Of a stretch of DNA of 64,000 bases, positions 1 to 64,000 are shown piece by piece (positions within the stretch are counted from its first letter, which is position 1; each line of letters begins with the position of its first letter). The notes beneath the pieces were generated by a model. The model made no database searches and was not told the origin of the DNA. It saw only the letters and a list, made by a program, of their open reading frames with translations. Where the stretch lies: NCBI RefSeq assembly GCF_000419525.1, contig NZ_ATTE01000001.1, forward strand, positions 1,302,001 to 1,366,000, given 5' to 3'. Source of the DNA: Leucothrix mucor DSM 2157 (GTDB taxonomy: Bacteria > Pseudomonadota > Gammaproteobacteria > Thiotrichales > Thiotrichaceae). The position numbers were made by a program, and so were the translations under genes.

Positions 1-1218
1 TTGTTTAACCTGCTTAACCAACTCTTCCTGAGCGTTGGCTTCGGCTTGTAAAATAGAGACTTGCTTCATGCGCTCAGCTTCAGACACCACGCGCACTTCA
101 TTGATTTTCTCTTCTTCCTGAGCCACTGTTTTCTCGACTACAATGCGCTCGCGAATAGTATCAGCGATTTCGGTTTTCTTAATTTCCAGCGCCTTTTCTT
201 TATCAATGCGCTGCAGCTCAACATCGCGCTCGCGGGAGACTTGCTCTAGCTCTCTGGCGCGGGTGACTTTTTCTTCTTCAATTGCGACCGCGCGCTGGCG
301 GTTATTGGAGGCCACTTCAACTTCACGCTGGCGGTTTTGTTCGAGGATATCAAGCTGCTCATCGGTGGCGATTCTGGCGCGCTCAGAGCGTAAACGTTCT
401 TCTGAGGTAATCTTGGCAGTCTCGGCTTCTTCGCGTGCCTGAATGCTTTCGATTTCACGTTTTTGGCGGGCGACTGCATCAGCTTCCTGGCGCTCTAATG
501 CCAACATCGCTTCACGGGTTTCAACATCCTTCTTCTTCATCGCCATTTGCTGGTCGCGTTCCAGCTCATTGGTTTTGATATTGTGGGTCGCAGTCAGCTC
601 GGTGATTTTGCGAATACCTTCCGCATCCAAAATATTACTGGAATCCAGCGCCGACTTTGGCGTTTGCTCTAGATAATCAATGGCCACATCTTCCAGCGCA
701 TAACCGTTCAGATCGTCACCAATCACTTCAACGATTTTATCTCGGAAGCCAATTCGGTCATCAAATAGCTCAACAAAGTCCATTTGCTTACCCACCGTTT
801 TTAAGGCTTCGGCAAACTTTGCGTTAAACAACTCATTCACTGCGGCTTTATCAGAAGCGCGATCAACACCGATGGCTTTGGCCACCTTCAGCACATCGTC
901 CTGTGTTTCATTCACCCGCAGGTAAAACGCGACGCTAATATCAGCACGGATATTATCTTTACAGATCAAACCATCTTTGTTTTTGCGGTCGATTTCCAGC
1001 GTGATCAGAGAGACTTTCATTAACTCTTTTTTGTTGATCACCGGCCAAACGATGCCACCCGTAAACTTAACTTTCGGGGTGCTGCTCATGTCATTCACGA
1101 TGAGCGCCCAGCCTTGCGGCACTTTGACGTAGAGTTTAGTAACTGCGAATAAAATACCGATGATTATTAGTGCGATTATTCCCACTAACACCAGCGTCAT
1201 AATTGAAAGTGTACCCAT
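1..1218 (-). CDS. yqiK: YqiK-like flotillin/SPFH membrane protein (3' end outside window)
   Basis: This is the N-terminal 406 codons of a flotillin-family protein; the reading frame is open to base 1, so the C-terminus lies outside the window. An N-terminal hydrophobic segment (about residues 5-27) is followed by an SPFH/band-7 domain (about 30-190). A long Glu/Arg/Ala-rich coiled coil follows (from about 215), the usual flotillin layout. The ATG at 1218 has a GAGG ribosome site about 8 bases upstream. It lies 48 bases after the yqiJ-like gene on the same strand, the yqiJ-yqiK order known from E. coli. Flotillins scaffold ordered membrane microdomains; the inference here rests on architecture and neighbour. 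Confidence 0.85.
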   Translation of the reverse strand, partial: MGTLSIMTLVLVGIIALIIIGILFAVTKLYVKVPQGWALIVNDMSSTPKVKFTGGIVWPVINKKELMKVSLITLEIDRKNKDGLICKDNIRADISVAFYLRVNETQDDVLKVAKAIGVDRASDKAAVNELFNAKFAEALKTVGKQMDFVELFDDRIGFRDKIVEVIGDDLNGYALEDVAIDYLEQTPKSALDSSNILDAEGIRKITELTATHNIKTNELERDQQMAMKKKDVETREAMLALERQEADAVARQKREIESIQAREEAETAKITSEERLRSERARIATDEQLDILEQNRQREVEVASNNRQRAVAIEEEKVTRARELEQVSRERDVELQRIDKEKALEIKKTEIADTIRERIVVEKTVAQEEEKINEVRVVSEAERMKQVSILQAEANAQEELVKQVKQ

Positions 1219-1266
1219 CGTGATGCCTCTGCAAGATTTAAATTATTGGTGTGTTATTTTGAAAAA

Positions 1267-1896
1267 TTATTGCGGCTTAACTTGGTAAAAGCCTGTTGTG
1301 TAGTCGTAGCTGTAGAGTTTTACAGAATCGCCGCGAGTGATGTCATTCGGCTCTGCACAGCGTATTTTTAAGATTAAGCCTGCACCACCATCATGCAGTG
1401 ATGCCTCGCCAGTTGTGGCGCTGACTTTACCGCTGCGAACCGTGACGTACTGCCCGATAAAATCTTTAGACTGTTTGGCGGCTTGCTTTTTAAAGAGTGG
1501 TTTTAACGGCTGTAAACAAGGAGAAATTAGAGTGGCGCCAACAATCGGCGCGATTAATAAAATCCACACCCCAATGGCGATTTGCACCCAACCGGTGGGC
1601 AGCATGGGATAGATGAAATACACCGCCAGAAAGCTGAGCGCCCAAGAGGCTAATATAATGAATGACAGGCTAATGGTGATCGGGATGCCATCCAGCCGGA
1701 ATTTAGCGAGCAGGCCGCTAATACTGAGGGACGAGTCTGCGACATCAAGATCTGCATCCATCGCGACATCGCCATCAGAGCCTTCAAAATCGCCAAAGCC
1801 AAAGCTTGCGACTAACCAATAAAAGACGACCAGAATCAACAGGCCGCTGTAAAACACGGTGGGGAACGTAAATATCCCTGAGATAAACCCACTCAC
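1267..1896 (-). CDS. yqiJ: YqiJ-like inner-membrane protein with C-terminal OB-fold
   Basis: A 209-residue membrane protein with hydrophobic segments near residues 10-30, 70-95 and 100-125. A soluble, beta-rich C-terminal part (about 140-209) fits the OB-fold-containing YqiJ family. Its length equals that of E. coli YqiJ as I recall it. Translation starts at GTG (1894-1896), five bases after an AGGAG ribosome site. The N-terminal half carries an acidic stretch (about 36-52, rich in Asp). It is followed by the flotillin gene and is probably its partner, by analogy with NfeD-flotillin pairs. Function beyond that pairing is unknown. Confidence 0.72.
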   Translation of the reverse strand: MSGFISGIFTFPTVFYSGLLILVVFYWLVASFGFGDFEGSDGDVAMDADLDVADSSLSISGLLAKFRLDGIPITISLSFIILASWALSFLAVYFIYPMLPTGWVQIAIGVWILLIAPIVGATLISPCLQPLKPLFKKQAAKQSKDFIGQYVTVRSGKVSATTGEASLHDGGAGLILKIRCAEPNDITRGDSVKLYSYDYTTGFYQVKPQ

Positions 1897-1978
1897 AATT
1901 GCTCCTTATTATTTTTTTATGTAAGCATTTTATACTAACAGCTAATGGTTAAAGTTTCATTTAATGTGGGCGGTCAGT

Positions 1979-2866
1979 TTACAAACGATCGGAGTGATCC
2001 GCGAGGAAGCGAACGAAGATTAGCGCAAGGCTCTCACGTCGTGAGCGATCCGGCCACATGGCATACAACCCGAGCGAGGGCAGGGACCATTCTGGCAGGA
2101 CATGAACTAACTCCCCACGGCTGATGCCGCGATTCGCAAGATTCTCCGGAATGGCAGTGATACCCAAGCCGCGAATAGCAAATTCATACAGCGCCTGAGC
2201 GGAGTCGACTTCGATTTGATACGTGCAGTTAATATGAGTGCTTTTGCCGCTTTTTGAAATCATTTCAGCGCGTTCGGGGCGCATGGAAAAGTGTATCCAC
2301 TTCCACGCTTCAAGGTCTCTGGGATGCGTTGGGGTTGGATGGTTGGCCACATAATCCGGGCTGGCCACCAGCAATTTAGCCGATTGCCCAATGGTGCGCG
2401 ACATTAGTTCGCTATCGTCTAAAAAGCCCGCGCGAATGCCGACATCAAAGCCTTCTTTAATCAAATCGCGAGGGCGATCGGAGAAGTTGATCTTCAGGTC
2501 AACGCCGGGATTGGCCGTTGAAAACTCGGCCATCAAATCAATCATGCCGGTTTGGGCGATAAAGGCGGGCGCGGTTACCCGTAATTCGCCAGTGGGCTGT
2601 TTGGATAACACGTTGATCGAGTCTAGCCCGGTTTCGGCTGCTTGCAACATTTCACTGACTTTGGCGTAGAGGATTTGGCCTTCGCTGGTCATTGAGAGCT
2701 GGCGGGTGGAGCGATACAGCAGGGTGACGCTAAGCTCTTTTTCAAGATTAGACACTGTCTGGCTAATACGCGATGGCGCGAGTCCTAAGTGGCTGGCCGC
2801 TGCCCGAAACGAGCCTTGGTCGACGACAGTGGCAAAGATCGCCATGCTGCGGAGTTTTTCTATCAT
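1979..2866 (-). CDS. LysR-family transcriptional regulator
   Basis: A 295-residue protein with the N-terminal winged helix-turn-helix of LysR regulators (about residues 1-60; FRAAASHLGLAPSRISQTVS is the recognition region). A periplasmic-binding-like effector domain runs from about 90 to 290. It most resembles the CrgA/AaeR type of LysR that often controls a neighbouring divergent oxidoreductase or exported protein. It is divergent from the SnoaL-like gene at 3013 across about 146 bp, so regulation of that gene is likely by position. Effector unknown. Confidence 0.85.
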   Translation of the reverse strand: MIEKLRSMAIFATVVDQGSFRAAASHLGLAPSRISQTVSNLEKELSVTLLYRSTRQLSMTSEGQILYAKVSEMLQAAETGLDSINVLSKQPTGELRVTAPAFIAQTGMIDLMAEFSTANPGVDLKINFSDRPRDLIKEGFDVGIRAGFLDDSELMSRTIGQSAKLLVASPDYVANHPTPTHPRDLEAWKWIHFSMRPERAEMISKSGKSTHINCTYQIEVDSAQALYEFAIRGLGITAIPENLANRGISRGELVHVLPEWSLPSLGLYAMWPDRSRRESLALIFVRFLADHSDRL

Positions 2867-3012
2867 TGTTTACCTCAGCGGAACAATCTCTTCTTAAAAC
2901 GGCATCTTACCGATGAATATGCAGAACAATATAATACAAGTGCATTGCTTAACCGAGCCATAACTTGGCGAATTGCAATTCAGCATGAATTTTCATAAAT
3001 AAGGACAATTAT

Positions 3013-3519
3013 ATGAACAGACGCACACTTATTAAGTCGGTAATCGGCGCTGCTCTGGCGCTTAAAGTTGGACAAGCAGTTGCCGCGACAGAGGAAGAGC
3101 CCAAAATGGATGAGACCAGCAAGGCTTCATTCGATACGGTCATGGGATTTATGGGCGCAATGGGCGGCGGCGATATGGAAGCCATGTCTAAGCTGATGGC
3201 GGATGATATGGTTTGGCACAACGAAGGGGATAGCAGCTTACCTTGGATTGGTGTTGCTGAAGGCAAAGAAGCCATTTTCGAGTTTTTGGGTGTGTTCTCT
3301 GCCAACCTAAAAACCACGCTGTGGGAAAATACTGATGCCTTTGCCTCAGGCGATACGGTTGCAGTATTCGGTAAGATGAATGCGATTGCCACTAAGACGG
3401 GCAAAGAGACTGGCGAATTCACCTTTGCACTGCGCGCTAAAGTGCGTGATGGGCAGGTTGTGTTATGGCACTGGTTTGAAGATTCTTTTGCGGTAAGTCA
3501 GGCGTATCACAATAAGTAA
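3013..3519 (+). CDS. Exported SnoaL-like (NTF2 fold) protein
   Basis: A 168-residue protein beginning with a Tat-like leader (MNRRTLIKSVIG, then a hydrophobic stretch ending near AVAA). The mature part fits the NTF2/SnoaL fold: an alpha helix with GDMEAMSKLMADDMVWH, then a sheet with the typical FEFLGVFSAN and VRDGQVVLWHWF segments. SnoaL-like proteins are small isomerases, hydrolases or binding proteins; the substrate cannot be told. An AAGGA ribosome site lies seven bases before the ATG. It is transcribed divergently from the LysR gene at 1979 and ends just before a strong hairpin. Confidence 0.75.
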   Translation: MNRRTLIKSVIGAALALKVGQAVAATEEEPKMDETSKASFDTVMGFMGAMGGGDMEAMSKLMADDMVWHNEGDSSLPWIGVAEGKEAIFEFLGVFSANLKTTLWENTDAFASGDTVAVFGKMNAIATKTGKETGEFTFALRAKVRDGQVVLWHWFEDSFAVSQAYHNK

Positions 3520-3532
3520 GTTGAGTACCAGT

Positions 3533-3566
3533 AGAGAGGTGATGTTGTGTCACCTCTCTATTGTTT
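3533..3566. terminator. Bidirectional intrinsic terminator
   Basis: Perfect 10-bp stem (AGAGAGGTGA, 3533-3542, pairing with 3550-3559) with a 7-base loop, followed by a T-rich tract ending in TTGTTTT. It lies between the convergent SnoaL-like gene (ends 3519) and barrel gene (ends 3592) and could serve both. Confidence 0.8.
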
Positions 3567-3591
3567 TAGCGGTTTGAGTAAGGCAGCCGTT

Positions 3592-4314
3592 TTAGAAGTT
3601 TACCCGCACACCTAAAGCCAGTTCATGGCTCGTAATATCATCAATCTTAAAGCCATCGGTGAAGGAATCTTGCCCGGTTTTTACATCGCCGAAATTAGCA
3701 TACTGGTATTCACCGTAGATCGCTGTCTTTTTAGAGATCGCGTAGCTTCCACCTACGCCAACGTTCCATGAAAGCTCAGTCGAGTCGCCATCGGAATAGT
3801 TGTCGTAATAGCCATCTGCCGCGCCATCAAAGGCATCGAATGCCGCAACACCTGCGCCACCTAGTCGAGCGGAGTAGTCATTATTGGCAACGCCCAAACC
3901 TGCTTTTACATACGGGGTGAATTTTGAGGCATTTGGGAAATCGTAAAAGCCTTCAACCGTTAATGTGGTGGTTTTCACATCGCCATTAAGAATGTATTCC
4001 TCACCCGCGCGAGCACCGGTTCCGGTTTGTGCATCGTTAAAGCTGCCTTCGCGATAGCCTAAGCGACCTTCAACGCGGAAGCGCTCATTGAATTGATAAC
4101 CCAGACCGAGTGCGCCAAACGTGCCATCGCCCGCGTCGAATTCGCCAGGGAAGTCAGCGTCTACTGCAACATTATTTCCATAAGGCTCAGAGTCGGTTGC
4201 TTGTTGGCTAGTGCCTAGTTGAGCCGAGCCGTAAAAGCCTTGGGCTAATGCTAATGAAGGTGTGGCAAAGGCCACGGCGATTGCTAATGCGATTTTCTTG
4301 CCAGAGTAGCTCAT
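3592..4314 (-). CDS. Outer-membrane beta-barrel protein (OmpW/OMP_b-brl type)
   Basis: A 240-residue protein with a cleavable signal peptide (hydrophobic about residues 6-22, cleavage after ALAQ or nearby). The rest is alternating beta strands with glycine and aromatic girdles (FGALGLGYQFNERFRVEGRL; ELALGVRVNF) and ends in the C-terminal Phe typical of outer-membrane barrels. Probably eight strands by length. Two loops are unusually Asp/Gly-rich (about 45-60 and 160-180), as in calcium-binding or salt-adapted barrels; that is only compositional. An AGGAA ribosome site precedes the ATG. Confidence 0.8.
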   Translation of the reverse strand: MSYSGKKIALAIAVAFATPSLALAQGFYGSAQLGTSQQATDSEPYGNNVAVDADFPGEFDAGDGTFGALGLGYQFNERFRVEGRLGYREGSFNDAQTGTGARAGEEYILNGDVKTTTLTVEGFYDFPNASKFTPYVKAGLGVANNDYSARLGGAGVAAFDAFDGAADGYYDNYSDGDSTELSWNVGVGGSYAISKKTAIYGEYQYANFGDVKTGQDSFTDGFKIDDITSHELALGVRVNF

Positions 4315-4593
4315 CTTGTTTCCTGCTAAGTGTGTGTAAATGATGAGGCTAATGTAGCGCTTGGCGATTATTCTGAATAGATAGGGTAAATGTAATGCAT
4401 TGTTCTGAAAATCAGAACAGTACCCACCTACTGGATAATGCTAAATTTTTCCGCATGAACCTAGGATTTATACTCATTCCTGATTGAATTACATATTTTT
4501 TGGTTTATTTTTAAACTAATTGGTGTAAAATTTTAAGTGCTAGTTAAGAGTACATAATTGACATAATACTGCTATAAATTTAATAGGTGGGGC

Positions 4594-5016
4594 ATGGATT
4601 ACATACTAAGTCATACAAGCGAGATTGGGTTCTCCTTATTCCTGTTTATTTGTATTTATTTCTTATTCAGGATTGGCATTCGTCTTGTTGAAGATGATTT
4701 GGGCGATTATACATTCTGGGCATGGATTCTATTAATCATTGGAATTTTTTGGGGAATGAACTTTCTCAACCAGAAAAACCCTCTTGGATTCCTTGGATTT
4801 ATTCCTGCTCTAACTTATATATTATTAAAAATACTGAGAGGAATAAACTTTGACTATAAAACACAAAGTAAGGTTAAAGGGGTTGTGTTTTCCGGCATCG
4901 CATCTTCGATTACCTATGCCGTAACACACACAGTATTTGGGTTTGGAATACCTGAAGCATCAATAACCGCTTTGCTGGCTGCTGGGATTCTTGGTGCAGT
5001 TGGATATACAGCCTGA
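4594..5016 (+). CDS. Predicted membrane protein, unknown family
   Basis: A 140-residue protein with four likely membrane segments (about residues 12-30, 42-62, 68-84 and 98-138), the last being long and glycine-rich. I recognise no family. The gene and the next one are clearly more AT-rich than the efflux and catabolic genes of this window, and codons are A/T-ended, which suggests recent acquisition. The ribosome site is GGTGGGG just upstream of the ATG. It is preceded by about 280 bp of AT-rich DNA (4315-4593) in which I see no gene. Confidence 0.6.
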   Translation: MDYILSHTSEIGFSLFLFICIYFLFRIGIRLVEDDLGDYTFWAWILLIIGIFWGMNFLNQKNPLGFLGFIPALTYILLKILRGINFDYKTQSKVKGVVFSGIASSITYAVTHTVFGFGIPEASITALLAAGILGAVGYTA

Positions 5017-5080
5017 TGGTGTGACTTGGCTTTTAGCTTGTTAATCACTAAATCAACTAGCAAATATTATCAGGGGATAA

Positions 5081-5752
5081 ATGAAAATTAAGTTGCTCGC
5101 CATTCTCGACAAAAAGCATGAGCAATATAATATTTGGTCACCCGTGAACCCTGCTTTCATAATCGTATCATGTGATAGAGAAGAAGGGTTGAAGAGGTTA
5201 TCTGAGTTCTTAGAGGGATACCTAGCTAGGATCTTAGGTCAGTGGATAAAATACAGCAATTCTGGATCGACAGGTAGTAAGTGTAATTGTCCTGAAGGCT
5301 ATGTCGAGCTACCACAAGATATTTGGAAGTGTAAGCTGAATAAGTCTATTTGTACTTTGCAGTCGGAGATAGATCTTACTAATACACAGAGATTTTTTTC
5401 AGGTTGTACGGCACCAATAGAAAAAAGAAAGGGTATTTTATCCGCTATAGAGTCAGGCAGGTACTCCGAGTTTCATCATGTGGTAGGTCGGAATCTATGC
5501 GTTCTGTGTGAAGGGCGAAAAGGGAAGAAAATTTATTATGAATATCATTATGAAATTGAAATGCAATTGATTTCAGAGGTTATCGATATTTCAGAAAAAG
5601 TGTTGCAGTTAGAAATAGCTAAGCATAATTACCCTGAGAGTATAAAGTATTGTAAGGTTTGTACAGAATGCTGTTTAGAATTTATAAGAAATATTCACCC
5701 AACTGAAGCGTTTAATTTTTCAATAGTTGAGCTGGATTATTTTGGTAGATAA
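5081..5752 (+). CDS. Cysteine-rich hypothetical protein
   Basis: A 223-residue soluble protein that I do not recognise. It contains about a dozen cysteines in three clusters: CNC near residue 69, CVLCEG near 142 and CKVCTECC near 194, a pattern fitting structural zinc sites. No signal peptide is visible. An AGGGGATAA ribosome site precedes the ATG. It lies 64 bp after the AT-rich membrane protein gene on the same strand and shares its composition, so the two may be a co-transferred pair. Confidence 0.55.
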   Translation: MKIKLLAILDKKHEQYNIWSPVNPAFIIVSCDREEGLKRLSEFLEGYLARILGQWIKYSNSGSTGSKCNCPEGYVELPQDIWKCKLNKSICTLQSEIDLTNTQRFFSGCTAPIEKRKGILSAIESGRYSEFHHVVGRNLCVLCEGRKGKKIYYEYHYEIEMQLISEVIDISEKVLQLEIAKHNYPESIKYCKVCTECCLEFIRNIHPTEAFNFSIVELDYFGR

Positions 5753-5771
5753 GTTGAAGCAATGTATCACC

Positions 5772-6404
5772 TCATTGACAGGCATCTTCTTGGCTTTCAG
5801 GGCGCGCCAAGTCGAAGGCTTCGAGTTCCAGGCAGCGTTGCTCAATCTCGGTGAGTCGCTTAAAAGGCGTTAGATCACAGCCCCAGCGATACGCATTGTA
5901 AAGCTGCGGCACTAGGCAGATATCCGCTAAGTTTGGCGTGTCGCCAAAGCAAAAGGGCGTATCCGGCCGGATCAGTTGTTCAAATGCTTCAAAGCCACGG
6001 GTCATCCAATCATTCATCCAAGCCACGGCTTCTTCTTGGCTATGGCCCATCGACTTTAGCTTGGCAACCACGCGTAAATTATTGACTGGGTGAATATCGG
6101 TGGCAATCGTCAGGGCGGCGGCGCGAATTTTGGCTCGGTCGATTGCCCCTTTTGGCAATAGTGGAGGGGTAGGGTAGGCCTCATCCAACCAATCCAAAAT
6201 CGCCATGGATTGAGTGAGTACGGTGCTGTCATCGAACACCAGCGTTGGCACGCTGTGGCTGGGGTTTAGCGCGACATAGTCTGGTGCGTTTTCTTCACCC
6301 TTGAGTAAGTCTACTGGCACAATCGTGTAGTTGAGTTCTTTCAGGTTTAGCGCGATCCGCACACGGTAGGCGGTAGTTGATCGCCAGTAGCTATAAAGTT
6401 TCAT
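5772..6404 (-). CDS. maiA: Maleylacetoacetate isomerase / zeta-class glutathione S-transferase
   Basis: A 210-residue GST of the zeta class. The N-terminal thioredoxin-like domain carries the hallmark active-site segment, here RSTTAYRVRIAL (the family usually has SSxAYRVR), and the glutathione-site segment with VPTLVFDD and TQSMAI. The C-terminal helical domain follows from about residue 90, with the conserved NNLRV. The family isomerises maleylacetoacetate (or maleylpyruvate) to the fumaryl form in tyrosine or gentisate breakdown. No fumarylacetoacetase or homogentisate dioxygenase gene is adjacent, so the pathway is not fixed by context. A GGGGAAGGA ribosome site precedes the ATG. Confidence 0.85.
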   Translation of the reverse strand: MKLYSYWRSTTAYRVRIALNLKELNYTIVPVDLLKGEENAPDYVALNPSHSVPTLVFDDSTVLTQSMAILDWLDEAYPTPPLLPKGAIDRAKIRAAALTIATDIHPVNNLRVVAKLKSMGHSQEEAVAWMNDWMTRGFEAFEQLIRPDTPFCFGDTPNLADICLVPQLYNAYRWGCDLTPFKRLTEIEQRCLELEAFDLARPESQEDACQ

Positions 6405-6435
6405 TCCTTCCCCTCGTGGTTTTCTAAATTAGGCG

Positions 6436-6754
6436 TTAGCCCATCACGGTAACAACAATATTGCGGTTAAAGCGGCTGGTGCGGTGCTCATAGAGGTAAA
6501 TACCTTGCCAAGTTCCAAGCGTGGCTCGTCCATTAGCCACGGGCACCATTAGGCTGTCATTGGTGAGAATGCAGCGGATATGGGCCGACAGAGCCAAGTA
6601 TACTGGCCTTCAAGTGAGCAGGGAGGTCATCAGGCCCTTCAAGTGTATGCTTGTAGTAAGGCTCGTTTTCTGTAAATTGGCAGAGAACTTCATCTGTGAT
6701 GATATGAAACCCTCTAGACCTAGGCTCAAGGTCAATCTCTTTCTGTATCCACAT
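6436..6754 (-). pseudogene. Broken YjbQ/UPF0047 family gene
   Basis: Read from 6754, the frame begins like intact YjbQ proteins (MWIQKEIDLEPRSRGFHIIT) but jumps after about 27 residues to NEPYYKHTLEGPDDLPAHLK. About 50 residues of the family core, including its HTSAS segment, are therefore missing. The frame then stops at 6557. A second frame continues with AHIRCILTNDSLMVPV and the normal C-terminus (LGTWQGIYLYEHR ... VVTVMG) to a stop at 6436-6438. The segment around LPAHLKASILG seems to be present twice in diverged form, so the locus may be a recombined join of two paralogues. Intact family members are about 135 residues. Confidence 0.8.
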
Positions 6755-6947
6755 ATGACGACCATTAGCGTGACGTTAGTGGAGTAACATTATCATAGTT
6801 AGTCCTGAATTTATCTGAGGAAATCCGTTCATTGTTTTGCAGGTAATTATCAAAAAATAATTGATACTGATTCAGTGGTCAGTCGGTTTATCATTTAATG
6901 TGTGAGTATTATTGTGCACTCATACCCAACTACTAAGAGATCAAGTA

Positions 6948-8012
6948 ATGAAAGCTGTAGGTTATTTAGAATCCAAAACGATCGATCAAGCAGATGCTTT
7001 ATTAGATATAGAAATACCAACACCTGAAGCATCTGGTCGTGATCTACTAGTTAATGTCGCAGCGATTTCCGTCAACCCAGTTGATACTAAAGTGCGTATG
7101 CGTGCCGCTGGTGAAAATGGCCAGCACAAAATCCTAGGCTGGGATGCTGTCGGCGAAGTCGTTGCTGTCGGTGGTGACGTGGAAAACTTCAAGGTTGGTG
7201 ATCAAGTTTGGTATGCCGGCGACATAACACGCTCAGGCTCTAATGCTGAATTTCAGTTAGTAGATGAGCGTATTGTTGGACTGAAGCCAACTTCATTATC
7301 TAACACTGAAGCAGCCGCGATGCCTTTGACTGCGATCACTGCATGGGAGCTATTATTTGCGCGTTTAGGGTTTAACCCACAGTTACCAGCGGATATGACA
7401 CAAGACAGTACAGCGCAAGCAATTGATCCAGCAGCACCAGCGCCTTCTATTTTGATTATGGCAGCGGCAGGTGGTGTAGGTTCTATCCTGACTCAACTTG
7501 CGAAGCAGCTAACTAACGCAACCGTGATCGGTACGGCATCGCGTCCAGAAAGTCAGGAGTGGGTGAAAGAGCTAGGTGCTGATCATGTGATTAATCACCA
7601 TGAGCCACTATTGCCGCAGTTACAAGCACAGGGCATTGAAAACGTGAGTCACGTGATTAGTCTGACGCATACCGACCAGCATTATGAACAGCTGATAGAA
7701 GTGTTAGCACCACAAGGTAAGCTGGCATTGATTGATGATCCTGAGCAACCATTGGATGTGATGAAGCTAAAAGGTAAGTCGTTATCATTGCACTGGGAGC
7801 TGATGTTTACGCGCTCTATGTTCCAAACATGGGACATGCAAAAGCAGCATGACTTGTTAACGAATGTGGCGCAGTTGGTGGACAAAGGTGTTCTGAAAAC
7901 GACATTGGGTAAAAGCTACGGCAGCATCAATGCAGAAAACCTTAAGCAGGCACATGCACATATTGAAACGAACCAAGCGGTAGGTAAGGTTGTTTTGGAA
8001 GGCTTTGCTTAA
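6948..8012 (+). CDS. Zinc-type alcohol dehydrogenase-like / quinone oxidoreductase (MDR superfamily)
   Basis: A 354-residue medium-chain dehydrogenase/reductase. The N-terminal GroES-like domain contains SVNPVDTKVR and GWDAVGEVVAVG. The Rossmann domain carries the glycine motif in MAAAGGVGSILTQLA. Catalytic-zinc Cys/His ligands are absent, as in the ZADH/quinone-oxidoreductase branch that reduces quinones or enones with NADPH. I chose the ATG at 6948, where family members begin (MKAVGY), rather than an in-frame upstream GTG/TTG codon. The DNA before it (6790-6947) has no other gene. A LysR gene follows convergently. Confidence 0.85.
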   Translation: MKAVGYLESKTIDQADALLDIEIPTPEASGRDLLVNVAAISVNPVDTKVRMRAAGENGQHKILGWDAVGEVVAVGGDVENFKVGDQVWYAGDITRSGSNAEFQLVDERIVGLKPTSLSNTEAAAMPLTAITAWELLFARLGFNPQLPADMTQDSTAQAIDPAAPAPSILIMAAAGGVGSILTQLAKQLTNATVIGTASRPESQEWVKELGADHVINHHEPLLPQLQAQGIENVSHVISLTHTDQHYEQLIEVLAPQGKLALIDDPEQPLDVMKLKGKSLSLHWELMFTRSMFQTWDMQKQHDLLTNVAQLVDKGVLKTTLGKSYGSINAENLKQAHAHIETNQAVGKVVLEGFA

Positions 8013-8036
8013 GCGTTTGCTTGAACTGGCGATATA

Positions 8037-8063
8037 ATGCAGGGGGATTCTAATCCCCTGCAT
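8037..8063. terminator. Hairpin between convergent genes
   Basis: ATGCAGGGG at 8037-8045 and the following ATT pair with AATCCCCTGCAT at 8052-8063, with one bulged G. The hairpin lies 25 bp after the oxidoreductase stop and overlaps the last codons of the convergent LysR gene. There is no strong T-run, so termination is plausible but not certain. Confidence 0.5.
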
Positions 8064-9003
8064 CTAGTACATCTTTCTGCAAAACCCCTTTCTCTATCAA
8101 CGCCCGTAGCGTCTCACCACATTTTTCCTTTAACGCATCTCGCAACAGCCTTGCCGCAGGTGTAATTGACTGCCTACTCGGGAATACCAACCACAACTCG
8201 GTCGCTGTTGGTTTGTACGCTGGCAACAGGTTCACCACATTACCCTTGAGTAAATCGACAGACATATCCAGGCACGACTTCATTGCAACTCCTTTTCCTG
8301 CCACGCACCAACGCCTCACCAAATCACCGTCATTAGATGCGCGATTCCCTTTCATTCTGATCTTATGGTGCTCATCATCTTTGGTAAATTCCCAAGCATC
8401 ATGGACGATGTCATGTAATTGATAAAACAGTCCATTGTGCGATAATAAATCATCGGGGTGTTCAGGAGTGCCATGCTTGTTTAGATAGGATTTTGTTGCG
8501 CACAATAAACGCGGCGCATTACAAATTTTGAAGCCGTAAACACCTGACTCACTGGGTGCGTCGTAGCGCAACGCCATATCTACTGCATCACGGTAAAAGT
8601 CGATATTGCTATCGCTGATATTGGTACGTAGTGTGAGGTCAGGGTGAGTGTCCATAAACTCATCTAGCCACGGTATTACTAAATTACGTCCAAAGTCGGA
8701 AGACACCGCCAGGCGTAATTCACCTCCAATAGTATCGAGTCCATCTCGGATGTTGTGTTTAGCCTGATCTAGCATGACAACCGCTTGTTCACATTGAGGA
8801 ATATAGCGTTCGCCTGCGCTGGAAAGGCGCAATTGGCGTGTAGTGCGGACAAATAGGTCTGCGCCCAAGGACTTTTCGGTTCGCTTAATAGCGGCACTTG
8901 CGGTAGAGGTGCTCATATTCAAATGCCTTGCAGCAGCGGTAATGCTTCTAAACTCTGCAACTTTCAGCACGATTTTAAGATCTTCTACTAGCATATTGTC
9001 CAA
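8050..9003 (-). CDS. LysR-family transcriptional regulator
   Basis: A 317-residue LysR protein: helix-turn-helix at about residues 5-62 (FRSITAAARHLNMSTSTASA) and effector-binding domain from about 92. It is divergent from the small monooxygenase gene at 9109 and convergent with the MDR oxidoreductase at 6948. In CrgA-like LysR loci such neighbours are usual targets, so either may be regulated. The 105-bp divergent gap contains ATAAT/ATTAT half-sites (9013-9017 and 9027-9031) that could belong to an operator; this is weak. Confidence 0.85.
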   Translation of the reverse strand: MDNMLVEDLKIVLKVAEFRSITAAARHLNMSTSTASAAIKRTEKSLGADLFVRTTRQLRLSSAGERYIPQCEQAVVMLDQAKHNIRDGLDTIGGELRLAVSSDFGRNLVIPWLDEFMDTHPDLTLRTNISDSNIDFYRDAVDMALRYDAPSESGVYGFKICNAPRLLCATKSYLNKHGTPEHPDDLLSHNGLFYQLHDIVHDAWEFTKDDEHHKIRMKGNRASNDGDLVRRWCVAGKGVAMKSCLDMSVDLLKGNVVNLLPAYKPTATELWLVFPSRQSITPAARLLRDALKEKCGETLRALIEKGVLQKDVLDAGD

Positions 9004-9108
9004 TTTATTTTGATAATGATTCCAATATTATGCTGTTTATCGGGAGTAAAACAAGGGCTAATATACTTCCACTGATTCATTACTAACACCCATCTCGGAG
9101 ATGAGAAA

Positions 9109-9399
9109 ATGGCTAAATTAACAATTGTTGCAAACATCAAAGCAAATGAAGATAAAATTGATCTAGTAAAGGCTGAGCTACTAAAGTTGATTGATATTAC
9201 GCGCGCTGAAGAAGGTTGCATTAACTACGACCTACATCAGGATAATGAAAACCCTGCACACTTCATGTTTTATGAAAACTGGGAGTCTCGTGAACTTTGG
9301 CAGACTCACATGGGTAATCAGCATTTGGCTGACTACATGGCTGCGACAGAAGGTTCAGTAGCTGAGTTTATCTTGAATGAGATGACAGTAATCGCTTAA
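9109..9399 (+). CDS. Putative quinol monooxygenase (ABM family, YgiN-like)
   Basis: A 96-residue single-domain protein of the antibiotic-biosynthesis-monooxygenase fold. Family hallmarks are TIVANIKANEDKIDLVKAEL, the EEGCINYDLHQD segment and FMFYENWES, then HMGNQHLADY. Members are dimeric cofactor-free oxygenases acting on quinols or aromatic polyketides. A GGAG ribosome site lies 8 bases upstream, inside a small palindrome (9091-9103). It is divergent from the LysR gene at 8050 and closed by a terminator. Confidence 0.85.
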   Translation: MAKLTIVANIKANEDKIDLVKAELLKLIDITRAEEGCINYDLHQDNENPAHFMFYENWESRELWQTHMGNQHLADYMAATEGSVAEFILNEMTVIA

Positions 9400-9432
9400 T
9401 CTCTGCACTCACGCAAAGATAGAATCACATAG

Positions 9433-9469
9433 GCCGCTCTTGTTTAAAGCAAACAAGCGCGGCTTTTTT
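9433..9469 (+). terminator. Intrinsic terminator after the ABM monooxygenase gene
   Basis: GCCGC (9433-9437) with TTGTTT pairs with AAACAA and GCGGC (9459-9463), followed directly by a run of six T. It lies 33 bp after the stop codon. Confidence 0.85.
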
Positions 9470-9489
9470 CTAAATGAAGGTTAGATAGT

Positions 9490-9882
9490 ATGAATACTCG
9501 ATTTGATCACATATCTTTAAGTGCGAAAGACCCGGAAGGTATGCGGGATTTTCTGTGCGCTTTGCTGGATCTGCGTGCGGGAGACCGCCCCGGATTCTCC
9601 TTTGATGGTTATTTCTTATTTTCCGGTGATGAGGATCTGATTCATATTTTTGGTCGCTCAGACGATGATAAAATATCAGATAAACTAGGTTTGGCTGAGC
9701 AGAACATTGTGCATCATGTCAGTTTTTACAGTGATGATTATACTGAAACCAAGAAACGTATTGATAAATTAGGTCTACAACATGTGACTTATGATGTTCC
9801 GGGATCTGATGTAAAACAGCTGTTTGTGCGTGCTCCGGAAAACCTATTAATCGAAATTCAGGCAACACCTAAAACGCTATGA
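9490..9882 (+). CDS. VOC/glyoxalase-fold protein
   Basis: A 130-residue vicinal-oxygen-chelate protein with the paired beta-alpha-beta-beta-beta modules of the fold. It starts FDHISLSAKDPEGMRDFLCAL, has a second metal-side segment NIVHHVSFYSDDYTETKKRI and ends LLIEIQATPK. His and Glu at the usual chelating positions (DHI, HHV, IEI) are present, so it could bind a divalent metal. Substrate unknown. Its stop overlaps the start of the 2OG-dependent oxygenase gene (ATGA), which implies co-translation and a shared pathway. Confidence 0.8.
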   Translation: MNTRFDHISLSAKDPEGMRDFLCALLDLRAGDRPGFSFDGYFLFSGDEDLIHIFGRSDDDKISDKLGLAEQNIVHHVSFYSDDYTETKKRIDKLGLQHVTYDVPGSDVKQLFVRAPENLLIEIQATPKTL

Positions 9883-10652
9883 ATACTACAACATCACCGT
9901 TTTACATTGCTGCCCGTGAATCCGGTAGTACATCCAGTGACCTGCCACTATGGGCAAGTCGTACCGAAAACCCTTTGCCACTACATGCACAAGCCCAAAA
10001 ATCTGTTGAGCGGGTTGAGGTGGAAAATGTTCCGGGGGCGTTTCAGTTGTTGGATGTGTTAAGTGCTGATGAGTCAGCTGCATTTCTGAGTGCGACTGAT
10101 GAGATGGGATATACCGAAGATGCTGCGGTGTCTCTGGGGCGTCATATCCGCCACAACAATAACTTGAACTGGATTATCGACACGACGACTGAACGGATGA
10201 TATGGCAGCGAATCCAGCCGGTGTTTGATCGTGCTGATCCCAATTTTGGAGGATATACGCCTCTAGGCTTGAATCAACGTTTTCGTTTCTATCGTTATGG
10301 TGTCGGTGACTTCTTTAGTTTCCATACCGATGGTTCTTGGCCGGGGAGTCAGGTTATTGATGGCAAGCTTGTTGCCGATGCGTTTGGTGATCGTTATAGC
10401 TTGTATACCTTGTTGGTCTTTTTAAATGATGATTTTGAAGGAGGGGAGACACAGTTTTTGATTGATCCTGATGATTCGGGTAAACCGGCACGGAATCCGA
10501 ATCAGGCTAATATTTCTAATGTGAGAACACCCGCTGGTAGTGTTTTGTGTTTTCCGCATGGTACGCATCCGCTTCATTGTCTGCATGGTTCGGCGAAGAT
10601 TACTGCGGGTGTTAAGGATATTATCCGGACGGATGTTTTGTTTAGCCTTTGA
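9879..10652 (+). CDS. 2-oxoglutarate/Fe(II)-dependent oxygenase (prolyl 4-hydroxylase-like)
   Basis: A 257-residue protein whose second half is a double-stranded beta-helix oxygenase core. It has the iron-binding HxD in SFHTDGSWPG (about residue 150) and the distal His in HGTHPLHCLHGS, with the 2-oxoglutarate-binding Arg in IIRTDVLF. FNDDFEGGETQF-like text (LNDDFEGGETQFL) is typical of P4H-type enzymes. The first 50 residues look like a linker with no domain. It overlaps the VOC gene by four bases. Hydroxylation of a protein or small molecule is likely; the substrate cannot be inferred. Confidence 0.85.
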   Translation: MNTTTSPFYIAARESGSTSSDLPLWASRTENPLPLHAQAQKSVERVEVENVPGAFQLLDVLSADESAAFLSATDEMGYTEDAAVSLGRHIRHNNNLNWIIDTTTERMIWQRIQPVFDRADPNFGGYTPLGLNQRFRFYRYGVGDFFSFHTDGSWPGSQVIDGKLVADAFGDRYSLYTLLVFLNDDFEGGETQFLIDPDDSGKPARNPNQANISNVRTPAGSVLCFPHGTHPLHCLHGSAKITAGVKDIIRTDVLFSL

Positions 10653-10677
10653 TGATGTGCCAGCCTTCCTAGCTAGT

Positions 10678-10712
10678 TCTCCTGTTACTGATTAGCTAGC
10701 AGGAGAGTTTTA
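10678..10712 (+). terminator. Possible terminator hairpin
   Basis: TCTCCTG (10678-10684) pairs with CAGGAGA (10700-10706) and is followed by GTTTTA. A nearby TAGCTAG repeat allows an alternative pairing. It lies about 25 bp after the oxygenase stop. Confidence 0.5.
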
Positions 10713-10790
10713 TGCTTGCGAGATGTAATTGCTACATCCCGCAACTTTTCATGCATCTGCTGGATGAGTTGCGTTTAAGTTTGGCGTAGA

Positions 10791-12971
10791 ATGCGCCTCA
10801 TGAATCAACAAATACCTTTAACCCGCGACGTGGTTTTAATCGGCGGCGGACATACGCATGCATTAGTATTGCGCAAATGGGGCATGTCTCCTTTGCCGGG
10901 CGCACGGCTGACCGTGATTAATCCGGGGCCAACAGCGCCTTACAGCGGCATGTTGCCGGGCTTTGTTGCCGGGCATTATTCGCGCGATGAGCTGGATATT
11001 GATCTGGTGCGACTGGCACGTTTTGCCGGTGCGCGGGTGATCATGGCGAAGGCCACCGGTATTGACCGCGAAGCCAAGCTGATTCATGTCAGCGGTCGTG
11101 AGTCGATTGCGTATGACATTGCTTCGGTGGATGTGGGTATTCATTCTGAGATGGGCGAGATTCCAGGTTTTAATGAGCACGCAGTTGCCGTGAAGCCATT
11201 GGATGTACTGAGTGAACACTGGCCGCGTTATTTAAATCAAGTACAAGGCACAACTGACTTAGCCGTGATCGGTGGCGGTGTGGCCGGTGTTGAAGTGACG
11301 CTGGCGATGATGCATGCGCTACGCACTCGCAATGTGACGGCCAATATGAGCCTGATTGATTCGGGTGAGATTTTGGGTGGCGTTGCGCCTCGCGCCAAGG
11401 CGAAGTTACTGGAGCGACTGGCTGACTATAAGGTGACTTTACTCCCCGATAGCAAAGTGGTTGAGATCACCGCTGATAGCATCAAGCTGGAAAGTGGCAA
11501 GTCGATTGCCTCTGAGTTTACATTGGGCGCTGCCGGTGCTCGCCCTTATGGCTGGCTCGCGAAGCTCGGGCTTGAGCTGCATGATGGCTATATTGTGGTG
11601 GATGAGGTGTTACGCTCCAGTGATCATGCGATTTTTGCGGCAGGGGACTGTGCGCATTTGCTCGGTCATCCCCGACCCAAAGCCGGCGTGTTTGCCGTGC
11701 GTGAAGCGCCAGTGCTGTGGCATAACCTGAAAGCGGTGCTGAGTGGCAAGCAGCTACAACCATTCCGTCCCCAAAAGGATTATCTGAAACTGATTTCGTT
11801 AGGCAGCCAGACTGCCTTGGCGGAGAAGTTTGGCTATGTCATTTCGGGCAATGCGCTATGGCGCTGGAAAAATATTATCGATCAGAAATTCATGGCGAAG
11901 TTCTATGAATATCCTGCGATGAAGGTTGAGAAGCTCCCCACAGAGCTGGCCTTAGGTGTGATGGATGTGCTGGCCGATGGCAAGCCCATGTGTGGTGGTT
12001 GCGGTGCGAAAGTCGGGCGTGATGTGCTGTCGGCGGTATTGAAACGCTTGCCACATGCCGAGCGTGATGATGTGTTATCCCGACCCGGTGATGATGCTGC
12101 GATTATGTGTTATGGCGATCAGTATCAGGTGATTACCACCGACCATTTACGTGCCTTTACTGAAGATGTTGCACTACAGGCGCGGATTGCTGCGGTTCAT
12201 GCCTTGGGCGATATCTGGGCAATGGGCGCACAGGCTCAAACGGTTCTCTCAACCATTATCCTGCCACGCATGTCGGCGGATATGCAGGAACGTTATCTGA
12301 CTGAAATCATGACAGCGGCGTCGGAAGTGTTTATGGCGCAAGGTGCAGAGATTGTCGGCGGGCATACCTCACTAGGCACTGAGCTGACGATTGGATTTAC
12401 CATTACCGGCATCTGTGAGCGTGAGCCGATTCAATTATCGGGTGGTCAAGCGGGTGACGTGTTGATCCTGACTAAACCGATCGGTACTGGTACCTTATTG
12501 GCCGCTGAAATGACTATGAAAGCGCGCGGTGAAGATGCGGTTTCGGCGTTAAATGGTATGAAGATGGATCAGGCGGCGGCTGCGGCGATTTTGCAAGATG
12601 CGCACGCAATGACCGATGTCACGGGCTTTGGTTTGGCGGGGCACTTGATGGGTATTTGTGAAGCATCGGGCTGTGGGGCTGAGCTGGACTTAGCGGCGAT
12701 TCCGGTATTGGATGGCGCTGAAGAATTGGCGGAGCAGGGCGTGCGTTCGACGTTGTATCCGGATAATTTTAGAGTGTCTGTGCAGATGGATATTGCTGAA
12801 CCTGAGAGTGCCAAAGTGACCTTGTTATTTGATCCGCAAACGGCGGGTGGCTTGCTGGCGGCGGTGAGTGCGACTAGTGCGGATGAGAAACTGGCGCAGT
12901 TGCAGGCAGCGGGTTATCAGGCGCGGAAGATTGGCGTGTTGGTTAAGGGTGAGCCATTGATCGTGGTGTAG
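10791..12971 (+). CDS. selD: Fused FAD/NAD oxidoreductase - selenide, water dikinase (SelD)
   Basis: A 726-residue two-domain fusion. Residues about 1-375 are an NDH-2/pyridine-nucleotide-disulfide-type flavoprotein, with an FAD motif (VVLIGGGHTHALVL), an NAD motif (LAVIGGGVAGVEV) and IFAAGDCAHL near 290. Residues about 390-726 are SelD, which makes selenophosphate from selenide and ATP. In MCGGCGAKVG, Cys404 and Lys407 match the catalytic Cys/Sec and Lys of SelD; the second Cys of the usual GCGCK is Ala here. Such fusions are known, with the flavoprotein thought to supply reduced selenium. No selA, selB, tRNA-Sec or selU gene is in the window. An alternative start is the ATG at 10800. Confidence 0.9.
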   Translation: MRLMNQQIPLTRDVVLIGGGHTHALVLRKWGMSPLPGARLTVINPGPTAPYSGMLPGFVAGHYSRDELDIDLVRLARFAGARVIMAKATGIDREAKLIHVSGRESIAYDIASVDVGIHSEMGEIPGFNEHAVAVKPLDVLSEHWPRYLNQVQGTTDLAVIGGGVAGVEVTLAMMHALRTRNVTANMSLIDSGEILGGVAPRAKAKLLERLADYKVTLLPDSKVVEITADSIKLESGKSIASEFTLGAAGARPYGWLAKLGLELHDGYIVVDEVLRSSDHAIFAAGDCAHLLGHPRPKAGVFAVREAPVLWHNLKAVLSGKQLQPFRPQKDYLKLISLGSQTALAEKFGYVISGNALWRWKNIIDQKFMAKFYEYPAMKVEKLPTELALGVMDVLADGKPMCGGCGAKVGRDVLSAVLKRLPHAERDDVLSRPGDDAAIMCYGDQYQVITTDHLRAFTEDVALQARIAAVHALGDIWAMGAQAQTVLSTIILPRMSADMQERYLTEIMTAASEVFMAQGAEIVGGHTSLGTELTIGFTITGICEREPIQLSGGQAGDVLILTKPIGTGTLLAAEMTMKARGEDAVSALNGMKMDQAAAAAILQDAHAMTDVTGFGLAGHLMGICEASGCGAELDLAAIPVLDGAEELAEQGVRSTLYPDNFRVSVQMDIAEPESAKVTLLFDPQTAGGLLAAVSATSADEKLAQLQAAGYQARKIGVLVKGEPLIVV

Positions 12972-13014
12972 CTTCAGCCTTAAAGCGAGTCAACGCTTAA
13001 AACGGTTTATCAAA

Positions 13015-13048
13015 AGCCCGCGCTTAGCAATTAAGGCGGGCTGTTTTA
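13015..13048 (+). terminator. Intrinsic terminator after selD
   Basis: AGCCCGC (13015-13021) pairs with GCGGGCT (13036-13042) around a 14-base loop and is followed by GTTTTA. It lies 44 bp after the stop codon. The rest of the gap to 13244 holds no gene. Confidence 0.75.
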
Positions 13049-13244
13049 TGACCTGAAAAATTAGCTCTTAGGGCATTGAGCCTTAGGCAGTTCACTGAGT
13101 ACCGTTCAAATTGTCGCATATTGCAATACTCAATTTTCAATCATCTTTACAATACCTTTGCAGCCCCTTTTCACTACCTTATCCCTTTTAGGAGGAAGAT
13201 AAACGCTACCAATAACACTAGCGATATACGAAAAGGGTGCAACA

Positions 13245-14648
13245 ATGAAAACAAAAAGACCAGTGAATCACCGCATTGTCGGGGTCTCGGTCAGTATTAT
13301 GCTACTGACTGGGTGTACCTCACTCTCTACGATGCAGGACAACTTACCGTGGAAGGCTGGCAGTAGCAATGGCGCGAGTGCCATCACCTCAGCCAATGCG
13401 GCCACTCCGGTAATCAACGTCAATCGCCCAGCCATAAGTGCAGAGTGGTGGCAGCGTTTTAACGACCCGCAGATGACCTCGCTCATTCAGATTGCGTTGC
13501 AAGCCCACCCCAATATTCGCAGTGCGCAAGCCAGCTTACAAAGCGCCCGCGCTAAAAATAGCATTGCCGGTGCTAGTTTATTACCGACCGTGAATAGCTC
13601 CGCCTCAGCTTCCAGAAATAATTCCGGTGATAGCTACAGTTTGGGCATAGGCGCAAGTTGGGAAGCAGATATTTTTGGTGCGAATGGCATGGAGCGCGAT
13701 GCGACCGGCTATGAAATGCAGTCAGCACAAGCCAATCTCGAAGATGTGAAAGCGGCTTTGGCAGCAGAGGTAGCAACCACTTATGTATTGCTGCGCTCAG
13801 GGCAGGCCAGCTTGGCAATTTCTCAGCAGGGCTTAAGCAAGCAAGAAGAAACCTTCAAATTGGTCTCACTCAAACAGCAAGCAGGCTTAGCCACTGGCCT
13901 TGCGGTCGACCAGGCAAGCCTGAGTTTGGGGCAAACCAAAGCCAAAATTCCAGCGCAGCAAAACAGTATTAATCAATCACAAGCCGCTCTGGTTGCCTTG
14001 ACTGGGTTAAGTGCTGAGGAGATTACTAAGCGTGTTTCGGGCGGTGGCTCAATCCCAAGTGTTTCCTTTAGCCTGCTCAATAATATTCCTGCGGACATGA
14101 TTCGCCAGCGTCCGGATATTCGGATGGCGGAGTATGGCGTGTTGGCGTCTAGCTTGCGGGTCAGTATCTCGCAAACAGCGCTGTACCCGAGCTTATCGCT
14201 AAGTGGTTCTTTGGGGCTGAGTAGCCTGTCGTTGTCCGACTTAATCGATCCGGCTGAGATTGCTAAATCGCTGATCGCATCGATCACTGCACCGCTATTT
14301 AACGGCGGTAAATTACGCCAGCAAGTGGTAATTCAGCAGTCCTCTGAGCAGGTGGCATTGGCCAATTATGATAAGGCGATTCGAAGCGCGATTAATGATA
14401 TTGCTGATGCCTTATCCGACCTGCAATCACTGCGCCAGCAAGAGCCTATTCTGGTGAATAACCTGCAACTGGCGCGTAGCAATGAAAAGCTAAGCCAGCT
14501 GAGTTACGAGTCGGGTGAAGATGATTTTACCAGTGTGTTAACCGCACAAAGCACGACATTGAGTGCAGAACAGAGCTTGTCAGCCGCTAAAGCGGAATTC
14601 GCACAAGCAGTGATTAGCGTTTACAAAGCCATCGGCGGCGCGTGGTAA
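13245..14648 (+). CDS. Outer-membrane efflux lipoprotein (NodT/OprM, TolC superfamily)
   Basis: A 467-residue outer-membrane factor with a lipoprotein signal: the lipobox LLTGC puts the acylated Cys near residue 24. Two repeated TolC-type halves follow. The first starts around EWWQRFNDPQMTSLI, and the second carries the family segment PADMIRQRPDIRMAEY. Long alanine- and glutamine-rich coiled coils form the periplasmic barrel. It is the first gene of a four-gene set with a MacA-like adaptor, an ATPase and a permease, so it is the exit duct of that pump. An AAGGGTG sequence precedes the ATG. Confidence 0.92.
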   Translation: MKTKRPVNHRIVGVSVSIMLLTGCTSLSTMQDNLPWKAGSSNGASAITSANAATPVINVNRPAISAEWWQRFNDPQMTSLIQIALQAHPNIRSAQASLQSARAKNSIAGASLLPTVNSSASASRNNSGDSYSLGIGASWEADIFGANGMERDATGYEMQSAQANLEDVKAALAAEVATTYVLLRSGQASLAISQQGLSKQEETFKLVSLKQQAGLATGLAVDQASLSLGQTKAKIPAQQNSINQSQAALVALTGLSAEEITKRVSGGGSIPSVSFSLLNNIPADMIRQRPDIRMAEYGVLASSLRVSISQTALYPSLSLSGSLGLSSLSLSDLIDPAEIAKSLIASITAPLFNGGKLRQQVVIQQSSEQVALANYDKAIRSAINDIADALSDLQSLRQQEPILVNNLQLARSNEKLSQLSYESGEDDFTSVLTAQSTTLSAEQSLSAAKAEFAQAVISVYKAIGGAW

Positions 14649-14658
14649 GGGGACTATT

Positions 14659-16308
14659 ATGACGGATTCAATTGATAATTCAGCCGCTTCGGTTACCGAA
14701 GTCTTAAACCAAGGTGGCGAGCATAAAAAGGGCAGCGGTAAAGCAAAGTGGTGGTTGCTGCTGGTTATTCTCATTGCGGCGGGCTCGTATTACTGGTTCT
14801 TTATGGGCACGGGCAGCGCGCAGGGTAATAAGGATGTGAGCTATACCACCCAGCCTGTGAGCCGTGCGGATATTAGCGTCACAGTGCTGGCCACCGGAAA
14901 CCTGGAGCCATTAAACGATGTTCAGATTGGTACTGAGCTTTCCGGAACGGTGGCCGAGGTGCTGGTTGAGGCCAATGATCAGGTGACTAAAGGGCAGGTA
15001 TTAGCGCGTTTAAATACCGATCAACTTGAAGATACCATTACCAAAGCTAAGGCGGCGCTCGTCTCAGCAGAATCTGAGATTACACAGGCCAAAGCCAAGA
15101 TTACGCAAGCGGATGCGGGCATCAGGCAGTCTCAATCCAGTATTCAAAAATCACAGGCATCGATTCTGCAAGTGCAAGCCAGCCAAGCGCAGGCCACGGC
15201 TCAGATATTGCAGGCCCGTAGCACGACCGATGAGGCACGTGCTAACTACGACCGTTTACAGCAGTTGTATCAAAAAAGTGGCGGGAAGATTCCTTCACGT
15301 AGCGATTTGGATGCAGCCAAAGCAAGCTGGGAGCGGGCACAAGCGGCGTTATCCTCTGCTATGGCGAGTGCCGATAGTGCAACGGCGGGAGTCTCCTCTG
15401 CGCGCGCTGACCTTGACGGAACACGTGCGAATGATAGTTCAATGACTGCGGCCAAAATCACCGCAGAGGCTGCGCTGAAATCAGCTGAAGCGAATGTGAT
15501 TCAGGCAAAAGCAACTTTGCGTTCGGCAGAGACTAATCTGAGCAAAGCCATTATCAAGGCACCGATTGATGGCGTTGTGTTGTCACGTTCGATTGAGGCG
15601 GGGCAAACGGTGGCTTCCTCATTATCCGCGCCAACCTTGTTTACCATTGCGGAAGATCTTTCGAAGATGGAGCTGCAGGTGAGTGTTGATGAGGCGGATG
15701 TGGGGCAGGTGAAAGCCGGCCTTGCGGCGACCTTTACCGTCGATGCATGGCCTGGTCGCAAATATGACGCCAATACCACGCGAGTGAGTTTAGCGGCGGA
15801 TACGTCTGAGAATGTTATCTCCTACCTCACCTTTTTGGCGGTGGATAATAAGGACTTATCGCTGCGCTTGGGCATGACGGCTACCGCGAGCATTGAAACA
15901 CAGTCCAGAAAAGACAGCTTACGCGTTCCCAATACGGCGCTGCGCTTCACCCCTCCGAATGCCGGTGGTGGCACAAGAGCAGGCGGAGGCAATCGTCCAG
16001 CGGGTGCTGAAAGAGGCAATAGAGATGCCAGTAGTCGAGAGGCAGCCAGTAAAGACAGTGGCAGTTTTCTCTCTAAGCTGATGCCAAGCCCACGCGGCGG
16101 CAACCGTACACCAAGAAAGCAACAAACTAATAACACACCAACGCCAGCGACCTCGGGTGAGCAACGGATTTGGGTATTGGAAGATGGCGAGCCACGCCCG
16201 ATTAGAGTGGTCACGGGTATTACCGACGGCAAGTACACCGAAATTGTCTCGGGCGATTTGACCGAAGGCATGGAAGTCATCACCCAAAGTACAGGTGGTG
16301 CATCATGA
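14659..16308 (+). CDS. macA: MacA-like periplasmic adaptor (membrane fusion protein)
   Basis: A 549-residue HlyD/MacA-type adaptor with one N-terminal membrane anchor (about residues 30-50). A lipoyl half-motif follows (LEPLNDVQIGTELSGTVAEV), then a very long alpha-hairpin (about 115-295), the second lipoyl half (IIKAPIDGVVLSRSIEAGQT), and beta-barrel and membrane-proximal domains. Two things are odd. MacA proteins are usually near 370-400 residues, and a Gly/Arg/Asn/Ser-rich insert of about 70 residues (about 430-500) splits the barrel from the last domain. It lies 10 bp after the efflux-duct gene and overlaps the ATPase gene by four bases. Confidence 0.9.
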   Translation: MTDSIDNSAASVTEVLNQGGEHKKGSGKAKWWLLLVILIAAGSYYWFFMGTGSAQGNKDVSYTTQPVSRADISVTVLATGNLEPLNDVQIGTELSGTVAEVLVEANDQVTKGQVLARLNTDQLEDTITKAKAALVSAESEITQAKAKITQADAGIRQSQSSIQKSQASILQVQASQAQATAQILQARSTTDEARANYDRLQQLYQKSGGKIPSRSDLDAAKASWERAQAALSSAMASADSATAGVSSARADLDGTRANDSSMTAAKITAEAALKSAEANVIQAKATLRSAETNLSKAIIKAPIDGVVLSRSIEAGQTVASSLSAPTLFTIAEDLSKMELQVSVDEADVGQVKAGLAATFTVDAWPGRKYDANTTRVSLAADTSENVISYLTFLAVDNKDLSLRLGMTATASIETQSRKDSLRVPNTALRFTPPNAGGGTRAGGGNRPAGAERGNRDASSREAASKDSGSFLSKLMPSPRGGNRTPRKQQTNNTPTPATSGEQRIWVLEDGEPRPIRVVTGITDGKYTEIVSGDLTEGMEVITQSTGGAS

Positions 16309-17000
16309 CCCGACTGATTGAATTCACCAATGTCACCAAAGCTTATGGTAAAGGGACGGCACGGTTTCAGGCACTGAAGGGCGTCGACCTGCGCATTGAC
16401 GAAGGCGACTTTTTAGCAGTGATGGGGCCAAGTGGCTCCGGTAAATCGACCGTGATGAATATCATTGGTTGTTTGGATCAGGCGACTACGGGGAACTATA
16501 TGTTTCGCGATGCAGTGGTTGAATCCTTAGACCGTAACCAACGGGCCTTGCTGCGCCGTTATTACATGGGCTTTGTGTTTCAGGGCTTCAATTTATTGGC
16601 ACGGACCAGCGCTCAGGAAAATGTGGAATTGCCGCTGCTGTATCGGGGCGAAAGTGCCAGCAAGCGCCGCATTGCCGCGCAGGAAGCCTTGAAGTTGGTT
16701 GGTTTGGCGGAGTGGGGGCATCATACCTCGGCAGAGCTGTCCGGAGGGCAGCAACAACGGGTCGCGATTGCGCGTGCCATTGTTACTAACCCAACCATTT
16801 TGCTGGCCGATGAGCCGACCGGTAACTTAGACACTCAACGTAGTATCGAGATTATGGAATTGCTGAATCGATTAAATACCGAGCGTGGGATCACCGTCAT
16901 GATGGTGACCCACGAGCCGGATATGGCGGAATTCGCCAAGCGCATCATTCACTTTGTGGATGGTAAGGTCGATAGCGACAAACGGCTACGGGAGATTTAA
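16305..17000 (+). CDS. macB: MacB-type ABC transporter ATP-binding protein
   Basis: A 231-residue LolD/MacB-family ATPase. Walker A is GPSGSGKST (about residue 45), the Q-loop is FVFQGFNLL, the signature is [14 protein letters not shown] and Walker B is [12 protein letters not shown]. MacB is normally a single chain of ATPase plus permease; here the two halves are separate genes, as in LolCDE-like and many MacB-like systems. The ATPase powers mechanotransmission that drives the adaptor-duct assembly. It overlaps the adaptor by four bases and the permease starts two bases after its stop. Confidence 0.92.
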
Positions 17001-17002
17001 CC

Positions 17003-18214
17003 ATGTTATGGAATAGCTTTTTACTGGCCTTTGGCGAAATCAGACGGAATTTACTGCGCTCATTTTTAACCATTATTGGCATCGTAATTGGAGTGTCGGC
17101 GGTGATTACCATGGTCACCGTGGGTAATGGGGCCACACAGGCGGTTAAGAATCAGGTCGCGAGCTTAGGGAGCAACTTGCTGATGCTGCGCCCCGGTCAA
17201 AGTCGTCGAGGCCCAGGTAGTGGTCGCAGCAGTTCGCCATCATTTACGGTAACGGACTCGGAAGCGATTAGCGAGTTGATCACCGGGCTCTCCGCCGTTG
17301 CGCCCCAGGTCTCTACCAGTGCGACAGTGGTTGCGGGGGCCAATAACTGGTCCACCAGCATTGTGGGCGCCACCAATGATTACTTTGTGGCTGGCAGCTG
17401 GACTTTAGCCAGTGGCCGCCAATTTACCGACGAGGAAGTGAGTACCGGTGCGTCGGTCTGCATGTTGGGCGAGACGATTCGTCGCGAGCTGTATGGCACC
17501 TCGCAGCCACTGGGCGAAAGCCTGCGGGTAAAGAACTTTACCTGTGAAATTATTGGCTGGCTGGACAGCAAAGGGCAATCTTCCATGGGCGGTGATCAGG
17601 ATGATACCGTCGTCATGCCACTGAGAACGGTGCAACGTCGGTTGACCGGAAGTCAGGACGTTAGCTCTATTCAAATCTCGGTGACTGAAGAGGACGATAT
17701 CAGCCGAGTTCAAAGCGAACTGACCTCACTCATGCGTGAGCGCAGACGCTTAACCAACGAGGAAGAAGACAATTTTAATGTGCTCGATACGCGGCAAATT
17801 GCCGATGCCATGTCGGGGACGACCGAAGTGATGACCATGCTGCTGGCGGCAGTGGCCTCGGTGAGCTTGCTGGTAGGCGGTATCGGGATTATGAATATTA
17901 TGCTGGTCTCGGTGACCGAGCGGATTCGTGAGATTGGTATTCGTTTGGCGATTGGCGCGCTGGAGCGGGAAGTGCTGTTGCAGTTTTTGATTGAGGCCGT
18001 GGCGCTATCGACCTTGGGCGGTGTGATCGGGATTATTCTGGCGACGATTGCCTCTATCGTACTGTCGAATGTGATGGGCTTGCCTTATGAGTTTAATCTG
18101 CAAATTAACCTGCTGTCGTTTATATTTTCGGCGGGCATTGGGGTGGTCTTTGGGTATGTACCGGCGAGTAGGGCGGCACGCTTAGATCCGATTGAGGCGT
18201 TGCGGCATGAGTAA
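17003..18214 (+). CDS. MacB/FtsX-type ABC permease
   Basis: A 403-residue permease with the MacB topology: one N-terminal membrane helix (about 18-42), a large periplasmic domain (about 45-275), then three helices at the C-terminus (from about 282, with LLVGGIGIMNIMLVSV and REIGIRLAIGA). It ends with the conserved PASRAARLDPIEALRHE. A short Arg/Gly/Ser-rich loop near residues 65-78 is similar in style to the insert in the adaptor. Together with the three upstream genes it makes a complete tripartite exporter; the substrate (drug, toxin, lipopeptide or siderophore) is not visible from sequence. Confidence 0.92.
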   Translation: MLWNSFLLAFGEIRRNLLRSFLTIIGIVIGVSAVITMVTVGNGATQAVKNQVASLGSNLLMLRPGQSRRGPGSGRSSSPSFTVTDSEAISELITGLSAVAPQVSTSATVVAGANNWSTSIVGATNDYFVAGSWTLASGRQFTDEEVSTGASVCMLGETIRRELYGTSQPLGESLRVKNFTCEIIGWLDSKGQSSMGGDQDDTVVMPLRTVQRRLTGSQDVSSIQISVTEEDDISRVQSELTSLMRERRRLTNEEEDNFNVLDTRQIADAMSGTTEVMTMLLAAVASVSLLVGGIGIMNIMLVSVTERIREIGIRLAIGALEREVLLQFLIEAVALSTLGGVIGIILATIASIVLSNVMGLPYEFNLQINLLSFIFSAGIGVVFGYVPASRAARLDPIEALRHE

Positions 18215-18216
18215 TT

Positions 18217-18252
18217 AAAAGCCCCAATTTCTTATGAAATTGGGGCTTTTTT
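18217..18252. terminator. Strong intrinsic terminator of the efflux operon
   Basis: A 15-bp perfect stem (18217-18231 pairing with 18236-18250) with a TTAT loop. It has an A-run on the left and a T-run on the right, so it can act on both strands. It lies between the permease and the convergent GntR gene. Confidence 0.92.
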
Positions 18253-18263
18253 GACTGAGTTGC

Positions 18264-19016
18264 TTATCGAACTTCGTTGATATAGTGATAATTATCAGAT
18301 AATGCACGATGGCTGGCAGTCAGTAATGCTTGGTTTTTACTATCAAAACAAATGTCGTTGATAACCAATACTGCGGTCGGTATGTCTGCATCGCTTAGGT
18401 TCAATAAGGCGATGTCTTCTGTGTTGGCAATGTCCGCTTTTAATGTTTCGCGTACTGCGCTAATGCGTAAACGATATTCGTCACGTAAGTTGTTCAATAG
18501 TAAGGCTGGAACCTCATCTGGCGTAGTTGGAAAATTCGGAACAAGGTGTTCGGGGATAGCGATATGGTCAATCATAACGGGTGAATGGTTGTGTAAGCGC
18601 ACCCGAAGCAAGGAAATAACATTGCTTTTCTCATCGAGACGCAAGTGGTGCCTCTCGTCATCTGTTGCTGGCCGTACTTCTACGGATTTAGTAATGGTCT
18701 GGGTGTTGATTAATTCGTTGTTGATATTATGCAGTCGGTAGTATTTGTAAAAACGATCGAGTGTGTGGAGGGGGGTGCGGCCTGTCACAACAGTACCAAT
18801 GCGAGGCTTTCGTAGCAGTACACCTTGCTTCGTGAGGATCTGTAAGGCCTGACGAGCCGTTCCATAAGAAACACCCAACTGTCGAGCTAGTTCTGTCTCT
18901 GCGGGAAGAATATGCCCCTCAGGCCACGTGCCATCTAGGATAAGCTGCATTACCCGATCCTTAACCTGTTCGTACAATGGCGTTGTAGCTAATGTGCGTC
19001 CAATGCTGTCACTCAT
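18264..19016 (-). CDS. GntR-family transcriptional regulator (HutC/UTRA type)
   Basis: A 250-residue regulator when started at the ATG at 19016, which has an AGGTAGG ribosome site; an upstream in-frame start would add 27 residues that look non-coding. The N-terminal winged helix holds PLYEQVKDRVMQLILDGTWP and LARQLGVSYGTARQALQ. The C-terminal part (about 85-245) is a UTRA ligand-binding domain. It is divergent from the M20/ABC-transporter operon and most likely controls it; palindromes at 19091-19123 are candidate operators. The inducer is presumably the imported compound or its hydrolysis product. Confidence 0.88.
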   Translation of the reverse strand: MSDSIGRTLATTPLYEQVKDRVMQLILDGTWPEGHILPAETELARQLGVSYGTARQALQILTKQGVLLRKPRIGTVVTGRTPLHTLDRFYKYYRLHNINNELINTQTITKSVEVRPATDDERHHLRLDEKSNVISLLRVRLHNHSPVMIDHIAIPEHLVPNFPTTPDEVPALLLNNLRDEYRLRISAVRETLKADIANTEDIALLNLSDADIPTAVLVINDICFDSKNQALLTASHRALSDNYHYINEVR

Positions 19017-19090
19017 CTTAAGACCTACCTTTGATATCATATTTTTTAAACATCCTCGTTTAATTATATAGTTAATTTTAAAAATGTGTC

Positions 19091-19123
19091 GTAACAATAT
19101 TTGTTACATTTCAAAAAATGAAA
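19091..19123. promoter_or_regulatory. Candidate GntR operator (two adjacent palindromes)
   Basis: GTAACA (19091-19096) and TGTTAC (19102-19107) form a perfect inverted repeat with a 5-base spacer. It is followed at once by TTTCA/TGAAA (19109-19113 and 19119-19123). Both lie in the AT-rich divergent gap between the GntR gene and the transport operon, the expected place for autoregulation and operon control. That GntR binds here is inference. Confidence 0.6.
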
Positions 19124-19227
19124 AATAAAAAATATTAATCATTATAAATCAATAGTTTATTTTGTATTTTTCTGTGTATCAAAAAATATGGCTTGCAAAA
19201 AACATGATATTTCATTCTTATATAGGA

Positions 19228-20472
19228 ATGAAAAGACTAAACATAAATCTTGATGAAGATGCTTTGCTGAACATGCTAAGTGAGCTTGTTGCGTTAGATA
19301 GTTCTTTTCCTCCGGGATCGAGTTATCCAGAAATGGCGACACTGCTTGAACAGATGACAGCGCAATTTGGTGGAACTCAAACCCGAGTTGATGTTCCTGA
19401 AGCCTTGTGGAAAGTACCCGGCAGCCATGGTGCGCGAACGAATTTAATTGTGCGTCCAGATTTAGCCCCGGCGGGCTCCCCTGAAGTCACTATTTACTTC
19501 CATGTGGACACCGCACCTGTTGGCGATGGTTGGACAAAACCCGCTTTTCAAATGACGTGCGAAGGTAACAAAGTATATGCACGCGGTGCTGCCGATATGA
19601 AAGGTGCAATCGCAGCAGCTTTAGCAGGTCTTGAAGCATTACGTGCAGCGGGTCATTCATTTAAATATCAACCGGTACTGGCATTTTGCACTGACGAAGA
19701 AGGCGGTGTTTATCCGGGGATTCGCTACCTAGCCGAACAAAATCTTGTCAGTGATACCATTATCAACCTAAACGGCTCTGCGACCCCGCGTATATGGGCT
19801 GGTAGCTTTGGATCCTTAGACTTCTCATTTGAATTTGAAGGTAAAGCGGCGCACTCAGGTCGCCCCGAACTAGGCATCAATGCTATTGAACAAGCTTTAC
19901 CCGTCTTGAATGCCCTCACGAAGCTGAAATCGACCGTCGAACAACGCACGTCTGCTATGCCAGCGCCGCCGGGAGCAACCGAGCCGTTGCATGCTTTGCT
20001 CAATATCACAGCCATTCATGGCGGAGAGAAAGGATCTGCACTTCCCGGTACTTGTCAGGTAGTCATCAATCGGCGCTATGCACCGGAAGAAAATGTCATA
20101 GCCGTTCGCTCGGAGATAGAAGCTTGCGTAGCGGCTGCGGTTAAGGATTCAAATCTTATTGGGTGGACTATGTCTGAAGTAGGGCATTTACCTCCTGTAG
20201 AAAACACACAGGGTGTCCTGTCCCCCCGTTGGACTGCGGCCATGTCTGCTGGTTATAACGTGCCACTGGATGAGTTCGTGGCGTTTGGATCAACAACATC
20301 ATCAGACTTCGGTTGGATACAGCAAGCGGGTGGTAAGTATCGTGAAATCATGCTGGGTGGTCTATCGCGACCAGACCGCAATGTTCATGCTGCTGATGAG
20401 TTTACGACGAAAGAAGACCTACTGGGTTTAGCACTATCGATCGCATTGTTTTTCAGTGCGGATTTTGGTTAA
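19228..20472 (+). CDS. M20-family metallopeptidase/amidohydrolase (ArgE/DapE type)
   Basis: A 414-residue M20 protein if started at the ATG at 19228, the only start giving a family-like N-terminus; ATG 19204 is an alternative, and neither has a good ribosome site. Metal and catalytic residues visible are His92 and Asp94 (HVD), Asp123 (GAADMKG), Glu157-Glu158 (TDEEGG) and His387 (NVHAADEF). The acidic ligand usually found in a GEP segment appears as NLNGSA (Asn182), so one metal ligand may be missing. The dimerisation domain with GKAAHSGRPE is intact. As first gene of the transporter operon it probably hydrolyses the imported amide or dipeptide. Confidence 0.88.
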   Translation: MKRLNINLDEDALLNMLSELVALDSSFPPGSSYPEMATLLEQMTAQFGGTQTRVDVPEALWKVPGSHGARTNLIVRPDLAPAGSPEVTIYFHVDTAPVGDGWTKPAFQMTCEGNKVYARGAADMKGAIAAALAGLEALRAAGHSFKYQPVLAFCTDEEGGVYPGIRYLAEQNLVSDTIINLNGSATPRIWAGSFGSLDFSFEFEGKAAHSGRPELGINAIEQALPVLNALTKLKSTVEQRTSAMPAPPGATEPLHALLNITAIHGGEKGSALPGTCQVVINRRYAPEENVIAVRSEIEACVAAAVKDSNLIGWTMSEVGHLPPVENTQGVLSPRWTAAMSAGYNVPLDEFVAFGSTTSSDFGWIQQAGGKYREIMLGGLSRPDRNVHAADEFTTKEDLLGLALSIALFFSADFG

Positions 20473-20521
20473 AAATCAATGAAATAAGACCAACTTTGAC
20501 AGATCAGGAGCATCAAAAGCC

Positions 20522-22084
20522 ATGAAACATCAACTAAATAGACGACAAATGCTTAAACTATCAGCGGCTAGCGCAGCTGTTGCTTTAACTTGCGGCATAT
20601 CGGGTGTATCAGTAGCAGCAATGAGAGCGGATAACACACTGAGATTAAGTGTGAATATTACCCCTGGGGTTTTGAACCCGATGTTGGCGCGTGCAGCCGC
20701 AGAATATATGATGTCTGAAATGCTTTATTCTGGCCTGACATCACTAGGCACTGATATGACGGCACAGCCAGATTTGGCAACAGACTGGTCATCTAATGAT
20801 GATGCGACGCAATGGCGTTTTACCTTGCGCCAAGGTGTAAAATTCTCCAACGGTCAAGCATTGACATCAAAAGATGTGGTTGCCTCACTTCAGAAACTAC
20901 TTGATCCAAAAACCGGTGCACCCGGTCGACGTAACCTTGGACCTATCAAGCTAGTCGAGGCGGACGGCGATTACACCGTGATTATCACCACTGAAACGCC
21001 TTTTGCTGACTTACCTGTTGCGCTGACTTACCCAACGGCCAAGGTGGTTCCTGCTGACATTATCGCAACGGATTTTGACAGCCTTGCGCAAGTACCTGTT
21101 GGCTCTGGCCCATTTAGATTAAAAGAGTTTCGAGTCGATGAAATTGCGATTTTGGTGAAGAATCCTGAGTATTTTGTTGAGGGCTTACCGTATTTGAATC
21201 AAGTCGAAGTCAAAACATTCCCTGATGCAGCAGGCTCTACGGCGGCACTATTGGCAGGCGAAATCGACATGATTCATGACGTGCAGTCTACTGACTTTGC
21301 ACGCATTGATGGCTCTGCTGGCGTGAGCGGACTGCGCACACCGTCAGGACGTTTCCTTGATGTGGTGATGGACACAACCGTTGCGCCTTTCGATAATATT
21401 TTGGTCCGCGAAGCGTTGTCTTACTGTGTCGATCGCGAAGCCATGATTGAATTGGTTGCTGATGGGTATGGGACAGCGGGTAACGATAGTCCAATTAATG
21501 CGGCTTACCGTTATTACGCTGATGCACCGCATAAATCTTATGATCCAAAGAAAGCGAAAGCGCTATTGGCCGAAGCAGGCTATCCAGACGGCTTGGAGCT
21601 TGAGTTGATTGCATCCGTAAAGCCTGGCTATCGCTCGACAATGGCGGTTGTACTGCGCGAGATGGCGAAGCCTGGTGGCTTTAATATCAATGTGAAGACA
21701 ATGGATCACTCGACTTACCTTGATCAGGTTTGGAAAAAAGGCAAATTCTATGTTGGTTTCTACAACATGATGCCAACCGAAGGTATGTCATTTAATTTGC
21801 TATTTACCTCCGGCGCTTCGTGGAATGAAACGAAATGGAACAATAAAACCTTCGATGAATACGTACGACTTGCGGATGAAACAACTGACCCAGAAAAACG
21901 TATGGAGCTTTATGCCAACGCTCAGGCATTGATGCAAAAAGAAGTCCCCGCATTGATCCCATGCTTCTTCGATATTCTTGGCGCAAAAGCAGATTACGTG
22001 AATGGCTATGAACAGCACCCACGCGGCGCGAGTTTTGCATTCCATAAAGTTTGGGTTGGCGCTAACGCTCCCGCAAAAAGCTAA
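20522..22084 (+). CDS. Periplasmic peptide/nickel-type substrate-binding protein (SBP_bac_5)
   Basis: A 520-residue solute-binding protein of the DppA/OppA family. It has a Tat-type leader (NRRQMLKLSAASAAVALTCG, cleavage after SVAA or close). The mature domain contains the family segments LATDWSSNDDATQWRFTLR and FSNGQALTSKDVVAS, then VPVGSGPFRLKEF and the C-terminal ALIPCFFDILGAKADYVNG. The family carries di/oligopeptides, nickel chelates or glycosides. Its place between an M20 hydrolase and DppBC-like permeases points to a peptide or N-acylated compound. Tat export suggests folding before export. Confidence 0.92.
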   Translation: MKHQLNRRQMLKLSAASAAVALTCGISGVSVAAMRADNTLRLSVNITPGVLNPMLARAAAEYMMSEMLYSGLTSLGTDMTAQPDLATDWSSNDDATQWRFTLRQGVKFSNGQALTSKDVVASLQKLLDPKTGAPGRRNLGPIKLVEADGDYTVIITTETPFADLPVALTYPTAKVVPADIIATDFDSLAQVPVGSGPFRLKEFRVDEIAILVKNPEYFVEGLPYLNQVEVKTFPDAAGSTAALLAGEIDMIHDVQSTDFARIDGSAGVSGLRTPSGRFLDVVMDTTVAPFDNILVREALSYCVDREAMIELVADGYGTAGNDSPINAAYRYYADAPHKSYDPKKAKALLAEAGYPDGLELELIASVKPGYRSTMAVVLREMAKPGGFNINVKTMDHSTYLDQVWKKGKFYVGFYNMMPTEGMSFNLLFTSGASWNETKWNNKTFDEYVRLADETTDPEKRMELYANAQALMQKEVPALIPCFFDILGAKADYVNGYEQHPRGASFAFHKVWVGANAPAKS

Positions 22085-22102
22085 AGTACGGGGCGTCTGA
22101 AC

Positions 22103-23050
22103 ATGACTATTTCTTATGTAATAAAACGACTCATCTATTTAGTGTTTACCGCTTTGTTGGTCTCTCTGATTGTGTTCAGCGTCACGCAGCTTTTGCCAGC
22201 TAACGCAGCGACAATGATCCTTGGTGAATATGCCACGGATGAATCTTTGGCTATATTAAACAATAAGCTGGGGCTCAATGACCCAGCGATCGTTCAATAC
22301 CTGCGTTGGTTGGGGAATGTGGTACAGGGGGATTTTGGTATCTCCCTGCGTACTAGTCAGCCTGTTGGGCCGACGATTCTGGAAGCGTTTGGACGATCAG
22401 CCATTTTGGCGGTCATATCACTGGTACTGGTTTGTATTATCGCGATTCCACTGGGTGTTTTAGCCGCGGCTCGTCGCGGTAAAAAAACAGATCTTGGGGT
22501 TTCTTTAGTCTCTTACATCGGCGTCAGCATGCCAGAATTTGTGTTGGCGACGTTGTTATTAGTGTGGCTGGCAAGCCCGTCTGTTGGGCTTTTTCCTGCC
22601 TCCGGTTATGTCCCTTTCTCAGAAGATTTCTGGGGAGGATTGCATCATATCGCGCTCCCTGTAATGACCTTGACGATTGTATTAACGGCGCATATTAGTC
22701 GAATGATTCGCTCTGAAATGGCAGACACGCTGGAGATGGATTTCATTCGGGCGGGTCGCTTACGGGGACTCTCTAAACGACGTGTATTGTTTCGTCATGC
22801 GCTTCGCAACTCGATGTTACCAGCCATCACCGTGATCGCCTTGGATGTGGGTTATTTAATAGGTGGCGTCATTGTGGTGGAAGAGGTGTTTGCTTTTCCC
22901 GGTGTGGGTCGACAGTTGATATTAGCCATACAAAATCGCGATTTGCCGATGATACAAGCCGGTGCGCTTATCATGGCGGCTTCTTATGCTATCGCCAATT
23001 TGCTAGCTGACTTGGCATATGGTGCCCTTGATAAAAGGATTAAATACTGA
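22103..23050 (+). CDS. ABC transporter permease (DppB/OppB type)
   Basis: A 315-residue inner-membrane permease with about six membrane helices, starting with the typical YVIKRLIYLVFTALLVSLIV and continuing LGLNDPAIVQYLRWLGNVVQGDFG. The EAA cytoplasmic loop, which contacts the ATPase, is in DFIRAGRLRGLSKRRVLFRH. It pairs with the next permease to make the channel. Its stop and the start of the next gene share bases (TGATG at 23048-23052), so the two are translationally coupled. Confidence 0.93.
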   Translation: MTISYVIKRLIYLVFTALLVSLIVFSVTQLLPANAATMILGEYATDESLAILNNKLGLNDPAIVQYLRWLGNVVQGDFGISLRTSQPVGPTILEAFGRSAILAVISLVLVCIIAIPLGVLAAARRGKKTDLGVSLVSYIGVSMPEFVLATLLLVWLASPSVGLFPASGYVPFSEDFWGGLHHIALPVMTLTIVLTAHISRMIRSEMADTLEMDFIRAGRLRGLSKRRVLFRHALRNSMLPAITVIALDVGYLIGGVIVVEEVFAFPGVGRQLILAIQNRDLPMIQAGALIMAASYAIANLLADLAYGALDKRIKY

Positions 23051-23889
23051 TGCTCTTTTTAATAAAAACACTTCGCGCGTTAATGCGTAGCCCACAAGGT
23101 GCGGTGGGTACGGTACTGGTTTTCTTGTTATTGTTGATCTCTGTATTTGGCCCATTGCTCGCGCCACAAGACCCTGAAAGCTTTAACTTTGGCGCTCGCT
23201 TTGAGCCACCATCGGCTGAGTTTCTGTTTGGTACCGACTGGTTTGGACGTGATTTGTTCAGCCGGGTTTTAGTCGGTGCTCGCTCTACGGTTCTGCTGGC
23301 GATACTAGCAACGTTTATAGGGACTGCGTCTGGTGCCTTGATCGGTATTTTTTCTGGCTTTGTTGGCGGATGGGTTGATGAACTTATCATGCGAACCATT
23401 GATGCCATCATGGCGATTCCCGGTTTACTACTGGCACTGATGATATTAACGGTGCTTGGCTCATCAAGCCTGAATGCTGTGATTGCCATTGGTATTGCGT
23501 TTGCGCCGGGTATGGCACGGATTTCACGCTCCACCACATTAGCCGTGCGTGAGCTTGATTATGTCTCTGCAGCACGTGCTCGTGGGGAAGGTAAATTGTG
23601 GATCATTTTTGCAGAAATTTTGCCGAACATGGTAGCCCCCGTCATCGTTGAAGCGACCATTCGTGTGGCCTTTGCCATTATGACACTGGCAACTTTGTCT
23701 TTCTTAGGATTAGGCGCTCAACCACCTTCTCCTGAGTGGGGCTTAATGATTGCTGATGCGCGCGAACACATGTTCCGTAGCCCTTGGCCAATTCTCGCTC
23801 CCGGTATTTCCATCGCACTGGTGGCCATTGCATTCAATCTTCTTGGGGATGGTTTGCGTGATGTGTTGAACCCTCATTCACAGGAATAA
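23050..23889 (+). CDS. ABC transporter permease (DppC/OppC type)
   Basis: A 279-residue permease with about six helices. It has the FGPLLAPQDPESFNFGARFEP segment and the LFGTDWFGRDLFSRVLVGAR hallmark of the OppC family, and the EAA loop in DYVSAARARGEGKLWI. It forms the second half of the translocation channel. The ATPase gene follows after four bases. Confidence 0.93.
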   Translation: MLFLIKTLRALMRSPQGAVGTVLVFLLLLISVFGPLLAPQDPESFNFGARFEPPSAEFLFGTDWFGRDLFSRVLVGARSTVLLAILATFIGTASGALIGIFSGFVGGWVDELIMRTIDAIMAIPGLLLALMILTVLGSSSLNAVIAIGIAFAPGMARISRSTTLAVRELDYVSAARARGEGKLWIIFAEILPNMVAPVIVEATIRVAFAIMTLATLSFLGLGAQPPSPEWGLMIADAREHMFRSPWPILAPGISIALVAIAFNLLGDGLRDVLNPHSQE

Positions 23890-23893
23890 AACT

Positions 23894-25924
23894 ATGACGC
23901 AGACAATGGTATTAGACATAAAAGATTATAGTCTGACTTATCAAACGCAGTCAGGTCCGATACGTATCCTTGAAAACATCAACCTCCAAATTGCCAAAGG
24001 TGAAGTGTTGGGGCTGGTTGGTGAGAGTGGCTCTGCTAAGTCTTCCCTTGCGTATTCTGTGATGCGTGATTTACCGGGACAGGTAGAGTCAGAAACAGGC
24101 ACTATGTGGTTAAAAGGTGAAGACCTAAGGGCCATGAATGAAGAGGAGCTAATGCAGCGCCGTGGAAAGCAGATCTCCATGGTTTTCCAAAATGCCGCAA
24201 CAGCATTGGACCCGACTCAATCGCTGGGTGATCATGTCGTGGAGACGCTGCAGGCGCATCAAACAGTCAGTAAACAGGATGCACTTAAACGCGTGTATGA
24301 GTTATTTGAGCTTGTTGGTTTGCCTGATCCTAGCTTGATGGCGCAAAAGTATCCGCATGAAGTATCTGGTGGTGAAAAACAGCGCGTTGTTTTAGCCATG
24401 GCTATTTCTTCCGACCCGGATTTAATTCTGTTTGATGAGCCAACCTCAGCACTAGACGCCACAACAGCTGTGAACATGTTGGATTTGTTTGCTGAAATGC
24501 AGAAAAAAATCGGCGTTGCCGGGCTGTTTATCAGCCATGACTTAGGCGTTGTTGCTGATGTTGCAGACCGTGTTGCTGTGATTTATGGTGGCAGAATTGT
24601 AGAAGTGGCGACAGTAGAGGATTTATTTGCTAATCCACGGCATCCTTATACTCAATTGTTGTTGGCCAGCCTACCCAGACCTTCAGATATTAGAAATAAA
24701 CGGGGTCTTAGGATTGACGAAGGCACACCACCCCCACGACGTGGCGAGGTTCCTAGTTGTAATTTCTCTCATCGTTGTCCTAAGTATGATTCAGCAATCT
24801 GTGATCAATCTCGTGTGCTTTTAGAGGTACAAGGAGATCGTAAACTGGCTTGTGTCAGACCCGATGTTGTCATTGAAGATACACTAGTGAATGCATCGGA
24901 TATTTTACCGGCGGCAACAGACGTTGTTATAGAAGTAAAAAACCTAACAGTGAAGTTAGGTCGGACCTCACTTTTAGATCAATTACTCAAAAAAGCGCCT
25001 ACGCAGGTTCATGCTGTTAATAACATCGACCTCAAAATTCACCGTGGCGAAACGGTCAGTTTGGTTGGAGAGAGTGGCTGTGGTAAATCAAGCCTAGCCC
25101 GTGCGCTGGTTGGGCTAAACCCATTTGAAGGTGAGTTACGTTTGAATGGACGAGATATCAAAACCTTGGATGCGGCTTATCGTGCCGATGTTCAAATCAT
25201 TTTCCAGAACCCTGATAGCTCGTTGAACCCCAGGCACACACTAGAAACTATCTTGTCACGGGCGATTAAGCTTTACCGCCCTGAGATTGCTAGTGGACAA
25301 CGGAGTGAAGCGATTCAAAAACTGCTTGAGCAAGTGCGTTTACCTGCACACTACCGTAAGCGTTACCCGCATCAATTATCGGGTGGTGAGAAGCAGCGAG
25401 TTGCCATAGCTCGTGCGATTGCCGCAGACCCTAAAGTCATTATTTGTGATGAAATCACCTCTGGGCTTGATGCGGCGGTGCAGGCCGCGATCGTCACTCT
25501 ATTGCGTCAAATTCAGCAAGAGACGGGTGTCGCGTTACTGTTCATTACCCATGATCTTGCGATCTTACGTCATATTGCTCATCGAACGGCGGTTATGTAT
25601 TTAGGCGAAATCATAGAAACGCGTTCAATCGCGGGACTTGATCATGCGCCTTATCATCCCTACACAGAAGCGCTTTTGTCTTCTGCCAGTAGCCCTGATC
25701 CAAATACCGAAACACGCCAAGTGCGGCTTAAAGGCAGTTTGCCAGTACGAACCGCGTTGTTATCTGGATGTGGTTTTGAAAGCCGTTGCCCTAGACGCAT
25801 TGGCGATATTTGCCATCAGCAACCGCCTCCAATGAGGTCGATTGCTGAAGTATCCCACCTTTTGAAGTGTCATCATGAAATTGCTGACCTCGAACAAATT
25901 GAACCGGTTTGGAAATTTACATGA
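23894..25924 (+). CDS. Fused double ABC ATPase (DppD-DppF type)
   Basis: A 676-residue chain holding two complete nucleotide-binding domains, each followed by the oligopeptide-transporter C-terminal Cys-rich extension (SCNFSHRCPKYDSAIC; CGFESRCPRRIGDIC). The second domain has canonical [23 protein letters not shown] and CDEITSGLD. The first has signature VSGGEKQRVVLAMA and FDEPTSALD, but its Walker A reads GESGSAKSS: Ala48 replaces the glycine before the catalytic Lys49. The first site may therefore be weak or dead while the second hydrolyses, as in asymmetric ABC proteins. DppD and DppF are often separate genes; the fused form is also common. Confidence 0.92.
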   Translation: MTQTMVLDIKDYSLTYQTQSGPIRILENINLQIAKGEVLGLVGESGSAKSSLAYSVMRDLPGQVESETGTMWLKGEDLRAMNEEELMQRRGKQISMVFQNAATALDPTQSLGDHVVETLQAHQTVSKQDALKRVYELFELVGLPDPSLMAQKYPHEVSGGEKQRVVLAMAISSDPDLILFDEPTSALDATTAVNMLDLFAEMQKKIGVAGLFISHDLGVVADVADRVAVIYGGRIVEVATVEDLFANPRHPYTQLLLASLPRPSDIRNKRGLRIDEGTPPPRRGEVPSCNFSHRCPKYDSAICDQSRVLLEVQGDRKLACVRPDVVIEDTLVNASDILPAATDVVIEVKNLTVKLGRTSLLDQLLKKAPTQVHAVNNIDLKIHRGETVSLVGESGCGKSSLARALVGLNPFEGELRLNGRDIKTLDAAYRADVQIIFQNPDSSLNPRHTLETILSRAIKLYRPEIASGQRSEAIQKLLEQVRLPAHYRKRYPHQLSGGEKQRVAIARAIAADPKVIICDEITSGLDAAVQAAIVTLLRQIQQETGVALLFITHDLAILRHIAHRTAVMYLGEIIETRSIAGLDHAPYHPYTEALLSSASSPDPNTETRQVRLKGSLPVRTALLSGCGFESRCPRRIGDICHQQPPPMRSIAEVSHLLKCHHEIADLEQIEPVWKFT

Positions 25925-25951
25925 GTTCAATATTACTAAGGAAATACCGCT

Positions 25952-27172
25952 ATGAATGGAACTGATATCTTCGATTATATCGACGTCGATTCCTGCTTAA
26001 ATTTACTTTCCTCTATGGTGCAGCATAAGAGTTATACAGAAACCGAAGGCGAGCGATTATTGGCAGGCGTGATGCACGAGCGCATGACCCAACTGGGTAT
26101 GAGCAGTGAATTACAACCCGTTGTGGACGATCGGGTGAATGCGATTGGACGCCTTAAAGGCACTGGTGGTGGGGCTAGCCTTTTATTTAACGGACACCTT
26201 GATACAAACCCAGCGACAGAGGGTTGGACGGTAGACCCGTGGTCCGGTCTGATCGACGACGAATTCATTTATGGTATTGGCGTTTCTAACATGAAGGCAG
26301 GCGATGCCGCTTATTTCTGCGCCGTTGAAACCATTCTTAAAGCAGGTATTAAGCTAAAAGGCGATGTGGTTCTTAGTTTTGTTGTTGGCGAGCTTCAGGC
26401 TGGTATAGGAACGGTTCGGGCCATCGAACAAGGGCTTCGCGCAGATTACTTTATTAATAGTGAGCCAACTGACTTGCAAGCACTCACTATGCATGCAGGC
26501 TCAATGATGTTTGATATTGAGCTAGTGGGCGATACTCGTCATTTGTCTAAACGAGAAGAGGCGTGTGATGCCTTAGCAGCGGCAACGGTACTTGCTCAAC
26601 GGATTAACAGGCTGGTTTTTTCGGGTGCAACAACACCGGATCAGATTGCTGTAAACCGAGGCCATGTCGGCTCAATGCGTGCAGGATTGGGACGTGAGTA
26701 TCACGAATGGCGACCACCGCAAGTAGCGGATCAAGCTAAACTTAAAGGCTCATGTCGCTATGCCCCAGGTCAAACCATTGAGAGCGTTACGAATGACTTA
26801 GAATTGTTGTTGGAAGCGCTTAAGCTGGAATACCCAAAACTTCAAACATCGCTTCGAGTGGGTGGTCCAACCCCGAATGCTTTGCGAATGCCACCGTTTG
26901 AGGTAGATCGTGACTCACGCATTGTGAAGGTTCTGAACTCTGCATTTGAATCGGTGATGGGCTACGCTCAACCGACAGGCCCTATAGCTCCTGCTGCGTT
27001 TTTTGGTACGGACGCTGCGCATCTTGCCGCCGCTGGCATGGAAGGTGTTGTCTGTGGACCCGGTGGGGAATTTAATACCATGCCTGACGAACGTGTGCGT
27101 AAGCAACAGTTCTTGAATTGCGTGCGGATTTACATCCTATGCATCATTGAGATTTGTGGCGTTAGTGAGTAA
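25952..27172 (+). CDS. M20-family protein with degenerate metal site
   Basis: A 406-residue M20 homologue, last gene of the transporter operon. The fold segments are clear: FNGHLDTNPATEGWTVDP, then GIGVSNMKAGDAAYF, VVGELQAGIGT, NSEPTD and GPGGEFNTMPDERV. His82, Asp84, Glu147 and Glu171 are kept. The bridging Asp is Asn113, the second Glu of the EE pair is Leu148, and the C-terminal His is replaced near Thr376. A normal two-metal site is thus unlikely. It may be a pseudo-enzyme, bind one metal, act as a ligand-binding partner, or work with the first M20 protein, whose losses are complementary. Start ATG 25952 follows a TAAGGAAA ribosome site. Confidence 0.82.
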   Translation: MNGTDIFDYIDVDSCLNLLSSMVQHKSYTETEGERLLAGVMHERMTQLGMSSELQPVVDDRVNAIGRLKGTGGGASLLFNGHLDTNPATEGWTVDPWSGLIDDEFIYGIGVSNMKAGDAAYFCAVETILKAGIKLKGDVVLSFVVGELQAGIGTVRAIEQGLRADYFINSEPTDLQALTMHAGSMMFDIELVGDTRHLSKREEACDALAAATVLAQRINRLVFSGATTPDQIAVNRGHVGSMRAGLGREYHEWRPPQVADQAKLKGSCRYAPGQTIESVTNDLELLLEALKLEYPKLQTSLRVGGPTPNALRMPPFEVDRDSRIVKVLNSAFESVMGYAQPTGPIAPAAFFGTDAAHLAAAGMEGVVCGPGGEFNTMPDERVRKQQFLNCVRIYILCIIEICGVSE

Positions 27173-27213
27173 AGGTTTCGTTGGTACATCCAATGGTGTT
27201 TGGCTGTAACTTT

Positions 27214-27247
27214 AGGTGTTCAAAGCCTTTGAGTCGGTCAAACACCT
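27214..27247. repeat. Inverted repeat after the transporter operon
   Basis: AGGTGTT (27214-27220) pairs with AACACCT (27241-27247) around a 20-base loop that can form a smaller CAAAG/CTTTG hairpin. It lies 40 bp past the last operon gene. There is no T-run, so it is at best a weak terminator or an mRNA-stabilising hairpin. The rest of 27173-27437 holds only an unanchored 43-codon open stretch (27277-27408, plus strand) without a start. Confidence 0.4.
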
Positions 27248-27437
27248 GAGGGTAGGTGTGGTCCGGTTCCATTAGACCAGAATAAAGTGCGATGGATATA
27301 CCGATGTTACGATTGAAATTCGCTATGAGGATAAAAAGTATGCACAGCTGGCAGAAAACGAAAGAATAGAGCTAGAAAGTAAAAAGCTGGATTCGTCAGG
27401 TTTGTAATGAATTTTAGGGGTTCCTCAGGTTCAATTT

Positions 27438-28025
27438 TCACCTATAAATGATCTTCTCCCCATCAGTAGTAATTAGCTTTTTGGCGTGCATTATTTTTAT
27501 TAGGCTGGTTAACTCAGATTCGCTTAGCTTTTTGAAAAAGAGAGCATTTATAGTGTTTTCAAGCCCTTGAACTTTGCGAGGCTTGTTGTCTCCCATCGCT
27601 TTCAACTTGGCAACAACAGCGCTAATCCTAGCCTCAGGGGATTGCTGGCTAACTGATTGAAGCGAAGCAATTTCTGTTATATCAGCCACCCGCTGGGCAA
27701 GAATCTTACTATCTCTGAGGTGCTTAATTAGCGGGTCAAAACCGGTATCTTTAGAGATAATATGGAAGTAGGCATTGTTATCTTTCCCTGCGATCTTTCC
27801 CATATAAAATGCGATATGAAAATCCAGTGCATTCGGTCCATTGCCGTCAATTTTTATGTACGCTGCATTACTCCCCAGCGCTTGCATCGCTACAGCCAGT
27901 TCAAATGACAGCTTTGCCTGATTGGCTCCAACAAAAACGATTACCTTAAAGTTGCGTCCGTTTAAGGTATCGAGATTCGTTGGTTGAACGTTCTATAGGT
28001 CGACTAAAATATAGTTGTTTTTCAA
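27438..28025 (-). pseudogene. PIN-like domain protein interrupted by one nonsense codon
   Basis: From a TTG at 28025 (GGA seven bases upstream) the frame reads LKNNYILVDL, then a TAG at 27993-27995, then NVQPTNLDTLNGRNFKVIVF and on to the stop at 27438, 195 codons in all. The stop replaces the Glu expected in the DLENVQP motif of this PIN-like (NYN/PIN_7-type) nuclease family. That acidic residue belongs to the presumed metal site. The rest is intact, including GNGPNALDFHIAFYMG and ISKDTGFDPLIKHL, so the mutation is recent, a sequencing error, or the product is made by readthrough or restart (ATG at 27887). The C-terminal 60 residues look like a winged-helix tail. Confidence 0.72.
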
Positions 28026-28172
28026 AGTCTCATTCCATTCTTATGTGGTAATGCAGAGAGGGTGTCTAACGACACGATGAGTTTCAGTTAAAATAGATCT
28101 ATACTCAGAACATTAGCTTAAAAAACTTGAACGGGAGTTGAATCCCAACACTGATACAAGCAAGGAGGATGT

Positions 28173-28355
28173 ATGGATTTTTTATTATTACCCGGTGCAG
28201 TCATTGGCTTCGTGTTTGGAGCGGCGGTCGGATGGGGCATTTCGATGTTGGTCTGGGGCGAGCCACATGTACCAATGATCACGACCTTGGTTGTTACCTG
28301 TTCGGTTGTCGGCGCGCTTGTGTTTGAGTTGCTCACGATTCGAAAAAAGAAATAA
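28173..28355 (+). CDS. Small two-helix membrane protein
   Basis: A 60-residue protein with two membrane helices (about residues 3-27 and 34-54) and a basic C-terminal tail (RKKK). The first helix has a glycine-zipper-like pattern (GAVIGFVFGAAVGWG). A perfect ribosome site (AAGGAGGA) precedes the ATG, which supports expression despite the length. I do not recognise a family. It stands alone, divergent from the PIN-like gene, with no other gene up to 28528. Confidence 0.65.
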   Translation: MDFLLLPGAVIGFVFGAAVGWGISMLVWGEPHVPMITTLVVTCSVVGALVFELLTIRKKK

Positions 28356-28528
28356 ACCGCACTGCTGCCTGATGTGCTTTGCGTAGTTTTAACCCATTGA
28401 ATTTGCTCTGGAACTCCCATTTCCTTATAAACGGTTAAGCTGACAAGATGGAGCGAGTAGTTCCACGGTCGTATTCTGGTTAAGGTTAATTACCCCCTGT
28501 AATTCTCCAAGCTACCCGGACGATCGAT

Positions 28529-31500
28529 ATGCAAACCCGACCTCAAAAACTTCTAAAAATAATCATTAATACCAGTCTGTTATGTTCATTCTCACTCATG
28601 ACCGCTGCTGTGAATGCAGAAGACCCTTGGGGGCGGCCTAAAGAGAGCTTTGTAAACTGGGAAAATCCCCATGTCCATCCGCTGCATATCACGCCGGATG
28701 GCAGCAAGTTATTAGCGGTGAATACTCCCGATAATAGCCTATTGGTGTTTGATATTACGGGGAGTGGCGTTAACCAAGTTGCCAGTATTCCGGTGGGTTT
28801 AGACCCTGTTTCAGTGCGCGCAAGAACGGACGATGAGGTTTGGGTGGTCAACCATGTCTCCGATACCGTGAGCGTGGTGAGTCTGTCGCAGGGAAAAGTG
28901 ATTGCCACTTTAAAAACAGATGACGAGCCTGCCGATGTGGTGTTTGCAGGTTCTCCGCAGCGGGCCTTTGTTTCAGCCTCTCAGGCCAATCAGCTCAATG
29001 TGTTTAATCCATCGGATTTGGGTGCTGCGCGGCAGAATATCTTTATCAATGGTGAGGACCCCAGAGCGCTGGCCGTGAGTAAGGATGGCAGCGAGGTTTA
29101 TGTCGCGATCTTTGAATCAGGTAATGGCACAACCGTGGTTACTGGCGGCAAGTCCAATAGCTTTGAAGTCGATCTGGTACGGCGTCCTGAAGGACCATAC
29201 GGTGGTATCAATTTGCCGCCCAATAATGGCACGGAATATAACCCGCCGATCAATACCAATATCCCAGCTCCACCACCGACTAGCATGATCGTGCGCAAGG
29301 ATGATCAGGGTCGCTGGATGGATGACAATAATGGCGATTGGTCACGTTTTATTTCGGGCGATTTATCGGGGCTGGGTGGAAGCCGGGGCGGGCGAGTCAG
29401 GGGTTGGGATCTGCCCGATCGTGATGTCGCGATTGTGAATGCTAATAGCCTTTCCGTTAGCTACCAGACGCACCTAATGAATGCGAATATGGCGCTTGGG
29501 GTAAACCCAGATTCTGGTGAAGTCACGGTGGTTGGTACCGATGCAACCAATGAAATTCGCTGGGAGCCAAACCTCAACGGCACCTTTATTCGGGTCAATC
29601 TGGCGCGCTTTTTACCAGGTGGCGAGAGTACCATTGTGGATCTTAATCCTCACCTTGATTACTCGGTTCGTACCATTGGCCAGTCTCAGCGGAATCAGTC
29701 GGTGGGTGACCCCAGAGGCATTGCGTGGAATGCCGCCGGAAATCGTGCTTATATCACAGGGATGGGGTCAAACAATGTGGTGGTGATTGATGACAACGGC
29801 AACCGCACCGGACGTATCGAAGTAGGCGAGGGGCCAACGGGAATTGTTGTGGATGCGGTCAGCAACCGTGCCTTTGTGCTTAACAAGTTTGATGCCTCGA
29901 TTTCGGCAATCAATCTTGGTAATGAAACTGAAACGGCACGGGTTGCGTTTTTTGATCCGACGCCGGAGTCCATTAAGAAAGGGCGTGCGCACCTTTATGA
30001 TACTCATGCAACGTCCGGCTTAGGGCATGCTTCCTGCGCGTCTTGCCATATCGATGGCCGTACCGACCGCTTAGCGTGGGACTTGGGTAATCCTGCCGGT
30101 GAGCCAACAGCTTTGCGTGGCTTTAATCGTGCGGGTAATGGCATTGTTGAGGCAAATCAGCCGCCGGTAAAAGGGCCGCTGCTGACCATGACTTTGCAAG
30201 ATATTATTGGTCATCCTTCCATGCATTGGTCGGGTGATAAGCCGGATATGGGTCATTTTTCTGAGGCGTTTGTTTCTTTACAGTCCGACGATGAGCCGCT
30301 GGATAATCAGAAAATAGCCGAGTTTGAAACCTTTTTAGACTCTATTCATATTCCGGGAAATCCTTATCGTAAGCTGGATAATAACTATGCCAGTGATGTG
30401 AAAGTCCCTGGGCCGCATGGCGTTGTGTCCCGAGTTGGTAATGCCACGCGTGGTAGCGAAGAGTTTGAAGACCGCTGTCGAGATTGCCACCCCGGAAATA
30501 CAGGGCGAGGCAATATGCTGCGATTTAATGAAGGCTTTGGCGTGGGCATTGCGTTGCGCCCGCCAACGTGGCGTAACTTCCATGAGCGCTTTGGGCTCTG
30601 GTTTGATAATGCGACGGCCAGTAATTCCGGCTTTGGTTTCCAACAGGATGGAAGCTTTGACTCAACGCATAATGAAAGCCGATCGGCAGATATGATGGCC
30701 TTTATGCTCTCGTTTAACGGTCGTTTTCCGTATGAGGCGGAAGGCTTGAACGAAGGTAATCAAAGTAAGGATACGCATGCCGCTGTAGGGACTCAGGTAA
30801 TGCTGAAAGGCTCGGTGAGTGCTGCAGACAGTTCGTTGCTCAGCCAGCTGTTTAGCATGGCAAATGCGGAGTCGGTTGGTGTCGTTGCCAAAGGCGTGAT
30901 TGCGGGCGAATCCCGAGGCTATGCCTACATTGGCAATAACCAGTTTCAATCTGATCGCGAGTCTGAAGTGTTGACCACTGCGCAATTACAAGCCTTGGCC
31001 GAAGCGGGCAATGATTTGGTATACACCGCTGTGCCCGCAGGCAGTGAAGTGCGTATCGGTATTGATCGTGATTTAGACGGTGAATACGATCGCGATGAAA
31101 GAGATCAGGCGAGTGATGCAGCAGATCAACAGGCGACCGCAGGCCCAAGGCGCTGTGTTAGTAGCAGTAATATTGCTACTTTAGGTGTTGCCAGCCAATC
31201 ATCAACCCTCGGTGGCAATCGCTATCCTGCCGCATTGGCGATTGATGGTGATTTCACGAACTTCACCCATACTGAAACAGGACAAACACCGGCAAGCTGG
31301 TCGCTGGCGTTGGATAAAGATTATCTAATCGAGTCCATCGTTTTGCATAATCGGGATATTGAACAGTCCCGTTTGCGCGATATATCGGTCTATATTCTTG
31401 ATGCGAGCGGTGAGCAGGCAAACTTTAAATCTCACTTCCAAAATCGCCACAACCGCAACAACAGCCCGAATAGTATTACGGTGGACCTGGTTGCAATTAC

Positions 31501-32497
31501 GGGCGCGCCAGTTGATGGCCGTAATATCAAGTTGGTGCGTAGCCCGGACACTTTGCTGCTGTCGACTAATGGCGCGGGTAATGCCGATGAAAGTGATGTG
31601 CTATCGCTAGCCGAAGTTGAGGTGCTTGGCTGTGTGGCGGAAGTCATCGACACTACTCAGCTGCCTGTGGGTAGTGCTGATAATGTCAGTGTGGCAGCCG
31701 GTGAAACGCTAACGATTGATGTGTTGGCTAATGACCTTGGAAGTGGTTTGGTACTGGCCGAGCCAAATGCCTGGTCCTTAAAAGGCGGGAATGTATCCTT
31801 GGTCGATGGCAAGCTGGTTTACAGCCCTAAAGCTGGATTCGCCGGTGAGGATAATATTTGGTATGTGTTTAGTGATTCGTTAGGCAGAACGAATAATGGT
31901 CAGGTGAATATCACCGTGACAGGCTCTCCGGGTGGCGGGGATGACAACCCAGCACCGGTTGGTAATCCTGATGATGTGACTGCCGTTGCGGGTAGCTCTG
32001 CCACATTTGATGTATTGGCGAATGATATTGGGAATGGGTTGGTGTTATCCGAGCCTAATCCTTGGTCATTAAATGGCGGCTCGGTGTCGTTGGCTGATGG
32101 CAAGCTGGTTTACACGCCTAAAGCAGGTTTTACTGGCCCCGATAATATTTGGTACACCTTTAGCGAAACCTTGGGTCGCAGCACTTACGGGCAAGTGAAT
32201 ATTACGGTGACTGCTGCGGTGGATGCGCCTTATCCGGTGGCGATCAGTGACTCGGTATCAACGCCTGTCAATACCGCAGTCACCATTGATGCGCTGGCTA
32301 ATGACACGGGAGATGGCTTGGCATTTCTTGAGGTGAATGAGTATTCGGTTAATGGTGGAACGATTGCCATTGTTGATAATAAACTGCGGTATGTGCCAAA
32401 GGCGGATTACTCCGGAAACGATAGCTTTTGGTATGCCATTAAGGATAGCCAGAATCGTGCAAACGCAATTCAGGTGACGGTTGCGGTGGGCAATTAA
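28529..32497 (+). CDS. Secreted beta-propeller / di-haem cytochrome / Ig-repeat protein
   Basis: A 1322-residue exported protein. Residues 1-30 are a Sec signal ending AVNA. About 35-490 form a YVTN-type beta-propeller, with repeats such as VSDTVSVVSLSQGKVIATL. Two c-type haem motifs follow: CASCH (Cys503, Cys506, His507) and CRDCH (Cys650, Cys653, His654). About 880-1035 resemble a discoidin-like carbohydrate-binding fold (YPAALAIDGDFTNF). Three Ig/cadherin-like repeats of about 80-90 residues end the protein (each with a VLAND-type motif and a PKAGF- or PKADY-like segment). It is probably an envelope-bound or released electron-transfer protein, perhaps an oxidase acting on a polymer or surface. 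No maturation gene lies next to it. Confidence 0.82.
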   Translation: MQTRPQKLLKIIINTSLLCSFSLMTAAVNAEDPWGRPKESFVNWENPHVHPLHITPDGSKLLAVNTPDNSLLVFDITGSGVNQVASIPVGLDPVSVRARTDDEVWVVNHVSDTVSVVSLSQGKVIATLKTDDEPADVVFAGSPQRAFVSASQANQLNVFNPSDLGAARQNIFINGEDPRALAVSKDGSEVYVAIFESGNGTTVVTGGKSNSFEVDLVRRPEGPYGGINLPPNNGTEYNPPINTNIPAPPPTSMIVRKDDQGRWMDDNNGDWSRFISGDLSGLGGSRGGRVRGWDLPDRDVAIVNANSLSVSYQTHLMNANMALGVNPDSGEVTVVGTDATNEIRWEPNLNGTFIRVNLARFLPGGESTIVDLNPHLDYSVRTIGQSQRNQSVGDPRGIAWNAAGNRAYITGMGSNNVVVIDDNGNRTGRIEVGEGPTGIVVDAVSNRAFVLNKFDASISAINLGNETETARVAFFDPTPESIKKGRAHLYDTHATSGLGHASCASCHIDGRTDRLAWDLGNPAGEPTALRGFNRAGNGIVEANQPPVKGPLLTMTLQDIIGHPSMHWSGDKPDMGHFSEAFVSLQSDDEPLDNQKIAEFETFLDSIHIPGNPYRKLDNNYASDVKVPGPHGVVSRVGNATRGSEEFEDRCRDCHPGNTGRGNMLRFNEGFGVGIALRPPTWRNFHERFGLWFDNATASNSGFGFQQDGSFDSTHNESRSADMMAFMLSFNGRFPYEAEGLNEGNQSKDTHAAVGTQVMLKGSVSAADSSLLSQLFSMANAESVGVVAKGVIAGESRGYAYIGNNQFQSDRESEVLTTAQLQALAEAGNDLVYTAVPAGSEVRIGIDRDLDGEYDRDERDQASDAADQQATAGPRRCVSSSNIATLGVASQSSTLGGNRYPAALAIDGDFTNFTHTETGQTPASWSLALDKDYLIESIVLHNRDIEQSRLRDISVYILDASGEQANFKSHFQNRHNRNNSPNSITVDLVAITGAPVDGRNIKLVRSPDTLLLSTNGAGNADESDVLSLAEVEVLGCVAEVIDTTQLPVGSADNVSVAAGETLTIDVLANDLGSGLVLAEPNAWSLKGGNVSLVDGKLVYSPKAGFAGEDNIWYVFSDSLGRTNNGQVNITVTGSPGGGDDNPAPVGNPDDVTAVAGSSATFDVLANDIGNGLVLSEPNPWSLNGGSVSLADGKLVYTPKAGFTGPDNIWYTFSETLGRSTYGQVNITVTAAVDAPYPVAISDSVSTPVNTAVTIDALANDTGDGLAFLEVNEYSVNGGTIAIVDNKLRYVPKADYSGNDSFWYAIKDSQNRANAIQVTVAVGN
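31673..32490 (+). repeat. Three tandem Ig-like repeat units in the cytochrome protein
   Basis: Coding repeat units begin near 31673, 31970 and 32240. Each encodes an adhesin-type domain with an Asp-Val-Leu-Ala-Asn-Asp core (third copy DALANDTG), a GGxVSLxDGKL turn and a YxPKA strand. Units 1 and 2 are near-identical in protein in places (NPWSLNGG versus NAWSLKGG), pointing to duplication within the gene; the third is more diverged. Confidence 0.75.
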
Positions 32498-32502
32498 CGG
32501 TA

Positions 32503-32605
32503 GGCCGATAGCACAACGGCGCAGGCGGTTGATCGGGTACGTGATACCTTAACCGGTTTGCTAAAAAGCGTCGGCATTGACCCCATCCCAACGTATGCCA
32601 GCTGA
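32503..32605 (+). pseudogene. Short protein-like remnant
   Basis: After an in-frame stop, a 32-codon open stretch reads ADSTTAQAVDRVRDTLTGLL and ends IDPIPTYAS before TGA. It has protein-like composition but no start codon or ribosome site. It may be the last piece of a lost gene between the cytochrome gene and the next ORF. The family is not recognised. Confidence 0.3.
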
Positions 32606-32635
32606 AATATCATCATATAAGTAGGAGCGTGACAC

Positions 32636-33133
32636 GTGAAAGGCGTTTTAATAGCATTAGTTTTATTATTTGGCTTTGTCGGCCTTCTCCTTTGGACTTT
32701 TAGCAGTTACGACCCTGCGCCGCGTGACGAGTGGGTGACCACCACCGGCATTGTTAGTGAATCTAAAATCACCCAAACTAAAAAAGCAGGCCGCGTTTGG
32801 ACTCTGATGTTTGAAAATGACCCCGACCGCTTCGCACTTAATTTTGTTGAGAAAATCCCTGAGCTTGAGCCGGTGTTAACTGGCCAGATTCGCAAAGGCA
32901 CCGAACTCACCATTCAGACCGTACCGCGCAGGCAGGCACTAGCGCAGAGCGCATCGAAAATTTCTATCCCGGTTTTGGTATTACAGCTTGGCGAGCGGGT
33001 GTTGTATGACCGCGATGATCAACTCGGAAAGACCAGTCAAGCGATGACGTGGATCGGGCGTGGCGCAGCGATGATGGCATGGTTGGTGTCGCTGTCATTT
33101 CTAGTATTATTGTTTCGTAATCGACGGACATAA
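32636..33133 (+). CDS. DUF3592-like membrane protein
   Basis: A 165-residue protein with an N-terminal membrane helix (about residues 3-22), a soluble middle domain and a C-terminal helix (about 138-160). The topology and the early VTTTGIVSESKITQ strand resemble DUF3592 proteins, whose function is unknown; the assignment is tentative. It starts at GTG with an AGGAG ribosome site seven bases upstream. It is convergent with the molybdenum hydroxylase gene, 44 bp from its stop. Confidence 0.55.
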   Translation: MKGVLIALVLLFGFVGLLLWTFSSYDPAPRDEWVTTTGIVSESKITQTKKAGRVWTLMFENDPDRFALNFVEKIPELEPVLTGQIRKGTELTIQTVPRRQALAQSASKISIPVLVLQLGERVLYDRDDQLGKTSQAMTWIGRGAAMMAWLVSLSFLVLLFRNRRT

Positions 33134-33177
33134 GTTGCCTCAGCACTATCCATTGGCTAAGTATGCCCACCGTGCTG

Positions 33178-35439
33178 TCAGGCAAACGTAACCAACTTAT
33201 TCATCGGTAACTCACGAATCCGCGTGCCAGTCAGGGCGAAAATCGCATTGGCCAGCGCAGGAATTGACGGTGGCGTTCCGGGCTCGCCCACGCCGGTAAT
33301 TTTGGGGTTATTCTCCAAAATTGCCACTTCAATCTCAGGCACTTCATTCATGCGCATCGCCGGGTAGTCATGAAAATTCGACTGCACGACTTTGCCATCT
33401 TCAAAGGTAATTTCGCCACTGATCGCCGAGGTGAGGCCATAAATAACGGCAGACTGAATTTGCGCTTCAATATTACGCGGATCAATCGCCACGCCCACAT
33501 CAAGGGCGCAGTACACTTTATCAATCTTAATGCCGCGATCGGTCATGCTCACATCAATAATCTGAGCGGTATGCGCACCAAACGATAGGGTGTAAGCAAA
33601 ACCACAACCGCTGCCATTCTCATGTTTACGACCGGTCCAGCCTGCCATTTGCGCAACTTTCTCAACCACTTTATTGCCTGGTGGCGCTAAATCACCAAAC
33701 ATCGCCAATCGCATTTGGATAGGGTCAAGTTCTTTGCTGGCGGCGAGTTCATCCATAAAGCTTTCATGCAGGAAGCCATTATAAGAGGCGCCGACCGAGC
33801 GCCAGAATCCCACCGGAATGTCCAGCTCCGGCGTATAAGTGCGAATGCGCATATTCTCAATAGCATCGGGCTGTCCGGCGGTGCCTTCGGCAATTAACGG
33901 GTCTGAACCCATCGCGGGCATGGAGGAGCGCTTCGACATGGAGAGAAAAATCGAGGAGCTGGCAATTTTGATATCCACGGCCAGTGGTTTTTTAGCGCCC
34001 ATCACGCCTTTAAAGCGCGCAATGGCTGCCGGGCGATAAAAGTCGTGCTGCATGTCTTCTTCACGGCTCCACGTGACCTTGACGGGCTTGCCATTGGTTT
34101 GCGCGGCGATTTTGTAAGCCATCATCGAGAAGTCATTTTCAGAGCGCCTGCCAAAGCCACCGCCTAAATAGGTAGTGTGAATGTGTACATTGCTGGCATC
34201 TAAGCCCGCCGCGTCGGCAATGGCATCGCGATTACCGGTTGGCGCTTGTGCACCGGTCCAAATATCGACGCGGCCGTCTTTAACCTGAGCCACGGCGCTC
34301 ATTGGCTCCATGGTGGAATGCGCTAAGTACGGCACGCGGTATTCTGCAGTCACCAAATCACCGGCGTCGGCAAAGATCAGTTCCACATCGCCTTTTTCCT
34401 CAAAGGTGCCATTGGGCTCGGTATTAAAGCTCTCCTCAAAGGTTTGCATAATACCGGCAGTGTCAGCAGGGTAGCTGGCGGTTTCCCATTCCACCTCAAT
34501 GGCGTTTGCCGCTTTAAACGCTCGCCAGGTGTTATTAGCGATAATGGCAAAGCCGTTGTTATCCAGCTGAATGATTTTCTCAACGCCGGGCATGGCTTCG
34601 GCCTTACGGGTGTCGGATGATTTGATGCCTGCCCCAAAGCGTGGGCTCATTTTAACCGTGGCGTGTAGCATGCCTTCGCGTTTTACATCGCTGGCAAACT
34701 CTGCCGTACCAGTGGTTTTAGCCGGAATATCTACGCGTGGCATCGATTTACCAATATAACGCCATTGGGACGGGTCACGCAGCGGTGGTTCGACAGGGGC
34801 TTCAATCGCTGCAGCTTTCACGGCCAGTTCGGTATAGGCGAGTTTTTCATTATTGGCGGGATTGATCACAAAGCCATCTTCGGTTTTCAGGCCGGTAGCC
34901 ACCACGCCCCATTCTTGAGCCGCAGCCAGCATTAATGCCAAGCGTGCACTGGCACCGGCGCTGCGCATTTTAATAAAGCCATCCGGTGTCGACATCGAGC
35001 CGCCGGTGAGCTGCAAGCCCATAAATTTGGCGGGGATGTGCGAGAGCTCGCGTATGAAGGTGGCTTTCTTGCCGTGGTCATACTGATGGCCCGCCATGGC
35101 TTCCATCATAATGCCGACGTAGTAGCTGTTGCTGGCAGGGCCATGTTCGGTCTTAATGGTTTTCCAATCCAAATCCAACTCTTCGGCAACCATCATGGCC
35201 AGCGCGCTGTGAATGCCTTGGCCCATTTCTGCGCGTGGGGTGATCACGGTCACGCCATCCTGATCGATTTTGATATAGGGGTTTAAGCTGGCGAAATCGG
35301 GCTTGGCTGCGTCATCAGTCTCTAATAAGGGGTTGGGCACTGGCTGCAGGTATTTATAAGTGCCGAATACGACACCACCGGCAACGGCTGCGGAGGCAAC
35401 TAAAAACGTCCGACGGGTAATGGTTCCTAATTTACTCAT
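33178..35439 (-). CDS. Molybdopterin-binding large subunit, isoquinoline 1-oxidoreductase IorB type
   Basis: A 753-residue xanthine-dehydrogenase-family large subunit with a Tat leader (ITRRTFLVASAAVAGGVVFG). It has the two-part IorB layout: VTPRAEMGQGIHSALAMMVA, then LGGGFGRRSENDFSMM, and near the end the catalytic-Glu segment VGEPGTPPSIPALANAIFA. The enzyme hydroxylates N-heterocycles or oxidises aldehydes in the periplasm. Its partner normally is a small two-[2Fe-2S] subunit (IorA) encoded next to it, but none is present nearby. I chose the ATG at 35439 because the Tat motif and an AGG site fit it; an ATG at 35454 is in frame. It is divergent from the nitroreductase gene. Confidence 0.88.
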   Translation of the reverse strand: MSKLGTITRRTFLVASAAVAGGVVFGTYKYLQPVPNPLLETDDAAKPDFASLNPYIKIDQDGVTVITPRAEMGQGIHSALAMMVAEELDLDWKTIKTEHGPASNSYYVGIMMEAMAGHQYDHGKKATFIRELSHIPAKFMGLQLTGGSMSTPDGFIKMRSAGASARLALMLAAAQEWGVVATGLKTEDGFVINPANNEKLAYTELAVKAAAIEAPVEPPLRDPSQWRYIGKSMPRVDIPAKTTGTAEFASDVKREGMLHATVKMSPRFGAGIKSSDTRKAEAMPGVEKIIQLDNNGFAIIANNTWRAFKAANAIEVEWETASYPADTAGIMQTFEESFNTEPNGTFEEKGDVELIFADAGDLVTAEYRVPYLAHSTMEPMSAVAQVKDGRVDIWTGAQAPTGNRDAIADAAGLDASNVHIHTTYLGGGFGRRSENDFSMMAYKIAAQTNGKPVKVTWSREEDMQHDFYRPAAIARFKGVMGAKKPLAVDIKIASSSIFLSMSKRSSMPAMGSDPLIAEGTAGQPDAIENMRIRTYTPELDIPVGFWRSVGASYNGFLHESFMDELAASKELDPIQMRLAMFGDLAPPGNKVVEKVAQMAGWTGRKHENGSGCGFAYTLSFGAHTAQIIDVSMTDRGIKIDKVYCALDVGVAIDPRNIEAQIQSAVIYGLTSAISGEITFEDGKVVQSNFHDYPAMRMNEVPEIEVAILENNPKITGVGEPGTPPSIPALANAIFALTGTRIRELPMNKLVTFA

Positions 35440-35635
35440 GGCAGTCGACCTCATGTCCTATATCAGTGGCTGATGGCTGTCCTTAATTCTGCGATAGTCC
35501 TCGCGATTTGCCTAATTCTTTGTTTTGGTCGGCCTAGTTCTTGCGCGCTTTGCACTTTTAGTATTGAATCAGTGTGAAATACTATCAGCGTATGCCTCTA
35601 TTTTGCGCTGTGTCTCGTAATAGATAGGATATGAA

Positions 35636-36331
35636 ATGACTCAACAAGCAGAAACGTTATCACCCAGCCAGCTAGAGCGTGCAGTCGATCAGGTGATTCA
35701 GTCGCGTAAATCGGTCAAAGTTATTGGCGATGTCGATGCGATTCCCGAGATTCCGGAAGACTTTTTTGCCAAAGTGCAGGAAGCAATGAAGGTATCGGGT
35801 TGGGCACCGTTTCATTATATGGCCCATGCTTCACACCTTGATCGTGAGATGAATTCACCGGTGCCATGGCGTTTTTATGCCTTGGATCATCAAAATTGCT
35901 TGCGCTTGATTGACGCGCTGATTGAGCATCCTGAGTTGGGCTTAACCAAAAACGCGGCCATTTTGCGCATGATCGCGGCGTATGGTGCACTGGTGATTGT
36001 GACTTGGTTGCCTGAGCCAGAAAACTGCAGCGGCGAAGAGGGCGCAACCCGTTGCGCCATGAAAAATGAAGAACATGTTGCGGCGGCGTCGGCGGCTACG
36101 CAGAATTTATTGCTGGCGGCAACGGCTCGAAATATCGACAGCTACTGGTCAAGTGGTGGTGTGTTGAGAGAAAAAGCCTGCTTTGATATTTGCAAGATTC
36201 CAGAGCAAGAGCGTTTCTTGGGCGCTGTGTTTCTGGCACCGGACATGCCGGATAGAGAGGGCGTGCGTCCGGGTAAATTACGCGATAGTCGCGGCACACC
36301 GGACCAATGGATGACCTCGGTAGAAATCTAA
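35636..36331 (+). CDS. Nitroreductase-family flavoprotein
   Basis: A 231-residue FMN-dependent nitroreductase-fold protein. An FMN-binding Arg is likely in VIQSRKSVK, the middle has the WAPFHYMAH segment, and the C-terminal half contains AAASAATQNLLLAATARNID followed by YWSSGG, typical of the fold. A Cys-containing insertion (ENCSGEEGATRCAM, about residues 125-140) is not usual. It probably reduces a nitro, quinone or similar compound with NAD(P)H. It is divergent from the molybdenum hydroxylase gene across about 200 bp. Confidence 0.8.
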   Translation: MTQQAETLSPSQLERAVDQVIQSRKSVKVIGDVDAIPEIPEDFFAKVQEAMKVSGWAPFHYMAHASHLDREMNSPVPWRFYALDHQNCLRLIDALIEHPELGLTKNAAILRMIAAYGALVIVTWLPEPENCSGEEGATRCAMKNEEHVAAASAATQNLLLAATARNIDSYWSSGGVLREKACFDICKIPEQERFLGAVFLAPDMPDREGVRPGKLRDSRGTPDQWMTSVEI

Positions 36332-36629
36332 GTTTTTTAGCGTAACACCGTCACAACTAAACCGTTTATCTGCTCATAATTCCTAATCAGAATAAGGGCT
36401 TATAGGCGGTTTTTCTTAAAATGGCATTCGCTTGGCAATACTGAATAACGGTATTTCTGGGTTAATGGTGTTTTTAAATACATATAAGCCATTATGGCGC
36501 GCGACTTATTAAATTATGGATAGATTACGACTCTTTCTTTGCGCGCAATTAGTCGCTTAAGTACAATGCACCTGCTATTTCTGCACACCATAATGATCTC
36601 GTACACACATCACATCTGGGAAGTTCACC
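36332..36629. other. Intergenic region without visible gene
   Basis: About 300 bp between the nitroreductase and efflux adaptor genes. It is AT-rich and must hold the promoter of the RND operon, but I see no convincing ORF, RNA or operator. No regulator gene (TetR or MarR) is adjacent to the pump. Confidence 0.6.
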
Positions 36630-37955
36630 ATGTTAAACCAAAAGCCGTCTCGATTCGGGGCGTTGATCCTTTTCGTATTGTTAGTGATCAGCGGTTGCGA
36701 AAAGGCAGATGCACCAAAACAGGCTGAGGCTGCGAACGCGGCACCGCAACAACAACGTCCACTGCCGATGGTTGATATTATTACAGCCACGCCGGAAACG
36801 CTTACCCGCACTACCAATTTGCCAGCACGTTTACAGGCTTCTCGCTCTGCCGTGATTATTCCACGCATTAGCGGTGTGATTGAAAAGCGTGTATTTACTG
36901 AAGGCGCGACGGTTAAAGCAGGCGACTTATTATATTTGCTTGATCAAGGCACATTTAATACGGCGCTTAATAATGCCAAAGCGGGCTTAAGTACGGCGCA
37001 AGCATCGGTTGCTACCGCTCAAGCGGGCCTAAAGCGTACCGAGGCGGCACTGATCCAAGCGCAGGCTAATCGCGATTACGCACGCAAGCAGTTGATCCGT
37101 TATGAGAAGTTGATTCAGACTAATGTTATTCCTCGTCAGGATTACGATCAGGCGCAGTCAACGTTTCAGGTACAGCAAAGTAATGTGAACGCGGCGGAGG
37201 CGGATATTGCTTCGGCAAAAGCGGGATTGAATTCTGCTCGCTCAATGGTGCAAGCGGCGGAGTCGAGTGTTGAAACGGCTAAGATTAACCTGAGCTATAC
37301 CCGCATTACCTCACCGATTGATGGTGTGGCAGGTGGCTCTAAAGTCACGGAAGGCGCTTACGTGGTGGCTTCTCAAACGCCGATGGTGGAAGTACAACAA
37401 CTTGATCCACTCTACGTCAATATTACCCAGCCAGCTAGCGCGATCCTGAAGCTACGTGAAGCGCAACGGGCCAATAGCAGCAGTACCGGTTCTGATCGCA
37501 ATATCCAAATTACACTGGATGATGGCACGCCGTATCCGCATAAAGGTCGTTTGTTATTTGTGAATCAAACGGTGAATGAAAGCACTGGTGAAGTAACGAT
37601 TCGCGCCGAAGTGCCTAACCCGATGAAGGACCTGATCCCTGGTTTGTATGTGCGGGTGAATGTGCCACAAGAACGCATCGACAGTGCTTATATGGTGCCT
37701 CAGCAAGCGGTGACTCGTGGCGAAGTTGACACGGTGATGGTGGTTGAAGATGACGGCAGTTTTCGTGCACAGCCGGTCACCATTGGTGGTCAGCGTAACC
37801 AAAGCTGGATTGTCACTAAAGGCTTAACACCAAACGCCAAAGTGATTGTGGATGGCATGGGCCAGATGGCAATTAAGATGGGGGCGCAGAAAGTACAGAC
37901 TCGCCCGTGGAGTAGCGATAAGCCACCAGAAGCCGCTAAGGTCGTAGGGGAATAA
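36630..37955 (+). CDS. RND efflux periplasmic adaptor lipoprotein (AcrA type)
   Basis: A 441-residue membrane-fusion protein with a lipoprotein signal (lipobox VISGC, Cys near residue 23). It continues with a Pro/Gln/Ala linker, a barrel-lipoyl-hairpin layout (lipoyl halves at PRISGVIEKRVFTEGATVKA and TRITSPIDGVAGG), and the C-terminal membrane-proximal domain ending near VDGMGQMAIKMG. A GGGAAG ribosome site precedes the ATG. It lies one base before the RND pump gene, so it is its dedicated adaptor. Confidence 0.93.
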   Translation: MLNQKPSRFGALILFVLLVISGCEKADAPKQAEAANAAPQQQRPLPMVDIITATPETLTRTTNLPARLQASRSAVIIPRISGVIEKRVFTEGATVKAGDLLYLLDQGTFNTALNNAKAGLSTAQASVATAQAGLKRTEAALIQAQANRDYARKQLIRYEKLIQTNVIPRQDYDQAQSTFQVQQSNVNAAEADIASAKAGLNSARSMVQAAESSVETAKINLSYTRITSPIDGVAGGSKVTEGAYVVASQTPMVEVQQLDPLYVNITQPASAILKLREAQRANSSSTGSDRNIQITLDDGTPYPHKGRLLFVNQTVNESTGEVTIRAEVPNPMKDLIPGLYVRVNVPQERIDSAYMVPQQAVTRGEVDTVMVVEDDGSFRAQPVTIGGQRNQSWIVTKGLTPNAKVIVDGMGQMAIKMGAQKVQTRPWSSDKPPEAAKVVGE

Positions 37956-37956
37956 C

Positions 37957-40900
37957 ATGGCAAAGTTCTTTATCGACCGCCCAATTTTTGCATGGGTGGT
38001 GGCAATCTTTATTATTTTTGCGGGACTGTTTTCCGCGACTAAAATCCCCATTGAGCAGTATCCGAATATTGCGGCACCGAAGATTAATATTTCATTTTTC
38101 TATACCGGTGCAACGGCGAAAACCATTCAGGACTCGGTTATTTCGGTCATTGAAAATGGCGTGAACTCGGTTGAAAACGTCGATTATGTAGAGTCCAATG
38201 CCTATTCCAATGGGACGGGAACCATCTCGTTGACCTTTAAATCCGGTACCGATGAGGATATCGCGCAGGTCAACGTCCAGAATAAACTGTCGCAAGTAGA
38301 GTCAGGCTTGCCGCAGTCGGTGCGAAATACGGGTATTACGGTATCCAAAGGTGGAACCGGATTCCTGCTGTTTAGCATGTTGTATGCGGAAGAAGGCTCG
38401 TCCATTTTACAGACGACCATCGCCGATTACGCGGTACGTACTATTCAGCCCGATTTACAGCGAATTGAAGGGGTAGGTACGGTTCAGATTTTTGGTTCTG
38501 AGCAGGCGATGCGTATCTGGGTTGACCCGCAAAAACTTAAGAGCTATGGCTTGTCGTTTGCTGATTTAACCTCCGCGATTGGCGCACAAAACGCACAGAT
38601 TACAGCCGGTAGCTTGGGCGCATTGCCCAGTATGGCAGGGCAGCAATACACCACCGCGATCAATGTTTACGGTCAGCTATCCACCACGGAAGAGTTTGAA
38701 AATATCGTTATCAAGCGTAGCGATAGCGGTGCAACGGTACGCATGAGCGATGTGGCGATTATCGAGTTAGGGAGTCAGGCTTACAGCACCAGTGCCCGCT
38801 TAAATAGCCGTCCTGCGATAGGTGTGGGTGTGCAGCTTTCCTCTAGTGGTAATGCTTTGGCGGTGGCCAGTGAAGTGAAGGAACGCTTGGCTCAAATGGC
38901 GCCTTATTTCCCGGAAGGTATGAGCTGGGAAGTGCCTTACGACACCTCTACCTTCGTTGAAATCTCGCTGAAAAAGGTGTTGTACACCTTGGGTGAGGCA
39001 CTGGTCTTAGTGTTTTTGGTGATGTTCTTATTCCTGCAGAATATCCGCTACACCATTATTCCGACGATTGTTGTACCGATCTCATTGCTTGGTGCGGTGG
39101 CGATTATGCAGCCGCTGGGCTTGAGTATTAACGTACTGACCATGTTTGCGATGGTACTGGTTATCGGTATCGTGGTGGATGATGCCATCGTGGTGGTGGA
39201 GAACGTCGAGCGCTTGATGGCAGAGGAAGGACTCACGCCATATCAAGCCGCGCATAAAGGGATGACGCAGATCACGGGTGCGGTTATCGGTATTACTTTA
39301 GTACTGGTGGCGGTATTTATTCCGATGGCTTCATTGGATGGCGCAACCGGTGGTATTTACCGGCAGTTCTCGTTGGTTATGGCCGCCTCGATTGCCTTCT
39401 CCGCGTTCTTAGCGCTGTCACTGACGCCTGCATTATGTGCTTCTTTATTGAAGCCGATTAGTGCAGATCACCATGAGAAAAAAGGCTTCTTTGGTTGGTT
39501 TAACCGGATGTTTTCCAAGCTGACCAAGGGCTATCGCAGACTGGTTGGCCGCTTAATTAAGCACACGGTTGTGATGTTGTTGCTGTTTATGATGGTGATT
39601 GCGGCATCGGTTTATTTGTTCCAGAAGATTCCTAGCTCATTCTTGCCGACGGAAGATCAGGGTACAGTACTGGTGACTTATCAGCTGCCAACCGGTGCGA
39701 CTCAGGAACGTACGGCGCAAATGTTGGAGAAGGCTGAGAGCATTATCCGCGCAGAGTCGACGGTTAAGGACGTTATCTCGGTACTGGGCTTCAGCTTTAC
39801 GGGTCAGGGGCAGAACATGGCCTTGAGCTTTATTACGCTGCATGACTGGGCAGAGCGGACGAAGCCCGGTGAGGATGCGATGTCATTAGCCGGTGCGCTA
39901 ACGGGCAAGTTGCAGTCGATTAATGATGCGATGATCTTTGCCGTGACACCGCCAGCGATCTCTAGTTTGGGTTCATCTTCAGGCTTTAGTTTTTACCTGC
40001 AAGACCGTAATAGCTTAGGTCATGATGCGCTGTTGGCTGCCCGTAATCAAATGCTTGGAATGGCCAGTCAAAGCTCCATACTGACCGGTGTTCGCCCCAG
40101 TGGTTTGGAAGATGCGACGCAGATACGGGTCGATATTGACCGTGATGCAGCCTTTGCGCAAAACGTACCGCTATCGGCGATTTCATTCACCTTGGCCAGT
40201 GCCTTTGGTTCTAACTATGTAAATGACTTCCCGAATAAAGGACGCATGCAGCGTGTGTATGTGATGGCAGAAGCCAAAGCACGGATGCAGCCGGATGATA
40301 TTCTGAGCATGACGATTCCGAATGCAACCGGTGAGCTTGTGCCAATGTCATCTCTGGCGTCGGTCAATTGGACGAAAGGCCCAGAGCAGGTGACGCGTTA
40401 TAACGGCTTTAGCGCCATGGCGATTCAAGGCTCGGCAGCCCCCGGTTTCTCTAGTGGTGAAGCGATTAAGCACGTTGAAGAGTTGGCGACTAAGCTCGGT
40501 AAGGGCTTCTCGGTGGCCTGGAGCGGTCAGTCACTAGAAGAGATCCGTGCGGGTAACTCGGAGCTGTTCGTGTATCTGCTGTCAGGCTTGGCGGTGTTCT
40601 TGTGCTTGTCTGCCTTGTATGAGAGCTGGTCAATGCCATTTGCGGTGTTGTTAGTTGTGCCTTTAGGTATTTTGGGTGTGACGCTGGGTAACTACTTCCG
40701 AGAGTTTGATAACGATATTTACTTCAAAATCGGCATGATAACGGTGATGGGTTTGTCGGCCAAAAATGCGATTTTGATTATCGAATTTGCTAAAGAATTG
40801 CAAGAATCTGGCATGGATCGAGTTCGCGCCGTGATGAAAGCCTGCGCGCTGCGTTTCCGTCCTATCGTAATGACTTCAATGGCGTTTATTGCTGGTGTTG

Positions 40901-41121
40901 TGCCGCTGTATATTGCTTCTGGTGCAAGCTCTGCCAGCCAACGTGCTATCGGTACTAGTGTACTTTGGGGAATGCTGGTCGGAACCATGCTGGCATTGCT
41001 CTTTGTGCCTATTTATTATGTGGTCGTGCGTAAGCTATTTGGCGATGGGAATGGCCCCAGAGACAAGTATGCTAAGCAGTTGAAAAAAGAGGAGCCTGCA
41101 GCGGAACAGCCTGGTGAGTAA
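37957..41121 (+). CDS. RND multidrug efflux transporter (AcrB type, HAE1 family)
   Basis: A 1054-residue pump with 12 membrane helices in two homologous halves. It starts FFIDRPIFAWVVAIFIIFAG. The proton-relay Asp pair is in GIVVDDAIVVVENVERLM, and the distant Lys in GLSAKNAILIIEFAKEL. Substrate-porter and docking domains are complete (for example the ALSLTPALCA motif before TM7). Together with the adaptor it forms an inner-membrane/periplasm drug pump. No outer-membrane factor is encoded next to it, so it must use a TolC-type duct from elsewhere, possibly the one at 13245. Confidence 0.95.
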   Translation: MAKFFIDRPIFAWVVAIFIIFAGLFSATKIPIEQYPNIAAPKINISFFYTGATAKTIQDSVISVIENGVNSVENVDYVESNAYSNGTGTISLTFKSGTDEDIAQVNVQNKLSQVESGLPQSVRNTGITVSKGGTGFLLFSMLYAEEGSSILQTTIADYAVRTIQPDLQRIEGVGTVQIFGSEQAMRIWVDPQKLKSYGLSFADLTSAIGAQNAQITAGSLGALPSMAGQQYTTAINVYGQLSTTEEFENIVIKRSDSGATVRMSDVAIIELGSQAYSTSARLNSRPAIGVGVQLSSSGNALAVASEVKERLAQMAPYFPEGMSWEVPYDTSTFVEISLKKVLYTLGEALVLVFLVMFLFLQNIRYTIIPTIVVPISLLGAVAIMQPLGLSINVLTMFAMVLVIGIVVDDAIVVVENVERLMAEEGLTPYQAAHKGMTQITGAVIGITLVLVAVFIPMASLDGATGGIYRQFSLVMAASIAFSAFLALSLTPALCASLLKPISADHHEKKGFFGWFNRMFSKLTKGYRRLVGRLIKHTVVMLLLFMMVIAASVYLFQKIPSSFLPTEDQGTVLVTYQLPTGATQERTAQMLEKAESIIRAESTVKDVISVLGFSFTGQGQNMALSFITLHDWAERTKPGEDAMSLAGALTGKLQSINDAMIFAVTPPAISSLGSSSGFSFYLQDRNSLGHDALLAARNQMLGMASQSSILTGVRPSGLEDATQIRVDIDRDAAFAQNVPLSAISFTLASAFGSNYVNDFPNKGRMQRVYVMAEAKARMQPDDILSMTIPNATGELVPMSSLASVNWTKGPEQVTRYNGFSAMAIQGSAAPGFSSGEAIKHVEELATKLGKGFSVAWSGQSLEEIRAGNSELFVYLLSGLAVFLCLSALYESWSMPFAVLLVVPLGILGVTLGNYFREFDNDIYFKIGMITVMGLSAKNAILIIEFAKELQESGMDRVRAVMKACALRFRPIVMTSMAFIAGVVPLYIASGASSASQRAIGTSVLWGMLVGTMLALLFVPIYYVVVRKLFGDGNGPRDKYAKQLKKEEPAAEQPGE

Positions 41122-41153
41122 GTGATTAGGCGCTGATGGTTCTTGTCTAAAGA

Positions 41154-41210
41154 GGGCTATGTGAATTGGGTTGTACGAGCTTCGTACGGTTCAAGGAACA
41201 TAGCCTTTTT
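41154..41210 (+). terminator. Terminator after the RND operon
   Basis: GGCTATGT (41155-41162) pairs with ACATAGCC (41198-41205), followed by five T. The long loop holds an inner GTACGA/TCGTAC hairpin. It lies about 35 bp after the pump gene. Confidence 0.8.
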
Positions 41211-41237
41211 GTTTGCTGAGTTTATGGGATCGATACC

Positions 41238-41657
41238 CTAGAAAAAGGCCGCAGGGCTAATATTATATTTAGCCGATAATGCTTGAATGTGATCTTTGGT
41301 TAGTTGTCTAGTGCCATTCAATATCATGGATACCAGACTTTTACCGCCGATAACTTCTTTAAGATCATCTGCTTTAAGTTGGTACTGATCCATGATGGTT
41401 CTTAAGGTTGCGACATCATTGTCGAGGCCTGTAATGTTGGCGTTGAATTCAACGAACTCTTCAGACTCATCTTCCCAACGTTCGATGGAAACAGACAAAA
41501 CTTCAATTAGAGGTTTATATAAATCGTACTCTTCGATTAGTTCTTCCATCAGCGCTAAAGCTTGATGGTATTCGTCCTCATTTGAAATATGCCCAACAAA
41601 ACCAGCCATTGAAAAAAGCTCTAATGCCGTGTGTTTTACTTGGTTAAAGTTCTTCAT
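41238..41657 (-). CDS. higA: HigA-type antitoxin with C-terminal helix-turn-helix
   Basis: A 139-residue protein. The first part is acidic and helical (toxin-binding). The C-terminal 50 residues are an Xre-type helix-turn-helix (LKADDLKEVIGGKSLVSMIL), then NGTRQLTKDHIQALSAKYNI. This matches the long HigA form that pairs with HigB. It overlaps the toxin gene by four bases (ATGA, 41654-41657), with the toxin first, the order typical of higBA. It should neutralise HigB and repress the shared promoter. Confidence 0.88.
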   Translation of the reverse strand: MKNFNQVKHTALELFSMAGFVGHISNEDEYHQALALMEELIEEYDLYKPLIEVLSVSIERWEDESEEFVEFNANITGLDNDVATLRTIMDQYQLKADDLKEVIGGKSLVSMILNGTRQLTKDHIQALSAKYNISPAAFF

Positions 41658-41965
41658 TTTGACTCCTTTGCATACTTAGCGCATAGCTTGTCATATTCAG
41701 CATGAGACACAATATGTTTGACGAACATGCGGTTGTCACGAAACTCAATAAAAGCCAGAAGGCGTAAATTGTTGCCGCCTATATCTATGACATACCATTT
41801 ATCTTTGTACTTAAAGTTATCTAAGCTGGGATACAGGTTTTTCATATCCAACGGATCATTGAAGAGGTTAGCTCTCAGCGTCTTATATAATGCTTCTATT
41901 GCGGTTGCATCGTTTGGATATTTCTTCGCGGCATCATTAAATGGCTTTCTTGATATAACGTGCAT
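41654..41965 (-). CDS. higB: HigB-type mRNA interferase toxin
   Basis: A 103-residue RelE-superfamily toxin. Family segments are MHVISRKPFNDAAKKYPNDA, then YPSLDNFKYKDKWYVIDIGG with NNLRLLAFIEF, and the C-terminal FVKHIVSHAEYDKLC with the His expected at the ribosome-dependent nuclease site. HigB cuts mRNA on the ribosome during stress. It is the first gene of a two-gene operon whose promoter and operators are legible just upstream. Confidence 0.9.
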   Translation of the reverse strand: MHVISRKPFNDAAKKYPNDATAIEALYKTLRANLFNDPLDMKNLYPSLDNFKYKDKWYVIDIGGNNLRLLAFIEFRDNRMFVKHIVSHAEYDKLCAKYAKESK

Positions 41966-41975
41966 AATCGCCTCT

Positions 41976-42027
41976 GTTCACTAAATGTGAATATATCACT
42001 TAGCAAGCTAGTTCACAAGTGGTGAAC
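41976..42027 (-). promoter_or_regulatory. higBA promoter with two operators
   Basis: On the minus strand, a -35 box TTGTGA (42018-42013) and a -10 box TATATT (41995-41990) are separated by 17 bases. Two copies of the inverted repeat TTCAC-N5-GTGAA lie at 41977-41991 and 42012-42026, with centres 35 bp apart. One covers the -10 box and the other the -35 box, the expected geometry for repression by the HigA helix-turn-helix dimer. Confidence 0.8.
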
Positions 42028-42038
42028 TGGTGTATTGT

Positions 42039-42731
42039 CTAACCAGATCTTTTATTTGTGAGGCTTAACGCTAGGTGTGCTAACCATAAAACAATTGCCC
42101 CAGCCATAAAATAGAACTCTAGCAGGCCGAGTGTAGTCGCAAAGGCTGCACTCACTACACCCCACAAAATAGGAATAACCACTAAAGCATGTCGCCATCG
42201 TGTTGTTAGTAGCACTAATATTGCAAAGCTGACCAGAGTCACAGGTGCTGGCAGCAAAGGAAACCATTCCAACTGCGTAAAAGTTCTGCCTTCTAGCAAG
42301 CCACTAAGCGGGTAAATGACCAGACCTAATAACAGTAGAAATTGTGCCAGCCATCCACGTAGCGATGACAGTGGCACCCATGAGGCTGATTTCATCAATG
42401 TAGCAGCCAATAACAGCAGACAACCCTGACCAACAAAAGCCCAACCAAACCAAGGTGCAGCCCAATTAAGATCAGCAAAATATTGGGTATGAAATACGGC
42501 ACCGGTCCAAATCCAACCAACGCCCAGCAATGCTAGTACCAAGCGAACGGACTGATGATCGCTCAGCCTTTTAGTTGGTCGAAAGAGTAAACCTAGCATG
42601 GCCAGCGTTAGCAATAGGGCGACTGGATAAGCCAACCAGATTGCCTGATTATAATCACCCACCAAATAAAACCAGCTTTGCCGGTCATAAGGCGTCATAT
42701 CCAATAAGGAAAATTGCAGTAGTTGTGACAT
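42039..42731 (-). CDS. DUF6064-type integral membrane protein
   Basis: A 230-residue protein with about seven membrane helices when started at the ATG at 42731. That ATG shares bases with the stop of the aldo-keto reductase gene (TAATG), so translation is coupled; longer in-frame starts would run into that gene. The N-terminal MTPYDRQSWFYLVGDYNQAI and the GWIWTGAVFHTQYFADLN segment fit the DUF6064 family as I remember it. Function unknown. Pairing with a Tat-exported reductase suggests a membrane partner, but that is speculation. Confidence 0.7.
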   Translation of the reverse strand: MSQLLQFSLLDMTPYDRQSWFYLVGDYNQAIWLAYPVALLLTLAMLGLLFRPTKRLSDHQSVRLVLALLGVGWIWTGAVFHTQYFADLNWAAPWFGWAFVGQGCLLLLAATLMKSASWVPLSSLRGWLAQFLLLLGLVIYPLSGLLEGRTFTQLEWFPLLPAPVTLVSFAILVLLTTRWRHALVVIPILWGVVSAAFATTLGLLEFYFMAGAIVLWLAHLALSLTNKRSG

Positions 42732-43708
42732 TAGAGACTCTGAATGTACGTTAGCATTTTTGCTCGCATTGCTTGGTCGGGTAACACGCCACGCGCTGCA
42801 CCCATATTCTCTTTCATGTGAGCGACCTTTGAGGTGGCTGGAATCGCGCAAGTCATTGCGGGGTGCGATACCACAAATTTCAGAAAGAACTGCGCCCAGT
42901 TCGTGCAGCCAATTTCACCCGCCCAAGCAGGCAATGGCTTATTGGCAAATTGGTTAAATAGTTGCCCGCCATCAAGAGGGCGATTGGCAATTACCGCAAT
43001 CCCTTTTTCCTTAGCCAGTGGCAACAGGCGCTTTTCGGCTTCACGATATCGCATATTGTAAGTGAGCTGAATAAAGTCGAGTGGCTGCGTTTTCATGATT
43101 TCTTCAAGATCTTCATGGCGGCGGCCATGGGAGGTGGTGATGCCAAGGTACCTGATTTTTCCGGCTTGCTTTAGTTGCTGAAGCCTTTTCAGATGATCTT
43201 GCCAGTTCACTAGGTTATGGATTTGAAACAGGTCGAATTTATCCAAACCCCAGAGCTGAAAAGAATCGGCGATTTGCGCTTCACCATCAGAATGTGTCCA
43301 GACTTTGGTAGTTGAAAACAGTGATTCATCAGTCTTTATACCTTGTAATTTTAGGCGTTCCAGCGCATAGCCCATTACGGCTTCAGCTGAGCCGTACATG
43401 GGCGAGGAGTCGACCATTTTGCCGCCAAGGTCGAAAAAGGTTTTCAATACCTCGGTGCGTACATTGCGCGCGTCGATATTGCGGCCCACATTAAAGGTGA
43501 TCCATGTGCCCATTCCAATGACTGGTAGCTGTTCTCCAGTGCTGGGAATGGGCTTGGTGATTAATGCATTGTTGTCTGTTGCAAAGGCGTTATTTGGCAG
43601 CAAGGCTAGCAGTGCAGGGACGGACAATGCCTGCAAAAACAAGCGTCGCTCCGGCATTGTGAGGAGGGTGTTTTTATCGTTTGGGATATTAAACTGTTCA
43701 TCGCTCAT
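42731..43708 (-). CDS. Exported aldo/keto reductase
   Basis: A 325-residue protein with a Tat-like leader (PERRLFLQALSVPALLALLP, cleavage after AFA) in front of an aldo-keto reductase barrel. Catalytic residues are visible: Asp and Tyr in MVDSSPMYGSAEAVMG, Lys in STTKVWTH and His in LFQIHNL. The barrel ends with the NADPH-site segment TCAIPATSKVAHMKEN. Such periplasmic reductases are unusual because NADPH is cytosolic, yet Tat allows export with cofactor bound. I chose the ATG at 43708; another in-frame ATG lies at 43753. Confidence 0.82.
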   Translation of the reverse strand: MSDEQFNIPNDKNTLLTMPERRLFLQALSVPALLALLPNNAFATDNNALITKPIPSTGEQLPVIGMGTWITFNVGRNIDARNVRTEVLKTFFDLGGKMVDSSPMYGSAEAVMGYALERLKLQGIKTDESLFSTTKVWTHSDGEAQIADSFQLWGLDKFDLFQIHNLVNWQDHLKRLQQLKQAGKIRYLGITTSHGRRHEDLEEIMKTQPLDFIQLTYNMRYREAEKRLLPLAKEKGIAVIANRPLDGGQLFNQFANKPLPAWAGEIGCTNWAQFFLKFVVSHPAMTCAIPATSKVAHMKENMGAARGVLPDQAMRAKMLTYIQSL

Positions 43709-43838
43709 CTTATGCCGCCTTGATACTCGTATTTGCCAAATGGGTTTAAACATTATTAGGAGTAGAGAGTGGCGCTGTCAAATGGCTAGGTTTTCTTTAT
43801 TGGCTAAAGGGATGAGGCGAAATATCGACCGTGAGCAA

Positions 43839-45029
43839 TCAATATCCCATCCCAAATAACCAAAGCGGTATTCGCCTTCCATCCCCAACAACCACATCAT
43901 CAATCGCCGCGTAGCCTTTAGGATTACCCGCTAACTGCTTGAGTGTTTTCTGTGCGCCACCAATCTCAAAGACCCATTCATCATCGATAATAAAGTCACC
44001 TTGATTGTGATAATGAATCTGATGTTGGCTGCTTAGCTGCGAGACAAAAAAGCTTTCCCGTAATGATCCAAGGTTTGGGTTTGCGCATAGCACCTGAAAT
44101 AAATTGGTATTATCTAAAAGCAATTTATCCGGCTTATTGACGGTGCGCATGCCACTTCCGCCACGGATGACATGCACCAAACTCCCCGCACTCATACTAT
44201 CTAAATAGCGAGACAAGGTCGGCCAAGAGGTGCCAACAGCGCCGCTGAGTTTAGATACATTCAGCTCAACTGGATTGGTCGAGCACAGCATGTACAGTAT
44301 CTTTTTCAGTTTATCGAGTTTGCTGGGATCAATGCCGAAAATACCGGACAGGTCAGAATCAATGGTTAGGTTTATGACCTCTAGCAACTTTGAGGAATAG
44401 TTCTCTAATGATTCACGGTAAAACGGATAGGCACCGTATTGCAGGTATTTTTTGAACTGTTCAATCGGGCGTACCTGCTGCATTATTTCGGCAGCGATAC
44501 GCGTATGGTTTTCGAGAATATCGCTCAGAGCATAGGCCTCGAAAGATTGCTCGGTTTCGATTTCTAAAAACTCGCGCAGTGACAACACGGGTAGGGTGTA
44601 AACCACTGCACGTCTCGATAGGTCAGCTAACTCATGTTGCAGTCGCAATGCAGAGGAGCCTGAAAATATCACCTTCAGATCAAACGTATCGCGTATGGCT
44701 TTGAGGTGTGCGGCAAATTTGGCGGACTTATGAATTTCATCAATTAATAGCAATTCGCCACCTTCTTGATGAAAGGTTTGGGCCAGCTCAAACAGGCTGA
44801 CATCGATCATTGCCGGATGATCACAGGCGATATAAAGAATACGGTGTGGTTCATGGCCGCTTTGCTTTGCGTGTTGTAGCAACAGAGTGGTTTTGCCACA
44901 ACCACGCGCGCCTTTGATGCCAATCAGTTGCTCATTGAAGTCAATCTTTTGATGTAAGAAGCGTTGATAGCCCGGCTGCTTACGAGCAAGAATATTGCTA
45001 GAGGTCTGACGTAGAATGGTAGAAATCAT
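43839..45029 (-). CDS. AAA ATPase with DUF4143 domain
   Basis: A 396-residue protein of the AAA_14/DUF4143 family. Walker A is GARGCGKTTLL (near residue 41), Walker B is LLIDEIHKS, and a sensor segment IFSGSSALRLQHELADLSRR follows. The C-terminal half holds a winged helix (VELNVSKLSGAVGTSWPTLS) and an endonuclease-like DUF4143 fold (YHNQGDFIIDDEWVFEIGGA). These stand-alone ATPases are common in accessory DNA; their role is not established. No partner gene is adjacent. Confidence 0.85.
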   Translation of the reverse strand: MISTILRQTSSNILARKQPGYQRFLHQKIDFNEQLIGIKGARGCGKTTLLLQHAKQSGHEPHRILYIACDHPAMIDVSLFELAQTFHQEGGELLLIDEIHKSAKFAAHLKAIRDTFDLKVIFSGSSALRLQHELADLSRRAVVYTLPVLSLREFLEIETEQSFEAYALSDILENHTRIAAEIMQQVRPIEQFKKYLQYGAYPFYRESLENYSSKLLEVINLTIDSDLSGIFGIDPSKLDKLKKILYMLCSTNPVELNVSKLSGAVGTSWPTLSRYLDSMSAGSLVHVIRGGSGMRTVNKPDKLLLDNTNLFQVLCANPNLGSLRESFFVSQLSSQHQIHYHNQGDFIIDDEWVFEIGGAQKTLKQLAGNPKGYAAIDDVVVGDGRRIPLWLFGMGY

Positions 45030-45086
45030 CTGTTTGCTCTAAAGTCTATTTTATAGCAATAGTATATTCAGTCTAAAATCTGATTA

Positions 45087-45977
45087 CTACCGATTAAACC
45101 GCTCCGCGACATTCCCCGCAATCTCCGCCGCTGAAGCCACCAACCCAGCTGCTCGGTCCGCATCGTAGCGCGCTAAAAAGTGCAAACTCTCCGGTGCCCA
45201 CGGGTAATTAATCTGTACCAATTCCCCGGACTTTAACTCATTCAACACCATTACCGCCGGCACCGTCACCACGCCCATGCCATCCGCAGCCATGTGTAAA
45301 CAAGCCGCCAGATTTGTAGAGGGCACGATACGAATATTGTGCACACTATTAAAATGGCTTTCGACCTCATCATACAAGCGGGTATTTCTGGCATGCGTCA
45401 AAATAGGGTGGCTGGCCAGCTCTTCGCGGGTGACTTCGGACTTTTCATGCAGTTTGAGTTTTGGCGATGCAACCCAAATTAGCGGATAGGTACCAAGGTC
45501 TTGCGAGCCATTGAGCTGATGCACAAAGGGCTCATTTTGCAGTGCCAGATCAATCGAGCGATCCAGTAATTCCTTCTCTAGATTCACCGAAACATCAACG
45601 GTTAGCTCAACAGTGATATTGGGGTAATGCTCTTTAAGCTCCCGCAGAAAGTCACGCAGCCAAGTGTTAACCACCATTTCGGTCACGCCAAGCTTTAATG
45701 AGCCTTGAAACAGAGTGCTTTTGCCCGAGGCTTTGGCTAAGGCCTCAGCGCTGCGAATGACTTGGCGAGCGTATTTAAGAAGCTCGATACCCTGACGCGT
45801 AAGGGTAACGGAGCCCGCATCGCGCTCCATTAAATGCGCACCAAGTGCAGATTCCAATGCTGAAATTCGAGCTGAGATATTCGGCTGCGTAGTGTTCAGT
45901 CGCGAGGCAGCCTTGCGAAAACTGCCAAGGTCGGCGACCCAAATAAAGGCTTCGATTTGTTTGAGATTGAAGTTCAT
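45087..45977 (-). CDS. LysR-family transcriptional regulator
   Basis: A 296-residue LysR protein (helix-turn-helix FRKAASRLNTTQPNISARIS; effector domain from about 90). It lies on the same strand as, and downstream of, the hydantoinase-type operon (52.1-46.2 kb), separated by a truncated ORF. Control of that operon is plausible from position, but LysR genes usually diverge from their targets, so this is uncertain. Confidence 0.85.
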   Translation of the reverse strand: MNFNLKQIEAFIWVADLGSFRKAASRLNTTQPNISARISALESALGAHLMERDAGSVTLTRQGIELLKYARQVIRSAEALAKASGKSTLFQGSLKLGVTEMVVNTWLRDFLRELKEHYPNITVELTVDVSVNLEKELLDRSIDLALQNEPFVHQLNGSQDLGTYPLIWVASPKLKLHEKSEVTREELASHPILTHARNTRLYDEVESHFNSVHNIRIVPSTNLAACLHMAADGMGVVTVPAVMVLNELKSGELVQINYPWAPESLHFLARYDADRAAGLVASAAEIAGNVAERFNR

Positions 45978-46095
45978 GGGAATGATCTATCCGCTTGGTT
46001 ATCGCCCGTCATCGCGCAAGTTTAGGGCATCGCTGTGGCAAGCCCTGAGCATAGCAAACTTGCTTCGAAATAGATTGATCATCCCCATGCTGTCA

Positions 46096-46152
46096 TCACA
46101 CCGAGCTGGTTAAACCGCCACCAACCATCAATGCTACTTTTTTATCTGACAT
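46096..46152 (-). pseudogene. Truncated ORF after the uronate-dehydrogenase-like gene
   Basis: ATG at 46152 with a GAAGTGA ribosome site opens MSDKKVALMVGGGLTSSV and then hits TGA at 46096-46098. The start looks like the first beta strand and glycine loop of an NAD(P)-binding protein. It begins 19 bp after the preceding gene's stop, at the normal operon spacing, so a former operon gene may have been cut away here. The DNA down to 45978 carries no continuation that I can recognise. Confidence 0.45.
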
Positions 46153-46171
46153 AATTATTCACTTCATGGGC

Positions 46172-47008
46172 CTAAATGGTTTTCTTGTCATCCACGATTT
46201 TCATCGTTGCGACGCCGCTATTGCCTAACTCAACCGAAGCAAACGGGCCGCCTTGGCACATATTGCCGGGGTCAGTCACATCCATTGGACCTTCTTCGGC
46301 GAAGATCTTCTCGGCAAACTGCTCAGCATTGTCTTTTGGGCGGTAGCCTAAGAAGCTGGCTTTGTGATTATCAACCGGTGCACGGTCATTATTCGACACG
46401 CCATACACCACCGAGAAGCCAGTGACCGGCGTATCAATGGCGCGCTCAACCAAGTGAATCAAATCATCGTAAGACAACCATGAGCCGACCGCGCGGGCGT
46501 TGCTGACTTGCGCGCAAGACAGGATGCGCATGCAAACTGATTCGACTTTGCGCTTGTCCCAGTACAGGCTGGCGAGGTCTTCTGCGAAACATTTAGCCAA
46601 GCCGTAATAAGTGTCTGGGCGGTGTGGCGCATCGGTGCCGATAAAGTCGCTTTTCGGGTGCATACCCACGGCATGAATGGAGCTGGCATACACCACGCGG
46701 CGCACGCCATGCTGATAGGCCGCTTCCCAGACATTGTAAGCGCCGACAATATTGGATTGCAGAATATCATCAAACGGGGCTTCATCACCGATTGCGCCAA
46801 AGTGCACAACCATGTCTGCACCTTCGAGTACGGCCATCATGTCATCCAGCTTTGCAAGGTCGGCTTTCACATAGGACTCGCCATCGTATAGTTTACCGAT
46901 GTCATCCACTAAATCGGTAGAAACCAAAGTGTCGGCCATTTTAGAGAGTGGTTCGCGAAGGTAAGAGCCAAGGCGGCCAGCAGCGCCAGTTAGTACTAAT
47001 TTTTTCAT
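46172..47008 (-). CDS. NAD-dependent epimerase/dehydratase, uronate dehydrogenase-like
   Basis: A 278-residue short-chain extended dehydrogenase (ATG at 47008; another start six bases upstream). The Rossmann motif is LVLTGAAGRLGSYL. The catalytic Ser is in YASSIHAVG, and the YxxxK pair is Tyr/Lys in DTYYGLAKCFAEDL. The closest family I recognise is uronate dehydrogenase (Udh), which oxidises galacturonate or glucuronate to the aldarolactone. Here it sits with hydantoinase-like genes, so the true substrate may differ. Confidence 0.8.
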   Translation of the reverse strand: MKKLVLTGAAGRLGSYLREPLSKMADTLVSTDLVDDIGKLYDGESYVKADLAKLDDMMAVLEGADMVVHFGAIGDEAPFDDILQSNIVGAYNVWEAAYQHGVRRVVYASSIHAVGMHPKSDFIGTDAPHRPDTYYGLAKCFAEDLASLYWDKRKVESVCMRILSCAQVSNARAVGSWLSYDDLIHLVERAIDTPVTGFSVVYGVSNNDRAPVDNHKASFLGYRPKDNAEQFAEKIFAEEGPMDVTDPGNMCQGGPFASVELGNSGVATMKIVDDKKTI

Positions 47009-47064
47009 AATCATCTCACTAGGTTGGGAGGTTGTTATCGGTGAATGTTAGTTTGTTGTTGGCG

Positions 47065-48285
47065 TTATATCACAGCCTTTTCCACGAAGCGCTGGTTGTT
47101 GAGGATGCGATCAAAGTGAAACGGTGACAGGTCAAGTTCGCGGTATTCGCCATAGGTGATTAACTCAGCGGTACCGCGACCCATGGCCGGAGACTGCTGG
47201 AAGCCATGACCGGAGAAGCCATTCACAAACAGGAAATTTTCAACTTCATGGTGCGGGCCGATAATCGCGTTTTGGTCGAAGGTGTTATAGGCGTAATGAC
47301 CGACCCAGGAGTTAATTACTTTAATCGCTTCAAACTGGGGAATACGATTGGCGATGATCGGCCAGAGCTTCTCTTCCCAAATGCTGTGGTCGGCCTCGAA
47401 GTCGTTGTAATCGACCGCAGGGTCAATATCGGGTGGGCAGCCAGCAAGGTAGTATTTGCCTTCGGAGCGCATGTGTACGCCGCTGGGGTCGATGGTCAAT
47501 GGCAGGTCACGGTCTAATGGCTGCTCGGCATCAAAGATAAAGGTGTAACGCTTGCGTGGCTCAACCGGAATTTCAATACCCGCCATGCGTGAGGTGAGTA
47601 CTGCGCGCGGGCCGGAGGCATTCACCACTTTGCCGCAGGAAACCACTTCACCCGATTTCAGCGTGATGCTTTCGACACGTGTGCCGCTCGCATTTTTGGC
47701 CATGGAAACGACTTCATTAGTCAGGTACTCCACGCCGCGCTCTTTAGCCGAGCGTTTCCACCAGTCAAATAGCGTACCGCCATCGAAATAGCCTTCGTCG
47801 ATCAGGTTGTGATTACCGCCAATAATCCCCTCTAAATTATAGAACGGATAAGCTGCCTGAATCTCGTCAGCGGTCATGTATTGAGTGCCTGCGCCGCAAG
47901 CCTGTTGCACTTTCAGGCTTTCTTGTAGCGCATCCACAAAGCCTTGGTTGTCAGCTAGATACATATAGCCATAGCTTTGGAAATGCAGCGGCGGTACGCG
48001 CTCGTCATTGCCCATGTATTTCTGAAAGTTTTTGACAAACTTGGCGGCAAATTGCGAAATGCGTACATTAATCTCTCGCGAGAATTGCTGGCGCATACAG
48101 CTGTTGGTGTGAGCGGTCGAGGTGAACTCATAGCTGGGGTCTTTTTCGACCACCAGAATGGAGCCATCAAAATCCGGATTGTCGGTTAGAAACCACGCCA
48201 CGGAGGAGCCGAGCATTGCGCCGCCGATAATCACCACGTCATAACTGGATTGCTTGGGTGCTTGGGTTGGATGATTTTTTTGCAT
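47065..48285 (-). CDS. FAD-dependent oxidoreductase (DAO/sarcosine-oxidase type)
   Basis: A 406-residue flavoprotein of the D-amino-acid/sarcosine-oxidase fold. It has the N-terminal dinucleotide motif YDVVIIGGAMLGSSVAWFL, a SCMRQQFSREINVRISQF segment where FAD is held, KVVNASGPRAVLTSRMAG, and a C-terminal FSGHGFQQSPAMGRGTAELI. Members oxidise secondary or primary amines to imines. It overlaps the HyuB gene by one base (TAATG), so it belongs to the same pathway and may oxidise an amine freed by the hydantoinase-type step. Confidence 0.88.
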   Translation of the reverse strand: MQKNHPTQAPKQSSYDVVIIGGAMLGSSVAWFLTDNPDFDGSILVVEKDPSYEFTSTAHTNSCMRQQFSREINVRISQFAAKFVKNFQKYMGNDERVPPLHFQSYGYMYLADNQGFVDALQESLKVQQACGAGTQYMTADEIQAAYPFYNLEGIIGGNHNLIDEGYFDGGTLFDWWKRSAKERGVEYLTNEVVSMAKNASGTRVESITLKSGEVVSCGKVVNASGPRAVLTSRMAGIEIPVEPRKRYTFIFDAEQPLDRDLPLTIDPSGVHMRSEGKYYLAGCPPDIDPAVDYNDFEADHSIWEEKLWPIIANRIPQFEAIKVINSWVGHYAYNTFDQNAIIGPHHEVENFLFVNGFSGHGFQQSPAMGRGTAELITYGEYRELDLSPFHFDRILNNQRFVEKAVI

Positions 48286-50006
48286 TAGACAGACTCCCCA
48301 GATTTGGCGGTATTCAGAATGTTAGTGATCTCGGTGTCACTCAAACCATAGTCACGCTTGGCAGTCGCTGCTGAAATATAGCCACGCGCCAAGTCACGTT
48401 TTACCAGCTCAGGGTCGCGTTCAGAAGCTGGGCCATAGCCGCCACCACCGGGGAATTCCATAATCACGCGCTGGCCATGCGGTACAAATTGCTTACCTTT
48501 GGCTTTCATAATAGTGCCATCGCTGCGCTTGATATGCGTCGCTGCGCCGCTTTGACCACCTTGACGACCGTGAGCCGGATGGTCTACCCGATCCAGCATG
48601 GCCGAGAAATCAAACTCATGGCCTTCGCGGGCGCTGATCTCCATATGCTGACCCAAGCCTCCGCGGAACTTGCCCGACCCGCCGCTATCCTCACGCAACT
48701 CTTTGCGCCAGATAATCACCGGCCCCGTGTGCTCAGTCGCTTCGACCGGCATGGTCATGACGCCAGAAGGGAAGGCCGTGGCATTCATGCCATCCACCGT
48801 TGGACGAGCGCCGGAGCCGCCAGAGTTAAAGGTTAGTACTTCAGCGCGAACCGCATCGGCTGGTGCCGGTGCATCGGTACGCGGGCGCACAGAGACCTGG
48901 AAGTTACACAACGTCCCAGCACCTTCAGCAGGCACGGTATGCGGGAGAATTTTATCCAGCGCATTGTAAACCGCATCCGGCAGCATGTGGCCGATCACAT
49001 GGCGCAGCGCAACCGGAGCAGGGTGCAGCGCATTCACAATGGTGTTCTCAGGAGCGGTGATCACAAAAGGCGCTAAAGAGGCCGCATTGTTTGGAATTTC
49101 CGGTGCAATAGCGCACTTTAAGGCGTAGCAAGCGTAAGCCTGTGTGTACACCAGAGGTACGTTAATACCTTTTTTATCCAGCCCGGAGCTGCCAGTAAAG
49201 TCGCATAGAATGTGGTCGTCTTTGATTTCTAAATGCACTTTTAAATCAATCGGTGTGCTGTAGCCATCAATGCGCATTTCGCCATCGGCTTCCGCATTTT
49301 TAAGCGCGGCGATACGCTCAATAGTGGCCAGACGAGAGTTTTCTAAGACGAACGCTGCAATGCCGCTTAAGTCGTCCAGTCCGAACTCTTCCATCATTTC
49401 CACTAAGCGATGATGGCCGACTTCATTACAAGTCGCCAGCGCATACATATCACCCATGGCTTGATCCGGCTCGCGCACATTGCCACGAATAATGGCTTGC
49501 AGGGTTTTATCTACCACGCCACGCTCGGCAAATTTCATAATCGGGATGTACAAGCCTTCCTCGTAAATCGAGTTGGCATCGGCCCCAAAGCCGCGTCCGC
49601 CGATATCCACGATATGCGCGGTGCAGGCGAAAAAGCCGACATGCTTGCCATGATGAAATGAGGGGCTAACCACGGTGATATCGTGCAGGTGGCCGGTGCC
49701 TTCCCATGGGTCATTGGTGATGTACACATCGCCTTCGAACATATTATCTGCACCGATACGACGAATGAAATGTCCAACTGCATCGGCCATCGCATTCACA
49801 TGGCCCGGTGTGCCGGTAACGGCTTGTGCCAACATGCGACCCTGAAGGTCATACACGCCCGCAGATAAGTCGCCTGCCTCCCGCACCGAGGTTGAAAACG
49901 CGGTACGAATTAGCGCTTGTGCCTGCTCTTCAACCACCGAAATCAGGCGGTTCCACATGACCTGAAAAGCGACCGTGGAGTGTTGGTTTGGATTGCCTTT
50001 GCTCAT
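48285..50006 (-). CDS. Hydantoinase B/oxoprolinase-family subunit
   Basis: A 573-residue HyuB-type protein. Typical segments are ISVVEEQAQALIRTAFSTSV, FITNDPWEGTGHLHDI-like text (YITNDPWEGTGHLHDITVVS), and ADIGGRG-like text (VDIGGRGFGADANSIYEEGL). A late GDGGGF/G-rich end (EFPGGGGYGPASERDPELV) closes it. HyuB pairs with HyuA to open N-methylhydantoin, 5-oxoproline or related amide rings with ATP. It overlaps both neighbours (ATGA with HyuA, TAATG with the flavoprotein). Confidence 0.92.
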   Translation of the reverse strand: MSKGNPNQHSTVAFQVMWNRLISVVEEQAQALIRTAFSTSVREAGDLSAGVYDLQGRMLAQAVTGTPGHVNAMADAVGHFIRRIGADNMFEGDVYITNDPWEGTGHLHDITVVSPSFHHGKHVGFFACTAHIVDIGGRGFGADANSIYEEGLYIPIMKFAERGVVDKTLQAIIRGNVREPDQAMGDMYALATCNEVGHHRLVEMMEEFGLDDLSGIAAFVLENSRLATIERIAALKNAEADGEMRIDGYSTPIDLKVHLEIKDDHILCDFTGSSGLDKKGINVPLVYTQAYACYALKCAIAPEIPNNAASLAPFVITAPENTIVNALHPAPVALRHVIGHMLPDAVYNALDKILPHTVPAEGAGTLCNFQVSVRPRTDAPAPADAVRAEVLTFNSGGSGARPTVDGMNATAFPSGVMTMPVEATEHTGPVIIWRKELREDSGGSGKFRGGLGQHMEISAREGHEFDFSAMLDRVDHPAHGRQGGQSGAATHIKRSDGTIMKAKGKQFVPHGQRVIMEFPGGGGYGPASERDPELVKRDLARGYISAATAKRDYGLSDTEITNILNTAKSGESV

Positions 50007-52081
50007 GATTTTGTCCTCACATCAATACAACCATCGCTCTGGCGAATGGCTTGGCGGCTGGATGGCAGCACGATTGTCGTTTCGTTTTCAGTAATCACGG
50101 CGGGGCCGGTGACTAATTGACCGGCTTGCAGATCATCACGCAGGATAACGCTGGCCTCGACGCTTTGGCTTAAGGCCGGATCGAACAAGCTGCGCGTGCT
50201 GGCGACGGTGGCTGGTGAGTTACCTGCGAGTACTTCAACCGGCTCAACGGCTTCGGTTGGGGTGGTGGCATTCACCGACCACACGGTAATTTCCACATCC
50301 ATGCCTTCAACGGCGCGGCCAAATAAGCTGATGTAGTCATCTTCAAACAGTTGCTTAAAGACGGCCGCATCAGGGTTTAGCGCTTGTGCTTTGGTGAGTG
50401 CAACTGGCAGCTCCCAGCCTTGGCCGGAGTAGCGCATATAAGCCTTGTACTCGGAGAGAATTTCAGCCGTGGCATCGCAAGAGCGCACAAATTTGGTGGC
50501 TTCGCTTTCAAGGTCGGTGAGTAACTGGCGAATCACCTCCGGCTGGAACTCGGATAAGCGCATATACACACTGCGGTTGGCTTCAAAGCTAAAGGGCGCG
50601 CGTAAGAAACCAATGGCAGAACCGACACCGGCACCGGCTGGGACTAACAAGCGATTCACTCCGAGCTTTTCACACAGGCGTCCGGCGTGCAATGGTGCTG
50701 CGCCACCGAAGGCGATCATGGTGTAATGGGTTAAGTCTTCACCATTTTCTACAGCATGCACGCGAGCGGCATTGGCCATGTTTTCATCGACCACTTCGGC
50801 TAAGCCGTAGGCTGCGGTGAGGGCATCCATATTTAAGATGTTGCCAAGTACATTTTCCAGTGCGGCTTTGGAACTTTCGGTGTGTAGCTGGATGGAGCCG
50901 CCTGCGAAGTTATCGGGGTCGAGCTTGCCTAAGACTAAGTCAGCGTCGGTCACCGCTGGGCGCTCGCCGCCGCGACCGTAACACGCTGGGCCTGGCTCGG
51001 AGCCTGCGGACTCGGGGCCAACGCGAATTTGGCGCATGGCATCGACATTAGCGAGTGAGCCACCGCCCGCGCCGATCTCGACCATATCAATTACCGGAAT
51101 CGAGATGGGCATACCGGAGCCTTTCTTAAAGCGATAGGTGCGGGCGACTTCAAACACGCGACTGGTTTTTGGAGTTTGGTTTTTGATCAGGCAGATCTTG
51201 GCGGTGGTGCCGCCCATATCAAATGACAGCACTTTATCGAGACCGTAACGTGCCGCGATATTGGCTGCAAACACAGCACCGCCGGCAGGGCCGGACTCAA
51301 CCAAACGCACAGGGAACTCTGCGGCGCTTTCGATAGAGATAATGCCGCCACCGGAGTGCATTAGGAAGATATCGCAATTCACGCCTTCGCTTTTAAGCTG
51401 GCCTTCCAAGCGACCTAGGTAGCTCTTCATCAAAGGCTTGATATAGGCATTGGCAACGACGGTATTAAAGCGCTCGTACTCACGCATTTGCGGGGAGACT
51501 TCGCAGGAGAGCGAGACCATGGCATCCGGCATTTTCTCGGCCAGTACTTCACGGACTAACTGCTCATGTGCATCGTTTAAGTAGGAGTGAAGTAAGCCAA
51601 CCGCAATGCTTTGGTATCCGGCGTCTTTAATGGAATCGACCAGCGCCTCCACTTCAGCGCGATCTAAAGCAATCAGCACTTCGCCTTGCGCATCCACACG
51701 CTCAAGCAGGGTAAAACGCTGCTGGCGAGGAATAAGTGGCTCGGGGATGGTAAGGTTGAGGTCGTAATGCTCGAAGCGCGACTCGGTGCGCATTTCAATC
51801 ACATCACGAAAGCCTTGGGTGGTGATCAGTGCGGTTTTTGCACCGCGACGTTCGATCAGAGCGTTGGTAGCCAGCGTGGTGCCGTGAATAATCTGTCCGA
51901 TTTGGGAGGGGGCAATATCGGCTTGCTTACAGACTTGTTGCATACCATCAATGATGGCGTTTTCGGGAGCTGCGTAGGTCGTTAGGACTTTGGTTGAGAA
52001 TTGGTGACTACCAATCTCAAGGACGACATCGGTGAATGTGCCACCGATATCTACGCCCATGCGAATTGAAGTTTGAGTCAT
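50003..52081 (-). CDS. Hydantoinase A/oxoprolinase-family ATP-dependent subunit
   Basis: A 692-residue HyuA-type protein with the N-terminal actin-like phosphate loop MGVDIGGTFTDVVLEIG and the HGTTLATNALIERRGAKTA segment. A second nucleotide loop reads LSFDMGGTTAKICLI, followed by ACYGRGGERPAVTDADLVLG. It activates the amide by phosphorylation for ring opening with HyuB. It is the first gene of the operon, with a GGATACC site before the ATG. Ring-opening of a cyclic amide, followed by the flavoprotein and dehydrogenase, is the likely pathway; the exact substrate is not set by sequence. Confidence 0.93.
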   Translation of the reverse strand: MTQTSIRMGVDIGGTFTDVVLEIGSHQFSTKVLTTYAAPENAIIDGMQQVCKQADIAPSQIGQIIHGTTLATNALIERRGAKTALITTQGFRDVIEMRTESRFEHYDLNLTIPEPLIPRQQRFTLLERVDAQGEVLIALDRAEVEALVDSIKDAGYQSIAVGLLHSYLNDAHEQLVREVLAEKMPDAMVSLSCEVSPQMREYERFNTVVANAYIKPLMKSYLGRLEGQLKSEGVNCDIFLMHSGGGIISIESAAEFPVRLVESGPAGGAVFAANIAARYGLDKVLSFDMGGTTAKICLIKNQTPKTSRVFEVARTYRFKKGSGMPISIPVIDMVEIGAGGGSLANVDAMRQIRVGPESAGSEPGPACYGRGGERPAVTDADLVLGKLDPDNFAGGSIQLHTESSKAALENVLGNILNMDALTAAYGLAEVVDENMANAARVHAVENGEDLTHYTMIAFGGAAPLHAGRLCEKLGVNRLLVPAGAGVGSAIGFLRAPFSFEANRSVYMRLSEFQPEVIRQLLTDLESEATKFVRSCDATAEILSEYKAYMRYSGQGWELPVALTKAQALNPDAAVFKQLFEDDYISLFGRAVEGMDVEITVWSVNATTPTEAVEPVEVLAGNSPATVASTRSLFDPALSQSVEASVILRDDLQAGQLVTGPAVITENETTIVLPSSRQAIRQSDGCIDVRTKS

Positions 52082-52167
52082 CTGCGGCGGTATCCTGTGT
52101 AAGTTGATGTTGACTAGAGTACGACGCCGCTATGATTGATTCCAATTATTTTATGGGATTGATAGGA

Positions 52168-52360
52168 TCAGGATTTGTGATCTTGTGGCGCCATATCAAC
52201 CACAGTCGAGGACAGGTAATATCCTGATTCACTTAAGCGCAGCAGTAATGGTTTGGCCTGCTCAATGAGTCCAAGCCGTTTCGCAGTAGCAATCACCCCG
52301 GCGCTGCCCATCATGTCCAGAGACAATTGACGTGCGATTTTACGGCCCTTGGCTTCATTA
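52168..52360 (-). pseudogene. Truncated DUF3368 (PIN-like) toxin
   Basis: The frame read from 52360 (NEAKGRKIARQL), continuing GSAGVIATAKRLGLIEQAKPLLLRL and ending near 52168, matches the C-terminal half of DUF3368 PIN-like proteins (about 160 residues). The N-terminal half, with the first PIN acidic residue, is absent. The remaining codons start exactly at the antitoxin stop (TAATGAAG), so a deletion appears to have joined the two. An ATG at 52413 in the same frame lies inside the antitoxin gene and is unlikely to be native. Confidence 0.7.
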
Positions 52361-52711
52361 AGCCTTATGCTCCTGAACCCACTTTTCAGCAAAGTCTGCT
52401 TCAGACTCGGCATCTTCTGGCGAGTAATCTACAACTGGTATCCCCATTTCTGATATCAGTGTAAGCATTTCAGACAATGGCTTGCCGGCTACCTTTGCTG
52501 CGGCTGCGATAGATAATTGTTTGTCCCGAAACATGGAAACGCCAAGCACCAGACGAACTTGCTCAAGGTTTGGAATACCTGTCAGTTGTTCCATGCTTAC
52601 GAGTAGTGCGTCCGGTTTATTACGGTTTGTGATCATCATCAAGTCCAGTTTGGCGGCTCGTAATGCGACTGATGGGTTTGTTTTTAATTCACGAACATTG
52701 ACCACTTGCAT
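52358..52711 (-). CDS. UPF0175-type antitoxin with Phd-like N-terminus
   Basis: A 117-residue protein starting MQVVNVRELKTNPSVALRAA, a Phd/YefM-like segment, and continuing into a UPF0175 helix-turn-helix (SIAAAAKVAGKPLSEMLTLI with GIPVVDYSPEDAESE). UPF0175 proteins are the antitoxins of DUF3368 PIN-like toxins. A strong AAAGGAGA ribosome site precedes the ATG. The toxin partner directly downstream is truncated, so this antitoxin probably no longer has a local target. Confidence 0.78.
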   Translation of the reverse strand: MQVVNVRELKTNPSVALRAAKLDLMMITNRNKPDALLVSMEQLTGIPNLEQVRLVLGVSMFRDKQLSIAAAAKVAGKPLSEMLTLISEMGIPVVDYSPEDAESEADFAEKWVQEHKA

Positions 52712-53196
52712 TTTATGTTCTCCTTTAATACAGGAACATTTGGAGAGTGCCATGTACGACAAACTCAGGCAAATACTATATCGGCGTAATCTCACCCGTG
52801 AAGGGGGACGGCGGGTGGCGGCCGCTGGTTACATTAAATCAGCTTCGCCTCCTGCGTCGGAAGGCGCTGATTCAATGCAACCAGCGCCCTTGTTTGGGTT
52901 TGTCAGTTTGCAGTTAAAAAATGATGTAGCCTACTGAATCTGCTCGGATGGCTTTTTATTGGTGTTTAAGTTAGCGATTTTAATTATAATCGGTACTTGG
53001 TTCTAAGAGCACAGCAGGGATACTTATTTTAGTAAGTGCTGGTAAAAGCTAAACTCCATGTTGATATTGCAGGCTACAGATAGGGTCTAGAGGTTTTTGT
53101 AAGGGCCTCTAAAAAGTACAAGCCAAACCCTATTTAGACCTGTTGCTCCTGTATATTCCTGGTGAATGCGTTAGAAATACAAAAGGAGAATCTAGT
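52712..53196. other. Gene-free stretch with inverted repeats
   Basis: About 485 bp without a credible gene. It holds a long GC-rich imperfect inverted repeat (52824-52885) and, near the downstream ORF, a nested set of short repeats: ATAGGGT/ACCCTAT (53080-53086 and 53127-53133) and TAGAGG/CCTCTA (53088-53093 and 53106-53111). These could fold in the leader of the ORF at 53197. The stretch must also contain the antitoxin promoter. Confidence 0.55.
52824..52885. repeat. Long GC-rich inverted repeat
   Basis: Two 20-base arms (52824-52843 and 52866-52885) are complementary except at two positions (A/C). They flank a 22-base spacer that can form its own GCCT/AGGC hairpin. The arms extend outward imperfectly (GGCC/GCCC). 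It does not match the integron attC core. A transposable miniature element, recombination site or RNA hairpin are options. Confidence 0.65.
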
Positions 53197-53469
53197 ATGG
53201 GTAGTGATTATGTTATAAAAGAGGTTGAATCAAGGCTTAAATCTGGCAATAACCCACTACTGTTATTAGATTTCATTGAGTCTGAATTTAGTTGGTTACG
53301 AGATGAAATGCCTGAACTGGGGGGGGCGATTGACGAGTATCTGTCAGAAATAGAGCAAATTTTAAGTGGGCATTTGCCATTAACTGATGCACAAAAAGAA
53401 GGCGTTAATGCCCGTGTCTTTTTAATGCTAATTACTCTCAGCGTGAGAAAGCCACAGAGTGACTGCTAA
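53197..53469 (+). CDS. Small hypothetical acidic protein
   Basis: A 90-residue protein when started at the ATG at 53197, which has an AAGGAG ribosome site eight bases upstream; a longer in-frame start at 53143 lacks one. It is mostly helical and acidic (DYVIKEVESRLKSGNNPLLL; SEIEQILSGHL) without cysteines in the core or a signal peptide. The family is not recognised. Its position in an accessory stretch and size would suit an antitoxin or anti-defence protein, but there is no direct evidence. Confidence 0.5.
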   Translation: MGSDYVIKEVESRLKSGNNPLLLLDFIESEFSWLRDEMPELGGAIDEYLSEIEQILSGHLPLTDAQKEGVNARVFLMLITLSVRKPQSDC

Positions 53470-53974
53470 GCCCTAAACTACTCTTAAGTTGTTGGCTGGA
53501 TTGGTCAGAACGAAGTTAAAAACGTATCGCTAAGGTCTATTTCATCAGTATTTAGCCTTTTGGGCTGTGTCATCAAACGGTCGTCTAACAAGACACCTCG
53601 TACTCTCTAGGTTTTCTCTCAGAAACACCGAAATAATGTTCCGTAAAGCCATCTCATCAATCAAGATCCCACAAACTCATCTCGTTCAATAATAACTAGG
53701 ACTCTCGATATAAGAAACTTGAACAGAATATTGCTTAGCGCGACTTTTCGTTCCACTGGGCCTCATACCTCTTAACGGTATGATTCAAGCTCTTAACTCT
53801 GAAATAAGCCCAAGTATGGAATCACTTTACAAATTCTAGCGGACTTTGCTCATCAAATGATTAAACGATAGATTTCTTTTGATTTGGTGTATTAAGTGGT
53901 AAATTTAGGCTTAATATTTATGGTAGTAAGCGCGCTATGCAGGCGTTAGGTGTTTTTCCAATTAAGGAATAAGA
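53470..53974. other. Gene-free AT-rich stretch
   Basis: About 505 bp with stops in all frames and no recognisable gene, RNA or repeat of note. Two short motifs, GTCTAAC (near 53585) and GTTAGGT (near 53945), resemble integron core sites. They are about 360 bp apart with no folded site between them, so I do not call an attC. Confidence 0.5.
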
Positions 53975-54157
53975 ATGACAAAAAAAGATAGAATAGCGAT
54001 CGTTGTATCAGTGATTTATTCATTGTTTCCAATATTCGTAATGATAGATAGTGAAAAAGGGGCTTTTTTCTTCCTTCTTCCAGTTTTTATTTACTGGGGG
54101 TATAGGTTCATTCAAGGTGACGTTAGCTTCATAGGGAAGAAAGATGATCATTCATAG
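53975..54157 (+). CDS. Small membrane protein
   Basis: A 60-residue protein with two membrane helices (about residues 7-24 and 28-48) and a charged tail (KKDDHS). An AAGGA ribosome site is six bases before the ATG. Its last 14 bases overlap the start of a second tiny ORF in another frame, which supports both being real and co-translated. No family recognised. Confidence 0.55.
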   Translation: MTKKDRIAIVVSVIYSLFPIFVMIDSEKGAFFFLLPVFIYWGYRFIQGDVSFIGKKDDHS

Positions 54158-54290
54158 TAGGTGCAAAAAGTGCAGCGAAATTCTCAATGTTGTTGAGCTT
54201 AAAGACAACCCTGAAGGAGTCGGTATGGTCTGTGTTGACAAATCTAAATGTAAAGAGCGTCAACAAAAGGCAAAGCAAAAACACACCTAA
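54144..54290 (+). CDS. Tiny zinc-finger-like protein
   Basis: A 48-codon ORF reading MIIHSRCKKCSEILNVVELK ... VCVDKSKCKERQQKAKQKHT. Four cysteines (CxxC, then C and C about 20 residues later) suggest a zinc knuckle, and the tail is Lys/Gln-rich. GGGAAGAA precedes the ATG at the right distance. It overlaps the membrane-protein ORF by 14 bases, so the two look like an operon. Family not recognised. Confidence 0.5.
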   Translation: MIIHSRCKKCSEILNVVELKDNPEGVGMVCVDKSKCKERQQKAKQKHT

Positions 54291-54370
54291 TAAGCCCCTG
54301 GTGGCGATGTAAGAAAGCTATTCGAGCCTAACAGGAAACCTTATTTTTGATCATTTTAATGATTCCAATT

Positions 54371-54398
54371 ACTAGGCATAACGCCGATTATGCGAACC
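54371..54398 (-). other. XerCD/dif-like recombination site (candidate)
   Basis: On the minus strand the 28-base site has an 11-base left arm GGTTCGCATAA, a 6-base centre TCGGCG and an 11-base right arm TTATGCCTAGT. The left arm differs at one position from the XerC arm of E. coli dif. The right arm agrees at 7 of 11 positions with the XerD arm, including TTATG. The core GCATAA/TTATGC is perfectly palindromic. The comparison is from memory of the dif sequence. Confidence 0.4.
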
Positions 54399-54569
54399 AT
54401 CACCAATCATACTTAGGAGCCAAATCCCTACGGAGTTCATCCAGAAGCTTCTCCAAACCACCGTCTCAGTATTTACCGGAGCAGCGGGCTAAGTGTGAGA
54501 AGAAGCATAAAAACGCTCGCAAACTAGGGGCGATTCAAGCAATTTCTAGTGTATTAGCCTTTGCTCTAT

Positions 54570-54740
54570 CTAGTTTCTGGAGTACTTCAGACCAGTTAAC
54601 GCTGCTACTTTGCGCTCATCAATCAGTTCCTGAGCCAAATCAGTCTCTTGTGGAATATGTTGGCAAGCAGCATGAATGGACTGCCAAAGTTGTTCTTTAG
54701 CCGTACGTTTGTGAGGCTTGAAACTATTGATAGTATCATT
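54570..54740 (-). pseudogene. C-terminal protein remnant
   Basis: A 57-codon open stretch on the minus strand encodes SFKPHKRTAKEQLWQSIHAA and CQHIPQETDLAQELIDERK before TAG. Composition and codon use look like a real soluble protein tail, but a TGA just upstream and the lack of a start mark it as a remnant. Family not recognised. Confidence 0.35.
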
Positions 54741-54758
54741 TCAAGACAACGAACGAGA

Positions 54759-55796
54759 CTAATGTGTTTCGTAATTCATCCGCTCTTGTAACAACTCGCG
54801 TTCTCTTTCCAATTCAAGTCGCAGCTCTTCCTCACTGGGTAGCTCAGTCATGTATTTAGACGCAAATAGATTTGCGTTATCATTCAGGACAGAATACTTG
54901 GCAACAGTATGATTGTTTTCAGTGCAGAGAATTAAACCAATCGTGGGATTGTCATCAGACCGTCGCTTTTTCTCCTCATACATGCGCACATACATATCCA
55001 TTTGGCCCACGTCTTGATGTGTGAGACGCTGCATTTTCAGGTCAATGAGTAAGAAACACTTGAGGTGGAAGTTGTAGAACACCAGATCAATATAATAGTC
55101 GCCATCGTCAGTGCTGATGCGTTGTTGGCGCTCGACAAAAGCAAAGCCTTTACCCAGTTCTAACAGGAATTTTTGGAGGTTTTCAATTAAGGCTTGCTCC
55201 AGTTCGCTTTCTTGAAGTGAATCAGACGGCAAGCCAAGAAAGTCAAAGATATAAGGATCACGTAAATAGTCTTTGGGTGAAATAGCTAATGGCTTGGTCT
55301 TTTGGTCTGCCTCCTCAAGTACCGGTTGTTTTTCCTTACTGGAGAGGAGGCGTTCGTAATAGAGAGTGCCGATTTGACGGCTTAAAGCTCTTACGCTCCA
55401 GCTTTGCTCAATCGCTTCTTTCATGTACCACAAGCGGGCTTGCTCGTTTTCAATACGAGAAAGGGTGCGATAATGCGACCAACTCAATTCGTGACACAGT
55501 GTGTCACGAATTGGAAACGCTAGATAAACCAACCGCATATAGCGCAAATTTGACGTATCAAAGCCTTTACCAAATTCAGCAGTCAATGATTGCGATAATG
55601 CCTTTAGTAACGCTTTTCCATACTCCGCACGGCTTTCACCTTGCTGTTCATGCTCGACAATCAAATAGCCAATCTGCCAGTAGGTTTGAACCATCACTGT
55701 ATTGAACGTAGTTACTACTTTTTGACGGCTTTGGCTCAGCAGTTCTCTAACACTATCCAGCAATTGCTTGTCTTGAGGGGCTGGGGTGTTGGTCAT
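54759..55796 (-). CDS. YhcG-family PDDEXK nuclease (DUF1016)
   Basis: A 345-residue protein with the N-terminal DUF1016 helical domain (SRQKVVTTFNTVMVQTYWQI; RDTLCHELSWSHYRTLSRIE). The C-terminal PDDEXK nuclease fold has its active-site strand pair in DGDYYIDLVFYN and LLIDLKMQ, with LTHQDVGQMDMYVRMYEE after it. YhcG proteins occur in restriction-modification and other accessory loci; their exact target is unsettled. It lies in the stretch that separates the two halves of the catabolic locus. A 29-base palindrome lies within the coding region (55485-55513). Confidence 0.88.
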   Translation of the reverse strand: MTNTPAPQDKQLLDSVRELLSQSRQKVVTTFNTVMVQTYWQIGYLIVEHEQQGESRAEYGKALLKALSQSLTAEFGKGFDTSNLRYMRLVYLAFPIRDTLCHELSWSHYRTLSRIENEQARLWYMKEAIEQSWSVRALSRQIGTLYYERLLSSKEKQPVLEEADQKTKPLAISPKDYLRDPYIFDFLGLPSDSLQESELEQALIENLQKFLLELGKGFAFVERQQRISTDDGDYYIDLVFYNFHLKCFLLIDLKMQRLTHQDVGQMDMYVRMYEEKKRRSDDNPTIGLILCTENNHTVAKYSVLNDNANLFASKYMTELPSEEELRLELERERELLQERMNYETH

Positions 55797-55839
55797 AGGG
55801 TATGTCCTTGGGCTTAATATATCAGGTGATTATATACTG

Positions 55840-56949
55840 CTAATCACCATTACCCATGACTGGTTTATAGGAAATATCCAAACCCATATAAGCAGGCCCA
55901 AAGGCAGACAAGCCCTTACTAGTCGTAAACTCCTTCGGCGCAGGCAATAAAATCACTGCCACATTCATCCCCTCAACGGGGTTGGGATTGGTCAATGGCT
56001 CACCTTTATCCAAATCCAGCAGGCAAATCAAATCCGGTATCGTGACTTGTATTTCCCCATCCAACCAGCCCAGCATATTCTCGTTTTTCACCTGAATATG
56101 GTACTCAGAGCCTTGATGCTCACCGCTGCCATTGATGTAAATATCGCCCAGTGTAAAGCCTGCTTCTGTTCTAAATTCAGCAGCGCTAATCACGCCTCTA
56201 AAGCTTACATCACCACCACCATGACGAGCAATTTTAGCGGCTAAGTCCAGCTTATCCCGCTTAGATTCGCGGAACACGCGGCCCAGCTCCAGCGCTTTTG
56301 AGATTGAGCCTTTAATCACCGAGTCTGCAATTTCTTCAATCGCCAGAGCATGATCAATCGCGGCAATGTCATTACGGCTGATCATCGCTAAGGCTCTGAC
56401 AATCTGCTCAGCGCGCATATCATCCATTACATTTTCACAGATAAAGCACTCGCCAAACTCATTCGCGGTGATGATTGGCGCGGCGGGTAAGCCATTGAAG
56501 TAATAAGTTGAGTGCGTTATCTCAGGTACGGCTCTGCCAGCCGGGTCGGCATCAATAATATGGCCATCGGTCATGGCCGCCACATAGAATGAAATGGCCG
56601 TATTAGAGCCGCCCAGCTCACAGCAAATTGTCCCGTAAAATTCACTGCCGCTGTAGTCTTGCAAGCGTTTGAAGGCGGTCATAATGGCTGGCTCGCTGGT
56701 ACGTGGCAGGCGGGCGTATTGTTTTTCTTCATGCTCTGGCAGGGCTGAGATTGCGCCGAGTAAATAGGGCGTGCACACCTTGGAGCCTGCGGGTACATCA
56801 TCAACGCTGACTAGGCGGAACTCTTTGCCTTGTGCCAGTGCGGAGTCAATGTATTGAAGCCCTTCGTCGAGCTCGCCACCGCCGCCGGTTCCAAGAATTG
56901 CGCAGCCGTATAAAATGTCAGTCAAATCCTGACGGGATAAAATTCTCAT
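55840..56949 (-). CDS. DUF917-family protein
   Basis: A 369-residue protein of the DUF917 family: ILYGCAILGTGGGGELDEGL near the N-terminus, then VFTPYLL-like text (VCTPYLLGAISALPEHEEKQ), and CCELGGSNTAISFYVAA. DUF917 genes commonly lie beside hydantoinase A/B genes and transporters, and the family shares the acetone-carboxylase/HyuA neighbourhood. A role in the same cyclic-amide pathway as the genes at 46-52 kb is therefore likely. It is followed by the NCS1 permease in the upstream direction of the same operon. Confidence 0.88.
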   Translation of the reverse strand: MRILSRQDLTDILYGCAILGTGGGGELDEGLQYIDSALAQGKEFRLVSVDDVPAGSKVCTPYLLGAISALPEHEEKQYARLPRTSEPAIMTAFKRLQDYSGSEFYGTICCELGGSNTAISFYVAAMTDGHIIDADPAGRAVPEITHSTYYFNGLPAAPIITANEFGECFICENVMDDMRAEQIVRALAMISRNDIAAIDHALAIEEIADSVIKGSISKALELGRVFRESKRDKLDLAAKIARHGGGDVSFRGVISAAEFRTEAGFTLGDIYINGSGEHQGSEYHIQVKNENMLGWLDGEIQVTIPDLICLLDLDKGEPLTNPNPVEGMNVAVILLPAPKEFTTSKGLSAFGPAYMGLDISYKPVMGNGD

Positions 56950-56976
56950 GATTGAAGTCCTGAAGTGAGTAGCGAA

Positions 56977-58287
56977 TTAAGCGATGACTTTTTGTGGCAA
57001 GGTTTTGGCCAGCGCGTAGTAACAAACGGCGGCGACTAGTAAGGAGTCCAGTGCCGAGAGTGGCGTCAGAAACATAATCTGAGACTCAGACAGGTAGCCA
57101 AATACAGAGGCAATCACCCAAGCGACAATGGCGGGGATGCCAATCGCAGGTAGGCTTTCAAGCTTCGTCATCGTGTAATCTCCTTTATTGATCAGGAAGA
57201 AATCGACGATATAAATAGCCGCCAATGGTGTGGCAGCGATGCCGATAAAGATCAGGAAGTCAGTGAAGTAACGGTCCATAACCCCAGCCACTGCGCCTGC
57301 CGTGGCAATCGCCGAACCGATCAGAGTGATCTTCCAGCTGGGCACTTTTGGCATAAAGGTGGATAGGGTGAGAGTGGCCGAGTAAAGGTTGGTGATATTG
57401 GTGCTCCAGGTCGCAAACACCAGTACCAGTAGCGCTGAAAATACCACGCCCATGCCAATCATAATTAAGGTGATGTCAGCTTGTGAGGTCACGATGGCGG
57501 GAATCGAGGCGACTGTCATAACTAGCGGAAAAGTAATGCCAATGCCAACCAGTGAGGCGATATGGCTTTGTTTGTCGTTAGGGCAGTAGCGGGTAAAGTC
57601 TGGCATAAGCACGGCGGTGAGCACGGAAAGGCCGATGTTAATGGAGATCAGTGTCATTACCGTGTCCGCTTGCGAACCACCTTCCCAGACTGTGCTGGCG
57701 TCCATTTTTGTGAATGCAAGGTAGGCGATATAAAACAAAAACAGGGCCAGTAACGGCACAGACAAAATCGAGAAACGCTCAACGGCGGCATAGCCGAAAA
57801 TGGTGGTCGCGGTCATTAGGATGGACGATAAAATCACCGCCACCTGAATATTGATCTCCCAACCGACCAGCTCTTTGATGCCGTCAGCCAGCGCGGCTCC
57901 AAACACTTCGCAGGTCACCGAATACCAACCCAGCAGGGTAATCGCCATCAGGATATTGGCCAGCTTGGCACCGGTTTTACCGAATGAAAACTGGATGATC
58001 ATATAGGTGCTAAGGCGTGAGCGGGAACCGATAATGCCGGTAAACAGTGAGAGCAGGGCGACAAAACCGCAGCCCAGCCAGAACCCCAAGTTAGCGTTTA
58101 AAAAGCCGCTATTGATCGCGGTATCGGAGCTCACCCAGATCGCTGGGAGGGTAATACCAATGGCACAAATCACCATTGCTACGCGTAAGCCCGTTGTATT
58201 GATATGAGCAGGAACCGGTTCGAGCGTGTAGTCTTCGGTCAGCTCGCCGAGTGTGGTTTTGCTTATTGCTTGCGGTGCGTCAGCCAT
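56977..58287 (-). CDS. NCS1-family cytosine/purine/hydantoin permease
   Basis: A 436-residue, 12-helix permease. The start at 58287 has an AAGGGAGA ribosome site and yields the family N-terminus. Typical segments are PAIWVSSDTAINSGFLNANL, FSFGKTGAKLANILMAITLL and DFTRYCPNDKQSHIAS. NCS1 carriers import cytosine, allantoin, hydantoins or thiamine precursors, so this is probably the uptake system for the catabolic locus. It is divergent from a LysR gene across an inverted repeat. Confidence 0.9.
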   Translation of the reverse strand: MADAPQAISKTTLGELTEDYTLEPVPAHINTTGLRVAMVICAIGITLPAIWVSSDTAINSGFLNANLGFWLGCGFVALLSLFTGIIGSRSRLSTYMIIQFSFGKTGAKLANILMAITLLGWYSVTCEVFGAALADGIKELVGWEINIQVAVILSSILMTATTIFGYAAVERFSILSVPLLALFLFYIAYLAFTKMDASTVWEGGSQADTVMTLISINIGLSVLTAVLMPDFTRYCPNDKQSHIASLVGIGITFPLVMTVASIPAIVTSQADITLIMIGMGVVFSALLVLVFATWSTNITNLYSATLTLSTFMPKVPSWKITLIGSAIATAGAVAGVMDRYFTDFLIFIGIAATPLAAIYIVDFFLINKGDYTMTKLESLPAIGIPAIVAWVIASVFGYLSESQIMFLTPLSALDSLLVAAVCYYALAKTLPQKVIA

Positions 58288-58361
58288 GATGTCTCCCTTG
58301 TGTTGTGTATCCTGAGACTCAGCATAATGAATGTTAGATTGCTTAAACATAGGCTGATATG

Positions 58362-58395
58362 ATCTGATACATTGAGTAATGCAAATGTATCAGAT
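58362..58395. promoter_or_regulatory. Candidate LysR operator
   Basis: Perfect 12-base arms ATCTGATACATT (58362-58373) and AATGTATCAGAT (58384-58395) with a 10-base spacer. They lie between the divergent NCS1 permease and LysR genes. The T-N11-A rule of LysR sites is loosely met inside. This is a much longer perfect repeat than expected by chance in a 136-base gap. Confidence 0.75.
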
Positions 58396-58423
58396 TACTA
58401 ACGACTAACCACAGGCTTTACCT

Positions 58424-59326
58424 ATGCTAAAGCAACTCAGCGCCGCCGATTTAAGAGCGCTCTCTATTTTTCAGACCATTTGCCGCAGTGGTGGATTTGC
58501 CGCTGCGCAAGATGCTTTGGATTTAAATCAGTCTACCATTAGCAATCACATTGCCGGCTTTGAAAGTCGCATTGGCTTTACGCTGTGTACGCGAGGCCGC
58601 AAAGGGTTTCAGCTCACTGAGCGGGGCAAGGTGGTGCTTAGCTTGTATGAAAAGCTGGCGGTGAATCTGGATAGTTTTTGCAATGATCTGCAGTCACTGC
58701 ATGACGAATCATCCGGTGTGTTGCGTGTGGGCATGTTGGATCATATTATGACTGAGCAGCGGTTTTCGACCGTCTCACTCATTGCTGAGTTTACGCGGCA
58801 AGCGCCGAATGTGGAGCTGCATCTGATTGAGAATACTCAGTTTAATTTGCATACCGCGTTGGTGGAGGAGCAGATTGATCTGGTGATTGGCGTGGTGGTG
58901 TCGAACAGTAATTTTGTGAAAGCGACCAAGCTCTATGATGAGCTGCATCATGTGTATTGCGGTCAGGGGCATCCGTATTTTGATAAGCCCAGTGAGGCGC
59001 TGTCTGAGCGGGATCTTGAGATTGCCAACTGGGTTACTAATGGCTATCCGCCTGGGATATTTTCGATGCAACCTTTCCCGTGGGTGAAGTCTTCGGTGAT
59101 CGCTAATAATATTGAAACCATTGCCATGACGTTAATGGCAGGGCGGCACATTGCTTATTTGCCGGCGCATTTTGCGGAGAAGTTTGAAACGCAGGGGCTG
59201 TTGCAGAAGTTGATGCCAGAGAGTATGTCGCAGGATGTAGAGATTTCGATTGTGGCTAAAGCAGGGCGTCGCCAGAGTGCGGCAATGCGGAAGTTTCAGC
59301 GGATTTGTATAGAACAAACCCGCTGA
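58424..59326 (+). CDS. LysR-family transcriptional regulator
   Basis: A 300-residue LysR protein (helix-turn-helix FAAAQDALDLNQSTISNHIA; effector domain from about 90). It is divergent from the NCS1/DUF917 operon with a near-ideal operator between them, so it very probably controls uptake and processing of the same compound. The DNA after it (59327-59505) has no gene. Confidence 0.88.
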   Translation: MLKQLSAADLRALSIFQTICRSGGFAAAQDALDLNQSTISNHIAGFESRIGFTLCTRGRKGFQLTERGKVVLSLYEKLAVNLDSFCNDLQSLHDESSGVLRVGMLDHIMTEQRFSTVSLIAEFTRQAPNVELHLIENTQFNLHTALVEEQIDLVIGVVVSNSNFVKATKLYDELHHVYCGQGHPYFDKPSEALSERDLEIANWVTNGYPPGIFSMQPFPWVKSSVIANNIETIAMTLMAGRHIAYLPAHFAEKFETQGLLQKLMPESMSQDVEISIVAKAGRRQSAAMRKFQRICIEQTR

Positions 59327-59505
59327 ATCTGTGGCTTGAAATCATTCCCGATAGTAGCCGCTGCTGATTATCAAGTGTTTGCCACCGTATAATAATTCTA
59401 TTTGCTCGATTTAAGAAACAATGATGCTCTTGGTCAGGTGTTTTTCCAAGCACAATACCACCTTACACTTGCGCCATATTCAACAAATATAAGAAGGATG
59501 CAACC

Positions 59506-59535
59506 ATGAACACAAAGACGGCAATGAAATGGTAA
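59506..59535 (+). CDS. Nine-residue upstream leader ORF
   Basis: ATG at 59506, preceded by AAGGA at the right distance, encodes MNTKTAMKW and stops at TAA (59533-59535). The start of the DsbA-like gene (ATG 59529) lies inside it in another frame and has no ribosome site of its own. Translation of the gene is therefore probably coupled to this leader, or a frameshift has split one N-terminus. Confidence 0.5.
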   Translation: MNTKTAMKW

Positions 59536-60161
59536 CGGAGCCAGTAAAAGTCCATTACTTCTATGATCCGATGTGCGGATGGTGCTTTGGCGCGACGCCT
59601 TTGATTGAAGCATTGGCTGAGTCAGAGAAGGTAGAAATACGCTTTCATCCCGGTGGTATGATTCAACGTCAGACTATACCAAAGCAGTTTAAAGATCACA
59701 TTCTCAAAAGTGACCAATCAATTGCAACGGTGACGGGAGCGTTATTTGGCGAAGCCTATGTGAATCGCCTGAACGGCACTGATGACTTGGTCTTTGACTC
59801 CTATCTGCCAACCAGAGCGATCCTGGTTGCCGAAGAGATGGGAGCCGGTCCATTGACCATGCTCAAGGCTATTCAGGCGGCGCATTTTCAACAAGGGAAA
59901 CACGTTGAGCAGCCAGAGACATTAGCCGAAATTGCAACATCAATCGGTTTGGATAAAATATCCTGGTCAGAAAATATGAAACATGCTGAGTCACGAGCGG
60001 TTGAAGCAATACAACAAAGCCAGAAATTAATGGGCCAATATCAGGTGCAAGGCTTTCCAACGTTAATTGCTGAAACTGCTAATGGTCTTCAAAGGCTGGA
60101 ACATACTTCGTACTACAAAAATGTTCCGGGCTGGAAGAACCTGCTAAGTACTCTCAGCTGA
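59529..60161 (+). CDS. DsbA-family (FrnE-like) thioredoxin-fold protein
   Basis: A 210-residue DsbA-fold protein without signal peptide. The active-site motif is CGWC in FYDPMCGWCFGATPLIEAL. The helical insert and the cis-Pro loop (YQVQGFPTLI) are present. FrnE/2-hydroxychromene-isomerase-like members act in the cytosol as oxidoreductases or polyketide-related isomerases. It is followed 47 bp later by the exported DODA dioxygenase gene, probably in one transcript. Confidence 0.87.
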   Translation: MVTEPVKVHYFYDPMCGWCFGATPLIEALAESEKVEIRFHPGGMIQRQTIPKQFKDHILKSDQSIATVTGALFGEAYVNRLNGTDDLVFDSYLPTRAILVAEEMGAGPLTMLKAIQAAHFQQGKHVEQPETLAEIATSIGLDKISWSENMKHAESRAVEAIQQSQKLMGQYQVQGFPTLIAETANGLQRLEHTSYYKNVPGWKNLLSTLS

Positions 60162-60208
60162 TTAGAAAAATCACCACACAACAATAAGTTAAAATAGAGG
60201 TAAATTAG

Positions 60209-61108
60209 ATGAATCGCAGACAGTTTATAATTCGTTCGGGAGTGTTATTAGGTACTTCAATGAGTACTTTATTTGCCGAGGCAATCGCACAGCAAAGCCT
60301 GCCAAAGACACCTAAAATGCCTGTTTTATTTATTGGGCATGGTAGCCCAATGAATGCGATTCAAAACAATCGGTATCACCAAAGCTGGAATAAACTGGGT
60401 CAGAAATTACCTGCACCCAGTGCCATTTTGGTGGTATCCGCCCATTGGCTAAGCTATGGAACGACGCAGGTTATGGCGACGCCAGAGCCGGAAACGATTA
60501 ATGATTTTGGTGGGTTTCCGCAGGCGCTTTTTGACAAGCAGTATCCGGCGAAAGGCTCTTTGGAAACGGCAGAACTTACTAAGGAATTGCTGCAAGGACG
60601 AAGTCAATCTGGCTTCCAATTGACTGCAGAATTAGAGCACAAACGTGGTCTCGATCATGGTACTTGGAGTGTGTTGGCTGCGATGTACCCTGATGCGAAT
60701 ATTCCGGTATTGCAGCTAAGTATTGATTATGAAAAACCGGCGGCGTATCACTATGATATTGGTCGCCAACTGGCTGCATTGCGTGAACGAGGTGTACTGA
60801 TTATTGGCAGTGGTAATATCGTGCATAATCTTCGCGCACCACGTATGGCCAATAGAAAGCCTTATGATTGGGGTCTTGAACTGGATAGTCAGTTAGGATC
60901 AGCTATGGCTGATCACAATGATAAACCGCTCATTGATGCACCGACTAAACAAATTAAAATCATGGAGCTGGCTCACCCAACTCTGGAACATTACCTGCCT
61001 CTGCTTTACACCTTAGGGGCGAAAAGCAAGCAGGATAAAGTTGAGTTTTTTAATACTGACTTTGCGAGTAGCGCGATTTCAATGCGCTCGGTGATGTACT
61101 CCGCTTAG
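60209..61108 (+). CDS. Exported DODA-type extradiol dioxygenase (YgiD-like)
   Basis: A 299-residue protein with a Tat-type leader (MNRRQFIIRSGVLLGTSMST) before a class III extradiol/DODA fold. Metal-site segments are visible: LFIGHGSPMNAI, VVSAHWLSYG, and GLDHGTWSVLAAMYPDANIP with GSGNIVHNLRAP. YgiD-type enzymes open catechol rings such as L-DOPA. A Tat leader on this family is common in Gram-negative bacteria; it implies a periplasmic site with metal already bound. It is convergent with the RNA-repair operon. Confidence 0.87.
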   Translation: MNRRQFIIRSGVLLGTSMSTLFAEAIAQQSLPKTPKMPVLFIGHGSPMNAIQNNRYHQSWNKLGQKLPAPSAILVVSAHWLSYGTTQVMATPEPETINDFGGFPQALFDKQYPAKGSLETAELTKELLQGRSQSGFQLTAELEHKRGLDHGTWSVLAAMYPDANIPVLQLSIDYEKPAAYHYDIGRQLAALRERGVLIIGSGNIVHNLRAPRMANRKPYDWGLELDSQLGSAMADHNDKPLIDAPTKQIKIMELAHPTLEHYLPLLYTLGAKSKQDKVEFFNTDFASSAISMRSVMYSA

Positions 61109-61227
61109 CAGTGTAAGGTTCTTCTCCGAAGACTGCACAGTATTGGTCGTCACTTAAAAGAGGCTCCAACAAAGCTCCCGCAGGCAATAGACAATCTAAA
61201 GCCTGCGCTTTTGTGCACTTCCGATGA

Positions 61228-62508
61228 TTAGCAAAACCCATCATCCGCTTCCCGATAGTAGCCACTGCGGAATAAAGTCTTACCCTTTTCTCCCACAACC
61301 CAATACTGATGTGCTTCATTCAGCGTTGGCAATTGATAATCATCAAACTGCTTATTCAACACACTCTCGGGCACACTGTATTTGCGTGCGCGGTTGTTTT
61401 TAGCGATCAGTTTTTCCGACTGCAATATCACCACTAACGTCACCAACGCATGATAGTCACGTGCCAGATCAGCAATCAGTGCCCGAAAGTCGCTGCGTAG
61501 ATTAGTGGCATCCCAAACAACGCCTTGCTTCTTGCGCAATGACACCCGCAGCAACTCTTTAGCCGCCTGAATGATCTGGCCTTTGTTCTTTTGTATCGAA
61601 CGATCGCCATTAAATTCCTCACGCAACACATCCAGAGAAACTAGTTCGTAGTCCGGATAGTTCTGATTAATCCATGTGGATTTTCCCGAACCACTGGGTG
61701 CACACATCACCACCACATGTGGATGATCTTCCCGATGCTGATAGGTCGTACCTAAGGCTTCTTCCGGCTGCGTGATCTTGCCATTTTCCAGCTGATATAA
61801 AGCATGCGAATACACGTAGTCCTGAACATGAGACGGTAATTGATCCAACTCAGGCGCCAGTTTACTACGCACATCTAACGACTGATTCCACACACCATAC
61901 TCTTCTGCAAGCAGCTTAAACTCTTCCAGATAAAGCAATTGCTGAGCCATATCAGGACAGGTTCGACCTCGCATATCCGCCACTTCCAACCAGTACACTA
62001 ACTCCGTATTCACTTGCCGCGCCAGTCGCCAATAATCATTGGCGGACTTGTTTCTGACGACTAACAATTTAGGCATGTGGTGTTCACCGACCAAATTCAG
62101 CACCGTCCAAATCACTTCAAAAGGTAATTCCCAATCCTGTAATTTGAAGGCTAAATAAGAGCGCCCAATATCCTCATGCTGTGGCGCACCAATACGGATT
62201 GTTCCCTGAATATCTATTTCACGGGTACGAATTGGCTTGGCGATGTCATGAAGAATCACGCCTAAAATAAGCGCCTGACGCTGCCATCCTTGTATATGAC
62301 TCGCCTCATTTCCAAACAATAAATACAGCTCATCCAACACCATGCCAGTGTGAATATGCACATCACCTTCGCCATGCCATTCTGGATCTTGCGGCGTACA
62401 TTTGAAACGATTTAGGTAATCAATGTGCGGGCCTAACATCTCTACACACTCATCGATATCAGGCGCTGCATCGACTGCCAGACTTTCTAACCAGACTGTT
62501 ATTTTCAT
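61228..62508 (-). CDS. HD phosphohydrolase - polynucleotide kinase (HD-Pnk type RNA end-healing enzyme)
   Basis: A 426-residue two-domain protein. The N-terminal HD domain carries His87-Asp88 in GVILHDIAKP with a downstream His cluster (EHHMPK). The C-terminal P-loop kinase (from about 262) has Walker [10 protein letters not shown] with Lys276, the phosphoacceptor Asp293 in SLDVLREEF, and WDATNLRSDFR. This is the HD-Pnk layout described from Runella, in which HD removes the 3' end phosphate and the kinase phosphorylates 5'-OH RNA ends. It overlaps the RNA ligase gene by four bases, so healing and sealing are one operon. Confidence 0.88.
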   Translation of the reverse strand: MKITVWLESLAVDAAPDIDECVEMLGPHIDYLNRFKCTPQDPEWHGEGDVHIHTGMVLDELYLLFGNEASHIQGWQRQALILGVILHDIAKPIRTREIDIQGTIRIGAPQHEDIGRSYLAFKLQDWELPFEVIWTVLNLVGEHHMPKLLVVRNKSANDYWRLARQVNTELVYWLEVADMRGRTCPDMAQQLLYLEEFKLLAEEYGVWNQSLDVRSKLAPELDQLPSHVQDYVYSHALYQLENGKITQPEEALGTTYQHREDHPHVVVMCAPSGSGKSTWINQNYPDYELVSLDVLREEFNGDRSIQKNKGQIIQAAKELLRVSLRKKQGVVWDATNLRSDFRALIADLARDYHALVTLVVILQSEKLIAKNNRARKYSVPESVLNKQFDDYQLPTLNEAHQYWVVGEKGKTLFRSGYYREADDGFC

Positions 62509-63164
62509 GATGTGCCCTCCTTTTTCTGAGCCTGTAAACCAGCCTGCAAGCCATTCGGCACTATCTCAGCTTGCATCCAATGTTGGTCGGTTTGCACGTG
62601 GTTTGGCCGCACCCATTTGGCAACACTCTGCTTAAATTCATCATAAGCAAACTGCTCAGCCAAGCGCGCGACATAGCCTTCCACCACACCTTGATCAATA
62701 TGAATGTCACGGATCAACGCTTCATCCCACACGCCACGATAAAGCACCGGCGGGGTATGGATACCCAGTAGTTCAAACCATTCCTCGGTTTCGGTCCAAC
62801 TCATGCAGTTGTTATCAGCACTCCATACGGAGAAGCCATAAAAATAGCTCTGTAAATTTTGATACGCCACTGAGTGCCGGGCGTACAGGTTTTCACCGCA
62901 GATACGCCATCCCTCGGGAATCTCATGTGCGATAGTGCTATGCCAGCGCTTGACCCAATCGCGAGAAGGGTGATTTCGGCTATCCAAAGAACGCGCATGG
63001 GTATGGTCACGATAGAGCGTGGTATTTTCGCCATCCATTTTTTCGGTGACGATAATCTCGCGCCCCACAAAATGATCGGTATTGGCTGTGCACACATCAT
63101 CGCTGCTTACACCCGGAGACCAAGGTAAGTGATGCGTGCGCGGATATTTTATGTAATTTGACAT
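62505..63164 (-). CDS. RNA ligase (nucleotidyltransferase, Rnl2-like)
   Basis: A 219-residue ATP-dependent RNA ligase. The nucleophile is Lys42 in EKMDGENT (KxDG motif), followed by motif segments RICGENLYARHSVAY, YFYGFSVWS, VEGYVARL and AKWVRPNH. It is short, essentially the adenylyltransferase domain alone. It seals 3'-OH/5'-phosphate ends made by the HD-Pnk enzyme. The ATG at 63164 has an AGGA ribosome site; an upstream in-frame start adds seven residues. The WYL regulator gene is the next gene upstream on the same strand. Confidence 0.88.
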   Translation of the reverse strand: MSNYIKYPRTHHLPWSPGVSSDDVCTANTDHFVGREIIVTEKMDGENTTLYRDHTHARSLDSRNHPSRDWVKRWHSTIAHEIPEGWRICGENLYARHSVAYQNLQSYFYGFSVWSADNNCMSWTETEEWFELLGIHTPPVLYRGVWDEALIRDIHIDQGVVEGYVARLAEQFAYDEFKQSVAKWVRPNHVQTDQHWMQAEIVPNGLQAGLQAQKKEGTS

Positions 63165-63472
63165 TGTCTTAATCCTACGGAACACGCCAAATGTTCAATT
63201 AGATATTAGATTGAATTTAGCTGGCTCCAAACACTTTTAAAGCACACGAATTCGAACGACTGAGTATTAAAACTGAGTAGTTAAGCGCCGTTAAAGAACG
63301 ACATCGTGCGTTAAGTTATTGCTGTGTTTGATTAAGATAATTACATGACTCTGATGGAGTTGTCGGCCATAGGCCTAGTTAGAATTATTCTCCGAGAGTA
63401 AATGGTTTACTTCCGGCTGTCTACCAGTGAATTTCAGGAAAGGAAGTAAAGTGTTGAGCCGGACTGAATAGG
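63165..63472. other. Gap between WYL and RNA-ligase genes
   Basis: About 310 bp. TTTACTTCC (63406-63414) and GGAAGTAAA (63442-63450) form a 9-base inverted repeat. CCGGCT (63413-63418) overlaps its left arm and pairs with AGCCGG (63457-63462), giving two mutually exclusive hairpins just after the WYL stop. A terminator or an operator for the repair operon are both possible. No ORF is evident. Confidence 0.5.
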
Positions 63473-64000
63473 TTATTGATCGTCGCAACGACTTTGCTCC
63501 AACTGCATTCTCGCCAGACAGTCTTGCAAGCTTTGCCCGGGCTCATCGTTAAAGACACGTGCTAACACCTTAATACTTTGAATACGGTCCAAGCGAAAAG
63601 TACGAAACGTTTGGCGCAGTTCACACCATGCGCTGAGCGTCCATACATTACCCCAGAAAAATAGGCCTAGCGGCTTCACTTCGCGCTGGCTAAGTTCTCC
63701 ATCGGCACGTTGATAACTCAGCTCAATATAATGATGGTCGTGAATGGCTTTACGGCAAATATCGAGGGTACTTTCCAAGTCTTCACGCTGGCCAAAGCGG
63801 GGCGCATAGAGCTTGCTGTCATCCAGCACATGTCGCAGCTCTTCGGGGATGACGGCATAGACTTTATCCATCACCGACTGCGCGCTAATGCTTAACTCCG
63901 CACCGCCCCAGGATTGCAGCATGCGAGAACCCAAAACCAAGGCTTCGATCTCGTCAGCATCAAACATCAATGGGGGAATATCCAGCGAATAACGCAAGTG
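63473..64000 (-). CDS. WYL-domain transcriptional regulator (5' end outside window)
   Basis: The C-terminal 175 residues of a YafY-like regulator; the frame is open to base 64000, so the DNA-binding domain lies outside. The family hinge PPLMFDADEIEALVLGSRML is followed by the WYL domain (about the last 100 residues), where the eponymous triplet reads WTL in FWGNVWTLSAW and the Arg-rich groove is RTFRLDRIQSI. WYL domains bind single-stranded nucleic acid or nucleotides. Being upstream of the RNA-repair pair on the same strand makes it a likely regulator that senses nucleic-acid damage. Confidence 0.85.
   Translation of the reverse strand, partial: HLRYSLDIPPLMFDADEIEALVLGSRMLQSWGGAELSISAQSVMDKVYAVIPEELRHVLDDSKLYAPRFGQREDLESTLDICRKAIHDHHYIELSYQRADGELSQREVKPLGLFFWGNVWTLSAWCELRQTFRTFRLDRIQSIKVLARVFNDEPGQSLQDCLARMQLEQSRCDDQ

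Follow-up and report, generated by a model that had tools for sequence, protein, structure and literature searches.

The window, by which we mean the whole stretch of 64,000 nucleotides of Leucothrix mucor DNA that was analysed, contains an operon at 19228–27172 in which two proteins of the M20 fold, here called M20a and M20b, enclose an ABC importer (Table 1). The open reading frames, gene order and coordinates proposed for it in the first-pass annotation were all confirmed from the sequence, and Pfam and NCBIfam matches bore out that the genes between the M20 pair encode a binding protein, a pair of permeases and a fused double ATPase. The importer had been called peptide-type, which holds as a family label and not as a statement on its substrate. 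Both M20 proteins scored above the Pfam gathering cut-offs for Peptidase_M20 (24.6 bits) and M20_dimer (21 bits), M20a with 72.2 and 69.4 bits, and M20b with 93.6 and 22.5 bits, respectively.

Table 1. Features of the operon and the surrounding cassette, in window coordinates
Feature	Coordinates	Strand	Evidence and remarks
GntR/UTRA regulator	18264..19040	-	Divergent from operon; Pfam GntR + UTRA
Palindrome CATTCTTATATAGGAATG	19213..19230	.	Candidate GntR operator; overlaps proposed M20a start
M20a hydrolase	19228..20472	+	Pfam Peptidase_M20 + M20_dimer; conservation; model mean pLDDT 94.9
Family-5 solute-binding protein of importer	20522..22084	+	Pfam SBP_bac_5
ABC permease, Opp/NikB type	22103..23050	+	Pfam BPD_transp_1; NCBIfam Opp2B below its cut-off
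ABC permease, Opp/NikC type	23050..23889	+	Pfam BPD_transp_1 + OppC_N
Fused double ABC ATPase, 676 aa	23894..25924	+	Two ABC_tran + two oligo_HPY stretches (Pfam)
M20b, M20-fold, 5-nitroanthranilate aminohydrolase (5NAA-A) branch	25952..27172	+	Pfam, conservation, tree; model mean pLDDT 86.5
Whole transferable cassette	18217..27173	.	DNA match to L016 (Marinomonas ushuaiensis)

A GntR match was found in 78 of the 80 loci with enough upstream sequence, and in L011 it lies downstream of M20b. The palindrome is exact in the window, where 0.07 matches are expected at ≤3 mismatches, and occupies the same place in L016, L017 and, with one base different, L015. Because it overlaps the ATG at 19228, the start codon of M20a is uncertain; this uncertainty leaves the site residues untouched. 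A family-wide operator was also considered and rejected: in a crude scan with one shuffle per locus, the best 18-base palindromes of 77 loci averaged 6.69 paired positions versus 6.49 in shuffled sequence, and there is therefore no general operator signal.

Among solved sequences, AgaA (6hlx) was the closest to the binding protein, with 165 bits versus 143.5 bits for the next entry, which makes it a lead at most as a guide to the substrate. In the open-licence PMC literature, neither 'agropinic acid' nor, with the terms used, a paper on the operon was found among the matches listed. According to one Rhizobium transcriptome study, the alfalfa rhizosphere induces peptide-type transporters whose solute is not known (PMC3333776). 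The terms searched were absent from the available part of a Rhizobium transcriptome paper (PMC11547076).

Metal-site residues of M20a and M20b

As first proposed, M20a has His92, Asp94, Asp123, Glu157, Glu158 and His387, with Asn182 in place of the third acid; its lid His is His209. Asn182 falls in the third-acid column when M20a is aligned with M20 proteins such as CPG2 and DapE, and was found in 80/80 rows of the conservation survey (one truncated row is without the His column). M20b keeps His82, Asp84, Glu147 and Glu171, and the substituted residues Asn113, Leu148 and Thr376 were located where they had been reported; alignment to M20 proteins placed these three in the columns of the bridging Asp, the second Glu and the C-terminal His. 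Neither protein carries the full binuclear M20 ligand set, M20a being without the third acid and M20b without those three residues. In M20b, Asn113, Glu147 and Glu171 were present in 88/88 rows, and Leu148 and Thr376 in 87, the exception being the distant relative L008, which has Ile for Leu148 and Val for Thr376. Glu147, the presumed catalytic residue, His82, Glu171 and the lid His197 are invariant in M20b, and the base Glu and lid His are so across both families. Since the site states are constant across the families, they reflect neither chance nor sequencing noise. The M20a structure set went from 65 non-redundant rows to 52 plus the window and then to 48 plus the window, with the truncated M20a of L062, which has a frame break, left out; the M20b set went from 43 non-redundant rows to 38 plus the window.

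The dN/dS values of M20b were 0.019 and 0.024, lower than the 0.056 and 0.067 of M20a, and these ratios are rough because synonymous differences are high (pS 0.53 and 0.57). Decay of M20b is rejected on a dN/dS of about 0.02, which indicates strong purifying selection. Mean identity to the window protein was 63.1% for M20b versus 60.4% and 62.3% for the permeases, and M20b is one of the cassette's most constrained proteins. What looks like a broken M20 site is a design that is stable and widely shared.

Placement of M20b and distribution of the cassette

The trees held seven M20b and six M20a rows, including one of each from L108, which lies outside the surveyed 88 and 80 rows. Support of 98/97 was obtained for one clade that unites M20b and L008 with three plasmid proteins of naaA-like type and a fragment of 5NAA-A (5k8m), in a tree with long branches where only 38% of the columns are filled in the 5NAA-A row; support was 98/98 once the fragment was removed. 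Asn stood at the bridging-Asp column in 12/12 clade rows versus 0/17 other rows, and Gly before the base Glu in 12/12 versus 1/17, the own_L004 row, a wrong open reading frame of the same genome, being left out of this comparison and of the trees. The third Glu was kept in all 12 clade rows, in agreement with the 5NAA-A branch, while Ile or Leu follows the base Glu in the 11 tabulated clade rows and Ile does so in the 5NAA-A fragment. Among 72,556 plasmid records, the fragment had eight matches at E ≤1e-10, namely the three naaA-like proteins and five Pantoea M20b. The three naaA-like genes adjoin genes for LLM oxidoreductases and other small-molecule enzymes, and no M20a was found in their annotated neighbourhoods. 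The structural ranking of M20b cannot separate the 5NAA-A branch from others, because its top rows lie close together (3pfo, Z 39.2; 5k8m, 37.9; 7uoi, 37.8); a profile search with M20b placed 7uoi, a DapE, above 5NAA-A.

A single clade of M20a and M20b was rejected by the AU test (p-AU 0.001). The description of the two proteins as having complementary losses holds literally: with sites assigned as in DapE and CPG2, Asp123, Glu158 and His387 of M20a make up one metal site and His82 and Glu171 of M20b belong to the other, so that opposite sites are kept. The changes, however, arose separately.

Relatives were the best 80 of 345 by similarity to M20b, and co-occurrence counts are therefore conditional on M20b. 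All six operon genes were found in 78 of the 80 loci with enough upstream sequence, so that orthologous operons almost always carry one M20 protein of each kind; L114, a broken operon, was left out of the counts. M20b is present in all 58 plasmid records that have M20a; the M20b plasmid records comprise 60 of 62 among the matches listed, and NZ_CP147998, outside those 60, also has M20b. M20b does occur without a nearby M20a in four loci (L011, L047, L112 and L113). No M20a was detected at E ≤1e-40 in the whole plasmid records of L011, L112 and L113, whereas for L047 its absence refers to the 21-kb locus; in L112 an M24 gene occupies the M20a position.

A DoeA-like M24 gene follows M20b directly in 36 of 85 loci. 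It is absent from the window cassette, and the window genome has no close M24 partner, the best of three matches being 24% identical. The M24 ligands, which we take to be D209, D220, H280, E313 and E327 in Pyrococcus prolidase numbering, align to E230, R241, N301, E332 and S349 of L075. E230, R241, N301 and S349 are constant in 35/35 full-length M24 rows and E332 in 33, the alignment of this fourth ligand to Glu being uncertain in a gapped stretch; four of the five ligand positions are thus replaced in all 35 rows, which places the protein with the M24 hydrolases that lack the metal site.

Within the order, M20b was absent from the 62 further genomes searched (E ≤1e-30), and it was found in 1 of 368 other genomes drawn from the class (E ≤1e-40; L008, 32% identical) and 1 of 397 others drawn from the phylum (E ≤1e-30; L095, 62%). 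The cassette DNA is 82.8% identical to that of L016 over 9016 bp, no match to L016 was found in the 64-kb window outside the cassette, and the matches to Marinomonas loci end sharply. Ordinary vertical inheritance is rejected on the near-absence in order, class and phylum together with these sharp ends. The best reading is that the cassette moves horizontally; it is present in many bacteria associated with plants or seaweeds.

Proposed role of the cassette and comparison with known systems

Three canonical ligand positions are lost in M20b, which could accordingly be a pseudoenzyme with a binding, scaffold or regulatory function for the importer or M20a; it is conserved to the same degree as the permeases, and a binding or scaffold role would also fit strong purifying selection. 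However, Glu147, His82, Glu171 and the lid residue His197 never vary in M20b, and 5NAA-A, an enzyme, carries both the Asp-to-Asn and the Glu-to-Ile/Leu change. The binding or scaffold role put forward initially is weakened because Glu147 and His197 are invariant and M20b is so highly constrained, and we regard a pseudoenzyme as unlikely. The other early suggestion was that the two M20 proteins associate as a hetero-oligomer. A version of it in which neither subunit is active alone agrees with their near-constant co-occurrence and opposite site losses, but not with the four loci that have M20b and no nearby M20a, nor with the separate origin of the changes. Moreover, the M20b state is common to the naaA-like genes, whose annotated neighbourhoods lack M20a, and because the losses are common to the 5NAA-A branch the idea loses its main motive. 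In the CPG2 and DapE structures the metal ligands of one M20 site all come from one catalytic domain, and therefore one subunit cannot fill the missing ligands of the other. As an obligate state that would explain the losses, the hetero-oligomer is unsupported by tree, AU test and distribution, and we consider it very improbable.

The Opp/Dpp superfamily of the importer and the peptidase folds of M20 and M24 would suit an ordinary operon that takes up oligopeptides or dipeptides and encodes peptidases for them. Against this, each of the cassette's three hydrolase families has an altered metal site, the tree places M20b with a small-molecule hydrolase, and among the NCBIfam matches listed for the M20 pair (25 of 47 and 25 of 34) and for the two M24 proteins scanned, none reaches its cut-off; such an operon seems to us quite unlikely.

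From the sequences, we consider it fairly probable that the cassette imports and degrades a small nitrogenous metabolite and that M20b is a working single-metal C-N hydrolase. The GntR/UTRA regulator would control a self-contained cassette, and the Opp/Nik-type importer would bring in small nitrogen-containing molecules of a single class, which would be hydrolysed in the cytoplasm. M20b probably holds one labile metal through His82, Glu171 and perhaps Asn113 or Asp84, and with Glu147 as the base a metal-bound water would attack the C-N bond. M20a would be a separate enzyme, with its first site weakened by Asn182 and its metal probably mainly at Asp123-Glu158-His387, acting on the same substrate family as M20b at another step. 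In about two fifths of loci, the creatinase/DoeA-type M24 protein, probably metal-free, would add a third step.

More tentatively, the cassette may encode an undescribed catabolic pathway for a nitrogenous metabolite of plants or algae, in which three enzymes of peptidase fold have each lost the classical metal site and M20b, as a natural single-metal C-N hydrolase, would act on a non-nitroaromatic substrate. If so, 5NAA-A-type chemistry would extend beyond one xenobiotic-like compound, and the substrate, once found, would show for which host metabolite plant and seaweed bacteria compete. The signature of this M20 branch is HLD, N for the bridging D, G-E-[I/L], a kept third Glu and no C-terminal His; the annotation of its members uses the names M20 metallo-hydrolase and acetylornithine deacetylase.

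Neither DoeA nor creatinase is known to need a metal. The ectoine hydrolase DoeA is the best NCBIfam match of both M24 proteins scanned, in which metal ligands are replaced, at scores below its cut-offs (122.2 and 123.7 bits versus 575; 111.2 and 113.1 versus 613). The cassette importer resembles Opp/Nik importers, including the opine-binding AgaA, in its double ATPase, its pair of permeases and its binding protein of family 5. The ATPase exceeds some cut-offs, among them those of NikD (388.7 versus 318.7) and NikE (388.2 versus 332.55), with a score that sums its two halves, whereas the binding protein and permeases fall below the cut-offs of all equivalogs in the NCBIfam listing. M20a shares the fold and dimer domain of binuclear ArgE/DapE-type enzymes (structural Z up to 38.4), and of the seven site residues checked it retains six; it differs by the Asn at the third acid in 80/80 rows, and scores 168.9 bits against the DapE-ArgE subfamily cut-off of 217.6 (NCBIfam).

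5NAA-A is a metal-dependent enzyme with a one-metal state. Mn- and Zn-bound structures of it are in the PDB, going by entry titles, and 5k8p is a structure with Arg289 mutated. One paper describes it as the hydrolytic deaminase of its pathway (PMC10306065). M20b and 5NAA-A (PDB 5k8m–5k8p), 22–23% identical in structural alignment, have in common the M20 fold, the HLD motif, Asn for the bridging Asp, G-E-[I/L] and the third Glu; absence of the C-terminal His, certain in M20b, rests for 5NAA-A itself on a non-significant tail alignment and on relatives, in which it holds. They differ in an insert after GE[I/L], carried by 5NAA-A, its three relatives and L008 and missing from M20b, and in the ABC importer that accompanies M20b in nearly every locus. 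Because its branch includes a known working enzyme, M20b is probably active and not broken.

Metal-site residues of M20a and M20b

In canonical M20 enzymes one metal is bound by a His, a bridging Asp and a third acid, the other by the bridging Asp, a second Glu and a C-terminal His, and the first Glu of the Glu-Glu pair is the base. The first-pass annotation had named departures from this arrangement in the first (M20a) and last (M20b) genes of the operon, and every residue it gave was correct. N182 of M20a aligns with the third acid of CPG2; M20a retains the second site and has lost the acid of the first. In canonical M20 proteins the altered positions of M20b correspond to the bridging Asp, the second Glu and the C-terminal His.

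When contigs were scanned with an alignment of seven M20b rows, 345 relatives were found; 80 of them were retained and, with six plasmid loci, made up 86 loci; the row counts below (80 M20a, 88 M20b) include the window sequence. In M20a, H92, D94, D123, E157, E158, N182, G183 and the lid H209 were constant in all rows, and H387 in 79, the remaining row being truncated. In M20b, H82, D84, N113, E147, E171 and H197 were constant in 88/88 rows and L148 and T376 in 87, the exception being a distant relative (L008) with Ile and Val. This near-constancy indicates family-defining states and not damage. The original observation therefore holds, with a regularity beyond what one sequence could reveal.

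Between the window and the Marinomonas loci L015 and L016, dN/dS was 0.019 and 0.024 for M20b and 0.056 and 0.067 for M20a; synonymous differences are high and the ratios rough, but M20b lies well under M20a in both pairs. One permease alone matched the constraint on M20b (0.016 and 0.021). In the comparison with L017, a minority of the genes yielded a ratio.

Origin of M20b

In a single-sequence search, the top solved relative of M20b was 5-nitroanthranilate aminohydrolase (5NAA-A, PDB 5k8m-5k8p; 3.2e-18); a seven-row M20b profile placed DapE 7uoi first and 5NAA-A second. Searched against plasmids (E up to 1e-10), a 5NAA-A fragment matched eight records: three naaA-like proteins (37-40% identity) and five Pantoea M20b (36%). 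In a maximum-likelihood tree of 29 rows, M20b, L008, the naaA-like proteins and the 5NAA-A fragment shared one side of a branch (support 98/97). Asn occupied the bridging position in 12/12 rows of this clade versus 0/17 others, so this change predates the M20b family. Uniting M20a and M20b as one clade was rejected (27 log units, p-AU 0.001).

Predicted models of both proteins (mean pLDDT 86.5 for M20b, 94.9 for M20a) superposed on M20 folds across almost their full length. M20b scored closely against 3pfo (Z 39.2, rmsd 4.1, 388 aligned), 5k8m (37.9, 3.8, 368) and 7uoi (37.8, 3.9, 372). For M20a, 3pfo (38.4, 2.6, 395) and 7uoi (38.4, 3.5, 374) led jointly and 5k8m was lower (33.6, 3.2, 363). 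These matches agree with the tree placement, short of proof.

Outside the clade, rows L102 and L106 carry altered metal sites of their own; such changes therefore arose more than once in M20. The L106 protein is another, separate M20 line of this kind. The genes around two naaA-like proteins (L096, L097) form a set that we liken to the Rut pyrimidine pathway.

Distribution of the cassette and a third hydrolase

Operon completeness was judged on 80 of the 86 loci, those whose sequence reaches 7.5 kb or more upstream of M20b. All six genes were present in 78; M20a was missing from L011 (Variovorax) and L047. A GntR match occurred in 78 (none in L047 or L063), that of L011 lying downstream of M20b. 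Complete cassettes were observed among Alpha- and Gammaproteobacteria; the loci betaproteobacterial by record title were L011 and two interrupted by a contig end (L031, L035). Among plasmid records, M20a occurred in 58 and M20b in 62. M20b accompanied M20a in 58/58, one via a separate M20b search, and among the 60 M20b records listed (of 62) M20a was absent from three: L011; L112, where an M24 gene occupies its slot in an otherwise similar operon; and L113, where no importer gene was matched around M20b within the 21-kb locus. The broken operon of L114 may be an assembly error.

Against L016 (Marinomonas ushuaiensis) the cassette was 82.8% identical across 9016 bp, the only match shared with the window; it was not found in 62 other genomes of the order searched. 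Judging from their names or sources, many hosts were plant- or alga-linked (Pantoea, Rhizobium, Pseudomonas viridiflava, Epibacterium ulvae); a Roseomonas from a tick and sea-water and drinking-water isolates had no evident such link.

Sequence downstream of M20b was available for 85 loci, and in 36 of these an M24 gene started -120 to +400 bases from the M20b end; the window cassette and L015 had none. Two scanned proteins carried Pfam M24 and Creatinase_N domains, with ectoine hydrolases as top NCBIfam matches at scores far under cut-off. Taking the prolidase ligands to be D, D, H, E, E, the aligned residues were Glu230, Arg241, Asn301, Glu332 and Ser349, four of five positions being substituted and the fourth (Glu332) sitting in a gapped stretch. 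Glu332 was kept in 33/35 full-length rows, the others in 35/35.

The palindrome before M20a is a probable candidate for the GntR operator; if so, the true M20a start may shift to Met18.

Coordinates of the cassette and related loci
Feature	Sequence	Position	Remarks
Cassette	window	18264-27172	GntR (divergent), M20a, binding protein, permease, permease, double ATPase, M20b
M20a	window	19228-20472 (+)	
M20b	window	25952-27172 (+)	
18-base palindrome	window	19213-19230	GntR-M20a gap; 8/9 positions paired; overlaps proposed M20a ATG; same bases in L016, L017; one base differs in L015
Met18 of M20a	window	19279	possible start
Weaker palindrome copy	window	28036-28053	3 mismatches; past cassette right end
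Variant operon	L112, Rhizobium sp. SSA_523	1479-12372	M20b, importer, two M24 matches, M20a replaced; by sequence reading, carbamoylase-type M20 gene and different GntR gene
Split operon	L114, Pseudomonas silvicola plasmid	7666-16821	many short annotated pieces
M20 protein	L106	3031-4203	beside annotated allantoate amidohydrolase gene; Thr and Ala replace bridging Asp and third acid
naaA-like locus	L096	6144-9717	LLM-class flavin oxidoreductase, isochorismatase-type cysteine hydrolase, flavin reductase
naaA-like locus	L097	6108-9741	as L096
naaA-like locus	L098	6676-9167	LLM-class flavin oxidoreductase

Proposed chemistry

M20b retains the His and acid of the first site together with the base Glu but lacks the second site, and would thus be expected to act as a single-metal enzyme. 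The two proteins had been proposed to form a hetero-oligomer; as a complementing pair they are unlikely. The other proposal, that M20b became a binding or scaffold protein, is possible as far as binding goes and ranks second to a single-metal enzyme. For the imported molecule, the likely chemistry would be hydrolytic cleavage of C-N bonds of the amide, amidine or amine type. Of most use are the signature of the clade and a catabolic cassette that can be tested.

Three hydrolases including 5NAA-A are thought to proceed by routes of the SNAr type, involving either metal hydroxide or covalent aryl esters; the passage does not match routes to individual enzymes (PMC11903332). The 5NAA-A structures are titled with Mn and Zn, indicating that a site of the M20b kind can hold metal.
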